Assembly (NCBI RefSeq): GCF_016342785.1
Contig: NZ_JAEINH010000005.1
Coordinates: 62,001-126,000 of the forward strand
From: Sanguibacter suaedae
GTDB lineage: Bacteria; Actinomycetota; Actinomycetes; Actinomycetales; Cellulomonadaceae
DNA length: 64,000 nucleotides
Direction of reading: 5' to 3'
Shown here: in pieces, positions 1-64,000 of the stretch
How positions within the stretch are numbered: position 1 is the first letter of the stretch
How the letters are laid out: every line of letters starts with the position of its first letter
Program-made: the position numbers and the translations under genes
Notes under the pieces: generated by a model
Told to the model about the DNA's origin: nothing
Databases searched by the model: none
Seen by the model: only the letters and a program-made list of their open reading frames with translations

Positions 1-952
1 GCCCGGCATCGACGACGACGCGGACGCCGGGGACGGTGAGGGAGGACTCGGCGACGGCCGTGGAGACGACGACGCGTCGGCGGGGCCCGGTCTCGAGCGC
101 GAGGTCCTGTTCGTGGGCGGTCAGCCTGCCGTGGAGGGGGCGGACGTCCACGGGCCCGGCTGCTGGACGGACCCCGGTGAGCGCACGGGTCACGGCAGCG
201 ACCTCGGCGGCACCCGGGACGAACACGAGGACGTCGCCGGGGTGGTCGTCGAGGGCTCGGCGGGCGGTGGCGGCGACGTGGTCGAGGAAGGCGCGGGTGG
301 GGCCGCGCTCGTCGGCGCGGCGCACAGCCGTGGGAGGGGGGCACCAGCGGACGTCGACGGGGTGGAGCGAGCCGTGGGCCTCGACGACCGGGGCGGGCTG
401 TCCGGGCGGGCCGGCCCCGAGGAGCTCGGCGGTGCGGTGCGCCTCGACGGTGGCGGACATCGCGACGAGCACGAGGTCGGGCCGCAGGGTGGCGCGGACG
501 TCGACGAGGAGCGCGAGCGTGAGGTCGGCGTCGAGGTGGCGCTCGTGGACCTCGTCGAGGACGACGGCGCTCACCCCGGCCAGCTCGGGGTCGCGCTGCA
601 GACGGCGCAGGAGCACACCGGTCGTGACGATCTCCACGCGGGTGGTGGGTGTCGTGGTGGACTCCCCGCGGACGCTGTGGCCGACGGTGACCCCGAGGGG
701 CTCGCCGAGGAGGTGCGCGAGCCGGCGTGCCGCAGCCCGGGCGGCGACGCGCCGCGGCTGCGTGACGACCACGCGGCCCCCGAGCGCGTCCGCGAGCGCG
801 GGCGGCACCAGGGTGGTCTTCCCGGTGCCGGGGGGCGCCTGGAGGACGGCGACCCGGTGCGTGCGGACCGCGGCGACGAGGGCGGGCAGGCTCTGCGTGA
901 CCGGGAGGCCGGGGGGTGAGGCGAGGAGCCGGGCGATCGGGTCGGGGTGCAC
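1..952 (-). CDS. hrpB: ATP-dependent helicase, HrpB-type (C-terminal part outside window)
   Basis: N-terminal 317 residues of a DEAH-family superfamily 2 helicase; the gene runs off the left edge. From the GTG at 952 the frame shows a Walker A motif APPGTGKTT (about residues 39-47), a DEVH box in LDEVHER (133-136), SAT (166-168) and, near the edge, a motif V-like stretch VVVSTAVAESSLTVPGV, all in HrpB order. GTG was chosen because GGAGGA lies about ten bases upstream; an ATG eight bases further out is in another frame. HrpB proteins are RNA or nucleic-acid helicases of uncertain role in bacteria. It is 46 bases downstream of the DUF2254 gene on the same strand, so the two may be co-transcribed. 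Confidence 0.85.
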   Translation of the reverse strand, partial: MHPDPIARLLASPPGLPVTQSLPALVAAVRTHRVAVLQAPPGTGKTTLVPPALADALGGRVVVTQPRRVAARAAARRLAHLLGEPLGVTVGHSVRGESTTTPTTRVEIVTTGVLLRRLQRDPELAGVSAVVLDEVHERHLDADLTLALLVDVRATLRPDLVLVAMSATVEAHRTAELLGAGPPGQPAPVVEAHGSLHPVDVRWCPPPTAVRRADERGPTRAFLDHVAATARRALDDHPGDVLVFVPGAAEVAAVTRALTGVRPAAGPVDVRPLHGRLTAHEQDLALETGPRRRVVVSTAVAESSLTVPGVRVVVDAG

Positions 953-998
953 CCGTGCATTGTCCTCCGGGTCGTGGTGCGCGGGCGACGTCGCCCGT

Positions 999-2363
999 TC
1001 AGGCCTGCGCGAGGGCCCGGCGCACGGCGGCGGCACGCTCACCGAAGCGCGCGACGTCGTGCTCCACGTGCCCGGCCCCGCGGAAGGCCTCCTCGAGGAG
1101 ACCCACGTGGGTGAGGAGCCGTGCCCGGACGGCTCGTGACAGGGCGGCGGCGCCCACCCTCTCGACGAGCGTGAGGGTGGCGTGCATGACGCCCGGGTCC
1201 CCCGCGGCGTACCAGCGCAACGGGTCGAGCACCTCGGTGACGATGTCGACGGGGTCGACCCGGGGGGCGTGGACCCGGCGGGCCCCCGAGGGGCCTGCCC
1301 GGTCCGGGGAGGGGAGCTCGCGGCTCACGAGGTGGGTGAGGCCTGCGCCGAGGTCGTCGAGGGCGTTGGCAGCGGTGTAGGGGTCGTTGGTGCCGGGCGA
1401 GACGGCGCGCACGGCCATCTCCGTGAGCTGCTGCACCGCGAAGGACACGTCCTGGTAGGGGCTGCGCGCGTCGGAGACCCGGACGGCCGCGCGGACGGCG
1501 TCCCGGAGGTCCTTCCCGGACCGCCCGGGCGGGTGGACGAGCACGAGCGGTGTGCCGTCGAGCACGTGGTCGCCGGGGCGCACCCGCAGCACGAGGAGCA
1601 CGTCGTGCTCCTCGGCGATCTCCAGGAGGTCGTCCTCCTGGACGGACTGGACGTACCCGGGGACCGCGGACCGCACGGCGTCGCCGTGGGCGAGCGCGTC
1701 CTCGAGATCGCGGTCCTGCACACCGGCGTCGTCGTGCGTGCCCTCGTCCGCGCTCCCGGCGGGTCGGCCCAGGCCCTCGGGGTAGAGGCGGTCGACCGTG
1801 TCCACCAGCTCCGCCCGCACGCGGTGCGTGAGGGTCGACACCTGGATGGAGTCGGAGATGTGGTGGATGAAGTACACGAGGACGGCGACGTTGGCGACGG
1901 CGAGGAGCACCGCGACGTTCACGGCGAGGTGGGGGACGAACACCTCGGCGTCCTGGTTGCCGGGATCCCCCACCACGCGGACCGCACGCAGCACGAGGAG
2001 GCTGTAGAGGAACGTGGCGACGTACACGCCGAGGACGGCCTGGTTGCCGCGGTCGGCCATGAAGTTCCGGACGAGGCGTGGGCCGTACGTCGACGAGGTG
2101 AGTGCCAGGACGGCCATGGTGATGGAGAACGTCGTCCCGGCCACCGCGAGGCTCGAGGACGCGATGGCACCGAGGATGTCGCGGCTGCCGCTCTCCCCCA
2201 CCCTGTACAGGAGGGTCGACGCCCAGCCGGGGGTGATCCGGTCGTCGAGCGACCGGTCGAGCGCGACGAGCGCCTGGGCGAGGACGGCCGCCAGCGCGCA
2301 CAGGACGGCGGGCAGGAACCAGAAGCGCTCGCGCAGGCGTTGCAGGAAGCTCACTCGGTCCAC
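999..2363 (-). CDS. DUF2254 family membrane protein
   Basis: A 454-residue predicted inner-membrane protein. Four hydrophobic segments fill the N-terminal half (about residues 16-36, 60-88, 105-127 and 140-166), and the rest is soluble and charged, the layout of DUF2254 proteins. The stretch ASSSLAVAGTTFSITM and the later GTNDPYTA are typical of the family. No biochemical function is established for this family and none can be read from the sequence. The gene lies between a potassium channel gene and the hrpB-like gene on the same strand, which suggests an envelope-related transcription unit but does not define a role. Confidence 0.85.
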   Translation of the reverse strand: MDRVSFLQRLRERFWFLPAVLCALAAVLAQALVALDRSLDDRITPGWASTLLYRVGESGSRDILGAIASSSLAVAGTTFSITMAVLALTSSTYGPRLVRNFMADRGNQAVLGVYVATFLYSLLVLRAVRVVGDPGNQDAEVFVPHLAVNVAVLLAVANVAVLVYFIHHISDSIQVSTLTHRVRAELVDTVDRLYPEGLGRPAGSADEGTHDDAGVQDRDLEDALAHGDAVRSAVPGYVQSVQEDDLLEIAEEHDVLLVLRVRPGDHVLDGTPLVLVHPPGRSGKDLRDAVRAAVRVSDARSPYQDVSFAVQQLTEMAVRAVSPGTNDPYTAANALDDLGAGLTHLVSRELPSPDRAGPSGARRVHAPRVDPVDIVTEVLDPLRWYAAGDPGVMHATLTLVERVGAAALSRAVRARLLTHVGLLEEAFRGAGHVEHDVARFGERAAAVRRALAQA

Positions 2364-2414
2364 CCTGCCACCGACCCGCGCACGGTGCCGGTCGCAGCCC
2401 GGTCAGCCGGCTGG

Positions 2415-3335
2415 TCAGCGGGCCTGGTCGGCCGCGTATCTCCGGAACACCGCGTCCCGGTCGCCCTCACCGGGGACGTGCTGCTCGGCCAGGAGCTCCG
2501 CCAGGAGGTCGAGCGCGACGCCGAGCCTGCGGCCCGCGTCGCGGTGGCTGGGGACGGTGCAGGCCCGGTGTGCGACGCGCGAGGCGATCGGCAGGGCCAG
2601 GTCGAGCGCCACGCTCGGGTCGCTGTCGCGGAAGTAGTACGTCTGGGCGTGCTGCCACAGGTCGACGCGCACCGCGACGACGCTGCGCACGAGGTCGTCG
2701 ATGACGTGCAGGGGAGGCAGACCGTGGGCGTCGTCCTCGTCCTCGTCCCCGTCCTCGTCGTGCTCGGCGCCGCTCCCTGCCGCCCGGGCGGAGCGGGCGA
2801 GCGCGTCGAGCTCGCCCGCGAGGCTGCGGCGGCGCTGGAGCGCGGGCGTGATCTGCTGCACCCAGGACATGCCGGCGGTGAGCAGACCGAAGCCGACGAG
2901 CGCCTCGCCCGCGGCGACGAGGCGCAGCACGCCCGACGCGGGCACGATGTCCCCGAACCCGAGCGTCCCGAGGACCACGGCGGACACGTAGAGGGCGTCG
3001 AGCGCCCCGGCCCAGCGGCCTTCCGGCACCCCGCTGCCGTAGACGAACGCCTCGGGCACCCACGGCCAGTACACGAGGGCGCACCCGACGACCACGAGGC
3101 TCCCCCAGACGACGATGACGGCGACGAGGACGGCAGGCCCGGCGTGGTTCTGGGCCCGGGGACCGATCCTGCGTGCCGCCCGCCACAGGACGGTGCTCAC
3201 GTACCCGCTGAGGCGTCCCTGGCCGCTCGGGTGCCACAGGGTGAGGAACACGTCTCGCAGCGCACCGAGCACCAGGAGGGCCCCGACGACGCTGACGACG
3301 ACCATGAGCGGGGTGGGCAGCGCCGCACCCGTCAT
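2415..3335 (-). CDS. Potassium channel family protein (ion-trans-2 pore)
   Basis: A 306-residue membrane protein. Hydrophobic segments lie near residues 11-27 and 66-90, followed by a re-entrant pore with the selectivity filter TLGFGD (124-129) and a final membrane helix (about 136-157). A soluble tail of about 145 residues contains an acidic DEDGDEDEDD stretch. TLGFGD is a variant of the canonical TVGYGD, so potassium selectivity is expected but not certain. The tail does not look like an RCK domain. The ATG at 3335 overlaps the stop of the CoA-binding gene (TGATG), so the two are probably translationally coupled. An in-frame extension upstream exists but reads as low-complexity sequence, so the coupled ATG was chosen. 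Confidence 0.85.
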   Translation of the reverse strand: MTGAALPTPLMVVVSVVGALLVLGALRDVFLTLWHPSGQGRLSGYVSTVLWRAARRIGPRAQNHAGPAVLVAVIVVWGSLVVVGCALVYWPWVPEAFVYGSGVPEGRWAGALDALYVSAVVLGTLGFGDIVPASGVLRLVAAGEALVGFGLLTAGMSWVQQITPALQRRRSLAGELDALARSARAAGSGAEHDEDGDEDEDDAHGLPPLHVIDDLVRSVVAVRVDLWQHAQTYYFRDSDPSVALDLALPIASRVAHRACTVPSHRDAGRRLGVALDLLAELLAEQHVPGEGDRDAVFRRYAADQAR

Positions 3336-3748
3336 CACAGGCCCATCCGCGGCGCCTCCATGGCCGGGCACGTGTCCATGACGACGTCGAGCCCGGCCGC
3401 GGCGGCACGTGCCGCCGCAGCCTCGTCGACGACGCCGAGCTGCAGCCACACCGCCCGGGCACCCGCGGCGACGGCCTGGTCGACGACGTCCCCGGCGAGC
3501 TCGGAGCGGACGAACACGTCGACGACGTCGACCGGCCCCGGGACGTCGGCGAGCGTCGGGTACCCCCGCGCGCCGTGGACCGTCTCGGCACGCGGGTGGA
3601 CGGGCACGATCTCCATGCCGAGGTCCTGGACGTACCGGGCCACGCCGTAGGCGGTGCGGCTCTCGTTGGCGGAGAGTCCGACGACCGCCCACCGCGCGGG
3701 GGTGGTGAGCAGCCGGCGGACGACGTCGGGGTCGTTGGCGTGGGTCAT
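3335..3748 (-). CDS. CoA-binding domain protein (YccU-like)
   Basis: A 137-residue protein with a Rossmann-like CoA-binding fold. It shows WAVVGLSANESRTAYGVARY near the N-terminus, then VPVHPRAETVHGARGYPTL, and MDTCPAMEAPRMGL at the C-terminus, as in YccU-type proteins related to the succinyl-CoA synthetase CoA-binding domain. The ATG at 3748 is chosen because homologous proteins start shortly before the first strand; a GTG at 3811 would add an arginine-rich tail without a ribosome site. It is the first gene of a minus-strand set and overlaps the potassium channel start. The ligand and physiological role are unknown for this family. Confidence 0.85.
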   Translation of the reverse strand: MTHANDPDVVRRLLTTPARWAVVGLSANESRTAYGVARYVQDLGMEIVPVHPRAETVHGARGYPTLADVPGPVDVVDVFVRSELAGDVVDQAVAAGARAVWLQLGVVDEAAAARAAAAGLDVVMDTCPAMEAPRMGL

Positions 3749-3835
3749 GCTCCGACGCAACCATGCGCCCCGCCGACGCGCCAGCCGGACGTGGCACGCG
3801 GAGCCGTCCACGCTGCCGGCGTCCGTGCTGCGGGA

Positions 3836-4840
3836 TCAGGACGGCGTCGCGTTACGGGCGAGGTGGAGCGCGTAGTCGGTCCACCACGTGCCCGCCTCCG
3901 GGCCCCCGTTGCACGGGCCGTCGGACCTGCCCGGGTGCTTGATCCACAGGTACCCGTCCACGAGCTCGATCCCGGTGTCCAGGGTCGGTGGCACACCGAG
4001 GCCGCGACCCCAGGGGTTGCACCACTCCCCGCTGTCGGAGGGGATGCCGTTGCGGCTCGTGTCGATCACGAAGTGGGTCGACACGTCGAGCGCCTCGGAG
4101 ATGCGCGTGCCGTACTCCACCTGGTCCTCGGTGCTCCGGAAGTTCGAGACGTTGAGGCTGAAGCCCGCCGCCTCGTCCACGCCTGCCCTCCTCAGCCGGT
4201 CCGCCATCTCCTCCGCGTCGTGCCAGCCGGAGTGCCCCGCGTCGACGTACACGAACGACCCCTGGTCGGAGATCGCGGTCACCGCGTACCGCAGCAGCGA
4301 CAACCTCGTCTGGCGGTCCTCCGGCTCGAGGCAGTCGAGCTGCGCCAGGGCGTCGGGCTCGAGCACGACGATCGCCCGGTGCTCACCGAGCCCGTCGACG
4401 AACTCGCCCACCCAGGCCCGGTAGTCGTCGACCTCGACCGTCTCGTCCGACGCGGAGTGGCTCCCGCAGTCCCTGCCGGGGATGTTGTACGCCACGAGAG
4501 TCGCCATCGCCTCACGGTCGGCCGCCCCCTCCACCGCCCTGTCGACGGCCTCGGCCGCCAGGCGGGTGGGGCCGGGGATCCACACGGCCGTGGGCCGCGT
4601 GCTGATCCTCCGCAGCACGTCACGCTCGGCCTCCGTGAGGGATCGGTCCTCGTCGACCGCCCGCGCCGCGGCCGACGTCGGGCTGACGTCGAGCGGGAGC
4701 TCGACAGCAGCGGGCGACGGCGCCGTCCTGCCGACCATCCACAACGCCACGCACACCAGGACGACAGCGAGCGTCGTCCCCGAGCCGATCCTCCCCCACC
4801 GCACGCGGGACCACTGCCCGCACACGTCGTTCCATGCCAT
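3836..4840 (-). CDS. Membrane-anchored glycoside hydrolase family 6 (endoglucanase type)
   Basis: A 334-residue GH6 beta-1,4-glucanase. After a short basic N-terminus there is one hydrophobic segment (about residues 22-38) that would act as signal or anchor and place the enzyme outside the membrane. Family hallmarks are YNIPGRDCG (118-126), VLEPDAL with Asp163 as likely general acid, YVDAGHSGW (198-206), FSLNVSNF, VIDTSRNG and DGYLWIKHPGRSDG with Asp307. There is no carbohydrate-binding module, so it looks more like a synthesis-associated trimming enzyme than a secreted cellulase. It is divergent from a cellulose-synthase-like transferase, comparable to Streptomyces loci that pair a GH6 protein with CslA. 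Specificity for cellulose is inferred. Confidence 0.9.
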   Translation of the reverse strand: MAWNDVCGQWSRVRWGRIGSGTTLAVVLVCVALWMVGRTAPSPAAVELPLDVSPTSAAARAVDEDRSLTEAERDVLRRISTRPTAVWIPGPTRLAAEAVDRAVEGAADREAMATLVAYNIPGRDCGSHSASDETVEVDDYRAWVGEFVDGLGEHRAIVVLEPDALAQLDCLEPEDRQTRLSLLRYAVTAISDQGSFVYVDAGHSGWHDAEEMADRLRRAGVDEAAGFSLNVSNFRSTEDQVEYGTRISEALDVSTHFVIDTSRNGIPSDSGEWCNPWGRGLGVPPTLDTGIELVDGYLWIKHPGRSDGPCNGGPEAGTWWTDYALHLARNATPS

Positions 4841-4888
4841 CGACCGACCACCCCCTCGACGTGTTCTCCTCGACGCTAACACCCCCAC

Positions 4889-5044
4889 CGCCGGTGAGAC
4901 GCAGGAAACCCTCTGTTTACCGAGAAAATACCTCGGCGAAACGCTTAGTTCGCCGGATCGTGCTTGCCTGGATGGCACCGGAGAAAACGGTGAAGTATGT
5001 TTCCTCGGGGCTCGACGGAGCGTCCCGTCCGCATTTGTGGACGG
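4889..5044 (+). promoter_or_regulatory. Hairpin-rich divergent leader between the GH6 and GT2 genes
   Basis: This less GC-rich divergent region carries a series of inverted repeats: CCGAG/CTCGG (4920-4924 with 4932-4936), CGGCGAA/TTCGCCG (4934-4940 with 4949-4955), CACCG/CGGTG around a GAGAAAA loop (4976-4992), and an eight-pair stem CCGTCCGC/GTGGACGG with an ATTT loop (5025-5044, one G-T pair). The first two share bases 4934-4936 and cannot form together, so the leader could switch between folds. The ribosome site CGGAGGAG at 5069-5076 follows. Neither a known riboswitch class nor a confident -35/-10 pair was recognised. The repeats could equally be protein operators. Confidence 0.4.
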
Positions 5045-5082
5045 CCACCGCGCCGTTCCGCGCCTTTCGGAGGAGAACACGT

Positions 5083-6840
5083 ATGCCCGTACCTCAGCTG
5101 TCGGTCGGGACGCTGTCCAGACCGCACGACGAGGCCCCGACGCCGGGGTCCACCGCACAACTCGAAGCCAACGCGGCGACCGTGCAGACCACCCTCCGCC
5201 CCCCGGCGGACGAGCACCAGCCGGTGGTCGAACCGCCGGACGACGAGGAGCTCTTCTGGTACCTCGGGCCCCAGAGACGGTGGGTCCAGCTGCTCTCCGT
5301 CGTCGCATTCGCGCTCGCCGCAACCAGTCTCACGCGCTTCTCGCTGACCAGCCCGTGGCTCTACCCGCTGCTCGCCCTGCTCGGTGTCAGCGTGTTCGCC
5401 CTCGTGCTGTCCATGATCTCCGGGCTCAACAGGAGGCGGGACAGCAAGGCCTCCCACCTGCACCGGGTGGAGACCTGGCACCGACGGACCCCCGACCACG
5501 ACGTCCCCTCGGTCGACGTCTTCCTCCCCTCCTGCGGTGAGGATCTCGCCGTCCTGAGGAACACCTACACGTTCGTCGATAAAATGCGATGGCGTGGGGA
5601 GCTGAACGTCTGGGTGCTCGACGACGCCGACCTTCCGCAGGTCCGTGAGATGGCACATGAGTTCGGATTCAACTATCGCGTGCGCCCCGACCGTGGCCAC
5701 CTCAAGAAGGCGGGTAACCTCCGGGCCGGATTCCGCGAGTCCGACGGCGACTTCATCGTCATCCTCGATGCCGACTTCTGCCCCCGCGCCGACTTCCTCG
5801 ACCACACGATCCCCTACATGGAGGACGCCGGGGTGGGCATCGTCCAGACCCCCCAGTTCTTCGGGACGTCCATGTCCATGAACTGGCTCGAGCGCACTGC
5901 CGGCGCCACCCAGGAGCTCTTCTACCGCTGGGTGCAACCCTCCCGGGACCGCGGTGGGGCACCCATCTGCGTCGGCACCTGCGCCGTCTACCGGCGCGAG
6001 GCCCTCCGCTCAGTCGGGGGCTTCGCCGAGATCGAGCACAGCGAGGACGTGCACACCGGCATCAAGCTCACCCGCGCCGGGTACAGCGTCCGGTACGTCC
6101 CCGTCCTCGTGTCCCGCGGCCTGTGCCCCGACGACCTCCAGGGATTCCTCAACCAGCAGTACCGCTGGTGCAACGGCTCGATGACCCTCCTTGCCAGCGG
6201 CCAGGCCAACCGCCGTCCCCTGACCCTGCGGCAGCGCATCGCCTTCTGGTCCGGCTTCATGTACTACATCAGCACGGCGATCAACGTGTTCGTGCTCCAC
6301 GTACCCGGGATGCTCATGGCGGTGTTCTTCGCCGACCAGGTCCGAGCCGACCACTACATCCCCTTCCTCGCCGGCGTCTGGGTCTACTTCGTGCTGCTCC
6401 CGGCCGTCATGCGCTCCCACTGGCGGTTCGAGGTGCTCCGCGTACAGATGGCCTACAGCTTCGCCCACGCCCTCGCCATCACGCACAAGCTCACCGGGCG
6501 CACCGCCGGGTGGGTGGCCACCGGAGCGGTCGGCAAGAAGAGCAACCTCGCGTCCACCATCGCCACCGTCGGCATCGTGACCATCAGCCTCACCCTCGCG
6601 ATCTCGTGGGCCGCTCTCGTCTACGACGTCCACGTCTTCGGGTGGGCCGACTTCTGGATGATGGGTCTCTTCCTCCTCGGCTACACCTACCTCGCGGTGC
6701 CGCTGCTCCTGGACTTCGTCAGGGTCGTCGCACCCGCCAGGACCGCCGCACGCCCCACGCCGGCCCCGGCCCTCCGGACCGGCCCGGCCGACGCCGCCCT
6801 CCCCCGCACCTCGACCACGGAAGCCCTGGTGACCCCATGA
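5083..6840 (+). CDS. Processive family-2 glycosyltransferase, cellulose-synthase-like
   Basis: A 585-residue membrane glycosyltransferase. Two N-terminal membrane helices (about 66-88 and 91-113) precede a cytoplasmic GT2 domain with LDDAD (179-183), ILDADF (227-232), SED (320-322) and QQYRW (358-362). This D, DxD, D, QxxRW set marks processive beta-glycan synthases. Several further helices follow (about 388-545). No PilZ domain is seen. The donor is probably UDP-glucose or a related UDP-sugar. The start ATG has a strong ribosome site, CGGAGGAG, about seven bases upstream. The stop overlaps the next small gene (ATGA), and the acyltransferase and ugd genes follow. A polymer such as a beta-glucan is likely; the exact product cannot be read from sequence. 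Confidence 0.9.
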   Translation: MPVPQLSVGTLSRPHDEAPTPGSTAQLEANAATVQTTLRPPADEHQPVVEPPDDEELFWYLGPQRRWVQLLSVVAFALAATSLTRFSLTSPWLYPLLALLGVSVFALVLSMISGLNRRRDSKASHLHRVETWHRRTPDHDVPSVDVFLPSCGEDLAVLRNTYTFVDKMRWRGELNVWVLDDADLPQVREMAHEFGFNYRVRPDRGHLKKAGNLRAGFRESDGDFIVILDADFCPRADFLDHTIPYMEDAGVGIVQTPQFFGTSMSMNWLERTAGATQELFYRWVQPSRDRGGAPICVGTCAVYRREALRSVGGFAEIEHSEDVHTGIKLTRAGYSVRYVPVLVSRGLCPDDLQGFLNQQYRWCNGSMTLLASGQANRRPLTLRQRIAFWSGFMYYISTAINVFVLHVPGMLMAVFFADQVRADHYIPFLAGVWVYFVLLPAVMRSHWRFEVLRVQMAYSFAHALAITHKLTGRTAGWVATGAVGKKSNLASTIATVGIVTISLTLAISWAALVYDVHVFGWADFWMMGLFLLGYTYLAVPLLLDFVRVVAPARTAARPTPAPALRTGPADAALPRTSTTEALVTP

Positions 6841-6971
6841 CGCACCGAGACGACAAGACGCAGGAAGGCGGCCGTGCGACGGCCGTCGAGGTCGTGAGCT
6901 ACACCGCCGTCATCGCGCTCGTGGGCGCCGTGGCCGCCGGATGGTTCGACACGATGGTGCCCTGGCTGTGA
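6837..6971 (+). CDS. 44-residue single-span membrane protein between GT2 and acyltransferase
   Basis: A very short gene whose ATG overlaps the GT2 stop (ATGA), and whose own stop overlaps the GTG of the next gene (GTGA). The product has a charged N-terminus (MTHRDDKTQEGGR) and one hydrophobic span of about 20 residues (VVSYTAVIALVGAVAAGWF) near the C-terminus. Four-base overlaps on both sides are strong evidence of real, coupled translation. A role as an accessory subunit of the glycan synthase or acyltransferase is inferred from position only; no named family was recognised. Confidence 0.75.
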   Translation: MTHRDDKTQEGGRATAVEVVSYTAVIALVGAVAAGWFDTMVPWL

Positions 6972-9055
6972 GCGGGACGACAGCGGCCCCGCCCGGGGGC
7001 ACCGCCCTGGCACAACGCTCCACCTCCGTCCCCCCCGCGGGACGCGAGCACTTCCGGACCGACGTCGAGGGACTGCGAGCGCTGGCCGTCCTTGCGGTCG
7101 TCGCGTTCCACGCGTCCGTCCCGGGCTTCTCGGGCGGGTTCGTGGGCGTCGACGTGTTCTTCGTGATCTCCGGCTTCCTCATCACCGGCCTCCTGCTCCG
7201 CGAGGCCCAGGGCACCGGTCGGATCAACTTCGCGCAGTTCTACGCGCGCCGTGCCCGACGCATCATCCCGCCCGCAGCGCTGGTGCTCGTCGTCGTCGCG
7301 CTGGTGTCCTTCGCGGTCGAGCCCCTGCTCGGGGTCTACAACACGAGCCGGGCGGTGCTCGCCTCCGGGGTCTTCCTCGCGAACTGGCACTTCATCGGCA
7401 TCGGCACCGACTACTTCGGTGCGTCGGTCTCGGAGAGCCCGGTGCTGCACTACTGGTCGCTCGCGGTGGAGGAGCAGTTCTACCTCGTGTGGCCCCTGCT
7501 CGTGCTCGTCCTGTTCAGCGTGGCCCGGCGCGCGCCGCTCATGAGCTCTCGCATCATCCTCCTCGGTGTGGGCCTCACGACCGCGGCGTCGTTCCTGTTC
7601 TCGCTGACCACGACGTCGAGCGACCCCACCCTGGCGTACATGTCCACGCTGACGCGCGCCTGGGAGTTCGGCATCGGTGGCCTCGTGGCGGCCGCAGCCC
7701 ACTGGTTGTCCCGCGAGGCCCGCAGGGACTCCTCGCGGCGCATCGGGTTCCTCCTAGGGTGGGCCGGGGTGGGTGCGGTGGTCGGGTCCGTCGTCGTGCT
7801 CGACGAGTCCGTGCCGTTCCCGGGGACCGCTGCGCTCCTGCCGACCCTCGGGACGGCGGCGATCATCGCCGGCGGCATCCTCGTGGCCAACGCGCGCGGG
7901 TCCGTCGGGGCGGTCCTGTCGGTGCGACCCGTGCGGTACGTCGGGCGCGCGTCGTTCGCGTGGTACCTGTGGCACTGGCCCGTCCTCGTCCTCGTCGAGG
8001 GCCACACGGGCCAGCTCGGTTGGCAGGACCGCAGCGTCCTCATGCTCGCTGCTCTCGTCCTCGCCGTCGCGACGCTCCACCTCCTCGAGATCCCGGTGGG
8101 CCGGTGGAAGCAGCTCGCCCGGCGCGCCGCGCCCGCCACCGCGCTGGGGATGCTCGGCGTGACCGTCACCACCAGCGTGGCGCTGGCGACGGGCTCGTCG
8201 GCCGTGGACCGGCTCTCGTCGACGGAGGCGTCCGCACCGGTCGACGCCTCGAACTTCGAGCAGGTCTTCGGGCCTGACACGAAGGACACGTCGGGCCCCG
8301 TGTCCCCCAACCCGCTCGACGCACCGACGGACGAACCCGAACCGTCCGGGTGCCTCCTCGACAAGGAGGTCGGTCCCGTCCTGTCCTGCACGCTCGGGAC
8401 CGCGGGCGGGACGCCCGTCGTCCTCTTCGGTGACAGCCACGCCCACCAGTGGGTGCCGGCGTTCGACAAGCTCGCCGAGGACAACGGCTGGGAGGTGTTC
8501 GTCTACGCCAAGGCCGGGTGCCCGGTCCACGCCATCGAGCCTCGTGACGACGACTCGCGGTTCTCGAACCCCGAGTGCGTGCGGTGGCGCGCGGCGTCCA
8601 TCGAGTCGATCGTCCGGCTCCGGCCGGAGCTCGTGGTCGTCTCCTCCCTGCACACCTACCTGCCCGACCAGGAGGAGGTGCTCGAGGCGTGGGAGACGTC
8701 GCTCGACCAGCTGCGCGAGGCGGACGCGCCGATCGCGTACCTGCGTGACACGCCGAAGCCCGTCGAGGACATGCCCACGTGCATCTCGGCGGCCTTCGAC
8801 GACTGGACCCGCTGCTCGTTCCCGCACGACGGTGTCCCCGAACCGGTGATCCAGGAGAGCATCACGGGCCGCCAGCCGGGCGTCACCGTCGTGGACCTCC
8901 TGCCGTACTTCTGCGACGGCTCGCAGTGCGTGGCCGTGCGCAACGGCCTGCTGCTGTACCGCGACGACTCGCACCTGACGGCCACCGCGGCACGTTCCCT
9001 CGCCCCGGCCCTCGCGCACGAGCTCGAGGCAGCCTCCCTCGTGCCTGCGTCCTGA
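6968..9055 (+). CDS. Acyltransferase family 3 fused to SGNH domain (OafA-type)
   Basis: A 695-residue protein. The N-terminal half is a multi-span acyltransferase-3 domain starting with FRTDVEGLRALAVLAVVAFH (conserved R and H), with FFVISGFLIT, HYWSLAVEEQFYL and WYLWHWPVLV further on. A linker leads to a C-terminal SGNH domain with GDSH (488-491) and DDSH (666-669) carrying the Asp-His pair. OafA-like proteins move acyl groups, often acetyl, across the membrane onto surface glycans. The GTG at 6968 overlaps the preceding stop (GTGA); an in-frame ATG at 6941 is possible but has no clear ribosome site. Context suggests O-acylation of the polymer made by the adjacent GT2. Confidence 0.9.
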   Translation: MSGTTAAPPGGTALAQRSTSVPPAGREHFRTDVEGLRALAVLAVVAFHASVPGFSGGFVGVDVFFVISGFLITGLLLREAQGTGRINFAQFYARRARRIIPPAALVLVVVALVSFAVEPLLGVYNTSRAVLASGVFLANWHFIGIGTDYFGASVSESPVLHYWSLAVEEQFYLVWPLLVLVLFSVARRAPLMSSRIILLGVGLTTAASFLFSLTTTSSDPTLAYMSTLTRAWEFGIGGLVAAAAHWLSREARRDSSRRIGFLLGWAGVGAVVGSVVVLDESVPFPGTAALLPTLGTAAIIAGGILVANARGSVGAVLSVRPVRYVGRASFAWYLWHWPVLVLVEGHTGQLGWQDRSVLMLAALVLAVATLHLLEIPVGRWKQLARRAAPATALGMLGVTVTTSVALATGSSAVDRLSSTEASAPVDASNFEQVFGPDTKDTSGPVSPNPLDAPTDEPEPSGCLLDKEVGPVLSCTLGTAGGTPVVLFGDSHAHQWVPAFDKLAEDNGWEVFVYAKAGCPVHAIEPRDDDSRFSNPECVRWRAASIESIVRLRPELVVVSSLHTYLPDQEEVLEAWETSLDQLREADAPIAYLRDTPKPVEDMPTCISAAFDDWTRCSFPHDGVPEPVIQESITGRQPGVTVVDLLPYFCDGSQCVAVRNGLLLYRDDSHLTATAARSLAPALAHELEAASLVPAS

Positions 9056-9081
9056 CCCGCACCCCACACACAGGAGTACCC

Positions 9082-10482
9082 ATGAGAATCTCCGTCATCG
9101 GCTGCGGCTACCTCGGAGCCGTCCACGCCGCCTGCATGGCCCACCTGGGCCACGAGGTCGTCGGCATCGACGTCGACCACGACAAGGTCCGTGCGCTCGC
9201 CGCGGGCGTCTCCCCGATCTTCGAACCGAACCTGGACACGATCCTCAGCTCCGCCCGCGAGTCCGGGCGGCTGACGTTCAGCGACGACCCGGCCGCCGCG
9301 GCGGGCGCCCAGGTGCACTTCGTGACCGTCGGCACTCCCCAGCGCAAGGGCGAGAACGCCGCGGACATGACGTACGTCCACGCCGCCGTCGACGCGCTGC
9401 TGCCCCACCTGCGGCCGGGGGACCTCGTCGCCGGGAAGTCGACCGTCCCCGTGGGGACGGCCGCCTTGCTCGCCGAGAAGGTCGCCGCTTCCGGCACGGG
9501 CGCGCTCGTCGCCTGGAACCCCGAGTTCCTCCGCGAAGGCTTCGCGGTGGAGGACACGCTCACCCCGGACCGCATCGTCTACGGTCTCCCGCCGGCGGGC
9601 GCCACGACGGTGGACGGCGTCCCCGCGCAGGACCATGCGCGTCGCCTGCTGGACGAGGTGTACGTGTCCGCGCTCGAGGGCGGCACCCCGCTGGTCGTCA
9701 CCGACTACCCCACCGCCGAGCTCGTCAAGGTCTCGGCGAACGCGTTCCTCGCGACGAAGATCTCCTTCATCAACGCGATGGCGGAGATCGCGGACGCCAC
9801 GGGCGCGGACGTCACCGCCCTGGCGGACGCGATCGGCCACGACACGCGGATCGGGCGCCGGTTCCTCAACGCGGGGATCGGGTTCGGGGGCGGGTGCCTG
9901 CCCAAGGACATCCGGGCGTTCGCTGCGCGCGCGGAGGAGCTCGGCAAGGGTGAGTCGCTCGCGTTCCTGCGCGAGGTCGACGCCATCAACCTCCGCCGCC
10001 GGCAGCACGTGGTGGACATGGTCGTGGACGAGCTCGGCGGTGACGTGGTGGGCAGGAAGGTGGCGATCCTCGGCCTGTCGTTCAAGCCGGAGTCCGACGA
10101 CATCCGCGACTCCCCCGCGCTCGACGTCGCGGTGCGGCTCAAGGGTCTGGGGGCTGACGTGGTGGCGACCGACCCGCACGCCATCCTCAACTCGATCCGC
10201 CAGCACCCTCAGCTGGGCTTCGCGACCAACACGGTGGACGCCCTCTTCGGGGCCGACGCGATCGTGCTCGTCACGGAGTGGGCGGAGTACCGCGACCTCG
10301 ACCCGGAGCGGGTGGGCGAGCTCGTCCGCGCCAAGGTGGTGATCGACGGCCGCAACGCCCTCGACCCGCAGCGGTGGGCCGACGCCGGATGGACCTACCG
10401 GGGAATGGGCCGACCGGGGGTCGCCCCGCGGGCCGCCAGGGACGAGGGCGCGACGACGCAGGAGGCCATGGCGCCGGCCTGA
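9082..10482 (+). CDS. ugd: UDP-glucose 6-dehydrogenase
   Basis: A 466-residue enzyme that oxidises UDP-glucose to UDP-glucuronate with two NAD+. The N-terminus has the dinucleotide motif GCGYLG (7-12), the centre has the catalytic-loop signature FGGGCLPKD with Cys272, and the C-terminal domain contains GLSFKPESDDIRDSPAL. Length is usual for the family. The ATG has AGGAG five bases upstream. It follows the acyltransferase by 26 bases and ends in a strong hairpin, so it is the last gene of the polysaccharide run. UDP-glucuronate could be a second donor for the neighbouring glycosyltransferase; that link is inference. Guanosine- or UDP-mannuronate-type dehydrogenases are less likely alternatives. 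Confidence 0.92.
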   Translation: MRISVIGCGYLGAVHAACMAHLGHEVVGIDVDHDKVRALAAGVSPIFEPNLDTILSSARESGRLTFSDDPAAAAGAQVHFVTVGTPQRKGENAADMTYVHAAVDALLPHLRPGDLVAGKSTVPVGTAALLAEKVAASGTGALVAWNPEFLREGFAVEDTLTPDRIVYGLPPAGATTVDGVPAQDHARRLLDEVYVSALEGGTPLVVTDYPTAELVKVSANAFLATKISFINAMAEIADATGADVTALADAIGHDTRIGRRFLNAGIGFGGGCLPKDIRAFAARAEELGKGESLAFLREVDAINLRRRQHVVDMVVDELGGDVVGRKVAILGLSFKPESDDIRDSPALDVAVRLKGLGADVVATDPHAILNSIRQHPQLGFATNTVDALFGADAIVLVTEWAEYRDLDPERVGELVRAKVVIDGRNALDPQRWADAGWTYRGMGRPGVAPRAARDEGATTQEAMAPA

Positions 10483-10489
10483 CGCACGG

Positions 10490-10530
10490 GCAGCGGGGCG
10501 GGTCGGGAATCCTCCGGCCCGCCCCGCTGC
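10490..10530. terminator. Bidirectional hairpin between ugd and the SRPBCC gene
   Basis: Perfect 13-base arms GCAGCGGGGCGGG (10490-10502) and CCCGCCCCGCTGC (10518-10530) with a 15-base loop lie between the convergent stops of ugd and the SRPBCC gene. There is no T-run, as is common in actinomycete terminators. Confidence 0.75.
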
Positions 10531-10533
10531 GCG

Positions 10534-11016
10534 TCACACGAGGAGCTCGTCGATCTGCTCCAGGGCCTGGGTCATGCCCTCCTGCATGCCCATGGCGACC
10601 ATCTGCTCGAGCTGCTCGACGCTCTCGAACGTCGACTCGATGGTCATCCGGGCGCCGTCGTCCGTCGGGTCGATCGACACGACCGCTCGGGTGACGCCCA
10701 TCTCGGGCGACACGGTCCCGTGCTCGTCGGCGAATCCGTCGTCGAACGCGAGGTATCGGGGCTCGTCGATGGCCGTGATGGTCCAGGCGCCCCACATCTG
10801 CTCGCCCTCCGGGCCGGTCATGTAGTAGCGCGACATGCCGCCCACCTCGAGGTCGTGCTGGGGGAAGGTGGCGGGCCACTCCGGCGGGCCCCACCAGCGC
10901 TCGAGCAGGCGCGGGTCGGCCCACAGCTGCCAGACCCGCTCCGGGGGTGCAGCGTGCTCGCTGACGAAGGTCATGGTGAGGGCCTCGGAGTCCTTGGTGC
11001 TGCTCACGACAGGCAT
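10534..11016 (-). CDS. SRPBCC / AHSA1-type START domain protein
   Basis: A 160-residue protein of the activator-of-Hsp90 ATPase-like SRPBCC family, a helix-grip fold with a hydrophobic cavity. Typical features are HAAPPERVWQLWADPRLLERWW, then WGAWTITAIDEPRYLAFDDG, and a C-terminal helix LEQMVAMGMQEGMTQALEQI. The ATG at 11016 has AGGAG six bases upstream. It starts 13 bases after the ArsR stop, and such ArsR-SRPBCC pairs are common in actinobacteria. No ligand or substrate is established. The gene is likely regulated by the ArsR partner. Confidence 0.88.
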   Translation of the reverse strand: MPVVSSTKDSEALTMTFVSEHAAPPERVWQLWADPRLLERWWGPPEWPATFPQHDLEVGGMSRYYMTGPEGEQMWGAWTITAIDEPRYLAFDDGFADEHGTVSPEMGVTRAVVSIDPTDDGARMTIESTFESVEQLEQMVAMGMQEGMTQALEQIDELLV

Positions 11017-11029
11017 GTGCGTCTCCTGA

Positions 11030-11362
11030 TCAGTTCTCGGATAGAAGGTCATCGATGCGCCGTGCCCGCGACCGCCAGAGGGCCTCGTACTCGTCGAGGA
11101 GCCTGGCCGCGCCGCGGATGGTGTCGAGGTTCCCGTGGACGACCTGCTCCCGGCCGCGGCGCACCTTCGTCACGAGCGAGGCCCTCTCGAGGACCGCGAC
11201 GTGCTTCTGGACCGCGGCGAAGCTCATGTCGTACGCGCTCGCCAGGACCGAGACCGAGCACCCCTCCTCGACCACGCGCCCCACGATGTCGCGACGCGTG
11301 GAGTCGGCCAGGGCCTGGAAGATGCGGTCGATCTCCGCATCCGTCCATCGATCTACAACCAT
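11030..11362 (-). CDS. ArsR-family transcriptional regulator
   Basis: A 110-residue winged-helix repressor: RIFQALADSTRRDIVGRV is the usual opening helix, MSFAAVQKHVAVLERASLV is the recognition helix, and VTKVRRGREQVVHGN is the wing. No metal-binding cysteines of the ArsR/SmtB type are visible, matching the SRPBCC-paired subfamily. The ATG at 11362 gives the usual length; it has no ribosome site, but TAACGT lies about nine bases upstream, so the mRNA may be leaderless. The start codon sits inside a perfect palindrome, suggesting autoregulation. The SRPBCC gene follows 13 bases after the stop. Confidence 0.88.
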   Translation of the reverse strand: MVVDRWTDAEIDRIFQALADSTRRDIVGRVVEEGCSVSVLASAYDMSFAAVQKHVAVLERASLVTKVRRGREQVVHGNLDTIRGAARLLDEYEALWRSRARRIDDLLSEN

Positions 11363-11371
11363 AAAGTTGTA
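11354..11371. promoter_or_regulatory. Probable ArsR operator at the arsR start codon
   Basis: TACAAC and GTTGTA form a perfect six-base inverted repeat with a six-base spacer that contains the arsR ATG. A repressor bound here would cover the presumed -10 and transcription start of the arsR-SRPBCC pair. Confidence 0.5.
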
Positions 11372-11992
11372 CGTTACGCGCGGCCGGGCGATGTCGGCAA
11401 GACCACGCACGGGACTTCTCGAGCGAGCCGAGCTGTCACCGCGCCGTGGAAGGATGTCTCAGAACGAAGGACCCGCAGGTCCTGGCAAGGGACGGCCGGC
11501 ACCCGAGCGCACTGGGAGCGCGGGCGAGGCGTCACGTGCCTGCCGTGCCGAGGGACGACCGGCCATCGCCCCTCTCCCCGCAGGCGTCCCTCGCGGTGAC
11601 CTGGACCTGCCACTGATGGTGCGCCCGGACTGGTACCGACTCGGTGCACATCGGCATTGGAGCACCCAGCATCGGCACGCACGGCCGTCACGGTGGGCCT
11701 CGAGCCGGTATCGGCGAGAAGCGCGTCAGCGGAGAGGTAGACCCGCTCCGTCCTGCTGGGGTCGATCGTCTTGTCCGCGGCCTGATCCGTACCCCTAACG
11801 CACCCCTACCGCGATGTGCGAGACGCCCTCGCTACTGCGGCGGCTCACCCCGTCGGTCCGGTCACACTGTCGCATCCTCCTAAACAATGTTGCGATTGGT
11901 GACGACGAGACGGAACCGGCCGTCGGAATCGGGGTCGGGGTCGGTTCCGCCGGCTCGGCCCTGGCGATGACAGCGAGTGCAGCAGCTATGGG
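11372..11992. other. Stretch without a recognisable gene
   Basis: About 620 bases between the ArsR start and the end of the ABC permease gene. Open frames exist on both strands, but none has a convincing ribosome site, codon pattern or recognisable motif. The sequence is somewhat less GC-rich than its surroundings toward 11880. It may hold the arsR promoter and decayed material, but nothing specific could be identified. Confidence 0.5.
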
Positions 11993-13813
11993 TTACTCGC
12001 GTGCCCCGACGAGCGCGATCGGTGCGGACCGGGTGGCCGCCAGGGTCGTCCACACGCTGGTCGCGCCGACGACGAGGAAGGCTGCGGGGACGGTTCGCCA
12101 GACGATGCCCCAGGGGATGACCAGCGTGCCGGCGACCCCGCTGATGCCTATCAGGGTGGCCACCGCCGCCAGTGAGCCCAAGAGCAGGCCGGCGCCGGTG
12201 ACGATGGTCGACTCGAGCAGGGCGCCGGCGACCACCTGGCCGCGGCTGTAGCCGCTGAGTCGGGCGATGGCGAACTCGCGGCGTCGCTCGCCGGCGGCGA
12301 TGACGATCGCGTTGATCACACCGATCGCCGCGTAGATGGCGGCCATGCCCAGGACGACCTTCATCACGCCGGCGTTCAGGGTGTCCTGCGCACCGTCGTC
12401 CTGCGCGATCCAGTCTTCGAGAGGTAGCACCGGCTGCGGCAGGGTGCTGGCTACGGCTGTGGGGTCCGTTCCGGGCTTGAGGCGGACGATGGCCCGCGCT
12501 GGGCCGAGTGCGGCGACCGGGACGATGTCGTGTGGCAGCAGGTACTCCGGGCCGCCGTTGAGGTTGGGCGGAAGTACGGCCACCACGCGCGTCGAGAGAT
12601 CCTGGCCTCCAACGCGGATCTGCACGCTCGCGCCGAGAGTTCCACCCGCAGCGGCGACGGTATGCCCGTGGAGGTCGCCGTACGAGCCGGCCAGCAGCGG
12701 CACCCGGTGGGCCTGCTGGTAGGCGGCCGGGTCGACGGCCAACGCCTCGACCTCGTTGGTGTCGGTGCCGGGGTCGCCGGCGTAGTTGGTGGTGGTCGTG
12801 GCCCGAATGCTCAGGGCGTATTCAGTTGAGGCGGCTGCGACCCCGGAAGAGCCAGGGGCGACGGGCCCGGCGGCCATCAGGTCACCGTGCAGGTCGGCCG
12901 CGAGCTGGTCGCGTGCGCCGGCGGAGAGACTGTAGAAGGTCCCGGCCAGCCCGATCAGCAGGGCGACCAGGATCAGGAGGGGCGCGGCGATCGAGGTGCT
13001 GCGACGTACGCCGTCGCGCAGATTCCCCCGGGCGAGCCGGCTGACCGAGGAGTTGCCGGCGAGGCTGCCGCCGAGCCGGCTGAGCAGGGGCACGAGGACG
13101 GGGCTGAGCGCGGTCAGGCCGAGGCCGAGTGCGACGGTGGCGTTGATCGACAACGGGATCGCTGCGTCGGGATGATCCACAGCGGTCGCTGTCGTCATGA
13201 GGATGACGGCGAGGACAGTCAGCATGACACCGATCCGCCAACGGCCACCGGTCATCATTCTCCCAGCGGCGCCGGTCTCTCCCAGCGCTTCCAGCGGGCG
13301 AACGGAAGCAGCCTGTCTCGAGGCAGCGAGGACGCCTGCCTCAGAGACGCCGATGCCGATGCCGATGGAGACCCAGAGCACCCAGCCATGCCATGCCGCG
13401 TGGAAGGAGTGCGGTAGGAATCCCAAGTCGGTGAGAAGCGCTGTCTGCATGCCCAGCGCGATCTGCCCGGCGGGGACGCCGAGGATGGTGCCGACGATGC
13501 CGAGCAGCAGCGCCTCGGCAAGCAGCAGCCGCCGCACCTGGCGACGGCTCGCGCCGATGAGGCGCAGTAGAGCGAGGTCACGGCGGCGCTGAGCGATGGT
13601 GAAGGCGAAGGTCGCGCTCACCACGAAGATCGCCAGAAACACCGACACCCCCAGCGCCAGGCCGAGCACCGCGACCGCTTCGCCGTATCGGCCGGCCGAG
13701 GAGATGATGAGCAGCGATGACTGCACGATCGCGACGCCGAGCATGACGGTGATGATCGCTCCGGTGAACAGCTGCCAGCGTTCTCGGAAGGTGGCGACGG
13801 AGAGCGTGAGCAT
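11993..13813 (-). CDS. ABC transporter permease, FtsX/MacB type
   Basis: A 606-residue permease with two FtsX-type membrane blocks. An N-terminal helix (about 17-37) is followed by three helices of the first block, including the loop FTIAQRRRDLALLRLIGASR. Further helices and a large periplasmic-side domain (about residues 290-470) come next, then a second block with the matching loop AGERRREFAIARLSGYSRGQ. Such permeases work with a LolD-like ATPase in peptide export, lipid extraction or resistance to antimicrobial peptides. The ATG overlaps the ATPase stop (TGATG). The gene ends in TAA, rare in this window, and its third positions look less GC-biased than those of its neighbours, which hints at transfer. 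The substrate is unknown. Confidence 0.88.
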   Translation of the reverse strand: MLTLSVATFRERWQLFTGAIITVMLGVAIVQSSLLIISSAGRYGEAVAVLGLALGVSVFLAIFVVSATFAFTIAQRRRDLALLRLIGASRRQVRRLLLAEALLLGIVGTILGVPAGQIALGMQTALLTDLGFLPHSFHAAWHGWVLWVSIGIGIGVSEAGVLAASRQAASVRPLEALGETGAAGRMMTGGRWRIGVMLTVLAVILMTTATAVDHPDAAIPLSINATVALGLGLTALSPVLVPLLSRLGGSLAGNSSVSRLARGNLRDGVRRSTSIAAPLLILVALLIGLAGTFYSLSAGARDQLAADLHGDLMAAGPVAPGSSGVAAASTEYALSIRATTTTNYAGDPGTDTNEVEALAVDPAAYQQAHRVPLLAGSYGDLHGHTVAAAGGTLGASVQIRVGGQDLSTRVVAVLPPNLNGGPEYLLPHDIVPVAALGPARAIVRLKPGTDPTAVASTLPQPVLPLEDWIAQDDGAQDTLNAGVMKVVLGMAAIYAAIGVINAIVIAAGERRREFAIARLSGYSRGQVVAGALLESTIVTGAGLLLGSLAAVATLIGISGVAGTLVIPWGIVWRTVPAAFLVVGATSVWTTLAATRSAPIALVGARE

Positions 13814-14559
13814 CAGGCCTCCAGGGCGGCGAGTCGGTCGGTGACCTCGCGAACCGAGGGCTGGATGAGTCGGTCGACGATGCGCCCGTCGTTGAGGAAG
13901 ACGACGGAGTCAGCGCTGGCGGCGACGACCGGGTCGTGGGTGACCATGACGATGGTCTGCCGCGCGGAGCGGACCATCGAGCGCAGCAGCGCCAGCACCG
14001 TGCGCGCGGAACGGGAGTCCAGGGCGCCGGTCGGCTCGTCAGCGAACAGCACTGCAGGTCGGGTGACCATGGCGCGGGCTATGGCGACCCGTTGCTGTTG
14101 CCCTCCGGAGAGCTCGCGCGGCCGATGCCGGAAGCGATCGCCGAGTCCGACATCTGTGAGGATCTGCCGCACGTTGGTCATCGACACTTTCTGACCGGCC
14201 AGCCGCAGTGGCAGGGCGACGTTCTGCTCGGCGGTCAGGGATCCGAGGAGATTGAAGCTCTGGAAGACGAAGCCGACGTCCTGGCGTCGCAACTGGGTGA
14301 GTTCACGCTCGGAGGCGCCAGCCAGGTCGTGGTCGCCCAGCATCACCCGCCCGCTGGTAGGCCGCTCGAGGCCGGCGGCGCAGTGGAGCAAGGTGGACTT
14401 CCCGGAGCCGGAGGGCCCCATGACGGCGGTCCAGCTGCCGCGGGCAAACCTGATGTCGACCCCGTCGAGCGCACGAACTTGCGCCTGCTTGCTGCCGAAT
14501 ATATGGACTACGTCGCGCAATTCGACGGCTGTGCTCGTATGCATCTGAAGCTCGGTCAT
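13813..14559 (-). CDS. ABC transporter ATP-binding protein, LolD/MacB type
   Basis: A 248-residue ATPase with Walker A GPSGSGKST, Q-loop FVFQSFNLL, signature LSGGQQQRVAIARAM, Walker B VLFADEPTGALD and switch MVTHD. The DEPTGALD form is typical of MacB/LolD-type ATPases that energise FtsX permeases. The ATG at 14559 lacks a ribosome site, but TACGTT lies seven bases upstream, as expected for a leaderless gene. Its stop overlaps the permease start, so the two form one transporter. No regulator or two-component system is adjacent, so the inducing signal is not evident. Confidence 0.92.
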   Translation of the reverse strand: MTELQMHTSTAVELRDVVHIFGSKQAQVRALDGVDIRFARGSWTAVMGPSGSGKSTLLHCAAGLERPTSGRVMLGDHDLAGASERELTQLRRQDVGFVFQSFNLLGSLTAEQNVALPLRLAGQKVSMTNVRQILTDVGLGDRFRHRPRELSGGQQQRVAIARAMVTRPAVLFADEPTGALDSRSARTVLALLRSMVRSARQTIVMVTHDPVVAASADSVVFLNDGRIVDRLIQPSVREVTDRLAALEA

Positions 14560-14690
14560 GCCCGTAAACGTACGGAGGAACGGGGGCTGAGCGCGTCACC
14601 CGGCGCGGTGACAACCCGGGTAGCTCGCACGGGGGACACCAGTGAAAACGTAGGACGCACGATGTCGCGGACCTCGGCTTCGAGCTCGGG

Positions 14691-15086
14691 GGGTCTAGTG
14701 CGACCCTCTCCCAACTGACATGAGCACTCCAGCCGTCGAAGCCGAAGGCCTAACCAGTGACGAGCCGGTGAGTCGCACGCATGTCTGCGACCACGGTGGC
14801 CCAGTGCTGCTCAGGCGCCCCCCTCCCTGCGCTCCACGAGAGAGTGACCCCCAGCCGGCTTCTGCGCCTGAACGGAAGTGTCCCCGCTAGCGTCCGACAT
14901 CCTCTCGAGGATCAGGAAGGTCCCTTCGCCTGCCTCAATATCCTCGAGGAGCATGAATAGCAGGTCCTCCGACGGGTCGTCCCAGCTCTCGCCGCTCTCA
15001 TTCGTGACACGCACGGTTGGCGCGGCGGGGGTGGCAGGAACGACTGGCACAACGTCTCGCCTGCGAGTATCGCCACGTCGCGTCAC
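14691..15086 (-). pseudogene. Broken gene of an unnamed small-protein family (frameshift plus nonsense)
   Basis: The frame starts with a GTG at 15086 that overlaps the preceding gene's stop (GTGA) and encodes DPSEDLLFMLLEDIEAGEG and TFLILERMSD before stopping at 14811 after 91 residues. The coding signal continues past that stop in another frame: EQHWATVVADMR, then THRLVTG, a TAG at 14750-14752 where Trp would fit, then AFGFDGWSAHVSWERVALD. The shift lies in a run of six G at about 14820, and removing one G joins the frames. I therefore read one ancestral gene with two lesions. The family is seen in actinobacteria, but I cannot name a function. A sequencing error could explain one lesion, hardly both. 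Confidence 0.6.
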
Positions 15087-15427
15087 ACCAGGACACGCTC
15101 GAGCTCCACGGCATCTCCGAGCGCCCCCAGTCCGTCAAAGAACTGGCCGTGCGCCACCCCTGCGTTCAGACTCACGGCCACGTACCCAGGGGCGTACCAC
15201 TCACACAGGTACTCCAGCCGACCCAGCAGCTCGTGGAGCTTCCGATGTGCCCCATCGATGACGTAGCCCGAAGAAGCCTCAGCACGGACAACGTTGCCGA
15301 GCGCCAGGTCGTAGGCGAAGAACGGAATGCAGCACAGCTCGAGCAGGTCATCTCCGACGCGCTTCGTCCACAACTGTTCGAGGTTGTCTCCCTCGCCGAC
15401 ACCCTCCAACGCTGGCCGGGCTCTCAC
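15083..15427 (-). CDS. DUF4265-like protein, possibly internally shortened
   Basis: About 114 residues from the GTG at 15427; the start is uncertain and the open frame continues to about 15550. EQLWTKRVGDDLLELCCIP and FFAYDLALGNVV resemble the core of DUF4265 proteins. The tail CEWYAPGYVAVSL resembles their C-terminal segment, but the roughly 25-30 residues usually between these parts seem absent, so this may be a deletion derivative. The stop overlaps the GTG of the following broken gene (GTGA), implying former translational coupling. DUF4265 has no established function. Its proposed start is only ten bases from the start of an oppositely oriented gene, which suggests a rearrangement junction nearby. 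Confidence 0.5.
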   Translation of the reverse strand: MRARPALEGVGEGDNLEQLWTKRVGDDLLELCCIPFFAYDLALGNVVRAEASSGYVIDGAHRKLHELLGRLEYLCEWYAPGYVAVSLNAGVAHGQFFDGLGALGDAVELERVLV

Positions 15428-15436
15428 GAGGTCCCG

Positions 15437-15634
15437 GTGCTGGCCCGCCTCGAGTGGTCGTCGTCCGTGCAGGTGGTCCCCGGCGTAGTCGTACGCACCG
15501 CCCGCGGTCGGGTGCTGGTGCGCTGGAACCCCAGCGCCCGCAGGCCTCAAACGCGGATGACGTGGCTCGCGCGCCAGGACGTGCGTACCGAGCTGCGCGA
15601 GCCCGGACCGACCGACCCGTCACCCTCGACGTGA
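15437..15634 (+). CDS. Small unknown protein (65 residues), paralogue of the next gene
   Basis: The C-terminal part of a longer open frame reads as a plausible small basic protein: ARLEWSSSVQVVPGVVVRT, RGRVLVRWNPSARR and MTWLARQDVRTEL. The alternation of strands and the closing WLxxxDVR resemble the next gene, so both may be small beta-barrel proteins of one family. The GTG at 15437 is a guess; no strong ribosome site was found, and the frame is open further upstream across the DUF4265-like gene. Function unknown. Confidence 0.4.
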   Translation: MLARLEWSSSVQVVPGVVVRTARGRVLVRWNPSARRPQTRMTWLARQDVRTELREPGPTDPSPST

Positions 15635-15659
15635 CCTGCCGCTTTCCCGCGCCTCGGCA

Positions 15660-15941
15660 GTGACCAGCTCCGCCGCGTACTCCGCCGGCTACGAGATGCA
15701 CAAGATCCTCAACGCCGCCCCGGTCCCGCCGCGTCCCGCGCAGCGTGACGCTCAGCCGCCGATCCCGGCCCGGGCCCGGGTGGTCTGGGAGCACGACGGG
15801 CAGGAGATCCTCGACGCCCTGGCGATCGGGTGGACCTCTCGCCACATCTGGATCCAGCTACGCGACCCTCGGCCGCGGTTCGTCGGAGTGTGGCTGCCAG
15901 CGCGCGACGTCCGGCGCCGGGAAGATCAACGCTCGACGTGA
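15660..15941 (+). CDS. Small unknown protein (93 residues)
   Basis: Starts at a GTG 25 bases after the previous small gene. The product has an unstructured, proline-rich N-terminal third followed by a compact region: RARVVWEHDGQEILDALAIG, WTSRHIWIQLRDPRPRF and VGVWLPARDVRRR. Its pattern parallels the preceding small protein (VVWE versus LEW, WLPARDVRR versus WLARQDVR), so the two look like tandem paralogues. No characterised family was recognised. Such small proteins are frequent in accessory regions of actinobacterial genomes. The 3' end overlaps a short convergent frame by 16 bases. Confidence 0.5.
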   Translation: MTSSAAYSAGYEMHKILNAAPVPPRPAQRDAQPPIPARARVVWEHDGQEILDALAIGWTSRHIWIQLRDPRPRFVGVWLPARDVRRREDQRST

Positions 15942-16123
15942 GCGGCAATGAGCTCGCGCCGCACCGTCGCCGGGTCGAGCCCGTCAGGCAGCTCGGCCAC
16001 CCGTGCCGCTCCCGCTTCGATGTCGGTCCAGGCCCCCTGCATTGTCGTCTGGTCCCCAGCGCTTGAGGAGGTCACGTCGTGGTGCGAGGCGACAGGTGCC
16101 GGGAGGATCAGCGCGCTGAGCAC
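15926..16123 (-). CDS. Short hypothetical or remnant frame
   Basis: A 65-residue frame from GTG 16123, or 38 residues from ATG 16042. The end, AWTDIEAGAARVAELPDGLD then PATVRRELIAAHVER, has a natural amphipathic helix composition and could be a real or decayed C-terminus. The N-terminal part is not convincing and no ribosome site is clear. It overlaps the convergent small gene by 16 bases and lies downstream of tRNA-Pro. No family was recognised. Confidence 0.3.
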   Translation of the reverse strand: MLSALILPAPVASHHDVTSSSAGDQTTMQGAWTDIEAGAARVAELPDGLDPATVRRELIAAHVER

Positions 16124-16224
16124 CCCGTCTTTCTACCGCCGCACGCATTGGCTCACCGCGCACTGTTATGCAATCGTGTCCAGCCGGATCCACGCCAGAC
16201 TTAAGCTCCCAAACGCGAAGAAAG

Positions 16225-16248
16225 CCACCACCGCTCTCGCGGTGATGG
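16225..16248 (-). terminator. Terminator of tRNA-Pro
   Basis: On the minus strand a ten-pair stem CCATCACCGC/GCGGTGGTGG (one G-T pair) with a GAGA loop is followed by CTTTCTTC, about 25 bases after the tRNA 3' end. This is the clearest intrinsic-type terminator with a pyrimidine tail in the window. Confidence 0.75.
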
Positions 16249-16272
16249 CCTCCGACCTGCGTGAAACGCCTG

Positions 16273-16346
<74 letters not shown>

Positions 16347-16445
16347 AGAAGCCCCGCGGTGCCGTGCGCGTGAGCGCGGGCACGTTCCGGACCTCTGTCC
16401 GACCCCGAAGGGCCGTAGAGAATATTACCCCACGGCAGGGGTGGT

Positions 16446-17864
16446 TCAGGACATCGACGCCGCAGGGTCGGTCGGGGCGATCCCGTCCTCGGCGATGACG
16501 GCCCCGGAGTGGACCACGGCGACGTCACCCGGGTCGGTGAGCCGGGCGTCACCGACAGCCCGGACGTCGGCCTCGAACGTCCAGTCGCCCTCGACCGTCA
16601 GCGACGTCGCGTCGACGAGCGACGGCGGCCCGGCAGCGAAACGCGTGTCGAACGCCTGGATCGTCTTGTAGTGCGCGGGGTCGAGCGTCACGAGCGGCGC
16701 CTCGACGCGCGCCCGCAGGCGGTAGTCGTCCCCGAGCTCGTAGACGTCCGAGCGCAGCACCAGGAGGTCATTCGTGGTCTTCACGGGGAGGAAGCGCTCC
16801 CGGTCCACCTCGAGGACGGCCGCACCGTCGAAGACCTCGATCGCCGCGCCCATCGCGGACTCGATCTGGATGACCGGTGTCGACGACGGGTCCGTCGGGT
16901 CGACGGTCTTCGCGTTGCGGATCACCGGCAGGTGCAGCACTCCCCCGGTCCGCTCGAGCTCGTCCGCGAGCGCCCGCAGGTCGAACCACAGCGAGTTCGT
17001 GTTGAAGTACCGGTGCGTGGTGATGTCACCGGCGGCCTCGGCGTCGGAGTCGAGGACCTGCGCGGTCTCACGCAGCACGATGCGCCCGTCCGAGGACCTC
17101 ACGACGAGGTGGCCGCCCTTGCGGTCGGCGGGCGTGCGGCGGGCAACCTCGGCCGCGAAGGGCGCCCCGGAGGCGGCGAACCAGCCCGCGACGGCGGGGT
17201 CCGGCGAGGCACCGAGGTTGTCGGAGTTCGACACGGACGCGTACCGGAACCCCTGGGCGAGGAGCTCGGTGAGCACACCGGACGTCTGCAGCGCCGTGTA
17301 GAGGTCACCGTGGCCCGGCGGGCACCACTCGAGCGACGGGTCCGCCGGCCACGACACGGGCGTCAGGTCGTCCGCGCGGAGCTTGGGCTCCCGGTTCTGG
17401 AGGAAGTCGAGCGGTAGGCCCTCGACGGGCAGGTCCGGGTACGACGCGAGCGCGGCGAGCGTGTCGTCCTGCGTCCGGAAGCTGTTCATGAAGATCAGCG
17501 GGAGACGCGCCCCGTAGGCCTGACGGGCGTGGCGCACCTGGCCGACGATGACGTCGAGGAACGTCTGCTCCCCGCGCACCCCGAGGAGGGACTTCGCCTT
17601 GTCCATGCCCATCGACGTGCCCAGGCCACCATTGAGCTTGATGACCGCCGTCGCTGCGAGCGCCTCGCGCCCGGCCTCCTCGGAGACCTCGAGGGCGGAC
17701 TGCTGCTGCACGTCGACGAGCGGCTCGACGTCCGCCTCGCTGATGACGCCCGTGTCGCCGGACTCGAGCTGCGCGTAGAAGTGGGAGAAGACGTCGATGG
17801 CGGTCTGGTGCACTCCGCCGGCGGCCATCTTCTGCTGTGCCTGGGTCAGTCCCTGGTCGCTCAT
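16446..17864 (-). CDS. UTP-glucose-1-phosphate uridylyltransferase (UDPGP type)
   Basis: A 472-residue enzyme that makes UDP-glucose from UTP and glucose 1-phosphate. It belongs to the larger UDPGP family found in eukaryotes and some actinobacteria, not the short GalU type: KLNGGLGTSMGMDKAKSL is the nucleotide-binding signature, FMNSFRTQDDT follows, and WCPPGHGDLYTAL is the uridine-binding region. SNSDNLGA and a C-terminal beta-helix-like part complete the pattern. The ATG at 17864 has GGAGG only one base away, so the true ribosome contact may differ slightly. The product feeds Ugd and probably the GT2 synthase at 5-10 kb. It is the last gene of the long minus-strand run. Confidence 0.92.
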   Translation of the reverse strand: MSDQGLTQAQQKMAAGGVHQTAIDVFSHFYAQLESGDTGVISEADVEPLVDVQQQSALEVSEEAGREALAATAVIKLNGGLGTSMGMDKAKSLLGVRGEQTFLDVIVGQVRHARQAYGARLPLIFMNSFRTQDDTLAALASYPDLPVEGLPLDFLQNREPKLRADDLTPVSWPADPSLEWCPPGHGDLYTALQTSGVLTELLAQGFRYASVSNSDNLGASPDPAVAGWFAASGAPFAAEVARRTPADRKGGHLVVRSSDGRIVLRETAQVLDSDAEAAGDITTHRYFNTNSLWFDLRALADELERTGGVLHLPVIRNAKTVDPTDPSSTPVIQIESAMGAAIEVFDGAAVLEVDRERFLPVKTTNDLLVLRSDVYELGDDYRLRARVEAPLVTLDPAHYKTIQAFDTRFAAGPPSLVDATSLTVEGDWTFEADVRAVGDARLTDPGDVAVVHSGAVIAEDGIAPTDPAASMS

Positions 17865-17888
17865 GCCTCCGATGGTACGGACGGCCCC

Positions 17889-17942
17889 GCCACCTCGACA
17901 GCGGAGCGACCTGAGGTGCAGATCACACGCCGTCGAGGTGGC
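17889..17942. repeat. Inverted repeat between der and the UDPGP gene
   Basis: Perfect 11-base arms GCCACCTCGAC (17889-17899) and GTCGAGGTGGC (17932-17942) are separated by 32 bases. It lies after the der stop and before the UDPGP start, so it could be a terminator or processing stem in that transcript, or a spaced operator. There is no T-run. Confidence 0.45.
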
Positions 17943-17987
17943 AGCGCCGCCTCGTCCACGGTAAAAGAGTCCGGATTGTCGCGAGTG

Positions 17988-19472
17988 TCAGCGCTTGCGC
18001 TTCTCGCGGACCCGGACGGAGATCGAGATGGGTGAGCCCTCGAACCCGAAGGTCTCGCGCAGGCGCCTCTCGATGAACCGGCGGTAGCCGGCCTCGAGGA
18101 ACCCGGTGGCGAAGATCACGAAGCGCGGGGGCCGCGTGGAGGCCTGCGTCGCGAAGAGGATGCGGGGCTGCTTGCCACCGCGCAGCGGGTGCGGGTGCGC
18201 GGCGACGAGCTCACCGAGGAACGAGTTGAGCCGTCCCGTCGAGATGCGCGTGTCCCACGACTCGAGCGACTTCTCCAGCGCAGGGACGAGGCGGTCCGTG
18301 TGCCACCCCGTCTGCGCCGAGATGTTCACGCGAGGCGCCCACTGCACCTGGACGAGCTCCTTCTCGATCTCCCGCTCGAGGAACGGACGACGGTCCTCGT
18401 CCATGAGGTCCCACTTGTTGTAGGCGATGACCACGGCACGTCCGGAGTCGATCACCTGCGAGATGACGCGGGTGTCCTGCTCCGTGAGCGGCACGCTCGC
18501 GTCGAGGAGCACGACCGCCACCTCGGCCTTCTCGATCGCGGCCTGCGTGCGCAGCGACGCGTAGAAGTCCGCCCCGCGCGTCTGGTGGACGCGACGACGG
18601 ATGCCCGCGGTGTCGACGAAGGTCCACGGCTTGCCGCGCAGCACCACGAGCTCGTCGACCGGGTCGCGCGTCGTGCCCGCCGTCGGGTCGACGACCACGC
18701 GCTCGGAGCCGGCGACCTTGTTGAGCAGCGAGGACTTCCCGACGTTCGGTCGGCCGACGAGGGCGACCCGCCGCGGCCCGTCGGGGAGGACCACGCCGTG
18801 CTCCGACTCGGTGGGCAGAGCGCGCATCGCCGCGTCCAGGAGGTCACCCGTGCCACGACCGTGCAGCGCCGACACGGGGTGGGGCTCACCCAGCCCGAGG
18901 CTCCACAGCTCCGAGGCGTCCGCCTCGGCACGGGGGCCGTCGACCTTGTTGGCGCACAGCACCACGGGCTTGCCGGACTTGCGCAGCAGGCGCACCACGC
19001 GCTCGTCGGTGGCCGTCGGGCCGACCGTGGCGTCGACGACGAACAGCACGGCGTCAGCGAGCGAGATCGCCAGCTCGGACTGCTCGGCCACGCGGGCCTC
19101 CAGCCCGAGGACGTCGACCTCCCAGCCGCCCGTGTCGACGAGCATGAAGCGGCGCCCGGCCCACTCGGCCGGGTAGCTCACGCGGTCGCGGGTGACCCCG
19201 GGACGGTCCTCGACGACGGCCTCGCGGCGCCCGAGGATCCTGTTCACCAGGGTCGACTTGCCGACGTTGGGACGCCCCACCACGGCCAGGACGGGCAGCG
19301 GTGCGTCGGGCTCCGCGTCGTGCGCGTCGCCGTGCCCGCCGCCGAGGAGCGCGAGGTCCTCGTCGCCGAGCTCGTACTCCTCGAGGCCCGCGAGGAGGGC
19401 GCGCTCACGCGCGGCGTCGTCGTCGGGGTGCTCGGAGAGGGCGTCGGGAAGTTCGTGCTCAGGCGTGCTCAT
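17988..19472 (-). CDS. der: Ribosome assembly GTPase Der (EngA)
   Basis: A 494-residue double GTPase needed for 50S subunit maturation. The first G domain shows [33 protein letters not shown] and ANKVD; the second shows [36 protein letters not shown] and NKWD. A C-terminal KH-like domain ends in lysine and arginine. An acidic N-terminal extension of about 60 residues precedes the first G domain, as in other actinobacterial Der proteins. The ATG at 19472 was preferred to further upstream codons because the leader before it is not protein-like. plsC, cmk and aroH precede it on the same strand. Confidence 0.95.
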
Positions 19473-19557
19473 GCGTCCATTGTCCCAGCCGTGGGCCGTC
19501 CTGACGAACACGCGCCCGGACGGGTCGCCGCCCCGGGGGCGACGAGCCCTGGCCCAC

Positions 19558-20253
19558 TCAGGCGGGCAGCTCCCGGTTGGGGTCGTCGAGCGGCAGCGGG
19601 ACGCCCGTGCGCGCGACCGCCTGGTTGACGACGGCGGACAGCGCCTCGACGATCCGGACGTTCGCCGCCTCGAGCGCGACCTTCCCGCTCGTGCCCCGCT
19701 CCCGCTGGACCGTCAGCGGCGTGCCGAACTCGACGTGGAGCCTGCGGCGCGGCCTCGGCACGGTCCCGACGTCCTCACCCGTACGCCGGGTGCCGAGGAC
19801 AGCCACAGGGACGACCGGCGCACCACTCGTCAGCGCGAGCCACGCGGCACCGGCACGCGCCGTCGCCGCGTCCCCCCGCCCACGGTTGCCCTCGGGGAAG
19901 ATCCCCACGACCCCGCCGGCCCGCAGCACCGCCATGGACGAGGTGAGAGCAGCACGTCCCCCGTCGCGGTCCACGGGGATCTGGCCGACCGCGAGGAGGA
20001 ACCGCCCGAGCAACCCGGTGAACATCGCGTCCTTGACGAGCATGTGCACGGGGCGTGGCGACGACCCCACCACCACCGGGCCGTCGACGAGGCCCGTGTG
20101 GTTCGCCGCGAGGATGCACGGCCCGTCGACCGGGACGTTCGACGCCCCGACCACCCTGGTGCTCCACACGGCGCGAGCGAGGAGCCGCCCCGCGCGGTGC
20201 CCCCACCGCACCCCCGTGGTGCGGGCGGCGGCCGGTGTCGGCGCTCCGCTCAC
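19558..20253 (-). CDS. plsC: 1-acyl-sn-glycerol-3-phosphate acyltransferase (PlsC family)
   Basis: A 231-residue membrane-associated acyltransferase with the catalytic box NHTGLVDG (HX4D) and the glycerophosphate-binding box FPEGNRGRG, and the third block [10 protein letters not shown]. It probably converts lysophosphatidate to phosphatidate in phospholipid synthesis. The GTG overlaps the cmk stop (GTGA), so it is coupled to cmk, and der follows after 85 bases. The cmk-plsC-der order is common in actinobacteria. Substrate specificity, and whether this is the main PlsC of the cell, cannot be told. Confidence 0.88.
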
Positions 20254-20951
20254 CTCGACGACCCGGTGACCTGGGACACCACGGCGAGCACCGCGTCCAC
20301 CGTCCCCTCGAGGTCGAGGCCCGACGAGTCGAGCGTCACGACGCCGTCGGCTGCCACGAGGAACTGGGACACCGTCGAGTCGTCCGCGTCACGACGCAGC
20401 ACCTCGTCGCGGGTCGCGTCCACGGCGGCCGCGTCGTCGGCCCCGTGCACGTCCCGTGCACGGCGCGCCAGACGCGCCTCCTCGCTCGCGGTGAGGAGCA
20501 TCCGCACGTCCGCGTCGGGCGCCACGACCGTCGTGATGTCCCGACCCTCCGCGACCACCCCGCCCCCCGACGAGAAACCGCCGGAGCGCTCGGCGTCGAT
20601 GATCGCCCGCTGCAGCCGGCGCATCTCGTCACGGACCGTGAGGTTCGTCGCCACCGCGCTCACCGCGGTCGAGATCGACGACTCACGGATCGCCTCCCCC
20701 ACGTCGGTACCGGCCACGTGGACCGTCGGGCCCGACGGGTCCACCCCCATCTCCAGGGGCAGCTCGAGGACCAGCGCGGAGACCGCGTCCTGGTCCGAGA
20801 GGTCCACGTCCTGCTGCACGCACCACCACGTGGCGGCCCGGTACATGGCGCCGGTGTCCAGGTACGCCAGCCCGAGCGCGGCCGCGACACGGCGCGACAC
20901 GCTCGACTTGCCCGACCCGGACGGTCCGTCGATCGCGATCGTGAGACTCAC
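20250..20951 (-). CDS. cmk: Cytidylate kinase
   Basis: A 233-residue kinase that phosphorylates CMP and dCMP. It has the P-loop DGPSGSGKSS near residue 8, LAYLDTGAMYRAAT, and VVAEGRDITTVVAPDADV, as in bacterial Cmk. The GTG at 20951 overlaps the chorismate mutase stop (GTGA) and puts the P-loop at the expected distance from the start; an upstream extension would be arginine- and proline-rich and is not credible. The stop overlaps the plsC start in the same way. It lies in the rluB-aroH-cmk-plsC-der run. Confidence 0.94.
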   Translation of the reverse strand: MSLTIAIDGPSGSGKSSVSRRVAAALGLAYLDTGAMYRAATWWCVQQDVDLSDQDAVSALVLELPLEMGVDPSGPTVHVAGTDVGEAIRESSISTAVSAVATNLTVRDEMRRLQRAIIDAERSGGFSSGGGVVAEGRDITTVVAPDADVRMLLTASEEARLARRARDVHGADDAAAVDATRDEVLRRDADDSTVSQFLVAADGVVTLDSSGLDLEGTVDAVLAVVSQVTGSSR

Positions 20952-21310
20952 TGTGCAAGATCCTTCCGCAACGACGTCGCCCCGTGGAGGTAGACGTGCC
21001 GGACGTCGGCCCGCGGGACGTCGAGGTCCGCGTGGGCCATGAGGCGCACCACCCGGGGCAGGGCCCCGGGGACGGCGACCTCCGTCGCGCACATGAGGGG
21101 GACGTCGCCCAGCCCCATCTCGCGCGCGGCGGCCGCCGGGAAGTCCGACACGAGGTCGGGGGTGCAGGTGAAGAGGATCGAGATGAGCGACCCCGTGTCG
21201 AGGGAGTTCTCCTCGAGGACCGCCAGGACCAGCTCCGTGGTCCTGGCGAAGAGGTGGTCGCGCTCGTCGATGTCGAGCTGCGTGGCACCGCGGATGGCGC
21301 GGACCGTCAT
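20948..21310 (-). CDS. aroH: Chorismate mutase, AroH class
   Basis: A 120-residue enzyme of the monofunctional AroH fold (trimeric beta-alpha barrel-like) that converts chorismate to prephenate. MTVRAIRGATQLDIDE at the start, FTCTPDLVSDFPA and RHVYLHGATSLRKDL at the end carry the conserved arginine, cysteine and tyrosine of the Bacillus-type active site. The ATG at 21310 has GAGGAG upstream. It is translationally coupled to cmk by a four-base overlap. An aromatic amino acid gene inside this cell-cycle and translation run is a known but lineage-limited arrangement. Confidence 0.92.
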   Translation of the reverse strand: MTVRAIRGATQLDIDERDHLFARTTELVLAVLEENSLDTGSLISILFTCTPDLVSDFPAAAAREMGLGDVPLMCATEVAVPGALPRVVRLMAHADLDVPRADVRHVYLHGATSLRKDLAQ

Positions 21311-21344
21311 GGGTTGCTCCTCGTCGTGGTGTGCGGGCGGCGGG

Positions 21345-22136
21345 TCAGAGGCCGACGTCGCTCATCAGCGACCCGAGCTCCGTCTGGCCGAGCACGCGCA
21401 CACGTCCCGGGCGCAGGTCACCGAGACGCACCGGCCCGATGCGCGTGCGCACCAACCTGGTCACCGGGAAACCCACCTGCTCGAACATGCGACGCACGAT
21501 GCGGTTGCGGCCCGCGTGCAGCTCCACCTCGACGAGGCTCGCCTGCGGCGTGCTGTCCACGACGCGGTACCGGTCGACCTGCGCGACGCCGTCCTCGAGC
21601 TCCACACCGTGGAGCATCGTGTTCGCGAGGTTCCCGGGCACCCGACCCTGGACGTTCACCAGGTACGTCTTGGGGATCTCGTACTTGGGGTGCGCCAGCC
21701 GGTTCGCCAGCTCGCCGTCGTTGGTCAGGAGCAGCAGGCCCTCGGAGTCCACGTCCAGCCGTCCGACGTGGAACAGGCGCTCCGGACGGTCCGCCACGAG
21801 CTCCGCGAGCGTCGGGCGCCCCTCGGGGTCGTGCATGGTCGAGACCACGCCCTGCGGCTTGTTCAGCGCGATCGTGATCATCGACGTGTCCAGCTGGATC
21901 CGCAGACCGTCCACGTGGACGGCGTTCACGGCCGGGTCGATGCGCACACCGAGCTCGGTGACGCTCACCCCGTCGACCTCCACGCGACCCGACGAGATGA
22001 GGTTCTCGCACGCACGACGCGACCCCAGGCCGGCCGTCGCGAGGACCTTCTGCAGCCGGACGCCGTCCGGGACGTGCACGTCGCGGGGCGGCTCCTGCGG
22101 GCGAGCCTTCTTGCGGCCGCCACGGGTGTTGCTCAT
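21345..22136 (-). CDS. 23S rRNA pseudouridine synthase, RluB/RsuA family
   Basis: A 263-residue enzyme with a basic N-terminal tail, an S4 RNA-binding domain (VRLQKVLATAGLGSRRACEN, about residues 26-85) and a catalytic domain with GRLDVDSEGLLLLT, where the first Asp is the nucleophile. The end has HAGRNRIVRRMFEQVGFPV. It isomerises a uridine in 23S rRNA; RluB-like is the usual assignment for this position after scpAB, but the exact site cannot be read. Its ATG directly follows the scpB stop with no gap, so expression is coupled. Confidence 0.9.
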   Translation of the reverse strand: MSNTRGGRKKARPQEPPRDVHVPDGVRLQKVLATAGLGSRRACENLISSGRVEVDGVSVTELGVRIDPAVNAVHVDGLRIQLDTSMITIALNKPQGVVSTMHDPEGRPTLAELVADRPERLFHVGRLDVDSEGLLLLTNDGELANRLAHPKYEIPKTYLVNVQGRVPGNLANTMLHGVELEDGVAQVDRYRVVDSTPQASLVEVELHAGRNRIVRRMFEQVGFPVTRLVRTRIGPVRLGDLRPGRVRVLGQTELGSLMSDVGL

Positions 22137-22844
22137 CTACTCTTCCTCCAGTTCGGGCGCCACGGGATGCTCGGACGCCCCACCGACGCCCCGAGAGCCT
22201 TCCTCCACCCCCGGTCGAGGCACCACGGACGGCGGTCCGTGGAGCTCCTCCAGGGAGTCGATCTCCGGCAGGTGCGGGGCGAGGGCGGGCAGCTCGTCGA
22301 GCGACGTCAGCCCCATGCGCTCCATGAAGTATCCCGTGGTTCCGTACAGGTGCGCACCACTGACCGGGTCCGTACCCACCTCCGTGACCAGACCACGGGT
22401 CGTCAGGGTCCGCACCACACCGTCCACGCTCACCCCGCGCACGGCCGACACCTGCCCTCGCGACACCGGCTGACGGTACGCGATCACCGCGAGGGTCTCG
22501 AGCGCGGCCTGCGTCAGACGGGCCGTCTGCCCCTCCGTGACGAACCGCCCGACCACGTCGGCGAACGGTGCCGCGGAGTACAGGCGCCACCCGCCGCCGG
22601 CCTCACGCAGCTCGAAGCCGCGCGGACGCACGCCAGGGTTCCCCGAGGCACCGGTGTACTCCGCAGCGAGACCGTGGAGCAGGACGTCGACCTCGAGGAC
22701 GGTCATGCCGAGCACCGCCGCCAGGGCGGCGGTGGGCACGGGGGCGTCCGCCACCATGAGGACCGCCTCGACGGCCGCGGCGGCGCCACCGGGGATCATC
22801 GCCACGTCCACGGGCCCAGCCACGGTCCGAGCGTCCTCACCCAT
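22137..22844 (-). CDS. scpB: Segregation and condensation protein B
   Basis: A 235-residue winged-helix kleisin partner of the SMC-ScpA complex. The two winged-helix domains include AVEAVLMVADAPVPTAALAA, LTQAALETLAVIAYRQPVSR and VRGVSVDGVVRTLTTRGL. A C-terminal acidic, proline-rich tail of about 40 residues is an extension relative to short ScpB proteins. The ATG at 22844 overlaps the scpA end by eight bases. With parA and scpA it forms a chromosome organisation set. Confidence 0.93.
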   Translation of the reverse strand: MGEDARTVAGPVDVAMIPGGAAAAVEAVLMVADAPVPTAALAAVLGMTVLEVDVLLHGLAAEYTGASGNPGVRPRGFELREAGGGWRLYSAAPFADVVGRFVTEGQTARLTQAALETLAVIAYRQPVSRGQVSAVRGVSVDGVVRTLTTRGLVTEVGTDPVSGAHLYGTTGYFMERMGLTSLDELPALAPHLPEIDSLEELHGPPSVVPRPGVEEGSRGVGGASEHPVAPELEEE

Positions 22845-23709
22845 GGTGGACCGCCTCCCCCGGGACTGCCTCCACGGCCACCGGGTCGTCGAAGTCGCCT
22901 TGCACGCTCACCTCTCCCTGCGTCGCACCGGTCCACCGGACCGTGAGCTCTCCCAACGGCGTCACCTGGTCGAACGCCACCACACCCTCCCGGAAGAGCT
23001 CGAGGAGCGCAAGGAAGCGAGCGACCACGACCCCGGGCGTGGCAGCGCCGGCGACGATGGTGCGGAAGGAGACCGGCCCCACGTGGTCGCCCGACGGGCC
23101 CCGCAACAGAGCCACGACCACGGCCGCCTGCTCGCGGACGCTGACCGTCGGGGCGTGCAGGTGGGTGGTGTCCACCCCGGGCGGGGGCGGTTTCGGGGCG
23201 AGCGCGGCCGCCGCGAGAGCAGCGAGGTCCGCCGGTGACGTCGTCCACTCGAGCTCGGGGAGCAGCGCCGCGAGGTGCGGCTCGAGGGCGACGTCCCGCG
23301 GGACCCGCCGCGACTCGATGTCGAGCCGCTCCGCGAAGACGCCGGCGAGCTGCTTGTACGCCCGGTACTGCAGCAACCGAGCGAAGAGGAGGTCGCGGGC
23401 CTCGAGGAGCTCGAGGTCCTCCGCGTCCTCGACGTCGCCCGCCGGGAGGAGACGGGCGGCCTTGAGGTCGAGGAGCGTCGCCGCGACGAGGAGGAACTCG
23501 CTCGTCGTCCCCAGGTCCCGCTCCGCGGCGCGGATGTACGCGATGAACTCGTCCGTCACCTGGGCGAGCGCGATCTCCGTGATGTCCAGACGGTGCTTCG
23601 CGATGAGCGACAGGAGGAGGTCGAACGGCCCGGTGAAGTTCGACAGGTGGACCTCGAAGGCGTCGCCCGGCGCCCCCGGGCCGTGGACCGCGTCAGGCGG
23701 CGTCGCCAC
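22837..23709 (-). CDS. scpA: Segregation and condensation protein A (kleisin)
   Basis: A 290-residue kleisin that bridges SMC heads. The N-terminal domain has FEVHLSNFTGPFDLLLSLIA and RLDITEIALAQVTDEFIAYI; LLVAATLLDLKAARLLP follows, and the C-terminal winged helix contains FLALLELFREGVVAFDQ. The GTG at 23709 lies 17 bases inside the parA gene, and GGGAG is located upstream; another in-frame start at 23751 would overlap parA more. scpB overlaps its end. Confidence 0.92.
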   Translation of the reverse strand: MATPPDAVHGPGAPGDAFEVHLSNFTGPFDLLLSLIAKHRLDITEIALAQVTDEFIAYIRAAERDLGTTSEFLLVAATLLDLKAARLLPAGDVEDAEDLELLEARDLLFARLLQYRAYKQLAGVFAERLDIESRRVPRDVALEPHLAALLPELEWTTSPADLAALAAAALAPKPPPPGVDTTHLHAPTVSVREQAAVVVALLRGPSGDHVGPVSFRTIVAGAATPGVVVARFLALLELFREGVVAFDQVTPLGELTVRWTGATQGEVSVQGDFDDPVAVEAVPGEAVHHG

Positions 23710-24568
23710 GGGCGACGAGCTCCCGCGCCAGCTGCCGGTAGGCGACGGCACCCGCGTGCGTGGGGGCGTACGTCGTGATGGGCTCCGCCGCGACCGACGC
23801 GTCGGGAAACTTCACGGTCCGTCCGATGACGGTGTGCATGAGCGTGTCACCGAACGCCTCGTAGACCCGGGCGACGACCTCACGGGAGTGCAGGGTCCTG
23901 GGGTCGAACATCGTCGCGATGATGCCGTCCACCTCGAGGCGCGGGTTGAGGCGGTCCCGCACCTTCTCGATGGTCTCGATGAGGAGCGCCACACCCCGGA
24001 GCGCGAAGAACTCGCACTCGAGCGGGATGAGGACGCCGTGCGCGGCGGTCAGCGCGTTCACGGTGAGCAGGCCCAGGGACGGCTGGCAGTCGACGAGGAT
24101 GACGTCGTAGTCGTCGGCGACGGGCCGCAGCACCCGGGACAGCACGGACTCCCGTGCGACCTCCCCCACCAGCTGGACCTCCGCAGCGGACAGGTCGATG
24201 TTCGCCGGGAGGACGTCGAGCCCCGGCACGCCGGTCTGCACCACGATGTCGTGGATGTCCGCGCGACGGTCCATGAGCAGGTTGTAGACCGTGTTGTCGA
24301 GCTCGTGGGTGCTCACGCCCAGACCGACGGACGCGGCACCCTGCGGGTCGAAGTCGACGATGAGCACACGACGCCCGTACTCGGCGAGAGCGGCGGCGAG
24401 GTTGATGGTCGTCGTCGTCTTGCCGACGCCGCCCTTCTGGTTGCACATCGCGATGATCCGCGCGGGTCCGTGGCCACCCAGCGGGGCGGGTACCGCGAAC
24501 GCCGGCAGGGGGCGTCCGACCGGGTCGTGGGCCTGCTCGTCGGTCGCTGTCGGGGCCTGGCTAGTCAC
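23693..24568 (-). CDS. ParA-family chromosome partitioning ATPase
   Basis: A 291-residue deviant Walker A ATPase: CNQKGGVGKTTTTINLAAAL carries the signature lysine, then VDFDPQGAASVGLG (Walker A'), VDCQPSLGLLTVNAL (Walker B) and PLECEFFALRGVALLIETI. An N-terminal tail of about 35 residues precedes the domain. No parB gene is adjacent, and position next to scpA-scpB and xerD is typical of the second, non-oriC ParA of actinobacteria, so its job is likely linked to SMC loading or segregation. The start is a GTG with a weak ribosome site. Confidence 0.9.
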   Translation of the reverse strand: MTSQAPTATDEQAHDPVGRPLPAFAVPAPLGGHGPARIIAMCNQKGGVGKTTTTINLAAALAEYGRRVLIVDFDPQGAASVGLGVSTHELDNTVYNLLMDRRADIHDIVVQTGVPGLDVLPANIDLSAAEVQLVGEVARESVLSRVLRPVADDYDVILVDCQPSLGLLTVNALTAAHGVLIPLECEFFALRGVALLIETIEKVRDRLNPRLEVDGIIATMFDPRTLHSREVVARVYEAFGDTLMHTVIGRTVKFPDASVAAEPITTYAPTHAGAVAYRQLARELVARGDAA

Positions 24569-24618
24569 ACCGTCACGCTACCTCAGGGCTCCCGGCGGGA
24601 GCGGGCAACGCGCCGTCG

Positions 24619-25548
24619 TCAGCCCATCGCCCGCGGGTGGGACTGGATGTACACCTCACGGAGCGTGTCCGGGGTCACCATCGTGTAGATCTGGGTGGTC
24701 GTCACCGACGCGTGACCGAGAAGCTCCTGGACGACACGCACGTCGGCGCCTCCGGAGAGCAGGTGCGTGGCGAAGGAGTGCCGGAGCGTGTGCGGCGAGA
24801 CGTGGGCGGCGCCCGGCAGGCCGGCCCTCTCGGCGGACGACCGCAGGACGGCCCAGGCGCTCTGCCGGCTGAGCCGAGCCCCCCGGGTGTTGAGGAAGAC
24901 GGCCGGGGTGCCCCTGCCCGCGCCGGCCAGGGCGGGCCTGCCGCGGACCACGTACGCCTCGAGCGCGTCCACCGCGAAGGACCCCACGGGGACGACCCTC
25001 TCCTTGCTCCCCTTGCCGAAGAGCCGGACCGCCGCGGCACCGGGGGTGAGGTCGAGGTCGTCGACGTCGAGGTTGACGGCCTCGGAGATCCGGGCCCCGG
25101 TGGAGTAGAGGAGCTCGAGGAGAGCACGGTCGCGCAGCGGTCCCGGTCCGTCGCCGGCACCGGCGGCCTCGAGCAGGAGCTCCACCTCGTGGGTGGAGAT
25201 CGCCTTGGGCAGCCGCTTGCGCTGGCTCGGCGGACGGACCACCTGGGCGGGGTTGCTCGACGTGAGGCCCTCGTCGAGGCAGAACCTGTGCCAGCCCCGC
25301 ACCGCCGCGAGGGACCGAGCGGTGGACGACGCGGACAGGGCGGCACCACCGTCGGCGCCTGTGCGGACGGCGGTGACGTACTCCTCGACGTCGTCCGGAC
25401 CCACCTCGGACAGGACGGTCCCGCGAGCATCGAGGAACGCCGCGTAGCGAGCCAGGTCGCGACGGTACGCCGCGACCGTGTTGGGCGACCTGCCCCGCTC
25501 GACGGTCAGGTGGTCGAGGTAGCCCTGGAGGGCACGAGCCGTCGACAC
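24619..25548 (-). CDS. xerD: Site-specific tyrosine recombinase XerD
   Basis: A 309-residue tyrosine recombinase that resolves chromosome dimers at dif with XerC. The N-terminal SAM-like core-binding domain covers about residues 1-100. The catalytic set is visible: Arg in [14 protein letters not shown], Lys in [23 protein letters not shown] (H-x-x-R), [15 protein letters not shown] with the nucleophilic Tyr. The housekeeping location between ctaB and parA-scpAB, rather than a mobile context, supports XerD. XerC cannot be excluded from sequence alone. Confidence 0.93.
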
Positions 25549-25558
25549 GACCGGTGGG

Positions 25559-26584
25559 TCAGAACGGGAGGTAGACGTCGACGGCGACCGCGACGAAGAG
25601 GAGCGTGAGGTACGTGATGGACCCGTGGAACACCTTCATCGCACCGAGCTTCCCCCGCGCGGGGTCCTTGGCGCGCTGGTACATCCCGTAGCAGTCCGCG
25701 AGGAACCACAGGCCGAGCCCGCTGGCCACGACCGCGTACACCCACGTCATCCCCGCGAGCGGGACGAGCGCCAGGGAGCTGACGATCATCGCCACCGTGT
25801 ACAGGAGCATCTCGCGGGCGACCTTCGTGTCGGCGGCGACCACGGGGAGCATAGGGACCCCTGCGGTCGCGTAGTCGCGCCGGAACTTCATCGACAGCGG
25901 CCAGTAGTGCGGGGGCGTCCAGAAGAAGATCACGAGGAACAGCGCGACCGCCGACCAGCTCAGGCCGCCCGTCACGGCGGACCACCCGATGAAGACGGGC
26001 ATGCACCCGGCGATCCCGCCCCAGACGATGTTCTGCGGGGTCCGGCGCTTGAGGATCATCGTGTAGCCGACGACGTAGATGAGGATCGCCGTCGCCGTGA
26101 AGATCGCCGAGGCCATGTTCACGAGCAGCGCGAACCACAGGAGCGACCCGGCACCGAGGACCGAGGCGAAGACGAGCGCGGCCCGGGGTGAGATCTCCCC
26201 CGTGACGAGCGGCCGGCGCTTGGTCCGGTTCATGACCTCGTCGATGTCACGGTCGATGTAGCAGTTGAACGCGTTGGCGGACCCTGCTGCCGCGGCACCG
26301 CCGACGAGCGTCGCGAGGACGAGCCACAGCCCGGGGAACCCGCCGGCGGCGAGCATCATCGTCGGGACCGTCGTGACGAGGAGGAGCTCGACGACCCGCG
26401 GCTTGGTCAACGCGAGGTAGGCCCCGAGACGGCCGCGCAGGGCCTCTGGACCTGACGCGTCCGGGGTCGCGTCGTGCGCGCCGCCCGTCGCGTCGGAGCG
26501 TCCGGTCGGCTGGGCCGAGGCTTGACTCGATGTGTGCACGCGGGGATGGGTTCCGTTCTGCGTCCGGGAGATGTCCGAGGACAC
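25559..26584 (-). CDS. ctaB: Protoheme IX farnesyltransferase (heme o synthase)
   Basis: A 341-residue UbiA-family membrane enzyme that adds a farnesyl group to heme b, giving heme o for cytochrome oxidase. About nine membrane helices follow a soluble N-terminal tail of some 50 residues. The prenyl-diphosphate motif is [15 protein letters not shown], and the second loop has [19 protein letters not shown], typical of CtaB. The annotated GTG at 26584 has a poor ribosome site, so the true start may lie slightly inside. ctaB is divergent from tkt; ctaA, its usual partner, is not in this interval. Confidence 0.93.
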
Positions 26585-26943
26585 GACCCGAGGGAGGCGC
26601 CCGAGCCGTCGTCAATGCCATGGTACGTGGCCGGGAGGCGACCGGGAGCGGCTCCGGCGAGGAACATCGTGTGACATTGGCGTCAACACCACGATGTGAG
26701 CGTTCACAACGGCGTGCTGCATGACGCGATAGGGTGGAGCGCAGTCATGAACTGTGGCGAAACCCACCCGTCCGTCGCGCGATCGCGCCACGCACACCGG
26801 ACCGTGCCGCGCACGGGACGGGATGCGCGCACGTGCGCACCACGGCCGAGGGCGCTGGACCCGCAGCCGTGTGCCGTCAGACCCCCAGATGTCCGAGAAG
26901 TCGACTGATCACGGCGGCCCGCCCGCCGGAGAAATGAGGTTCG
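26585..26943. promoter_or_regulatory. ctaB-tkt divergent region with a nested palindrome
   Basis: This 359-base divergent region has no gene. It contains a perfect inverted repeat ACATCGTG (26664-26671) and CACGATGT (26690-26697) with an 18-base spacer that holds an inner TGAC/GTCA pair. A TAGGGT element at 26731-26736 is a candidate -10 for tkt, with no good -35. The palindrome could be an operator for either gene. The rest shows no recognisable RNA. Confidence 0.45.
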
Positions 26944-29106
26944 GTGAACGCGTTCGCTCCCGCAGAGCAGCCCTTCGAGTGGTCGGAGCTCGACGACCGC
27001 GCGGTGAAGACCATCAAGGCCCTCGCCGCTGACGCCGTCGAGAACGTCGGAAACGGCCACCCCGGGACCGCGATCTCCCTGGCACCCGCCGCCTACCTGC
27101 TCTTCCAGCGCTTCATGCGCCACGACCCCAGCGACTCCCAGTGGGTCGGCCGCGACCGCTTCGTGCTCTCCGCCGGCCACTCGTCGCTGACCATCTACCT
27201 CCAGCTCTTCCTCTCCGGCTACGACGTGGACCTCGAGGACATCAAGGCGCTGCGCACCTGGGGCTCGAAGACCCCCGGGCACCCCGAGTACAGCCACACC
27301 GACGGCGTCGAGATCACCACGGGCCCGCTCGGCCAGGGCCTCGCGTCGGCCGTCGGCATGGCCATGGCAGCCCGCCGCGAGCGCGGCCTCCTGGACCCGG
27401 ACACCGCGGCCGGTGAGAGCCCGTTCGACCACAACGTGTACGTCATCGCCGGCGACGGCGACCTCCAGGAGGGCGTCACCTCCGAGGCGTCGTCGCTCGC
27501 GGGTCACCAGAAGCTCGGCAACCTCGTGGTCGTCTACGACCAGAACCACATCTCCATCGAGGACGACACGGACATCTCGTTCAGCGAGGACGTCCTCGCG
27601 CGGTACGAGGCGTACGGCTGGCACGTCCAGCGCGTCGACTGGACCGAGGGCGGTACGGGCTACACCGAGAACGTCGAGGAGCTCGCGGCAGCGCTCTCGG
27701 CCGCCCGCTCGGAGACCGGCAAGCCGTCGATCATCGCGCTGCGCACCGTCATCGGCTGGCCGTCGCCCACCAAGCAGAACACGGGTGGCATCCACGGGTC
27801 CGCGCTCGGCGGCTCCGAGGTCGAGGGGCTCAAGCTCGCGCTCGGGCTCGACCCGGAGAAGACGTTCGACGTCGACCCCGATGTCCTCGCCCACGCCCGG
27901 AAGGTGAGCGAGCGCGGCACAGCCGCGCGCGAGGCGTGGACCACCGGCTTCGACGCGTGGCGCACCGCCAACCCCGAGGGCGCGGCCCTCCTCGAGCGCC
28001 TCACCACCCGGACGCTGCCCGACGGCTGGACCGACGCCCTCCCCGCCTTCGAGTCCGGCAAGGACGTCGCGACGCGCTCCGCGTCCGGGAAGGTCCTCAG
28101 CGCGCTCGCGCCCGTCCTGCCCGAGCTCTGGGGCGGCTCCGCCGACCTCGCCGGCTCGAACAACACGACCATGGCGGGCGAGCCGTCGTTCATCCCCGAG
28201 GAGTTCGCCACCAAGGCGTTCCCGGGCCACCCGTACGGCCGCACCCTGCACTTCGGCATCCGTGAGCACGCCATGGGCGCGATCCTCAACGGCATCGTGC
28301 TGCACGGCGGGACCCGCGCGTACGGCGGGACGTTCCTCGTCTTCTCCGACTACATGCGGCCCGCCGTCCGTCTCGCGGCCCTCATGCGCATCCCGGCGGT
28401 GTTCGTCTGGACGCACGACTCCATCGGCCTCGGCGAGGACGGGCCCACCCACCAGCCCGTCGAGCACCTCGCGGCGCTCCGCGCGATCCCCGGGCTCGAC
28501 GTCGTCCGCCCCGCGGACGCGAACGAGGTCACGTGGGCCTGGCGCACGATCCTCGAGCACACCGACCGCCCCTCCGGGATCGTCCTCACGCGGCAGAACG
28601 TCCCGACGTTCCCCCGTGGCGAAGCCGGCTTCGCGGACGCCTCCGGGGTCGCCCGCGGCGCCTACACGCTCGTCGACGCCGAGGACGGGAACCCCGACGT
28701 CGTGCTCCTCGGGACCGGCTCCGAGGTCCAGCTCGCGGTCGAGGCGCGCGAGCTCCTCGCCGCCGAGGGCATCGGCGCCCGCGTGGTCTCCGTGCCGTCG
28801 CGCGAGTGGTTCGACGAGCAGGACGACGCGTACCGCGACTCCGTGCTCCCCCCGTCGGTCCGCGCGCGCGTGTCCGTCGAGGCGGGCATCTCGCAGGGAT
28901 GGCACGAGCTCGTGGGCGACGCCGGTCGCACCGTGAGCCTCGAGCACTACGGGGCGTCGGGCGACTACAAGCGCCTGTACACGGAGTTCGGCATCACCGC
29001 CGAGGCCGTCGCCGCAGCGGCCAAGGAGTCCATCGCCGCAGCGGGGTCGAGCGCACCCGGCTCCTCCCCCGAGCCGTCCGAGGGCGGGACCGGCGACCAG
29101 AAGTAG
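26944..29106 (+). CDS. tkt: Transketolase
   Basis: A 720-residue thiamine-diphosphate enzyme of the non-oxidative pentose phosphate pathway. Typical stretches are ENVGNGHPGTAISLAPAAYL, HTDGVEITTGPLGQGLASAV, the cofactor motif IAGDGDLQEGVTSEASSLAG followed by DQNHISIEDDT, and FGIREHAMGAILNG in the pyrimidine-binding half. The GTG at 26944 has AGG about six bases upstream. It heads the run tkt-tal-zwf-opcA-pgl. A charged, proline-rich C-terminal tail of about 20 residues is an addition to the usual enzyme. Confidence 0.96.
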   Translation: MNAFAPAEQPFEWSELDDRAVKTIKALAADAVENVGNGHPGTAISLAPAAYLLFQRFMRHDPSDSQWVGRDRFVLSAGHSSLTIYLQLFLSGYDVDLEDIKALRTWGSKTPGHPEYSHTDGVEITTGPLGQGLASAVGMAMAARRERGLLDPDTAAGESPFDHNVYVIAGDGDLQEGVTSEASSLAGHQKLGNLVVVYDQNHISIEDDTDISFSEDVLARYEAYGWHVQRVDWTEGGTGYTENVEELAAALSAARSETGKPSIIALRTVIGWPSPTKQNTGGIHGSALGGSEVEGLKLALGLDPEKTFDVDPDVLAHARKVSERGTAAREAWTTGFDAWRTANPEGAALLERLTTRTLPDGWTDALPAFESGKDVATRSASGKVLSALAPVLPELWGGSADLAGSNNTTMAGEPSFIPEEFATKAFPGHPYGRTLHFGIREHAMGAILNGIVLHGGTRAYGGTFLVFSDYMRPAVRLAALMRIPAVFVWTHDSIGLGEDGPTHQPVEHLAALRAIPGLDVVRPADANEVTWAWRTILEHTDRPSGIVLTRQNVPTFPRGEAGFADASGVARGAYTLVDAEDGNPDVVLLGTGSEVQLAVEARELLAAEGIGARVVSVPSREWFDEQDDAYRDSVLPPSVRARVSVEAGISQGWHELVGDAGRTVSLEHYGASGDYKRLYTEFGITAEAVAAAAKESIAAAGSSAPGSSPEPSEGGTGDQK

Positions 29107-29201
29107 CACCGACCAGCACCACCCGGTTGCGCCCCGAGCGCAGCTGATCTAGACCGGACCGTGCGACAGCACACCGGACGGACGATCGAGGAGAGGTCAT
29201 C

Positions 29202-30344
29202 GTGGCACCAGAGAACAGCACCCTTCAGCAGTCCGAGCGCACCGCACGGCTCACAGCAGAGGGGGTCGCCATCTGGTTGGACGACCTCTCCCGTGACCGG
29301 ATCACCTCCGGCAACCTCGCGGGTCTCGTCGAGACCCGCGGGGTGGTCGGGGTGACCACCAACCCGACGATCTTCGCCGGGGCCCTCGCCCAGGGGAGCA
29401 GCTACGACGAGCAGCTCCGGGGCCTCGAGGCGCCCGTCGCCGGTGCCGACCCGGACGACGCGGTGTGGGCGGTCACCACGCACGACGTCCGGGAGGCCTG
29501 CGACATCCTGCGCCCGGTCTACGACGCGACCGGCGGGGTGGACGGCCGCGTCTCCATCGAGGTCGACCCGCGCCTCGCGCGTGACGCCGAGGGGACCGCG
29601 ACGCTCGCCGAGCGCCTGTGGACGCTCGTCGACCGCCCCAACCTCTACATCAAGATCCCGGCGACGGTCGAGGGCCTCGACGCGATCACCCGGACCGTGG
29701 CGGCGGGCATCAGCGTCAACGTCACGCTCATCTTCTCCCTCGAGCGGTACAGCGCCGTCATCGACGCGTACCTCACGGGCCTCGAGCAGGCGGTGGCCGC
29801 GGGCCTGGACGTCTCCCGCGTGGGTTCCGTGGCCTCGTTCTTCGTGTCGCGCGTGGACGCCGCGGTCGACGCCGCGCTCGACGAGATGGGCACCGACGAG
29901 GCGGCAGGCCTCCGCGGCAAGGTCGCGATCGCGAACGCGCGCCTCGCCTACGGCGTCCACCTCGACACGCTCGCCGGGGACCGGTGGAAGGCACTTGCCG
30001 AGGCCGGTGCCACGCCCCAGCGTCCCCTCTGGGCGTCGACCGGCGTCAAGGACCCGCAGTACCCGGACACCCTCTACGTGACCGAGCTCGTCGCACCGGG
30101 TGTCGTGAACACCATGCCGGAGGCCACGCTCGAGGCCGTCGCCGACCACGGCACCATCACGGGCGACACGATCACCCCGGCCCTCGACGAAGCCCGGGCG
30201 ACCCTCGAGACGCTCGACTCCCTCGGCATCTCGCTCGGCGAGGTTACGGAGCGCCTCGAGGAGGAGGGGCTCGAGAAGTTCGTCACGAGCTGGACGGAGC
30301 TGCTCGCGACGGTCACGGACGGGCTCTCCCGCACCCGTGCGTGA
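29202..30344 (+). CDS. tal: Transaldolase
   Basis: A 380-residue class I aldolase that transfers a dihydroxyacetone unit between sugar phosphates. [13 protein letters not shown] near the start, the Schiff-base lysine region [16 protein letters not shown], and [14 protein letters not shown] match the longer transaldolase found in actinobacteria. The GTG at 29202 is preceded by GAGGAGAGG. It lies 95 bases after tkt and is followed by a strong hairpin, so tkt-tal may be expressed apart from or above zwf. Confidence 0.95.
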
Positions 30345-30395
30345 GACGCGCTTCCCGCCGCAGCGCGGCCTGCTGTAGAAACTGATGGACGGCTC

Positions 30396-30420
30396 GGCTC
30401 CCCGGCGGTACCGGGGAGCC
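30396..30420 (+). terminator. Hairpin after tal
   Basis: A perfect ten-pair stem GGCTCCCCGG/CCGGGGAGCC with loop CGGTA, followed by CTTCC. It lies 51 bases after the tal stop and about 80 bases before zwf, and probably terminates or attenuates tkt-tal transcription. Confidence 0.75.
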
Positions 30421-30501
30421 CTTCCGTCCGCACGCCGCAGCACCGCGCTGACCTGCCGTTGACCCGCTCGACCTCGTCCCGACCACGATTGGTGCCCACC
30501 C

Positions 30502-32043
30502 GTGAGACCCGCGAACATCACCGCCGACTCCAACCCGCTGCGGGACCCGCGGGACCTGCGCCTCCCACGCATCGCGGGACCGTGCGGGCTCGTGATCTTC
30601 GGGGTCACCGGCGACCTCGCACGCAAGAAGCTCATGCCCGCGGTCTACGACCTCGCCAACCGAGGTCTCCTCCCCCCTGGGTTCGCGCTCACGGGCTTCG
30701 CCCGACGCGACTGGGAGGACCAGGACTTCGCGCAGGTGGTCCACGACGCGGTGAAGGCCCACGCACGCACACCGTTCCGCGAGTCCGTGTGGAACCAGCT
30801 CGCCGAGGGCATCCGGTTCGTCCAGGGCACCTTCGACGATGACGACGCGTTCGAGCGCCTGAGTGCGACCGTCGCGGAGCTCGACGAGATCCGGGGTACC
30901 GGCGGCAACCACGCCTTCTACCTCTCGGTGCCGCCCAGCTCGTTCCCCGTGGTGTGCAAGCAGCTCGCCCGCTCCGGTCTCTCCGAGTCCAGCGAGGACG
31001 CGTGGCGGCGGGTCGTCATCGAGAAGCCGTTCGGCCACGACCTCGAGAGCGCCCGCGAGCTCAACGACGTCGTCTCGGAGGTCTTCCCGCCGGACTCGGT
31101 CTTCCGCATCGACCACTACCTCGGCAAGGAGACGGTCCAGAACCTCCTCGCCCTGCGCTTCGCCAACGAGATGTACGAGCCGATCTGGAACGCCAACTAC
31201 GTGGACCACGTCCAGATCACCATGGCCGAGGACATCGGGATCGGTGGCCGCGCCGGCTACTACGACGGCATCGGGGCCGCCCGCGACGTCATCCAGAACC
31301 ACCTGCTCCAGCTCCTGGCGCTGACCGCCATGGAGGAACCGGTCTCGTTCAGCGCGAACGACCTCATCGCCGAGAAGATCAAGGTCCTCTCCGCGATGCG
31401 CCTGCCCGCCGACCTCGGTGAGCACACCGCCCGCGGCCAGTACTCGGCCGGGTGGCAGGGCGGCGAGGAGGTCCGTGGCTACCTCGACGAGGACGGCATC
31501 AGCGAGGACTCAGCGACCGAGACCTTTGCCGCGATCCGCGTCGACATCGACACACGTCGATGGGCGGGGGTCCCGTTCTACCTGCGTGCCGGCAAGCGTC
31601 TGGGACGCCGCGTCACGGAGATCGCGGTCGTGTTCAAGCCGGCCCCGCACCTCCCGTTCGAGTCGACGGCCACGTCGGAGCTCGGGAAGAACGCCATCGT
31701 CATCCGCATCCAGCCCGACGAGGGCGTCACCCTCCGGCTCGGCGCGAAGGTCCCCGGGACCGCGATGGAGGTCCGTGACGTCACCATGGACTTCGGGTAC
31801 GGGCACGCGTTCACCGAGTCCTCCCCCGAGGCCTACGAGCGGCTCATCCTCGACGTCCTCCTCGGCGACCCGCCCCTGTTCCCCCGCCACGAGGAGGTCG
31901 AGCTCTCCTGGAAGATCCTCGACCCGATCACCGCGTTCTGGGAGAAGGAGGGCAAGCCCGAGCCCTACCGCTCCGGCACCTGGGGACCCGACTCGGCCGA
32001 CGAGATGCTCGCCCGCGACGGCCGCGTCTGGCGACGCCCGTGA
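30502..32043 (+). CDS. zwf: Glucose-6-phosphate dehydrogenase
   Basis: A 513-residue enzyme that oxidises glucose 6-phosphate with NADP+, the first step of the oxidative pentose phosphate pathway. It has the dinucleotide motif IFGVTGDLARKKLMPAVYDL, the substrate site FRIDHYLGKETVQNLLALRF with the catalytic His, and the usual C-terminal domain. The GTG at 30502 was chosen from the length of the N-terminal extension seen in actinobacterial Zwf. opcA follows 69 bases later and pgl overlaps opcA. Confidence 0.96.
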   Translation: MRPANITADSNPLRDPRDLRLPRIAGPCGLVIFGVTGDLARKKLMPAVYDLANRGLLPPGFALTGFARRDWEDQDFAQVVHDAVKAHARTPFRESVWNQLAEGIRFVQGTFDDDDAFERLSATVAELDEIRGTGGNHAFYLSVPPSSFPVVCKQLARSGLSESSEDAWRRVVIEKPFGHDLESARELNDVVSEVFPPDSVFRIDHYLGKETVQNLLALRFANEMYEPIWNANYVDHVQITMAEDIGIGGRAGYYDGIGAARDVIQNHLLQLLALTAMEEPVSFSANDLIAEKIKVLSAMRLPADLGEHTARGQYSAGWQGGEEVRGYLDEDGISEDSATETFAAIRVDIDTRRWAGVPFYLRAGKRLGRRVTEIAVVFKPAPHLPFESTATSELGKNAIVIRIQPDEGVTLRLGAKVPGTAMEVRDVTMDFGYGHAFTESSPEAYERLILDVLLGDPPLFPRHEEVELSWKILDPITAFWEKEGKPEPYRSGTWGPDSADEMLARDGRVWRRP

Positions 32044-32112
32044 CCTCGCCCCACGCTCCCGCGGGAGCGCTCGCCCGCCCGGCACAGACCCGCCCCTGAC
32101 GGAGGACCACCC

Positions 32113-33036
32113 GTGATCATCGACATCCCGCAGACCACCGCCGGGGCCGTGGCCAAGCGCCTCATCAAGATCCGCGAGGAGGGCGGCGCGATCGCCCTCG
32201 GTCGTGTCCTCACCCTCGTCATCATGGCCGACGAGAAGGGCATAGAGGAGGCCATCGACGCCGCCAACGACGCCAGCCGTGAGCACCCGTGCCGCATCGT
32301 CGTCCTCGCCACCGCCCGGGGGCGCACCACCGACGGACTCGACGCCCAGATCCGCGTCGGTGGGGACGCCGGCGCGAGCGAGGTCATCGTGCTCCGCCCC
32401 TCCGGTGCCGTCGCCGAGCACACCGACACGCTCGTCATGCCGCTCCTGCTGCCCGACGCGCCCATCGTCGCCTGGTGGCCGGACGAGATCCCGACCAACC
32501 CCTCGAAGGACCTCATCGGGGCGATGGCGAAGATCCGCATCACCGACACGATGAACTGCGCCTCGCCGCGGGAGAGCCTCCGCTCGCTCCGCGAGAACCA
32601 CTCCCCCGGGGACATCGACCTCGCCTGGACGCGGGTCACGGTCTGGCGTGGGCTCCTCGCCGCGGCGCTCGACCAGGCGCCGTTCGAGCCCGTCGAGGCC
32701 GTCGTCGTCGAGGGGAACGCGTCTCACCCGTCGGTCGACCTCCTCGCCGCGTGGCTGGGGCACTACCTCGCGTGCCCCGTGACGACGCATCGGGACGCCT
32801 CCGCGCACGCTATCACCAAGGTCGTGCTCAGGCGCCGCACCGGTGACATCGTCCTCGACAGGCCGGACGGCGCCGTGGCGATCCTGTCGCAGCCGGGGCA
32901 ACCGTCCCACCGGATCGCCCTGCCCGTCAGGCAGCTCCGGGAGTGCCTCTCGGAAGAGCTGCGACGGCTCGACCCCGACGAGGTGTACAGCGACGTCCTC
33001 TCGAGCGGGCTCACGACCGTGGACGCTGACGCGTGA
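32113..33036 (+). CDS. opcA: OpcA, glucose-6-phosphate dehydrogenase assembly protein
   Basis: A 307-residue protein that, in cyanobacteria and actinobacteria, activates or assembles Zwf. Family features are the start MIIDIPQTTAGAVAKRL, HPCRIVVLATARG, PIVAWWPDEIP and DLAWTRVTVWRGLLAA. The GTG has CGGAGGA upstream. It sits directly between zwf and pgl, the usual actinobacterial order, and its stop overlaps the pgl start (GTGA). Confidence 0.95.
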   Translation: MIIDIPQTTAGAVAKRLIKIREEGGAIALGRVLTLVIMADEKGIEEAIDAANDASREHPCRIVVLATARGRTTDGLDAQIRVGGDAGASEVIVLRPSGAVAEHTDTLVMPLLLPDAPIVAWWPDEIPTNPSKDLIGAMAKIRITDTMNCASPRESLRSLRENHSPGDIDLAWTRVTVWRGLLAAALDQAPFEPVEAVVVEGNASHPSVDLLAAWLGHYLACPVTTHRDASAHAITKVVLRRRTGDIVLDRPDGAVAILSQPGQPSHRIALPVRQLRECLSEELRRLDPDEVYSDVLSSGLTTVDADA

Positions 33037-33776
33037 CCGGGCACCTGGTGGTCGTCCACCCCACGGCTGAGGTCCTCGCAGAGGCCACCGCGGCACGACT
33101 CCTCACCCGGATCCTCGACGTCCAATCGGTGCGCTCCCCCGTGCACGTCGTCGCCACCGGGGGGACGGTGGGCATCAGGACCTTGGCGGCCGTCGCCGCC
33201 AATCCTGTGCGTGACGCCGTCGACTGGTCGCAGGTGCACGTGTGGTGGGGTGACGAGCGATTCCTGCCGCCCGGGCACGCCGACCGCAACGAGACACAGG
33301 CACGCGACGCCCTCCTGGACGCCCTGGACCTCCTCCCGGCGGAGAACGTCCACGCCATGCCAGCGGCCGTCGGCGATCTCGACCCGGAAGGGGCCGCGAA
33401 TCTCTACGCCTCCGAGCTCGCCGAGCACGCGACGGACGGTGCTCCCGTCCCCGAGTTCGACGTGACCCTCCTCGGCATGGGGCCCGACGCCCACGTCGCG
33501 TCCCTGTTCCCGGGGCACGAGGCCCTCCGGGCCACCGGTGCGTCGACCGTGGGCGTGCACGGTTCGCCGAAGCCGCCCGCGGAGCGCGTCTCTCTCACCT
33601 TCGAGGCGATCCAGGCCTCCAGGGAGGTCTGGGTGGTGGCTGCAGGAGCTGAGAAGGCCGGTGCCGTAGCGGCCGCGCTCGGAGGCGCTCCGCGCGACGA
33701 AGCCCCGGCCGCGGGAGCGACAGGGACGTCGCGGACCCTCTGGCTGCTCGACGCGGCGGCGTCCTCCGAGCTCTAG
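33033..33776 (+). CDS. pgl: 6-phosphogluconolactonase
   Basis: A 247-residue hydrolase that opens 6-phosphogluconolactone. It belongs to the GlcN-6-P isomerase-like family: VVATGGTVGIRTLAAVAANP, WGDERFLPPGHADRNETQAR and VTLLGMGPDAHVASLFPGH are the substrate-binding blocks. The GTG at 33033 overlaps the opcA stop. The stop codon overlaps the convergent rbpA stop by a few bases. The product passes to 6-phosphogluconate dehydrogenase, whose gene is not in the window. Confidence 0.95.
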   Translation: MTGHLVVVHPTAEVLAEATAARLLTRILDVQSVRSPVHVVATGGTVGIRTLAAVAANPVRDAVDWSQVHVWWGDERFLPPGHADRNETQARDALLDALDLLPAENVHAMPAAVGDLDPEGAANLYASELAEHATDGAPVPEFDVTLLGMGPDAHVASLFPGHEALRATGASTVGVHGSPKPPAERVSLTFEAIQASREVWVVAAGAEKAGAVAAALGGAPRDEAPAAGATGTSRTLWLLDAAASSEL

Positions 33777-34123
33777 CGGCGCGTCCGGCGGGCGCGGAGC
33801 GCAGCGAGCGCCTCGTCGAGGAGCGCCTCGCCGTCCTCGTCGCTGCGTCGCTCCTTCACGTATGCGAGGTGCGTCTTGTAGGGCTCGTTGCGGAACGGCT
33901 GAGGAGGGTTCTCCGCGTCGAGACCCGCCGGCAGTCCGCAGCGCGGGCAGTCCCACACCTCGGGGGCTACGACGTTCGCCTCGATCGAGAAGCTGGGGCG
34001 CGTCTCGTGCCCGTTGACGCAGTAGTACGGCACGAAGAACCGAGGAGCGGTGTCACCACGCTCGGCCTCGCCCATCGGCCCTGCTCCTACACGCGATCCT
34101 CGGATCGCACTACCACCAGCCAC
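33773..34123 (-). CDS. rbpA: RNA polymerase-binding protein RbpA
   Basis: A 116-residue actinobacterial transcription factor that binds the RNA polymerase-sigma complex and promotes open complex formation. GGSAIRGSRVGAGPMGEAER is the N-terminal tail, FVPYYCVNGHETRPSFS with a later CPRCG forms the core (zinc-type) domain, and the C-terminal helix LLDEALAALRARRTRR binds sigma. The GTG at 34123 has GGAGG seven bases upstream. It is convergent with pgl, and secG lies just upstream on the same strand. Confidence 0.95.
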   Translation of the reverse strand: MAGGSAIRGSRVGAGPMGEAERGDTAPRFFVPYYCVNGHETRPSFSIEANVVAPEVWDCPRCGLPAGLDAENPPQPFRNEPYKTHLAYVKERRSDEDGEALLDEALAALRARRTRR

Positions 34124-34155
34124 TGCACACCTCCGGGAGAGCGGACGAACTCGAG

Positions 34156-34401
34156 CTAGACGGCGACCTTCTGGATGAGACCGAGGAGCACCACGGCGGC
34201 GAACCACACGAGCGCGAAGCCGATGGTGATGCGGTTGAGGTTGCGCTCGGCGACCCCGGAGCTCCCTGCGCTGCTGGAGACGCCGCCGCCGAACATGTCG
34301 GAGAGGCCCCCGCCCTTCCCCTTGTGCATGAGGATCAGGAGCGTCAGGAAGGCGCTCGTGAGTACCAGGACGACTTCGAGGGAGATGCGCAGGATGTCCA
34401 C
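34156..34401 (-). CDS. secG: Preprotein translocase subunit SecG
   Basis: An 81-residue protein with two membrane helices (about 5-25 and 56-76) and the connecting loop LMHKGKGGGLSDMFGGG that is diagnostic of SecG. It joins SecYE to assist Sec-dependent export. The GTG at 34401 is the usual start for this family. It lies downstream of tpiA in the gap-pgk-tpiA-secG order known from many actinobacteria. Confidence 0.95.
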   Translation of the reverse strand: MDILRISLEVVLVLTSAFLTLLILMHKGKGGGLSDMFGGGVSSSAGSSGVAERNLNRITIGFALVWFAAVVLLGLIQKVAV

Positions 34402-34561
34402 AGGGTCTTCGTTCCTCTAGCTCAAGGGGTCACGCTCCGGGAGGAGCGGGATCTCGCGCGCGGGGCTGCCCGCACCGTGGTCAAGACTAGGCCACGATCC
34501 GGAGTCCGATCCACCATGTCGCTGATCGGATCTCCGGGAACGGGCCGAGCGACGCGTCGCC

Positions 34562-34576
34562 GGGGGCCCGGCCCCC
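34562..34576 (-). terminator. GC-only hairpin after tpiA
   Basis: GGGGGC and GCCCCC with a three-base loop form a short GC stem 35 bases after the tpiA stop, inside a very C- and G-rich stretch. It may slow or end transcription before secG; there is no T-run and the call is weak. Confidence 0.35.
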
Positions 34577-34611
34577 CGCGCCGCCCCCCGCGGCCCCGCG
34601 CCACGTGTCGG

Positions 34612-35406
34612 TCAGGCGCCGGCGTGCGCCTGGTACCGGGCGATCTTGGCGAACTCCTCGGCGTCGAGGCTCGCGCCACCGACGAGGGCACCGTCGACGT
34701 CGGTCTCCTTCATGAGCTCGGCGATGGTTCCGGACTTCACGGAACCGCCGTAGAGGACGCGCACCGCGTCCGCGACCTCGCTCGAGTAGAGCTCGGCGAG
34801 ACGGGCGCGGATCGCGCCGGCGACCTCCTGCGCGTCCTGCGGGGTGGCGACCTCACCGGTGCCGATGGCCCACACGGGCTCGTACGCGATGACGACCTTC
34901 GAGGCGTCCTCCGCGCTCAGTCCGTCGAGGGCGCCGTCCACCTGCGCCAGCGTGTGGGCCACCTGGTCGCCCGCCTTGCGGACCTCGAGGGCCTCCCCGA
35001 CGCAGATGATCGGGACGAGGCCGTGCGCGAGGGCCGCCTTCGACTTCGCGTTGACGAGGGCGTCGTCCTCGCCGTGGTACTGCCGGCGCTCGGAGTGGCC
35101 GACGGCCACGTACTTCGCGCCGAGCTTGGCGAGGAACACTGGCGAGATCTCGCCCGTGTAGGCGCCGGAGACGTGCTGGGAGACGTCCTGCGCGCCGTAG
35201 CTCAGCTCGAGCTTGTCGGCGTCGACGAGCGTCTGGACGCTGCGGAGGTCGGTGAACGGCGCGAGGACGGTCACCTCGACGGCGGAGTAGTCGTGCTTGC
35301 CGTCCTTGAGCGCCCAGGCGAGCTTCTGCACCAGGTGGATGGCCTCCTGGTGGTCCTGGTTCATCTTCCAGTTGCCCGCGATGAGCGGGGTGCGTGCGTT
35401 GGCCAC
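34612..35406 (-). CDS. tpiA: Triosephosphate isomerase
   Basis: A 264-residue TIM-barrel enzyme that interconverts dihydroxyacetone phosphate and glyceraldehyde 3-phosphate. AGNWKMN carries the catalytic Lys, [13 protein letters not shown] the catalytic His, and [17 protein letters not shown] the catalytic Glu and flexible loop. The GTG at 35406 has AAGGTAGG upstream. It lies 36 bases after pgk in the glycolytic cluster. Confidence 0.97.
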
Positions 35407-35442
35407 TGTGTGCCTACCTTCTTCGATGGAGGGACGGGACGG

Positions 35443-36645
35443 TCAGGCGTCGAGCACGGCGATGCCGGGCAGCGACTTGCCCTCGAGGAACTCGAGGCTG
35501 GCGCCACCGCCCGTGGAGATGTGGCTGAAGCCGGCCTCGTCGAACCCGAGGATGCGCACGGCGGCCGCGGAGTCACCGCCACCGACGATCGTGAAGGCAC
35601 CGTTCGACGCCGTGGCGTCCACGAGCGCCTGGGCGACCGCGCGGGTGCCGCCGGAGAACGCCTCGAACTCGAACACACCGGCCGGGCCGTTCCAGACCGC
35701 GGTCTTGGCGTCGGCGAGCTTCGACGCGAAGAGCTTCTGGGAATCCGGGCCGATGTCCAGGCCGATCTTGCCGTCAGGGATCGAGTCGGCGGCGACGACG
35801 CTCGCGGGCGAGTCGGACTTGAACTCGTCGGCGACGACGATGTCCGTCGGCAGGACGATCTCGACGCCCGCCTCCTCGGCCTGGGCGAGGTAGCCCTTGA
35901 CCGTCTCGACCTGGTCGGCCTCGAGGAGCGAGTTGCCGACCGAGTAGCCCTTGGCGGCGAGGAAGGTGAAGACCATCCCGCCACCGATGAGCAGGCGGTC
36001 CGCCTTGGTGAGGAGGTTGGCGATGACACCCAGCTTGTCGGACACCTTGGAGCCGCCGAGGACGACGACGTAGGGGCGCTCCGGCGACTCCGTCGCCTTC
36101 TTCAGGGAGTCGACCTCCTTGAGGACGAGCGCACCGACGGCGGACGGGAGCTTGAGCGCGACGTCGTACACCGACGCCTGCTTGCGGTGCACGACACCGA
36201 AGCCGTCCGAGACGAACGCGTCGGCGAGGGCCGCGAGGTCGTCGGCGAGCGCGGCACGCTCGGCGTCGTCCTTCGACGTCTCGCGGGCGTCGAAGCGGAT
36301 GTTCTCGAGGAGCGCGACCTCACCCTCGCCGAGAGCCGCGACGGTCGACCGGGCGGAGTCCCCGACGGTGTCCTCCGCGAGGGTCACGGGAGCCCCGAGG
36401 AGCTCACCGAGGCGCTGGGCGACGGGCGCGAGCGAGTACTTCGCGTCGGGCGCACCCTTGGGGCGTCCGAGGTGGGCGGTGACGACGACCTTCGCGCCAG
36501 CGTCGACGAGGGACTTGAGCGTCGGCAGGGCCGCGCGGATACGGCCGTCGTCGGTGATGGTCGCGCCGTCCAGCGGCACGTTGAAGTCGGAGCGGACGAG
36601 CACGCGCTTGCCGCGCAGGTCGCCGAGGTCCTCGAGCGTCTTCAT
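35443..36645 (-). CDS. pgk: Phosphoglycerate kinase
   Basis: A 400-residue two-domain kinase that makes ATP from 1,3-bisphosphoglycerate. [16 protein letters not shown] is the N-terminal substrate site, [17 protein letters not shown] and [18 protein letters not shown] follow, and the C-terminal nucleotide site ends in [17 protein letters not shown]. The ATG at 36645 has GGAG six bases upstream. gap lies upstream, separated by a long perfect hairpin, and tpiA lies downstream. Confidence 0.97.
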
Positions 36646-36678
36646 GGGTTCTCCAAGTTCAGGGTGCGGACATGCGAA

Positions 36679-36726
36679 CGTCCGCGTGAGTGACGAGTAC
36701 CGGTTGGTTCATCACTCACGCGGACG
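36679..36726 (-). promoter_or_regulatory. 15-pair intercistronic hairpin between gap and pgk
   Basis: Perfect arms of 15 bases (36679-36693 and 36712-36726; inner part GTCCGCGTGAGTGA) with an 18-base loop lie between the gap stop and the pgk start. With no T-run and genes on both sides on the same strand, it is probably a partial terminator or an mRNA-stabilising stem that sets the gap/pgk ratio. Confidence 0.7.
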
Positions 36727-36773
36727 CTTCAGAGAGTTCGGGGAGTGACCCGAGACCGTTCGCTAGGCGAGGG

Positions 36774-37835
<1,062 letters not shown>

Positions 37836-37837
37836 TC

Positions 37838-37855
37838 ACGTACGTCGACGTACGT
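37838..37855. promoter_or_regulatory. 18-base perfect palindrome upstream of gap
   Basis: ACGTACGTCGACGTACGT reads the same on both strands and lies 60 bases upstream of the gap start codon, in a stretch without a gene. It is a good candidate operator for gap regulation. A TACCCT element at 37806-37811 (as read on minus: AGGGTA complement) is a possible -10 close by, with a weak -35. Confidence 0.5.
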
Positions 37856-38011
37856 AGGGTGGTGTCCGGAGCCTCTCGGGACTCGCCTCTCAGCACGTGG
37901 CTCGGGGCCAGCACCCGGTTGACCGGACCTCTTGAGCCTATACCCCTCAGGGAGGTTCTGTGAGGACCATCGTCCTTCTGAGACGTCCCGTCCTCTCGTC
38001 GGACGAACGCC

Positions 38012-38992
38012 TCAGAGGTCGAGGAGGTCCGCGCTCAGGCCGGCCTCGGTGTCGGGCACCCCGAGCTCCTGCGCGCGCTTGTCGGCGGTCGCCAGCAGCC
38101 TTCGGATCCGTCCGGCGACGGCGTCCTTGGTGAGGGGCGGGTCGGCGTACTGCCCGAGCTCCTCGAGCGACGCCTCCTTGTGCGCCAGGCGCAGCTCGCC
38201 GGCCTGGCGCAGGTGGTCCGGCAGGTCCGGGCCGAGGATCTCGAAGGCCCGCTCGACGCGCGCACCCGCGGCGACGGCCGCCCGGGCGGAACGCCGCAGG
38301 TTGGCGTCGTCGAAGTTCGCGAGCCGGTTCGCGGTCCCGCGGACCTCCCGTCGCTGTCGCCGTTCCTCCCACACCGTCACGGCGTCGTGCGCGCCGAGCC
38401 GACCCAGGAGGACCCCGATCGCCTCCCCGTCCCTGATCACGACCCGGTCGACCCCGCGCACCTCCCGCGCCTTCGCCGAGATCCCGATGCGCCGCGCGGC
38501 ACCGACGAGCGCGAGCGCCGCCTCGGGGCCGGGGCACGTCACCTCGAGCGCGGACGACCGGCCGGGCTCGGTGAGCGACCCGTGGGCGAGGAACGCGCCG
38601 CGCCACGCGGCCTCCGCCTCCCCCACGCCCGCCGAGACGACCTGCGGGGGCAGCCCCCGGACCGGGCGGCCCCGGTTGTCGAGCAGACCGGTCTGGCGCG
38701 CCAGCGACTCGCCGTCCTTGACGACGCGGATGACGTACCGGCTGCTCCGCCGCAGCCCACCGGCGGAGACGACGATGATCTCGCTCGTGTGCCCGTAGAC
38801 GTCCGTGATGGCCTGGCGCAGCCGACGCGCCGCGACACCGGCGTCGAGCTCCGCCTCGATGACGATGCGCCCGGAGATGATGTGCAGGCCTCCCGCGAAC
38901 CGGAGGGTCGCGGACACCTCGGCCTTGCGGTGCGAGGTCTTGTCGACCTTGACCCGCGCGAGTTCGTCCTTCACCTGTGCCGTGAGAGCCAT
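38012..38992 (-). CDS. whiA: DNA-binding protein WhiA
   Basis: A 326-residue regulator with a degenerate LAGLIDADG-like N-terminal domain and a C-terminal helix-turn-helix. [14 protein letters not shown] is the conserved start, [16 protein letters not shown] and [12 protein letters not shown] lie in the middle, and [18 protein letters not shown] leads into the helix-turn-helix with [20 protein letters not shown]. In Streptomyces it controls sporulation septation; in other Gram-positives it affects division and nucleoid. It follows yvcK and rapZ, the usual cluster. Confidence 0.95.
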
Positions 38993-39032
38993 GGGGGCAA
39001 TCCTGCCACCCCCGGGAGCACGCACCGACACG

Positions 39033-40010
39033 TCACCCGGAGACGGTCCCCACATCTCCCAGGAACCTGTCGAACACGTCCCGGTACGCGGCCGCGAGGC
39101 GGAGCGAGTCGTGCTGGGCGGATCCGTCCCCGCGCCGGACCTGCCGCATGAGGAGAGTCGCACCCATCCGTTCGGCCTCGTCGGCGAGGAGCTCCGGGTC
39201 GTCGACGGCGGACGGGTCGGCGACGACCGCGTCGATGCGCAGGTCCGGGGCGTGCCTCGAGAGCGCACGGAGGTGTTCGGTCGTCGTCATGCCCTGCGTC
39301 TCGTCGGTGTCGCTCGACAGGTTGAGCGTCAGGCACCGGCGCCCGCGGGTCTCGTGCAACGCCCTCGCCAGGTCCGGGACCATGAGGTGCGGCATGACCG
39401 ACGAGAACCAGGACCCCGGCCCGAGCACCACCCAGTCGGCCGCCATGACGGCGTCGACGGCCTCCTGCGGCGCGGGCGGGGTCGCCGGGATGAGCCGGAT
39501 GGTGTCGACGCGTCCGCGGGTCGACGCCACCTGCGCCTGCCCGACGACCGTCACCACCTCGCCGCCGACGCTGACGTCCGCCTCGATCGACAGCGGGACG
39601 GACGCCATCGGCAGCACCCGCCCACGCGACCCGAGGAGCTTTCCCACCCAGTCGAGACCCTCGACCTGGTCACCCAGGAGCTCCCACAGCGCCACGATGA
39701 GGAGGTTGCCCACGGCGTGCTGGTCGAGGTCCCCCGACGACGTGAAGCGGTGCTGGAGCAGGTCCCGCCACGTGCGACCCCAGTCGGAGTCGTCGCACAG
39801 CGCGGCGAGCGCCATCCGGAGGTCGCCCGGCGGCAGGACGCCCAGCTCCTTGCGGAGACGACCGGAGGAGCCCCCGTCGTCGGCAACCGTGACGATCGCG
39901 GTGAGACGGTCCGACATGAGCCGGAGCGCGGAGAGGCTCGCGGAGAGACCGTGACCTCCTCCGAGCGCGACGACGGCTGGGGTGAGCGGCGCAGGCATCC
40001 CCGGGGTCAC
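39033..40010 (-). CDS. YvcK/CofD-like protein (gluconeogenesis factor family)
   Basis: A 325-residue protein of the CofD-like YvcK family. [36 protein letters not shown] and [12 protein letters not shown] form the nucleotide-sugar binding region; [13 protein letters not shown] is also conserved. In Bacillus and mycobacteria the homologue binds UDP-sugars and supports cell wall precursor supply. The GTG at 40010 overlaps the rapZ stop (GTGA), and whiA follows 40 bases later. No catalytic function is proven for the family. Confidence 0.93.
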
Positions 40011-40945
40011 TCCTTGCCGAGGTCTCGCGCGGTGACCGCCACGCGGTGGCCGCGCTCCCGGAGGATCCGGGCGATCTCCTCGCTCACCGCGACGGAGCGG
40101 TGCTTGCCGCCGGTGCAGCCGATGGCGATGGTCACGTAGCGCTTCTCCTCGTTGAGGTAGCCGGAGAGCACGGGCTCGAGGGCAGCGACGTACCGCTCGA
40201 CGAACTCCTGCGCGCCGGGCCGCGCGAGCACGAAGTCACGTACCGGTGCGTCACGTCCGGTGAGGTGCCGGAGCTCGGTGATCCAGTAGGGGTTGGACAG
40301 GAAGCGCATGTCCACGACGTGGTCCGCGTCGAGCGGGATGCCGTACTTGAAGCCGAAGGAGACGACGTTGATGCGCAACCCTTCCTGGCTCGCCCCACCG
40401 ACGGCGCTGCGCACCTCGCGTGCGAGGTCGTGGACGTTGAGCTCGGAGGTGTCGACGATGACGTCGGAACGCTCGAGGATGGCCCGCAGGAGGTTCCGCT
40501 CGTTCCCGATCCCGTCGAGGATCCGGCCTTCACCCTGGAGGGGGTGCGGTCGGCGGACCTGCTCGAACCGGCGCACCAGGACCTCGTCGGACGCGTCGAG
40601 GAAGAGGATCCGGTACGCGATGCCGCGTTTGCGGAAACGTGCGAGCACGTCGGTGAGGTCGTTGAAGAACTCCCGACCCCGCACGTCGACCACTGCGCCC
40701 ACCCGCGTGATGGCCGACCCCGACCGCGTCATCATGTCCACGAGGGGGATGAGCATCTTCGGGGGGAGGTTGTCGACCACGTACCAGTCGAGGTCCTCGA
40801 GGACCATGGCTGCCCGGGACCTCCCGGCGCCGGACATCCCGGTGATGATGAGGACCTCGCTCGAGACGGGTTCGGGCGCCGGGGTCGAGGCCTCGACGGC
40901 GGGGATCCCCTGGGGGACGGTCATCGGGGCTTCTTCGTCGCTCAT
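40007..40945 (-). CDS. rapZ: RNase adapter / nucleotide-binding protein RapZ
   Basis: A 312-residue P-loop protein. The N-terminal domain has the Walker A variant TGMSGAGRSRAAMVLEDL, where Arg takes the place of the usual Lys, and DNLPPKMLIPLVDM. The C-terminal part has SFGFKYGIPLDADHVVDMRF, NPYWITELRHLTG and IAIGCTGGKHRSVAVSEEIA. In E. coli RapZ steers decay of an sRNA for amino sugar synthesis; in actinobacteria the role is not established. It is coupled to yvcK, and uvrC lies 21 bases upstream. Confidence 0.94.
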   Translation of the reverse strand: MSDEEAPMTVPQGIPAVEASTPAPEPVSSEVLIITGMSGAGRSRAAMVLEDLDWYVVDNLPPKMLIPLVDMMTRSGSAITRVGAVVDVRGREFFNDLTDVLARFRKRGIAYRILFLDASDEVLVRRFEQVRRPHPLQGEGRILDGIGNERNLLRAILERSDVIVDTSELNVHDLAREVRSAVGGASQEGLRINVVSFGFKYGIPLDADHVVDMRFLSNPYWITELRHLTGRDAPVRDFVLARPGAQEFVERYVAALEPVLSGYLNEEKRYVTIAIGCTGGKHRSVAVSEEIARILRERGHRVAVTARDLGKE

Positions 40946-40966
40946 GCGTTCAGCATGCCAGGTCGG

Positions 40967-43003
40967 TCACGGCTCGGTGGGTTGCGCCACGGCATCCGGC
41001 TCACCCGCACCCGGCACCGCCGACGCGCGCCCCTGCGTGAGGGCCGCGACCACGGCCTGGGCGGTGCGCTCACCCATCCCCGGGACGGTGGCGATCTCCT
41101 CCGCGCTCGCCGCGCGCAACCGCTTGAGCGACCCGAAGTGGCGCAGGAGGGCTGCTCGGCGGGCCGGGCCGAGCCCGGGCACCGTGTCGAGCTCGGACGC
41201 CGTCATGCCCTTACCGCGGCGAGTGCGGTGGGCCCGGATCGCGAAGCGGTGCGCCTCGTCGCGCACGCGCTGGAGGAGGTAGAGCCCCTCGGAGGACCGG
41301 TTGAGGATCACGGGGTAGTCGTCGTGCGGGACCCAGACCTCCTCCAGCCGCTTGGCGAGCCCGCACAGGGCGACGTCGTCGATGCCGAGGTCGGCGAGCG
41401 CACGTGCGGCTGCGGCGACCTGCGGCGGTCCGCCGTCGACGACGACGAGGTTCGGTGGGTAGGCGAAGCGAGGCTTGTCCTTGGCCGGGCCCTCGTCGCC
41501 CGGCTCGGACAGCGGTACCTCTCCTCCGAACGCGGCGACCTCGACCTCCCCGGACCTGGCACGGTCGGCGAGGTAGCGCTTGAAGCGGCGGGTGATGACC
41601 TCGTACATCGCCGCCGTGTCGTCGCGCGCGCCGTCGCCGTCCTCTCCCCTGACGGTGAAGGTGCGGTACTCGCTCTTGCGCGCGAGGCCGTCCTCGAAGA
41701 CCACCATCGAGGCGGACTGGTAGGTGCCCATGGTCGTCGAGATGTCGTAGCACTCGATGCGCAGGGGTGCTGTCGGGAGGTCGAGGGCCTCCTGGATCTC
41801 GCGCAGCGCCTGGCTGCGGGTCGTGAGGTCCCCCGCTCGACGCGTCCGGTGGAGCGCGAGGGCGTGCTCGGCGTTCTTGCGGACGGTCTCGGCGAGCTCC
41901 CGCTTGTCGCCGCGCTGGGGCACGCGCACGTCGACGCGCGAGCCGCGCAGCCCGGAGAGCCACGTGGCGACCTCGTCCTCGTGCGCGGGCAGGACTGGCA
42001 CGAGGACCTCGCGGGGTACGAGCCCGCTGTCGCGCGCTGCGCGCACGTCGCCCCCGGCCGTCTCCTCGGCGGCGCCGTAGACCTGCTGGAGGAGGTGCTC
42101 GACGAGGTCCGCGTCCGTGACGTCCTCGACCTTCTCCACCACCCAGCCGCGCTGACCGCGGATACGGCCCCCGCGGACGTGGAACACCTGGACCGCGGCC
42201 TCGAGCTCGTCGCCGACGAGTGCGAACACGTCGGCGTCGGTCCCGTCCTGGAGGACGACGGCGTTCTTCTCGAGCGCCCGCTCCAGCGCCTGGATGTCGT
42301 CCCTGAGCCGGGCGGCCTGCTCGTACTCCATGTTCTGCGCGGCCTGGGTCATCTGCTCCGTGAGCCGACGGACGAACTTCGCGGTGTCGCCCGCCATGAA
42401 GGCGCAGAAGTCGTCGGCGAGCGACTTGTGGTCCTCGATGCTGATCCGCTCGACGCACGGGGCGGAGCACTTGTCGATGTACCCGAGCAGGCAGGGGCGT
42501 CCGGACTGCTGGGCGCGCTTGTACACCCCGGCGGAGCAGGTCCGTACGGGGAAGACGCGCAGCAGCAGGTCGAGCGTCTCGCGGATCGCCCACGCGTGGG
42601 CGAAGGGTCCGAAGTACCGCGTCCCGGTCCGCTTCGCGCCCCGCATCACCTGGGCGCGGGGCACGGACTCGCCCATCGTCACCGCGAGGTACGGGTACGA
42701 CTTGTCGTCGCGGTACTTGACGTTGAAGCGGGGGTCGTACTCCTTGATCCACGAGTACTCGAGCGCGAGCGCCTCGACCTCGGTGCCCACGACGGTCCAC
42801 TCGACCGACGCCGCGGTGGTGACCATCGAGCGCGTCCTGGGGTGGAGGGCGGCGATGTCCTGGAAGTAGCTCGAGAGCCGGGAGCGCAGGTTCTTCGCCT
42901 TGCCGACGTACACGACGCGCCCGTGCTCGTCGCGGAACCGGTAGACCCCTGGCGTGGTGGGGATCTCCCCCGGCTTGGGGCGGTAGGTGACGGGGTCGGC
43001 CAT
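40967..43003 (-). CDS. uvrC: Excinuclease ABC subunit C
   Basis: A 678-residue nuclease that makes both incisions in nucleotide excision repair. An N-terminal GIY-YIG domain ([20 protein letters not shown], about 15-95), a cysteine-rich region, a UVR motif ([20 protein letters not shown]), an RNase H-like domain ([20 protein letters not shown] and [13 protein letters not shown]) and C-terminal helix-hairpin-helix repeats ([16 protein letters not shown]) are all present. The ATG at 43003 gives the usual start; a GTG at 43009 is an alternative. rapZ-yvcK-whiA follow. Confidence 0.96.
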
Positions 43004-43111
43004 GCCCACGAGCCTAGACGAGGGCCCTGACAGCGAACCGTCGAGGATGCGGCACTCCCTCGCCCGTTGTGACGAGTATCACTATCCATCCGGTCCCGCT
43101 ACGGTGACCCC

Positions 43112-43615
43112 ATGGGATCACTCCACTCGTACTCCGTCGAGGTCACCTGGACGGGAGCCGGCGACACGGGCACCTCCGGCTACACGAGCTACTCGCGCGA
43201 CCACTCGGTGCACGTCGGGGGCAAGCCCGACATCCTCGCCAGCTCGGACCCCGCGTTCCGAGGGGACCCTGGCCGCCACAACCCCGAGGAGCTCTTCGTC
43301 GCGTCGCTCGCGCAGTGCCACATGCTCTGGTTCCTCCACATGGCGGCGGCGGCCGGCGTCGTCGTCACCGCCTACGAGGACCGGGCCGTGGGCACGATGC
43401 GCGTCGAGGCCGCGGGAGCCGGTCAGTTCACCGAGGTGGAGCTCCGCCCCCGTGTCACCGTGACCGTGGACGGGACGCTCGACCCCGCCTCCACCGTGGC
43501 CGACCTGCACGCCCGGGCGCACGACCACTGCTTCATCTCGCGATCCGTGAACTTCCCGGTCCACGTCTCCCCCGTCGTCCACGTCGCCGCCGCCCGGACC
43601 CCGCGGCCTGCCTGA
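43112..43615 (+). CDS. OsmC family peroxiredoxin-like protein
   Basis: A 167-residue OsmC/Ohr-fold protein. NPEELFVASLAQCHMLWFLH places the first reactive Cys, and HDHCFISRSVNFPVH the second, the pair that reduces organic hydroperoxides in this family. The start lacks a ribosome site, but TACGGT ends six bases before the ATG, so the mRNA may be leaderless. It is divergent from uvrC and convergent with uvrA. It is not an Ohr of the classical kind; substrate is unknown. Confidence 0.9.
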   Translation: MGSLHSYSVEVTWTGAGDTGTSGYTSYSRDHSVHVGGKPDILASSDPAFRGDPGRHNPEELFVASLAQCHMLWFLHMAAAAGVVVTAYEDRAVGTMRVEAAGAGQFTEVELRPRVTVTVDGTLDPASTVADLHARAHDHCFISRSVNFPVHVSPVVHVAAARTPRPA

Positions 43616-43628
43616 GGGCCGCGGGGTC
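43597..43628. terminator. Hairpin at the osmC end
   Basis: Perfect 12-base arms GACCCCGCGGCC and GGCCGCGGGGTC with an eight-base loop span the osmC stop codon, between osmC and the convergent uvrA. It can serve both directions. Confidence 0.65.
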
Positions 43629-43657
43629 GCGGGCGCCGACGTCCCGGCCGCGCAGCG

Positions 43658-46600
<2,943 letters not shown>

Positions 46601-46629
46601 CGGACCATCGTAGGCGCAGATCGCCGAGA

Positions 46630-46645
46630 CCGCACAGGTGTTCGA
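46630..46645. promoter_or_regulatory. Possible LexA (SOS) box upstream of uvrA
   Basis: CCGCAC, four bases, then GTTCGA resembles the actinobacterial SOS box TCGAAC-N4-GTTCGA, with a perfect right half and four of six matches on the left. It lies between the divergent uvrA and GH15 starts, 30 bases from uvrA. uvrA is often under LexA, so this is plausible but weak. Confidence 0.35.
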
Positions 46646-46661
46646 ATGAGAGGATCGGTCG

Positions 46662-48509
46662 ATGGCAGCCCAGACCTCCCCCGCCCCGTCCGCCGTGCCC
46701 GCTCTCCCGACCCCGATCGCCGACTACGCCGTCCTGGGGGACGGCCACTCGTGCGCGCTCGTCAGCCTCCGAGGGTCCGTCGACTGGCTGTGCCTGCCGC
46801 ACTTTGACTCCCCTGCCTGCTTCGCCGCGCTCCTCGGCGCACCGGAGCACGGTCGGTGGCTGCTCACCGTCCCCGACGCCACCGAGGTCTCCCGGCGCTA
46901 CGTCGACGAGTCGTTCGTCCTCGAGACGACTTACACGAGCCCCACGGGCACGGCGCGCGTGACGGACTTCATGCCGGTCGCCGACGGCCGCGCGGACCTG
47001 GCGCGCCGCCTCGAGGTCCTCGAGGGCACCGTGACGGTCGAGCACGAGTGGATCGTCCGGTTCGGGTACGGGGCGTACGAGCCGTGGGTCCACCGCGTGG
47101 ACCAGGACGACTCGAGGGACCCCGACCGGCGGCACAGGACGATCCGTGCCGTCGCCGGACCCGACTCGCTGGTCCTGCGGGGCGACCGTCTCCCGGAGCC
47201 CGACGATCACCGTCACCGCGACGTCTTCGAGGCGCACGCCGGGGAGCGCTACGAGTACGTGTGCACGTGGACCCGGTCCTGGGAGCCGGTCCCCGCGCGC
47301 CTGTCGATCTCGAGCCGGCTCGAGGACACGACGGCCATGTGGCGCGACTGGGCCCGACGCTGCGCGTACGAGGGTCCGCACGCGGCAGAGCTCGTGCGCT
47401 CGCTCCTCGTCCTGCGTCTCCTCACGAGCGTGCGGACCGGCGGTATCGTCGCCGCGGCCACGACCTCCCTGCCCGAGGACTTCGGGGGCGAGCGCAACTG
47501 GGACTACCGCTTCTGCTGGCTGCGCGACGCCGCGCTCACCGTGGAGGCCCTCATCGAGTCGGGGTACAGCGACGAGTGCGAGGCATGGCGCTCGTGGCTG
47601 CTCCGCGCAGTGGCGGGCAGCCCGCAGGACCTGCAGATCATGTACGGCGTCGACGGGCGCAGGGACCTCCCGGAGCGACACCTCGACCACCTGCCGGGGT
47701 ACGCGGCGTCCCGCCCAGTCCGGGTGGGCAACGCGGCCGTCGACCAGATGCAGAACGACGTGCTCGGCGAGGTGATGTGCGCCCTGGAGATGGCCCGGGA
47801 CGCGGGGCTCGTGGAGACCGACGAGACGTGGGCGCTGCAGCGTGAGCTGGTCAACGACCTCGTCACCCACTGGCAGGTGCCGGACCGCGGGATCTGGGAG
47901 GTCCGCGGACCCGAGCGACACTTCGTGCACTCGAAGGTCATGAGCTGGGCGGCGCTCGACCGTGCCGTGCGCGCCGTCGAGACGTACGACCTGCCAGGGC
48001 CCGTCGACGACTGGCGGTCGGTCCGCGACGCCATCCACGCCGAGGTCCTCGAGCGGGGGTGGGACGAGTCGGTGGGGTCGTTCGTCCAGTACTACGGTGC
48101 CCGGCACACGGACGCGTCGCTCCTGCAGATGGCCCAGGTGGGTTTCCTGCCTGCGGACGACCCCCGGATCGTGTCGACCGTCCGTCACGTTCAGGCCACC
48201 CTCTCCGATCCCGCCGGGTTCGTCCTGCGGTACTCGACGGACCACACCGAGGACGGCCTGAGCGGGCACGAGGCGCCGTTCCTCGTGTGCACCGCGTGGA
48301 TGGTCGACGCGCTCGCGCGCATCGGTGAGGTCGAGGAAGCCGACGCCCTCCTCGGGACGCTCGTGGCCTCGGCGAACGACGTGGGTCTCATGGCGGAGCA
48401 GTTCGACGCAGGGCGCGCCCGGATGGCGGGGAACTTCCCGCAGGCCTTCTCCCACCTGGGTCTCGTCCGCGCCGTGCACGCGGTCGACCGCGCCCGGGCC
48501 ACGTCGTGA
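46662..48509 (+). CDS. Glycoside hydrolase family 15 protein (trehalase/glucoamylase type)
   Basis: A 615-residue cytoplasmic-type GH15 enzyme. The N-terminal beta-sandwich begins [20 protein letters not shown] and [20 protein letters not shown], as in actinobacterial trehalases. The (alpha/alpha)6 barrel has [29 protein letters not shown] with the probable general acid Glu, and [13 protein letters not shown]. No signal peptide is seen. Mycobacterial relatives hydrolyse trehalose; glucoamylase-like activity is also possible. Its stop overlaps the next gene (GTGA), so it is coupled to a metallo-beta-lactamase protein. Confidence 0.9.
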
Positions 48510-49201
48510 CCGGCGCCTACACGGGCCAGGTTGTGCCGGGCGGTCCCGCGGCCCTGCGGACGCTGGACCGCCTCGAGATCCGCAAGGTGTGCGTCGGCCC
48601 GATGGACAACAACGCGTACCTGCTCACGTGCCGGGCGAGCGGGGAGCAGCTGCTCGTCGACGCCGCCGCCGAGGCGTCCCGGCTCGTGACGCTGGTCGGC
48701 GAGGGTGGTGGCGGGCTGGGCCTCGTCGTGACCACGCACGGCCATGCCGACCACCACGGCGCCCTCGCCGAGGTGGTCGCGGCGACCGGTGCGGCGACCG
48801 CGGCCGGGGCACCGGACATCGCGCTCCTGCCAATCCCCAGCGACCGTGCCCTGCACCACGGCGACACGCTCACGGTGGGCGAGACGGTGCTCGACGTCAT
48901 CGCGCTGCGCGGTCACACGCCCGGCTCGGTGGCGCTCGTGCACACCGAGCCGGCCGACGCGCAGGCTGCGGGCTCCGTCCCGGGTCGCCGGCACGTCCTC
49001 ACCGGTGACTCCCTCTTCCCCGGCGGTGTGGGCAGCACCCAGGGCGACGCCGCACGCTTCACCCAGCTGCTCGACGACGTCACGGAGCGGCTCTTCGACC
49101 GCTTCGGTGACGACACGTGGATCTACCCGGGCCACGGCGCGGACACGACGCTCGGCGCCGAGCGACCTCAGCTCCGGGCGTGGCGCGCGCGGGGCTGGTG
49201 A
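48506..49201 (+). CDS. Metallo-beta-lactamase fold hydrolase
   Basis: A 231-residue MBL-fold protein of the glyoxalase II-like group. The metal site is THGHADHHG (HxHxDH), with later conserved His in ALRGHTPGSVALVH, Asp in TGDSLFPGGVG and His in IYPGHGADTTLG. The GTG at 48506 overlaps the GH15 stop. Many family members act as thiolesterases on S-lactoyl- or persulfide-type substrates; which applies here cannot be told. The coupling to the GH15 gene suggests common expression only. Confidence 0.9.
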   Translation: MTGAYTGQVVPGGPAALRTLDRLEIRKVCVGPMDNNAYLLTCRASGEQLLVDAAAEASRLVTLVGEGGGGLGLVVTTHGHADHHGALAEVVAATGAATAAGAPDIALLPIPSDRALHHGDTLTVGETVLDVIALRGHTPGSVALVHTEPADAQAAGSVPGRRHVLTGDSLFPGGVGSTQGDAARFTQLLDDVTERLFDRFGDDTWIYPGHGADTTLGAERPQLRAWRARGW

Positions 49202-49210
49202 CGCTCCTGG

Positions 49211-49945
49211 CTAGCGGGCCCCGGGCAGCACGCGAGGCTCGAGACGTTCCTCGAGCACACCGTCGCCGTCGTCCGTGCACGAGACACGGTAGGCGGCCTT
49301 CCCGCGGATCTCGGTGACGGCCTCCACCATCGTGGTCCCCCGGTACACCAGCCCGACCCCGTCGTCGGTGCAGTAGGCGGTGGGAAGGTCGCCCGCAGCG
49401 ACGAGCGAGCGCACGAGGGGGCGGCGGCGTACCTCCGAGTCGTGGTGGACCCCGTTCGCGTAGGGCAGGAAGCCGAGTCCGTCGTGCACGGGGCGCAGGT
49501 CGGGGCCGAACGAGTCGGTCGTGCCGCCGGCGTGCCAGCAGAGCGACCCCGCGCTCACCCCGGACAGGACGACCCCGGCCTCCCAGACGGTCCGCATGAT
49601 CCGGTCCACACCGTGCACGCGCCAGACGGCGAGGAGGTTCGCCACGGACCCGCCACCCACCCAGACGACGTCCTGGGCGAGGAGGTGCTCCTCGACGTCG
49701 GGGACGTTCGGCATGGGGAAGAGCACGAGGTGCGACGGCTGAAGCCCCACCGCGCGGGCCGCCTCGTCGAGCTCCGCGCGGAACCACGCCTGGTCACCGC
49801 TCGCGGTCCCGACGAAGCAGACGGCCGGCGTCCCCTCGGCCCCGGAGAGTTCGACCGCGTGGCGGACGAGGGGCGCGAGGGAGACGCGGGTCCGTGCGCC
49901 CGGGGCGTACCCGCCGGAGGTCGCGAGGATGGTCTGCTCAGGCAT
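49211..49945 (-). CDS. Peptidase E / S51 family serine peptidase
   Basis: A 244-residue enzyme of the aspartyl dipeptidase (peptidase E) type. WVGGGSVANLLAVWRVHGVD precedes the nucleophile elbow GVSAGSLCW (Ser), and YANGVHHDSE carries the likely catalytic His. S51 members cleave Asp-X dipeptides or, in a sister branch, cyanophycin. There is no signal peptide, so it works in the cytoplasm. It is convergent with the MBL gene, with ten bases between stops, and divergent from the YciI gene. Confidence 0.9.
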   Translation of the reverse strand: MPEQTILATSGGYAPGARTRVSLAPLVRHAVELSGAEGTPAVCFVGTASGDQAWFRAELDEAARAVGLQPSHLVLFPMPNVPDVEEHLLAQDVVWVGGGSVANLLAVWRVHGVDRIMRTVWEAGVVLSGVSAGSLCWHAGGTTDSFGPDLRPVHDGLGFLPYANGVHHDSEVRRRPLVRSLVAAGDLPTAYCTDDGVGLVYRGTTMVEAVTEIRGKAAYRVSCTDDGDGVLEERLEPRVLPGAR

Positions 49946-49974
49946 GCGTCCGACCGTAGTGCTTCAATGACGCC

Positions 49975-50259
49975 ATGACGACCTACGCCGTGACCTACGT
50001 GTACGACGACCGCGCGTGTGACCGCGACACGCACCGCCCGGCGCACCGGGCGTTCCTCAGCGGGCTGCACGCCGCCGGCGTTCTGCGGGCCTCGGGTCCG
50101 GTGTCGGACGGCGACATGCAGGGCGCACTCCTCGTGGTCGACGCGCCGGACGCGGAAGCCGCCGGCGCGATCCTCGACTCGGACCCGTTCGCGCTCGAGG
50201 GGCTGGTCGCAGCCCGGGCGGTGGCCGAGTGGACCGTCGTCATCGGTTCGGTCGGCTGA
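49975..50259 (+). CDS. YciI-like protein
   Basis: A 94-residue ferredoxin-fold protein of the YCII family: YAVTYVYDDRACDRDTHRPA, HRAFLSGLHAAGVLRASGPV and LVVDAPDAEAAGAILDSDPF match the family, including the conserved His and Asp. Function is poorly known; some members dehalogenate or act as small regulatory domains. The ATG at 49975 has no strong ribosome site. The end overlaps the convergent PfkB gene by 20 bases. Confidence 0.88.
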   Translation: MTTYAVTYVYDDRACDRDTHRPAHRAFLSGLHAAGVLRASGPVSDGDMQGALLVVDAPDAEAAGAILDSDPFALEGLVAARAVAEWTVVIGSVG

Positions 50260-51211
50260 ATCCCTCGGTCCACCGCTCCTCCCGGAGCGACTCGTCCGCG
50301 CGGGTGAGTCGCCTCAACCAGTCGCGGGGCCCGAGGACCTGGACGCGCAGCGCGGCGACCTGGGCAGCCGCAGCGAGCCGCTCGGGGAGACTCCCTGCAC
50401 CCGTGGCCGTCCCGTAGGCGAAGGCGCCGTGGAACGCGTCTCCCGCCCCGAGGGTGTCGACAGCGTCGACGCTCGGGACCTCGACGACACCTCTCGCCTC
50501 GCCGGTCCACCAGTCGACGGGGCCGGGGCCGTGGGTCACGGCCCACTCCTGCGGACCGCTCGCGGACCCGGCGGACGTCTTGCTGAGGGGCGGGTGGGTC
50601 GCAACCTCGCCGTCGGTGCCCTGCCAGCGGAAAGTCGCTGACGCGACGACCGTCCTGGACACGGGCACCAGGTCGGCCATGACGGGGCGCCAACGCCCCG
50701 CGTCGAGGACGATCGGGACGCCGAGGTCGGTCGCCGAGGCCGCGAGAGCACGCGCGAGAGCCGGGTGGTGGCCGTCGAGCAGGAGGACGTCCGCGTCGTG
50801 GAGCGCCGCCACGGCGTCGAGGGTTGTAGCGACCTCGTCGGTGCTCGGTGTCACCGCCGAGGCGTCCATGGACAGGACGGACCGCTCGCCTGTCCGGGCG
50901 TCGACGCGCACGGCGGACACCCCGAGGTCGGTCCCGAGGTCCGGTGCGACGTCGACGATCTCGACTCCGTGCGACTCGAGGTCGTCACGGGCGATCCGGG
51001 CGACCGCTCCCCGGCCGAGCACGGTGACGAGCCTCGCGCGGCCGCCGAGGGCTGCGAAGACGACGGCGGCGTTGGCGGCGGGCCCACCGGCGGCGACGTC
51101 CTGCCGGACCGCGGTGATCTTCTCGTCCCGCCCGGGCGCACGGTCCGCCCTGTGCACGATGTCGAGGGTCGTGAGGCCTCCGAACACGCCGACGGGGCGC
51201 AGGGCGGTCAT
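50240..51211 (-). CDS. PfkB family carbohydrate kinase
   Basis: A 323-residue ribokinase-like sugar kinase. [20 protein letters not shown] is the N-terminal PfkB signature, and [20 protein letters not shown] the C-terminal one with the catalytic Asp and anion hole. Substrate cannot be told; ribokinase, fructokinase or nucleoside kinase activity is possible. The ATG at 51211 overlaps the uvrB stop (ATGA), so it is co-translated after uvrB although the functions look unrelated. Confidence 0.9.
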
Positions 51212-53307
51212 GCGGTGGCTGACTGCATCTGCCGGAGCTCCTTCTTCAGGCCGGAGATCTCGTCACGCAGCCGTGCGGCGAGCTCGAACTGCAGCTCGGC
51301 GGCGGCGGAGTGCATCTGGTCGCTGAGCTCCTGGATGAGGTCGGCGAGCTCGCCCGCAGCGACGTTGGCCAGCCTGTTCGCGGACGTCGCACCGGCCTTC
51401 CCACCGCCGGGCACCGGCGCCCTGGCCTTGCCGGCGTTGCGGTACCCACCCTGGAGGAGCTCCTGGGTGTCGATGTCCTCCCGCGCCAGCATGTCGGTGA
51501 CGTCGCTGATCCGCTTGCGCAGCGGGGTCGGGTCGATGCCGTGCTCGAGGTTGTACGCGACCTGCTTCTCACGGCGTCGGTCCGTCTCCTCGAGCGCCGT
51601 GGCCATGGCCGCCGTGATCTTGTCGGCGTACATGTGGACCTCGCCGGAGACGTTGCGCGCCGCACGGCCGATGGTCTGGATCAGGGAGGTCGCCGATCTG
51701 AGGAACCCCTCCTTGTCGGCGTCGAGGATGGCGACGAGCGACACCTCGGGGAGGTCGAGGCCCTCACGGAGGAGGTTGATCCCGACGAGGACGTCGTACT
51801 CGCCGAGACGGAGCTCGCGGAGCAGCTCGACGCGGCGCAGGGTGTCGACCTCGGAGTGGAGATACCGGACACGGACGTCCTTGTCGAGGAAGTAGTCGGT
51901 GAGGTCCTCGGCCATCTTCTTCGTCAGCGTGGTGACGAGGACCCGCTCGTTGCGCTCGGCGCGCACACGGATCTCCTCGAGGAGGTCGTCGATCTGCCCC
52001 GTCGTCGGCTTGATGACCACCTTGGGGTCCACGAGACCGGTGGGTCGGATGATCTGCTCGACGACCCCGTCGGACATCGACAGCTCGTAGTTCCCCGGGG
52101 TGGCGGACAGGTAGACCGTCTGACCGATGCGGTCGACGAACTCCTCCCACCGCAAGGGGCGGTTGTCCATCGCGCTCGGCAGCCTGAATCCGTGGTCGAC
52201 GAGGTTCCGCTTCCGCGACATGTCACCTTCGAACATGGCACCGATCTGCGGGACCGTGACGTGCGACTCGTCGATGACGAGGAGGAAGTCCTCGGGGAAG
52301 TAGTCGAGGAGGGTGTGCGGCGCGGTGCCAGGCTCCCGGCCGTCGATGTGCCGGGAGTAGTTCTCGATCCCCGAGCACGACCCGATCTGCCGCATCATCT
52401 CGATGTCGTACGTGGTGCGCATGCGCAGGCGCTGCGCCTCGAGCAGCTTGTTCTGCCGCTCCAGCTCGCCCAGCCGCACCTCGAGCTCGGCCTCGATGGA
52501 GCCGATGGCCCGCTCCATGCGTTCCGGGCCCGCGACGTAGTGGGTCGCCGGGAACACGTGGACGGACGTCTCGGCACGCACCACGTCCCCGGTGAGCGGG
52601 TGCAACGTCTGGATCGACTCGATCTCGTCACCGAAGAACTCGATGCGGATGGCGAGCTCCTCGTAGACAGGGATGATCTCGACCGTGTCGCCGCGCACCC
52701 GAAAGGTGCCGCGGGTGAACGCCATGTCGTTGCGCGTGTACTGCATCGCGACGAACTGGCGCAGCAGCGCGTCGCGCTCGACGACGTCCCCGACGTCCAG
52801 GCGCACCATCCGGTCGACGTACTCCTGTGGTGTCCCGAGGCCGTAGATGCAGGAGACCGACGCCACGACGACGACGTCGCGCCGGGTGAGGAGGTTGCTC
52901 GTCGCCGAGTGCCGCAGACGCTCGACCTCGTCGTTGATCGACGAGTCCTTCTCGATGAAGGTGTCCGTCTGCGCGATGTACGCCTCGGGCTGGTAGTAGT
53001 CGTAGTACGACACGAAGTACTCGACGGCGTTGTTGGGGAGGAGCTCGCGGAACTCCGTCGCGAGCTGCGCCGCGAGGGTCTTGTTGGGCGCCATGACGAG
53101 GGTCGGGCGCTGGAGCTTCTCGATGAGCCAGGCCGTGGTGGCCGACTTCCCGGTCCCGGTCGCCCCGAGGAGGACCACGTCCTTCTCCCCCGCCTGCACC
53201 CGCTCGCTCAGCTGCGCGATCGCGGTGGGCTGGTCACCCGAGGGCGTGTACTCCGAGACGACCTCGAAGGGCGCCACAGTACGTTGGAGGTCGGTGACAG
53301 GTCGCAT
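51208..53307 (-). CDS. uvrB: Excinuclease ABC subunit B
   Basis: A 699-residue helicase-like repair factor. [19 protein letters not shown] is Walker A, the beta-hairpin region has [37 protein letters not shown] is motif [17 protein letters not shown] is a late motif, and a C-terminal UVR motif ([16 protein letters not shown]) closes it. The ATG at 53307 lacks a ribosome site; TACCGT ends six bases before it, so the message may be leaderless. An inverted repeat surrounds that region. Confidence 0.97.
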
Positions 53308-53318
53308 GGGTCAACGGT

Positions 53319-53359
53319 ACGTCGGACGACCGACATCCATCGGGGTGGCCGTCCGACGT
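53319..53359 (-). promoter_or_regulatory. Inverted repeat at the uvrB promoter
   Basis: Arms ACGTCGGACG and CGTCCGACGT (perfect, ten bases) with a 21-base spacer lie between the coaE stop and the uvrB start. The inner arm touches the candidate -10 TACCGT (53314-53319). It may be an operator or the end of the coaE transcript. Confidence 0.45.
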
Positions 53360-53363
53360 CCCG

Positions 53364-53981
53364 TCAGACCAGCTCCTCGACCACCTCTGCCCGGACCCGC
53401 GTCCAGAGGGCGTCGACCCCGGCACGCAGCTCCTCGACGGTGCCGGCGCCGTCGAGGACGACGTCGGCGGCCGCACGGCGCTCGTCGTCGCCCACCTGCG
53501 CGGCGACCCGCCGCTGCGCGTCCTCACGCGTCATCCCCCGGGACTCCACCAGCCGCTGCACGCGGAGGTCGGCGGGCGCGTCGACGACCACGAGGACGTG
53601 GAAGCCCTCCGACTGCCCCGTGTCCACGAGGAGCGGGATGTCGTGCACGACGACGGCCTCGGGGTCGGCGGCCCCGGCCGCGGCCTCTCGTTCCGCGGCG
53701 AGCCGACGCACCTCCGGGTGCACGATCCCGTTGAGGTCGGCGCGCGCCCCGGCGTCGTCGAACACGATCCGCCCGAGCGCCTCCCGGTCGAGCGCGCCGT
53801 TCTCGTCCACCACACCGTCGCCGTACCTCTCGACGATCTTCTCCAGCCCCACGGTCCCCGGAGCCACGACCTCCCGGGCGAGGACGTCGTGGTCGATCAC
53901 CAGGGCCCCGAGCTCGGCCAGACGCTGCGAGGCAACGGACTTTCCCGCCGCGATGCCTCCTGTCAGTCCGATGCGCAACAT
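53364..53981 (-). CDS. coaE: Dephospho-CoA kinase
   Basis: A 205-residue P-loop kinase that completes coenzyme A synthesis. IGLTGGIAAGKSVASQRLAE is the P-loop, LVIDHDVLAREVVAPGT the substrate region, and VVHDIPLLVDTGQSEGFHV a conserved block. The start codon at 53981 is consistent with the family. coaE next to uvrB and rpsA is usual in actinobacteria. It has no fused UPF0157 domain, unlike some mycobacterial CoaE proteins. Confidence 0.95.
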   Translation of the reverse strand: MLRIGLTGGIAAGKSVASQRLAELGALVIDHDVLAREVVAPGTVGLEKIVERYGDGVVDENGALDREALGRIVFDDAGARADLNGIVHPEVRRLAAEREAAAGAADPEAVVVHDIPLLVDTGQSEGFHVLVVVDAPADLRVQRLVESRGMTREDAQRRVAAQVGDDERRAAADVVLDGAGTVEELRAGVDALWTRVRAEVVEELV

Positions 53982-54037
53982 CCTGACATCCTCCCGCCCA
54001 TGGGCAGCCGGGGCAACGGGAGGACCCTCCCACGCCT

Positions 54038-54508
54038 CTAGCCGTCGTCCTCCCCGGCGACCCGGCGGAGCAGCCTGAGCAGGTCCTGGCGCTCCGCAGG
54101 GTCCAGCCCGGCGAGGAGGTCGCCGGCCCGGGCGCTGCGCCAGGCGTTCGCCTGGCCGAGAACCTCACGACCGCGCGGCGTGAGCTCGACGAGGGTGGCG
54201 CGCCCGTCCGCCGGGTCCGCCGACCGACGGACGAGACCCGCGAGCTCCGCGTCGTCGACCTTCGACGTCACCGACCGCGGCACGACGTCGAGCACCCGGG
54301 CGAGCTCCCGCAGCCGGACCGGAGCGCCGGCACGGTCGAGCGCCCGGAGCATCCGGTGCTGACCCGGAGTGGTCCCCGTCGGCTCGAGCCGTTCCTGCGC
54401 CGCGCGACGGACCTGCCGGAGCGCCTGGTGGAGCAGCGCCACGAACTCCGCCCCCGTCACGGCGTCGGGCGGCGAGACGGGCTCGCTCGCCCCCTCGCTC
54501 CCTGTCAT
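54038..54508 (-). CDS. MarR-family transcriptional regulator
   Basis: A 156-residue winged-helix dimeric regulator. TTPGQHRMLRALDRAGAPVR precedes the recognition part LRELARVLDVVPRSVTSKVD, and the wing is RRSADPADGRATLVELTPRG. The ATG at 54508 has no ribosome site, but TACGCT ends seven bases upstream, so it may be leaderless. It is divergent from an ABC exporter gene, with a palindrome between them, a typical arrangement for a repressor of a multidrug exporter. Confidence 0.9.
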   Translation of the reverse strand: MTGSEGASEPVSPPDAVTGAEFVALLHQALRQVRRAAQERLEPTGTTPGQHRMLRALDRAGAPVRLRELARVLDVVPRSVTSKVDDAELAGLVRRSADPADGRATLVELTPRGREVLGQANAWRSARAGDLLAGLDPAERQDLLRLLRRVAGEDDG

Positions 54509-54559
54509 GCCGCCGAGCGTAGTCGACCGGGGCGGGAACAGAACGCCGCCCCCGATGGT

Positions 54560-54578
54560 TGGTGAGTGTGGCTCACCA
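54560..54578. promoter_or_regulatory. Probable MarR operator
   Basis: TGGTGAG and CTCACCA form a perfect seven-base inverted repeat with a five-base spacer between the divergent marR and ABC exporter genes, a size typical for MarR dimers. It would control the exporter, and perhaps marR. Confidence 0.55.
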
Positions 54579-54611
54579 CCTGGTGCGTCGTCCAGAGGGT
54601 CGGAGGTCACC

Positions 54612-56531
54612 ATGTCCATCCCCGTGAGCGCCGGCAGCGGGTTCGGCGGCCCCGGAGGGGGCATGCGCTCCTTCCGGCAGGACTCGAGCGTCAAGGACCA
54701 CACCCTCGCCCGGGGAACCGTCTCCCGCGTCCTGCGCTTCGCCACCCCGTACCGCCGCCAGCTCGTGGCCTTCCTCGGCCTGATCGCCGTCGACGCAGCG
54801 ATCGGCGCAGCCACGCCGTTGATCCTCAAGGCCATCATCGACGACGGGATCACCCCGGGACGACGCGACGTCGTCCTGTGGCTCTCAGGTCTCGTGGCCG
54901 TCCTCGCCCTCGCGTCCGGGGCGCTCACCCTCGGGCAGCGCTGGCTGTCGTCACGCATCGGCGAAGGCCTCATCCTCGACCTGCGCACCGCGGTCTTCGA
55001 CCACGTCCAGCGCATGCCCCTCGCGTTCTTCAGCCGCACCCGGACGGGCGCGCTGGTCCAACGCCTCAACGGCGACGTCCTCGGTGCTCAGCAGGCCTTC
55101 ACGAGCACCCTCTCGAGCGTCTTCAGCAACTCCCTCACCGTGGTCTTCGTCCTCGCCGCGATGCTCACCATGTCGTGGCAGCTCACGCTGCTGTCCCTCG
55201 CCCTCCTCCCCGCGTTCGTCCTGCCGGCCCGGTGGATCGGTCCGAGGCTCGCCCGCATCACCCGCGAGAGCTACGCCATCAACGCCGACACCGCGCAGAT
55301 CATGAACGAACGGTTCAACGTCGCGGGCGCACACCTGGCGAAGACGTACGGGCGTCCTGGTGACGAGGCGCGCACGTACACCGACGCGGCGACCCGCGTC
55401 CGCGACATCGGCATCCGCCAGGCCCTGTACACGACGGTGTTCCGGGTGGGTCTGACCACGGTCGCCGCGGTCGCCGTCGCGGTCGTCTACGGTCTCGGCG
55501 GGGTCATGGCGATCTCGGGCGGGATCACGGTCGGGGTCGTGGTGGCGCTCACGGCCTACCTGGGCAGGCTCTACGGTCCGCTCACCGCCCTGTCGAACGT
55601 GCAGGTGGACGTCATGACCGCGCTCGTGAGCTTCGAGCGGGTCCTCGAGGTCCTCGACCTCGCACCGACGGTCACGGACGCCGCGGACGCCATGGACCTG
55701 CGGCCCGTCGCAGCGGAGCGCGGCGCGGGTGTGGAGCTGTCCGGGGTGTCGTTCCGGTATCCCGCGGCCTCGGAGGTGTCCCTCGCGTCGCTCGAGTCCA
55801 CGGCGGCCCTGAGCTCCGACCCGGTGTCGGACACTCTCGACGACGTGACGTTCACCGTGGGCCCCGGTGAGATGGTCGCGATCGTCGGACCGTCCGGTGC
55901 CGGGAAGACGACCGTCTCGCACCTGGTGACGAGGATGTACGACGCGACCTCGGGAACGGTCCGTGTGGCGGGCAGGGACGTCCGCGACGTGACTCAGGAG
56001 TCGTTGCGGGCGGTGATCGGCACGGTCCCGCAGGACTCCCACATGTTCCACGACACGATCGCCAACAACCTCCGCTACGCCCGGCCCGACGCGTCGGACG
56101 CCGAGCTCGAGGCCGCCCTGCGCGCGGCGCACGTCTGGGACCTCGTCGTGTCGCTCCCCGCCGGGATCGACACCGTCGTCGGCGACCGCGGGTACCGCCT
56201 CTCCGGTGGCGAACGTCAGCGGCTCGCCATCGCCCGGTTGCTGCTCAAGGCCCCCGAGGTGGTCATCCTCGACGAGGCGACCGCACACCTGGACTCGGAG
56301 TCGGAGGCAGCCGTGCAGCGAGCCCTCCGGGCCGCTCTCGTGGGCAGGACGTCGATCGTCATCGCCCACCGCCTGTCCACGGTGCGCGAGGCCGACAGGA
56401 TCGTGGTCCTCGACGCCGGGTCGGTCGTCGAGCAGGGCACGCACGTCGAGCTGCTCGCTCGTGGGGGGCTCTACTCCGAGCTCCATGCCCGCCAGTTCAG
56501 CGAGGAGGGCGAGCACGACCCCGTGCTCTGA
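54612..56531 (+). CDS. ABC exporter, fused membrane and ATPase domains
   Basis: A 639-residue half-exporter. Six membrane helices (about residues 45-335) are followed by an ATPase domain with Walker A VGPSGAGKTTVSHLV, Q-loop VPQDSHMF, signature YRLSGGERQRLAIARLLL, Walker B VVILDEATAHLDSE and switch IAHRLSTV. It would act as a dimer to export a lipid, drug or peptide. The ATG at 54612 has GGAGG five bases upstream. It is divergent from a MarR gene and ends at a very strong terminator. Confidence 0.93.
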   Translation: MSIPVSAGSGFGGPGGGMRSFRQDSSVKDHTLARGTVSRVLRFATPYRRQLVAFLGLIAVDAAIGAATPLILKAIIDDGITPGRRDVVLWLSGLVAVLALASGALTLGQRWLSSRIGEGLILDLRTAVFDHVQRMPLAFFSRTRTGALVQRLNGDVLGAQQAFTSTLSSVFSNSLTVVFVLAAMLTMSWQLTLLSLALLPAFVLPARWIGPRLARITRESYAINADTAQIMNERFNVAGAHLAKTYGRPGDEARTYTDAATRVRDIGIRQALYTTVFRVGLTTVAAVAVAVVYGLGGVMAISGGITVGVVVALTAYLGRLYGPLTALSNVQVDVMTALVSFERVLEVLDLAPTVTDAADAMDLRPVAAERGAGVELSGVSFRYPAASEVSLASLESTAALSSDPVSDTLDDVTFTVGPGEMVAIVGPSGAGKTTVSHLVTRMYDATSGTVRVAGRDVRDVTQESLRAVIGTVPQDSHMFHDTIANNLRYARPDASDAELEAALRAAHVWDLVVSLPAGIDTVVGDRGYRLSGGERQRLAIARLLLKAPEVVILDEATAHLDSESEAAVQRALRAALVGRTSIVIAHRLSTVREADRIVVLDAGSVVEQGTHVELLARGGLYSELHARQFSEEGEHDPVL

Positions 56532-56553
56532 TCGTGGTGGCGGGCTCCGCGAC

Positions 56554-56605
56554 CGACGACGAAGGGCCGGTCACCTCTCGCGAGGTGACCGGCCCTTCGT
56601 CGTCG
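56554..56605. terminator. Strong bidirectional terminator between ABC exporter and rpsA
   Basis: A perfect 24-pair stem (56554-56577 with 56582-56605) and a four-base TCGC loop lie between the convergent stops. The arms contain AAGGGCCGGTCACCTC and its complement. It is the longest perfect hairpin seen in the window and fits a two-way terminator. Confidence 0.85.
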
Positions 56606-56648
56606 TGCTGGACGTGACCCTCCGGGCGGCTCTGCGAGCCGCCTCGGA

Positions 56649-58133
56649 TCAGTTGCCCGTGAGCTTCTCGCGCAGAGCGGCGAGAGCCTCGTCGGACGCG
56701 AGCGTCCCGCCCGTGCTCACCTCGGCGACCGGAGCCGACGAGTAGGAGCTGCTCGAGGAGCTGGCGGTCGGCTCGGTGTCGCCCGACTGAGCGGCCTCGG
56801 TGTCGGCCTTGATGGCCTCCGCGACCTGCTTGCGGTGCGACTCCCAGCGCTCGTGCGCCTTGGCGTACTGCGACTCCCAGGTCTCACGCTGCGACTCGAA
56901 GCCCTCGAGCCACTCGTTCGTCTCGGGGTCGAAGCCCTCGGGGTACTTGTAGTTCCCCTGCTCGTCGTACTCGGCCGCCATGCCGTAGAGCGCGGGGTCG
57001 AAGTCGTCGCTCTCCGGGTCGACGCCCTCGTTGGCCTGCTTCAGGGACAGCGAGATGCGGCGACGCTCGAGGTCGATGTCGATGACCTTGACGAAGACGT
57101 CGTCGCCCACGTTGACGACCTGCTCCGGCAGCTCCACGTGGCGCACGGCCAGCTCGGAGATGTGGACGAGACCCTCGATGCCGTCCTCGACGCGCACGAA
57201 CGCACCGAAGGGGACGAGCTTCGTGACCTTGCCCGGCACGACCTGACCGATCGCGTGAGTGCGGGCGAAGGTCTGCCACGGGTCTTCCTGCGTCGCCTTG
57301 AGGGACAGCGAGACACGCTCGCGGTCGAAGTCGACGTCGAGGACCTCGACGGTGACCTCCTGGCCGACCTCGACGACCTCGCCCGGGTGGTCGATGTGCT
57401 TCCAGGACAGCTCGGAGACGTGCACGAGGCCGTCCACGCCGCCCAGGTCGACGAACGCACCGAAGTTGACGATCGAGGAGACGACACCGGGGCGCACCTG
57501 GCCCTTCTGGAGCGTCTGCAGGAAGGTCGAGCGGACCTCCGACTGCGTCTGCTCGAGCCATGCGCGACGCGACAGGACCACGTTGTTGCGGTTCTTGTCG
57601 AGCTCGATGATCTTCGCCTCAATCTCCTTGCCGACGTACGGCTGGAGGTCGCGGACCCGACGCATCTCCACGAGCGACGCGGGGAGGAACCCACGGAGAC
57701 CGATGTCGAGGATGAGGCCGCCCTTGACGACCTCGATGACGGTGCCGGTGACGACGCCGTCCTCTTCCTTGATCTTCTCGATCGTGCCCCAGGCACGCTC
57801 GTACTGAGCGCGCTTCTTGGACAGGATCAGGCGGCCTTCCTTGTCCTCCTTCTGGAGGACGAGCGCCTCGACGGCGTCGCCGACGTTGACGACCTCTCCG
57901 GGGTCCACGTCGTGCTTGATGGACAGCTCGCGGGAGGGGATGACGCCTTCGGTCTTGTAGCCGATGTCGAGGAGCACCTCGTCACGGTCGACCTTGACGA
58001 TGATGCCTTCGACGATGTCACCGTCGTTGAAGTACTTGATGGTGGCGTCGATGGCGGCGAGGAAGTCCTCTGCAGAACCGATGTCGTTGATGGCGACCTG
58101 CGGTGCGGACTTCGCGGGGGTAGAGAGGGTCAT
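56649..58133 (-). CDS. rpsA: 30S ribosomal protein S1
   Basis: A 494-residue S1 protein with four S1 repeats, the usual actinobacterial number: each shows a form of GTVIEVVKGGLILDIGLRGF or VVSSIVNFGAFVDLGGVDGL, and VTKLVPFGAFVRVEDGIEGL. A serine-rich C-terminal tail (SSSSSSYSS) follows. It helps mRNA bind the ribosome, with lesser effect on leaderless messages. The ATG at 58133 has GGAG ten bases upstream. The promoter about 140 bases upstream is clear and carries a palindrome. Confidence 0.96.
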   Translation of the reverse strand: MTLSTPAKSAPQVAINDIGSAEDFLAAIDATIKYFNDGDIVEGIIVKVDRDEVLLDIGYKTEGVIPSRELSIKHDVDPGEVVNVGDAVEALVLQKEDKEGRLILSKKRAQYERAWGTIEKIKEEDGVVTGTVIEVVKGGLILDIGLRGFLPASLVEMRRVRDLQPYVGKEIEAKIIELDKNRNNVVLSRRAWLEQTQSEVRSTFLQTLQKGQVRPGVVSSIVNFGAFVDLGGVDGLVHVSELSWKHIDHPGEVVEVGQEVTVEVLDVDFDRERVSLSLKATQEDPWQTFARTHAIGQVVPGKVTKLVPFGAFVRVEDGIEGLVHISELAVRHVELPEQVVNVGDDVFVKVIDIDLERRRISLSLKQANEGVDPESDDFDPALYGMAAEYDEQGNYKYPEGFDPETNEWLEGFESQRETWESQYAKAHERWESHRKQVAEAIKADTEAAQSGDTEPTASSSSSSYSSAPVAEVSTGGTLASDEALAALREKLTGN

Positions 58134-58262
58134 TGAGTCAGGTGCTCCGATGCGGACAGGAAGTAGTGATGGAAAGGGATGATGACCCGACCCTGACTCC
58201 GTGCGACCCCGCTGGCGCGTGGGCACGGATGCCGGCTACCTGCGGGAGACGTCGGGGCACGG

Positions 58263-58304
58263 CCGTAGTGCACCGCCAGATACCCTACCGGGGGTGCACT
58301 ACGG
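58263..58304. promoter_or_regulatory. Large palindrome over the rpsA promoter
   Basis: Perfect 12-base arms CCGTAGTGCACC (58263-58274) and GGTGCACTACGG (58293-58304) with an 18-base centre. One arm fills most of the -35/-10 spacer and the other covers the presumed transcription start; each contains GTGCAC. Bound protein would block the promoter. In RNA from pfkA it could also fold as a terminator. Confidence 0.55.
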
Positions 58305-58310
58305 GGTCAA
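58282..58310 (-). promoter_or_regulatory. rpsA: rpsA promoter (-35 and -10)
   Basis: On the minus strand TTGACC (58310-58305), a 17-base spacer and TAGGGT (58287-58282) match the housekeeping sigma consensus. Transcription would start near 58275, giving an rpsA leader of about 140 bases. Confidence 0.7.
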
Positions 58311-58319
58311 CGCGGGGTG

Positions 58320-59345
58320 TCAGGCGAGGACTCGTGCCACCCGGAGGAGGTCGGCCGGGACGTGCTTGACCTTCCCGGCGATCTCCGAGAGGGGGACCAG
58401 CACGACCTCCTCGTTGCGCAGGGCGGTCATGACGTTGGTCTCGCCGTGCGTCACGGCGTCGACGGCGGCCACCCCGAACCGGCTCCCCAGGATGCGGTCG
58501 GTGGGCGTCGGGGTCCCACCCCGCTGGACGTGCCCGAGGATGGTGAGGCGCGTGTCGAAGCCTGTCCGCGTCGCGATCTCGTTCGCGACGCGCTCCCCGA
58601 TCGCCCCGGCGATGATCTCTCCGAACTGACCGAGCTGCGCCTCGTACTGCATGGAGCTGCCCTCACGCGGCAGCGCACCCTCGGCGACGACCACGATCGA
58701 GAAGTTCGCGTGGGCGCGGTGCCGGTGCTTGAGGAACTTGACGATGCGGTCCATGTCGAAGGGCTCCTCCGGCGCGAGGACGAGCTCGGCGCCACCGGCG
58801 ATCCCCGCGTTCACCGCGATCCACCCGGCGTGCCTGCCCATGACCTCGACGACCATGACGCGGTTGTGGCTCTCTGCGGTCGTGTGGATCCGGTCGATCG
58901 CCTCGGTCGCGATGTTCACCGCGGTGTGGAACCCGATCGACAGGTCCGTGCCGGCGACGTCGTTGTCGATCGTCTTGGGGATGGCGACGATCTTGATGCC
59001 GTGCTCCGCGACCTTGCTCGCCGCGTTGAGCGTCCCGTCACCACCGATGCAGATGAGCGCCTCGATGCGCTCCGCCTCGAGGGTCGCCATGACGGCGTCC
59101 ATGCCACCGTCGGAGGAGTGCGGGTGGTACCGCGCGGTGCCCAGCATCGTCCCGCCCTGCGGGAGCACGTTGCGGATGTTCTCGCGGGACATCGGAACGA
59201 CGTCGCCGTCGACGACGCCCTTCCACCCGTTGCGGAAGCCGATGATCGTGTGCCCGTACTCCCCCAGCCCTTGCTTGACCACGGCGCGGATCGCGGCGTT
59301 CAGACCTGGGCAGTCGCCACCGCCGGTGAGCAGACCGATGCGCAT
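58320..59345 (-). CDS. pfkA: 6-phosphofructokinase
   Basis: A 341-residue enzyme of the PFK-A family. MRIGLLTGGGDCPGLNAAIR is the nucleotide site, CIGGDGTLNAAS has Gly where PPi-dependent enzymes have Asp, and VAIPKTIDNDVAGTD has Lys where E. coli PfkA has Gly. This mixed pattern is that of the actinobacterial group, where both ATP- and PPi-dependent members occur; Gly points to ATP. EVMGRHAGWIAVNAGIAGGA and LGHVQRGGTPTPTDRIL are conserved. The ATG at 59345 has GGGAG six bases upstream. rpsA lies downstream on the same strand. Confidence 0.95.
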   Translation of the reverse strand: MRIGLLTGGGDCPGLNAAIRAVVKQGLGEYGHTIIGFRNGWKGVVDGDVVPMSRENIRNVLPQGGTMLGTARYHPHSSDGGMDAVMATLEAERIEALICIGGDGTLNAASKVAEHGIKIVAIPKTIDNDVAGTDLSIGFHTAVNIATEAIDRIHTTAESHNRVMVVEVMGRHAGWIAVNAGIAGGAELVLAPEEPFDMDRIVKFLKHRHRAHANFSIVVVAEGALPREGSSMQYEAQLGQFGEIIAGAIGERVANEIATRTGFDTRLTILGHVQRGGTPTPTDRILGSRFGVAAVDAVTHGETNVMTALRNEEVVLVPLSEIAGKVKHVPADLLRVARVLA

Positions 59346-59485
59346 TCGTACTCCCTCGAGAAAAACGGAACGTGACCAGCGGCTTCGGCCGCCCGCCGGG
59401 GCGGGGGCCGCTGGTCCTCCAACCCTACAGACCGCGGCCGACGGCAGTGACCGCCCAAGGTCCCAGCGTGGCGGACAATGTCTCG

Positions 59486-60298
59486 ATGGACTCCCACGAC
59501 CTGCGACGTGCCGGCTACCAGGACGTCCCGGACGAGGCCGGCGGCAGGGCCGGGCGGTCGTGGTGGGACGCCAACGCCCGCGAGTACGTCGAGGAGCACG
59601 GCGACTTCCTCGGCGAGGACGACTTCTGCTGGGGACCGGAGGGCCTCCGGGAGGTCGACGCCCAGCTCCTCGGTCCGACGCAGAGCCTGGTCGGACGCCG
59701 GGTGCTGGAGGTCGGTGCGGGCGCCGCACAGTGCGGGCGCTGGCTCGCCTCCCGCGGCGTGGACGTCGTCTCGACGGACGTCTCCGCCCGGATGCTCGCG
59801 GAGGGCGCCGCCATGAACCGTCGGACCGGCCGCGCCGTGCCTCTCGTCCAGGCGGACGCCCGCGCGCTGCCCTTCGAGGACTCGAGCGTCGACGTGGCGT
59901 TCAGCGCCTACGGTGCCATCCCCTTCGTCCCCGACGCGATCGCGGTCCACACGGAGGTCGCGCGGGTCCTGCGCCCGGGCGGCCGGTGGGTGTTCTCCGT
60001 GACCCACCCGGTCCGGTGGGCGTTCCCGGACGACCCGTCGGTGCGCGGTCTCACCGCGACCAGGTCGTACTTCGACCGTCGACCGTACGCCGAGACGGAC
60101 GAGACGGGCGTCGTCACGTACGCCGAGTACCACCGGACCGTCGGCGACCACGTCCGTGACGTCGTCGCGGCCGGTCTCACCCTCGTCGACCTCGTCGAAC
60201 CGGAGTGGCCCGCGAGCAACGGCGAGACGTGGGGCGGCTGGAGCCCTGTCCGAGGCACCGTCCTGCCCGGGACGGCGATCTTCGTCTGCCGGGCCTGA
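59486..60298 (+). CDS. Class I SAM-dependent methyltransferase
   Basis: A 270-residue methyltransferase of the methyltransferase-11 type. VLEVGAGAAQCGRWLASRGV is motif I, VVSTDVSARMLAEG carries the acidic residue for SAM ribose, QADARALPFEDSSVDVAFS is motif II-III, and EVARVLRPGGRWVFSVTHPV the post-motif. The substrate is unknown. The ATG at 59486 was chosen; a GTG at 59468 is an equal alternative. It is divergent from pfkA and convergent with polA, 13 bases apart. Confidence 0.88.
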   Translation: MDSHDLRRAGYQDVPDEAGGRAGRSWWDANAREYVEEHGDFLGEDDFCWGPEGLREVDAQLLGPTQSLVGRRVLEVGAGAAQCGRWLASRGVDVVSTDVSARMLAEGAAMNRRTGRAVPLVQADARALPFEDSSVDVAFSAYGAIPFVPDAIAVHTEVARVLRPGGRWVFSVTHPVRWAFPDDPSVRGLTATRSYFDRRPYAETDETGVVTYAEYHRTVGDHVRDVVAAGLTLVDLVEPEWPASNGETWGGWSPVRGTVLPGTAIFVCRA

Positions 60299-60311
60299 CC
60301 GTCGCCGGCCC

Positions 60312-63002
60312 TCAGTGGCCGGCGTCGTGCCAGCTGCTGCCGGAACCGACCGACACGTCGAGCGGGACGGAGAGGTCCGCGGCGGCCGCCATCTGCTCGC
60401 GGACGAGCTCCTCGAGCTCGTCCCTCTCGCCCGGGGCGACCTCGAGGACCAGCTCGTCGTGCACCTGGAGGAGCAGCCTCGAGCGCAGACCCCGGCCGCC
60501 GATCTCCCGCTCCACCCCGAGCATGGCGACCTTGATGAGGTCGGCCGCGCTGCCCTGGATCGGCGCGTTGAGCGCCATCCGCTCGGCCATCTCGCGTCGC
60601 TGACGGTTGTCGCTCGTGAGGTCCGGGAGATACCGGCGCCGCCCCATGATCGTCGCGGTGTACCCCGTGGCGCGCGCCTCCTCGACGACCCCCGTGAGGT
60701 ACTCCCGCACGCCGCCGAAGCGGGAGAAGTAGTCCTCCATGAGCTTCGACGCCTCGGAGACCTCGATGTTCAGCTGCTTGGACAGACCGAACGAGGACAG
60801 CCCGTACGCCAGCCCGTACGACATGGCCTTGATCTTGGACCGCTGACCGCTCGTCACCGCGTCGGTGGGGACACCGAACACCCGCGAACCCACGTAGCTG
60901 TGCAGGTCCTCACCCGTGCGGAAGGCCTCGATGAGCCCCTCGTCGCCGGACAGGTGCGCCATGATGCGCATCTCGATCTGGCTGTAGTCCGCGGTGAGGA
61001 GCGTCTCCGCCGAGTCCCCCACCACGAACGCGCGCCGGATGCGCCGCCCGGCCTCCGTGCGGATCGGGATGTTCTGGAGGTTGGGCTCGGTCGAGCTCAA
61101 CCGGCCCGTCGCCGCGATGGTCTGCTGGAACGTCGTGTGGATGCGGCCGTCGTCGGCGACCGAACGGAGGAGCCCCTCGACCGTCTGGCGCAGCCGGGTC
61201 GCGTCCCGGTGGGCGAGGAGGTGCGCGAGGAAGGGGTGCTCGGTCTTGACGAAGAGGTCGGCCAGCGACGCGGCGTCGGTCGTGTAGCCGGTCTTGATCT
61301 TCTTCGTCCGCGGCATCCCCAGCTGGTCGAACAGGACCTCCTGGAGCTGCTTGGGCGACCCGAGGTTCACCTCCCGACCGATGACCGCATACGCGTCCGC
61401 CGCGGCCCCGGCGACGATCTCCCCGAAGTGGGACTCGAGCGAGCGCAGGTACTCGACGTCGACCGCGACGCCGCGGTGCTCCATCCGGGCGAGGACCTCC
61501 GCGAGGGGGAGCTCGAGCGTCGTGAGCAGCCCGCTGGAGCCACGGTCGGCGAGGTCGCCCGCGAGGACCTCGGCGAGCTCGACGAGGCTCGCGGCGCGCA
61601 CGGCCAGTCTCGTGGCCTCACCGGAACCGTCGGGAGACAGGTCGAAGGCGCCCTGGTCACCGGTCGGCGCGTCGTCCACCCGGAGCTCGCGGTGGAGGTG
61701 CCGGACGGCCAGCTCCCCGAGGTCGTAGGACCGCTGGTCGGGGTGGCACAGATAGGCGGCGAGCTCGGTGTCGAACTCCACGCCCCGGAGCTCGAGGCCG
61801 CGGCCGGCGAGGGAGTGCCAGGCCCCCTTGTAGCCGTGGACGACCTTGGGAGCGTCGGTGTCCTCGAGCCATCGAGCGAGCCGTTCCTCGTCGGCCGGGT
61901 CGACCGTGGAGAGGTCGACGACCGCCGCGCCACCGTTCCCGTCCGCGACGGCCACGGTCCAGGCGTCGCCCGCACCCGGCGTGGGGCGACCGGCCACCTC
62001 CAGGCCGAGGCGTGCCCCCGAGCGTGCGTCGAGCCAGGCACCCAGCTCGCCTGTGCCGAGGTCCGCGACGTCGACCGACGCCGCGGCACTCTCCTGGGGC
62101 TCGTCGTCCCCGTCGTCCGGCATCATCGCGAAGAGGCGTTCCCGCAGCGTCCGGAACTGCAGCGCGTCGAAGACGCGGTGCATGGCCTCCCGGTCCCACG
62201 GCTGGGCCCGGAGATCGTCCGGGCCGACGGGCAGGTCGACGTCGGTGAGGAGGTGGTTCAGCGTGCGGTTGGTGCGTACCTGCTCGAGGTGCGCCCGCAG
62301 GTTCTCCCCCGCCTTGCCCTTGATCTCATCGGCACGGTCGAGGATCTCGGAGAGACCGCCGTACTGGGCGATCCACTTGGCCGCGGTCTTGGGACCCACG
62401 CCGGGCACACCGGGGATGTTGTCGCTCGTCTCGCCCACGAGAGCCGCGAGGTCGGGGTACTGGTGGGGTGCCACACCGTACTTCGCCTGCACCGCGTCGG
62501 GGGTCATCCGGGCGAGCTCGGAGACGCCCTTGACCGGGTAGAGGACCGTGACGTCGTCGTTCACGAACTGCAGGGAGTCGCGGTCCCCGGAGCACACGAG
62601 CACCTCCATGCCGAGGCCGTGGGCCTGGTGGGAGAGGGTCGCGAGGATGTCGTCGGCCTCGAAGCGCTCCTTCTCGAGGTGCGGGACGCGCATGGCGTCG
62701 AGCACCTCCTTGATGAGCGGTACCTGGCCCTTGAACGGCTCGGGCGTCGCGTCCCGGGTCCCCTTGTACGCGGGGAACGCCTCGGTCCGGAACGTCGTGC
62801 TCCCGGCGTCGAAGGCGACGGCGACGTGGGTCGGCTGCTCGACCTTGACGAGGTTCGCGAGCATCGACACGAAGCCGTGGACGGCGTTCGTGTACTCGCC
62901 GGTGGTGGTGGTGAACTTCTCCGCCGGGAGCGCGAAGAACGCCCGATACGCCATGGAGTGGCCGTCGATGAGCAGGAGCCTGGGTCGCGCGATGTCCGTC
63001 AC
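60312..63002 (-). CDS. polA: DNA polymerase I
   Basis: An 896-residue repair and replication polymerase. The N-terminal 5' nuclease has LLLIDGHSMAYRAFFALP, FEADDILATL and GVPGVGPKTAAKW. The middle 3' exonuclease-like region lacks the catalytic Asp-x-Glu pair (LGLEVAGRP at that place), so proofreading is probably lost, as in other actinobacteria. Polymerase motifs are ADYSQIEMRIMAHLS (A), RSKIKAMSYGLAYGLSSFG (B) and QVHDELVLEV (C). The GTG at 63002 follows TAGGTT by seven bases, so the message may be leaderless; an upstream ATG at 63023 would include the promoter. Confidence 0.96.
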   Translation of the reverse strand: MTDIARPRLLLIDGHSMAYRAFFALPAEKFTTTTGEYTNAVHGFVSMLANLVKVEQPTHVAVAFDAGSTTFRTEAFPAYKGTRDATPEPFKGQVPLIKEVLDAMRVPHLEKERFEADDILATLSHQAHGLGMEVLVCSGDRDSLQFVNDDVTVLYPVKGVSELARMTPDAVQAKYGVAPHQYPDLAALVGETSDNIPGVPGVGPKTAAKWIAQYGGLSEILDRADEIKGKAGENLRAHLEQVRTNRTLNHLLTDVDLPVGPDDLRAQPWDREAMHRVFDALQFRTLRERLFAMMPDDGDDEPQESAAASVDVADLGTGELGAWLDARSGARLGLEVAGRPTPGAGDAWTVAVADGNGGAAVVDLSTVDPADEERLARWLEDTDAPKVVHGYKGAWHSLAGRGLELRGVEFDTELAAYLCHPDQRSYDLGELAVRHLHRELRVDDAPTGDQGAFDLSPDGSGEATRLAVRAASLVELAEVLAGDLADRGSSGLLTTLELPLAEVLARMEHRGVAVDVEYLRSLESHFGEIVAGAAADAYAVIGREVNLGSPKQLQEVLFDQLGMPRTKKIKTGYTTDAASLADLFVKTEHPFLAHLLAHRDATRLRQTVEGLLRSVADDGRIHTTFQQTIAATGRLSSTEPNLQNIPIRTEAGRRIRRAFVVGDSAETLLTADYSQIEMRIMAHLSGDEGLIEAFRTGEDLHSYVGSRVFGVPTDAVTSGQRSKIKAMSYGLAYGLSSFGLSKQLNIEVSEASKLMEDYFSRFGGVREYLTGVVEEARATGYTATIMGRRRYLPDLTSDNRQRREMAERMALNAPIQGSAADLIKVAMLGVEREIGGRGLRSRLLLQVHDELVLEVAPGERDELEELVREQMAAAADLSVPLDVSVGSGSSWHDAGH

Positions 63003-63021
63003 GCCTGCAAACCTATCGTCC

Positions 63022-63435
63022 ATGACCGACAACGACATCACCGAGCAGCTCAACCGTCAGGCACGGGGAACCCTCATCGAGAGGATGGGGATCGTGGTCC
63101 TCGAGGCGAGCGCGGACCGGGTGGTGGGGACCATGCCGGCTGCCGGGAACACCCAGCCCGCCGGGCTGCTCCACGGGGGCGCGAGCGTCGTGCTCGCGGA
63201 GACCTTGGGCTCGTTCGCCGCCCAGGTCCACGCCGGTCCGGACCGGCCCGTCGTCGGCATCGAGGTGAGCGCGACGCACCATCGTGGCGCCCGCGGCGGG
63301 CTGGTCACGGGGACGGCCACGGCGATCCACCGGGGTCGCACGACCGCGAGCTACGAGATCGTCGTCGCCGACGACGCCGGGCGCCGGGTGTGCACCGCGC
63401 GCCTAACCTGCCTGGTGCTCACGCCCTCGGAGTGA
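63022..63435 (+). CDS. Hotdog-fold thioesterase (PaaI-like)
   Basis: A 137-residue hotdog protein. RMGIVVLEASADRVVGTMPA opens it, and LLHGGASVVLAETLGSFAAQ carries the His-Gly-Gly and Glu of acyl-CoA thioesterases of the PaaI/MenI type, with RTTASYEIVVADDAGRRVCT near the end. It would hydrolyse a CoA thioester, perhaps an aromatic or 1,4-dihydroxy-2-naphthoyl-CoA; not determined. Its start is only 19 bases from the divergent polA start, and its end overlaps the convergent GNAT gene by 33 bases. Confidence 0.9.
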   Translation: MTDNDITEQLNRQARGTLIERMGIVVLEASADRVVGTMPAAGNTQPAGLLHGGASVVLAETLGSFAAQVHAGPDRPVVGIEVSATHHRGARGGLVTGTATAIHRGRTTASYEIVVADDAGRRVCTARLTCLVLTPSE

Positions 63436-64000
63436 CTGTGCGGGCAGCGAGCCCGTCCGCGCCGGGGGTTCGGTCGCGGGCGGGGTGCCCTGAGCGAGGC
63501 TCGCCTGGAAGCTCCGCAGGTCCACCGGCCCGGAATGGGTCTCGATCCGCGCCTTGCGTCGTCGTGCGATGAGGTCCTCGATGCCGCGCACCTGTCGACG
63601 CGTCCCGGCCGCCTCGGCGGCGAGCTTGCGCTGGAGCACCGCTGTGGCGACGACCCGGTGCCCGGCGGCGGGGGCGAAGCCCAGTCGCGCGAGGAACCGT
63701 TGGACGCCCCGGGACCCGGGCAGCGGGACGGAGTAGACGTCCGGCGCGCCGACGGAGGCGGCGAGGTCGCCCGCGGCGGTGAGCAGCGCGTGACCCGCAC
63801 CCCGACGACGGAAGTCGGGCGCGACGTACAGCGCCTCGATGTACACGGAGTGGACGTCGTTGAAGAGATTGGGCTCCAGCACCCGCACGAGCATGAACCC
63901 CACGGGGGCGCCCTCATGATGGGCGACGATGATCTGCCCACCGGGGACGCTCGCGAGCGTCCCGAGCTGGCGCACGAGCCGGTCCTCGTCGTCGATGCAC
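63403..64000 (-). CDS. GNAT family acetyltransferase (N-terminus outside window)
   Basis: The visible 198 codons or so contain a GNAT domain: GFMLVRVLEPNLFNDVHS, YIEALYVAPDFRRRGAGHAL with the acetyl-CoA loop RRRGAG, and the C-terminal region VQRFLARLGFAPAAGHRVV. A tail of about 80 residues extends beyond the domain. The start lies beyond 64000; the reading frame is open through the right edge. Substrate unknown. It converges on the thioesterase gene with a 33-base overlap. Confidence 0.88.
   Translation of the reverse strand, partial: CIDDEDRLVRQLGTLASVPGGQIIVAHHEGAPVGFMLVRVLEPNLFNDVHSVYIEALYVAPDFRRRGAGHALLTAAGDLAASVGAPDVYSVPLPGSRGVQRFLARLGFAPAAGHRVVATAVLQRKLAAEAAGTRRQVRGIEDLIARRRKARIETHSGPVDLRSFQASLAQGTPPATEPPARTGSLPAQSLRGREHQAG

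Follow-up and report, generated by a model that had tools for sequence, protein, structure and literature searches.

Which polymer does a processive GT2 synthase make when its neighbors are a 44-residue membrane protein, a membrane acyltransferase, a UDP-glucose dehydrogenase and a divergently oriented glucanase? Synthase-dependent exopolysaccharides are best known from Gram-negative bacteria; the locus raising this question comes from an actinobacterium with a genome of 3.16 Mb, Sanguibacter suaedae, and lies within the 64,000-nucleotide stretch of DNA (71% GC) that we analyzed and refer to as the window. Our preferred answer, to which we assign a probability of roughly 0.58, is an O-acylated beta-glucan with beta-1,4 bonds, made by synthase-dependent exopolysaccharide machinery, perhaps a (1,3;1,4)-beta-glucan.

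The five genes, the motifs of the GT2, the divergent GH6 gene and the four-base overlaps joining the first three genes of the operon had been described in an earlier note made from the sequence alone, and all were confirmed (Table 1). The overlaps read ATGA (6837-6840) and GTGA (6968-6971), and the Ugd start lies 26 bases after the AT3-SGNH gene. Two open reading frames are longer than their probable genes. That of GH6 extends too far, to a TTG at 5323; its likely start is the ATG at 4840, since the hydrophobic segment begins after this codon. That of GT2 opens at 4834, the likely start being the ATG at 5083, which has GGAGGA in front. The gap between the two genes contains two stem-loops at about 4934-4992. 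A riboswitch was considered here and rejected, as an Rfam search of the gap gave matches at chance level only, none near threshold; a sigma-70-like promoter was sought in the same interval and none was found. Because the catalytic motifs of GT2, GH6, AT3-SGNH and Ugd are all kept, no enzyme of the cassette appears visibly broken.

Table 1. Features of the cassette and the UDP-glucose gene of the window
Feature	Position	Strand	Properties
GH6 beta-1,4-glucanase	3836..4840	-	334 aa; PF01341 208 bits (cut-off 27); one N-terminal membrane anchor
Divergent intergenic region	4841..5082		62% GC vs 71% in the window
Processive GT2 synthase	5083..6840	+	585 aa; BcsA-like fold, without PilZ
Small membrane protein	6837..6971	+	44 aa; one hydrophobic segment
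AT3-SGNH membrane acyltransferase	6968..9055	+	695 aa; PF01757 + PF19040, about 114 bits each
UDP-glucose 6-dehydrogenase (Ugd)	9082..10482	+	466 aa; TIGR03026 404 bits (cut-off 190)
UGP (UDP-glucose gene)	16446-17864	-	PF01704 396 bits

The genome search proposed in the earlier note, for the order GT2, small protein, acyltransferase, showed that this order is kept far beyond the host genome. A scan of GTDB species genomes yielded 80 named loci with flanks, in which the GT2-AT3 order was traced by tblastn with the window proteins. An AT3-SGNH gene follows the GT2 gene in most loci (in Galbitalea, Gordonia, Rhodococcus, Mycobacterium, Streptomyces, Kitasatospora, Nonomuraea and Catenulispora), and the order GT2 - small protein - AT3/SGNH recurs in dozens of genomes from many actinobacterial genera, which argues that it is not due to chance. 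AT3 lies within 4 kb of GT2 in 69 of the 80 loci and only farther away in none. The near/far p-values given below ignore shared ancestry and, part of the association being shared ancestry, are descriptive only. Some neighbors were considered for a role in the cassette and rejected as local, namely the divergent lipase/GDSL genes of Gordonia and the Oxidored_FMN, GNAT, amidohydrolase and methyltransferase genes.

At eight loci GT2 and AT3-SGNH form one open reading frame of about 1210-1350 residues. Five of these are from Curtobacterium and one each from Actinotalea solisilvae, Pengzhenrongella frigida and Cellulomonas bogoriensis; in the two fusions tested (L063 and L055), all three domains were recognized by Pfam. 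On the tree the eight occupy two distinct fused branches within a single supported group of 13 rows. The GT2 of Rhodococcoides fascians (L089) has a PMT_2 domain as its fusion partner instead. That the synthase is found joined to either of two decorating enzymes points to a coupling between decoration and synthesis. The idea put forward in the earlier note, of a beta-glycan that a processive GT2 exports and a dedicated AT3-SGNH enzyme acylates on the outside, thus gains support at the level of sequence from the conserved order and the eight fusions. We found no description of the cassette or of a GT2::AT3 fusion in open-access papers, and the family is apparently undescribed in the open literature.

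The acyltransferase has the attributes of its class: both Pfam domains, the AT3 histidine and the Ser/Asp/His set of SGNH. The residues in question are R37 and H48 in the AT3 part and S490, a GDSH motif and a DDSH motif (D666-H669) in the SGNH part. R37 and H48 are spaced as R14 and H25 are in OafB; His25 of OafB has been reported (PMC9833829). The SucT model NF058601 scored 231 bits, below its cut-off of 1275, and a phmmer search of the protein against the PDB gave no match.

The synthase carries VLDD, DADF, HSED and QQYRW, with key residues invariant among 13 aligned homologues. These correspond to the D, DxD, xED and QxxRW of processive BcsA-fold GT2 enzymes and are accompanied by membrane helices, the fold being predicted through the fused homologue L051, which shares 66% identity with the window GT2. 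Among solved structures the AlphaFold model of L051 (pLDDT 88.9, pTM 0.88) is matched best by BcsA (Z 29.4), CesA and hyaluronan synthase (HAS) coming lower in the list; BcsA is the closest solved match to the GT2 in fold and in sequence. The window protein nonetheless scores only 184 bits with TIGR03030, the model of UDP-forming cellulose synthase BcsA, vs a cut-off of 699.1. Its GT-core identity is 29% with BcsA, 27% with CslA, 26% with NodC, 32% with a Sinorhizobium pSymB protein that we took as BgsA from its position and ORF pattern, and 39% with a Leptolyngbya plasmid protein. The gating loop reads WVATG. The pattern W-x-x-T/S-G is found in 107 of 109 family sequences and FxVTxK in 0 of 109, the latter being carried by BcsA, CslA and the BgsA-like protein compared, and also by RiGT2 (PMC10374906).

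Pfam gave no PilZ match in the window GT2. There is no BcsB beside it, the tested neighbor genes belonging to other families, and no GlxA radical copper oxidase among the tested neighbors in the window. In a tree of 115 GT2 sequences the window protein and L038-L040 group together, within a clade of 67 members that bears the helix (SH-aLRT 99), and the CslA clade forms a separate branch. Loci L026-L037 were at first suspected of being CslA, a membership rejected in view of their GH26 and PMT-type genes; true CslA loci, recognized by a GlxA-sized ORF (645-651 aa) and a nearby GH6 gene (e.g. L146, L148), were found afterwards via GH6. By the tests made, the window synthase thus seems to have the fold of BcsA yet to be neither BcsA nor CslA, in keeping with the earlier claim that the cassette differs from known cellulose machines. 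Absence from a fold-search list was given no weight in judging membership. The earlier reading was to fall if the gene order were confined to this genome or if the GT2 clustered with synthases of proven other products. The order is widely conserved, and none of the known-product synthases compared (CslA, BcsA, NodC, BgsA-like) clusters with the window GT2, so neither objection arises. The genome has seven GGDEF matches, by virtue of which the PilZ-less GT2 may still be under c-di-GMP control by another route.

What is the 44-residue protein? Where a separate small ORF lies between GT2 and AT3, its product carries a common signature, at its most complete E-x-(V/A)-x-x-(Y/I)-T followed by hydrophobic residues and then G-x-F-D-x-M-(L/I)-P-W. 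A profile based on 14 of these ORFs matched 65 loci, as a separate ORF in 21 and at the C terminus of the homologous GT2 in 44. Pfam has no family for the window protein or its L038 counterpart, nor NCBIfam for the window protein. The protein noted earlier is real, and its reading has to be corrected: judging from the profile and the 44 fused synthases, it is the C-terminal helix of the synthase, encoded apart from it. The minimum number of changes between separate and fused states on the tree is nine, indicating that the helix module was split or joined repeatedly. In the L051 model the module is predicted with high confidence as a helix following the core membrane helices. The GT2 core would end in the cytosol and the added helix would run from inside to outside. 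The linkers of the GT2::AT3 fusions are without the helix, which fits, since AT3 starts in the cytosol.

One could envision that the helix mainly tethers AT3-SGNH to the synthase and is not a structural subunit. Among loci of determinable state, 64 have both helix and AT3, 17 neither, 4 AT3 only and 0 a profile-detected helix without AT3, a distribution that favors tethering, as does the absence of the helix from the fusion linkers, which topology would require. Yet the association is essentially that of one clade, with 2-3 independent contrasts in an independent-pairs test; the helix fuses to GT2, fusion to AT3 not being seen; and a diverged C-terminal helix persists in L041 and L044, where no AT3 is adjacent. 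These two loci also led us to drop the idea of a joint loss of helix and AT3. The anchor helices of BcsB and GlxA serve their synthases (PMC11022532). All told, tethering as the main role is plausible, if somewhat doubtful.

The neighboring genes are more informative about the nature of the chain than the GT2 sequence, which by itself leaves the product undecided, and here we turned to the glycosidases. The window GH6 is a clear family member in which the aspartates of the GRDCG, EPDA and GRSDG motifs are kept and align with Thermobifida and Mycobacterium Cel6, the latter being the closest solved structure (E=1.7e-66). Only two other loci found, L038 and L039, have a divergent GH6 gene beside GT2, and their products are 56-59% identical to that of the window, vs 40-47% for most others, e.g. 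CslZ types. The view of the divergent GH6 as a part of the cassette thus holds for these loci and does not extend to the family. GH26 lies within 4 kb of GT2 in 16 of the 80 loci, PMT-type loci included, and farther away in 1 (p=1.7e-5); the host genome has no GH26. The two examples tested, from L089 and L051, match Lic26A of Clostridium thermocellum (endoglucanase H in the PDB) at E=9e-36 and 1e-26, a match of 97-127 bits that is far from identity, and match beta-mannanases at 5e-9 or weaker. In 12 GH26 sequences the two glutamates expected to act as the catalytic pair, located within HEMNG and ETG-type motifs, do not vary. GH26 lichenases form a branch of their own, apart from mannanases (PMC6556568). 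The usual glycosidase of the cassette family would thus be a lichenase-type GH26, replaced by GH6 in the subclade of the window. Because cleavage of beta-1,4-glucosidic bonds is common to GH6 and Lic26A, the simplest substrate to suit both is a beta-glucan, which is our best guess for the product; the preference of Lic26A favors, short of proof, a mixed-linkage chain.

A simpler product would be plain O-acylated cellulose, made by an actinobacterial counterpart of Wss or of clostridial Ccs in which AT3-SGNH replaces the MBOAT/SGNH pair. The closeness of BcsA in solved fold and sequence and the beta-1,4-glucanase family of GH6 agree with this, and there are precedents in the acetyl-cellulose operons of Pseudomonas and in one, with its own glucanase, proposed in Clostridia (PMC7710045). 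However, the GH26 partners are closer to a mixed-linkage glucanase than to a cellulase, and the gating loop, the low identity to BcsA and the subthreshold TIGR03030 score all set the synthase apart. We consider plain cellulose rather unlikely.

The Ugd gene raises the possibility of a glucuronate beta-glycan, such as the alternating Glc/GlcA chain of the pneumococcal type 3 capsule or a hyaluronan-like polymer, with Ugd supplying the precursor, AT3 acylating the chain and the glycosidase trimming it. Ugd is a dehydrogenase by its TIGR03026 score and active-site Cys272, and falls below the cut-off of the TuaD equivalog model (359 vs 700). A same-strand Ugd gene occurs near GT2 in 9 of 81 loci, which is why we keep this reading as a rival. 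It lies directly beside GT2 in L041, L058 and L063 and behind GT2-GH26-PMT genes in two Streptomyces loci; the near/far count is 7 vs 1 in 80 loci (p=0.015). Moreover, the Trp of the gating loop recalls the WGTSGR of HAS (PMC11750622). Against this, an Ugd gene within 8 kb is absent from most relatives that share the GT2-AT3 core, the hydrolases found as partners are glucanases, and in the search for solved relatives the PDB profile search lists no hyaluronan synthase and the structure ranking of the L051 model puts BcsA (Z 23-29) above HAS (Z 20-21). Glucuronate in the product, as anticipated earlier, is thus possible in the window and not general across the family; as the basic nature of the polymer it is unlikely. 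The UDP-glucose supply at 16.4 kb, also singled out earlier, was confirmed as a UGP (UDP-glucose pyrophosphorylase) gene; it is a core-genome gene outside the cassette, present in 5/5 congeners whose genomes gave no match in the GT2 search at E 1e-60.

That GH6 is an ordinary secreted cellulase, placed by chance beside an unrelated capsule operon, is very improbable: the genome does have two other GH6 genes, most related loci lack GH6 and its near/far count is not significant (p=0.22), but the same divergent place is occupied in Galbitalea and another Microbacteriaceae genome, by the GH6 genes closest to that of the window, GH26 takes a comparable place elsewhere, and CslZ beside CslA-GlxA offers a precedent (PMC9040799).

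This type of GT2 was found in 26 of 395 sampled genomes of the class (protein search, E 1e-70), in 0 of 5 congeners and in one other genome of the family sample (E 1e-60). In Galbitalea all five genes recur in an identical order, at 72% identity. Synteny with two congeners starts at about 16.2 kb and extends to the right, with UGP on the conserved side; the left 16 kb, including the cassette, have no counterpart in the congener stretches compared. Since the nearest relatives are in Microbacteriaceae and this left part is without a congener counterpart, the cassette was likely acquired by transfer.

The model that we favor, an acylated beta-glucan machine, is built on gene content, gene order, fusions, motifs, fold and family limits; from these we infer the sugar substrate, the linkage, the acyl group, the function of the helix and the timing. 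GT2 would polymerize the sugar of a UDP-sugar, probably UDP-glucose, and extrude the chain via its own membrane channel. The 44-residue protein would dock on the synthase as an extra transmembrane helix, perhaps equivalent to the anchor of BcsB or GlxA, and might in addition keep the acyltransferase near the channel. AT3-SGNH would pass acyl groups across the membrane to the emerging chain, which the membrane-anchored GH6 would trim or release, a task that in many relatives probably falls to the GH26 lichenase. Ugd could provide UDP-glucuronate for occasional residues of the polymer or for another glycan. Counted against this scheme are a gating loop unlike that of every beta-glucan synthase compared, the near/far value of Ugd and the distance of the lichenase match. 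It is tempting to go further and see here a distinct actinobacterial class of beta-glucan synthase that has a W-x-x-T-G loop, lacks a c-di-GMP domain, has a helix (44-residue microprotein or synthase C terminus) as its sole partner subunit and forms one unit with AT3-SGNH, up to a single chain, making an O-acylated mixed-linkage beta-glucan; this broader proposal is tentative, and the odds are against it as a whole. The family offers a compact model for the coupling of chain synthesis with acylation, with natural single-chain synthase-acyltransferases, a movable or removable partner helix and, in the exchangeable GH6 and GH26, a built-in product test. Interest in acylated beta-glucans extends to materials and biofilms.

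The cassette invites comparison with several known systems. Streptomyces CslA-GlxA-CslZ is likewise actinobacterial and shares a BcsA-fold GT2, a nearby membrane-bound GH6 and a partner with a single transmembrane helix, the GlxA anchor. In contrast to the window GT2, CslA has FxVTPK, a partial PilZ and a requirement for c-di-GMP for full activity, besides its low core identity to the window GT2 and separate clade; L146 and L148 have an ORF at the GlxA place, with no GlxA among the tested window neighbors, and the published descriptions of the CslA system that we examined mention no acyltransferase. Clostridial CcsZABHI, proposed to make O-acetylated cellulose, resembles the cassette as a Gram-positive operon with a GT2, its own glucanase and O-acylation proteins, but its CcsA has PilZ, its partner is CcsB, its acylation proteins are MBOAT and a DHHW-type SGNH, and its glucanase is GH5; Pfam detected neither PilZ, a CcsB partner nor an MBOAT acylation pair in the window cassette. 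BcsA-BcsB has in common with it the fold, the DxD, TED-like and QxxRW motifs and the membrane channel, and differs in its PilZ, its BcsB and its gating loop. The mixed-linkage synthases, BgsA of Sinorhizobium and RiGT2 of Romboutsia, are also processive GT2 enzymes, of a possibly shared product class, unlike the window GT2 in their FxVTxK loops and, for RiGT2, in PilZ motifs; the published description examined has no AT3-SGNH or detached helix. Finally, OafA/OafB, OatA and SucT have the domains and catalytic motifs of the window AT3-SGNH, whose family stands apart from them in being coupled to a polysaccharide synthase, within an operon or within a single chain.

Two terminator-like stem-loops lie in the gap between the divergent GH6 and GT2 genes, against 0.2 expected from shuffles. 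Synteny between the window and two congeners (G002 and G003) begins only at about 16.2 kb, and the stretch to the left of that point, cassette included, looks like a variable region. A GGDEF domain is found near the cassette, some 2.3-2.8 kb left of the window; the genome has seven GGDEF matches in all.

In Cellulomonas marina (locus L077), GT2 is followed by two tandem AT3-SGNH acyltransferase genes and then GH6. Five Gordonia loci (L042, L045, L048-L050) carry, upstream of GT2, a divergent pair encoding a LIP-type lipase and a GDSL hydrolase, possibly deacylases. Two loci from Streptomyces-like genomes (L124 in G351, L125 in G367) place a same-family GT2 in the order GT2-GH26-PMT_2, with Ugd behind and a truA-like ORF adjoining, and L126-L128 are similarly arranged. 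One could envision such loci as a glycosylated version of the system instead of an acylated one. In Rhodococcoides fascians, GT2 and PMT_2 form a single ORF, possibly through a frameshift or assembly artefact, with GH26 divergent from it.

The plasmid pLBA of Leptolyngbya boryana encodes a cyanobacterial GT2 relative (39% over the core) whose gating loop, WVPTG, is of the window family's type. Immediately downstream is a 54-residue ORF, perhaps another detached helix.

Coordinates of the features discussed
Feature	Sequence	Position
Stem-loop pair	window	4934-4992
Apparent variable region	window	1-16200
GGDEF domain	G000:C19	59203-59655
GT2/PMT_2 ORF, R. fascians	L089	9935-13030
GT2 relative, L. 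boryana	L119	3980-5672
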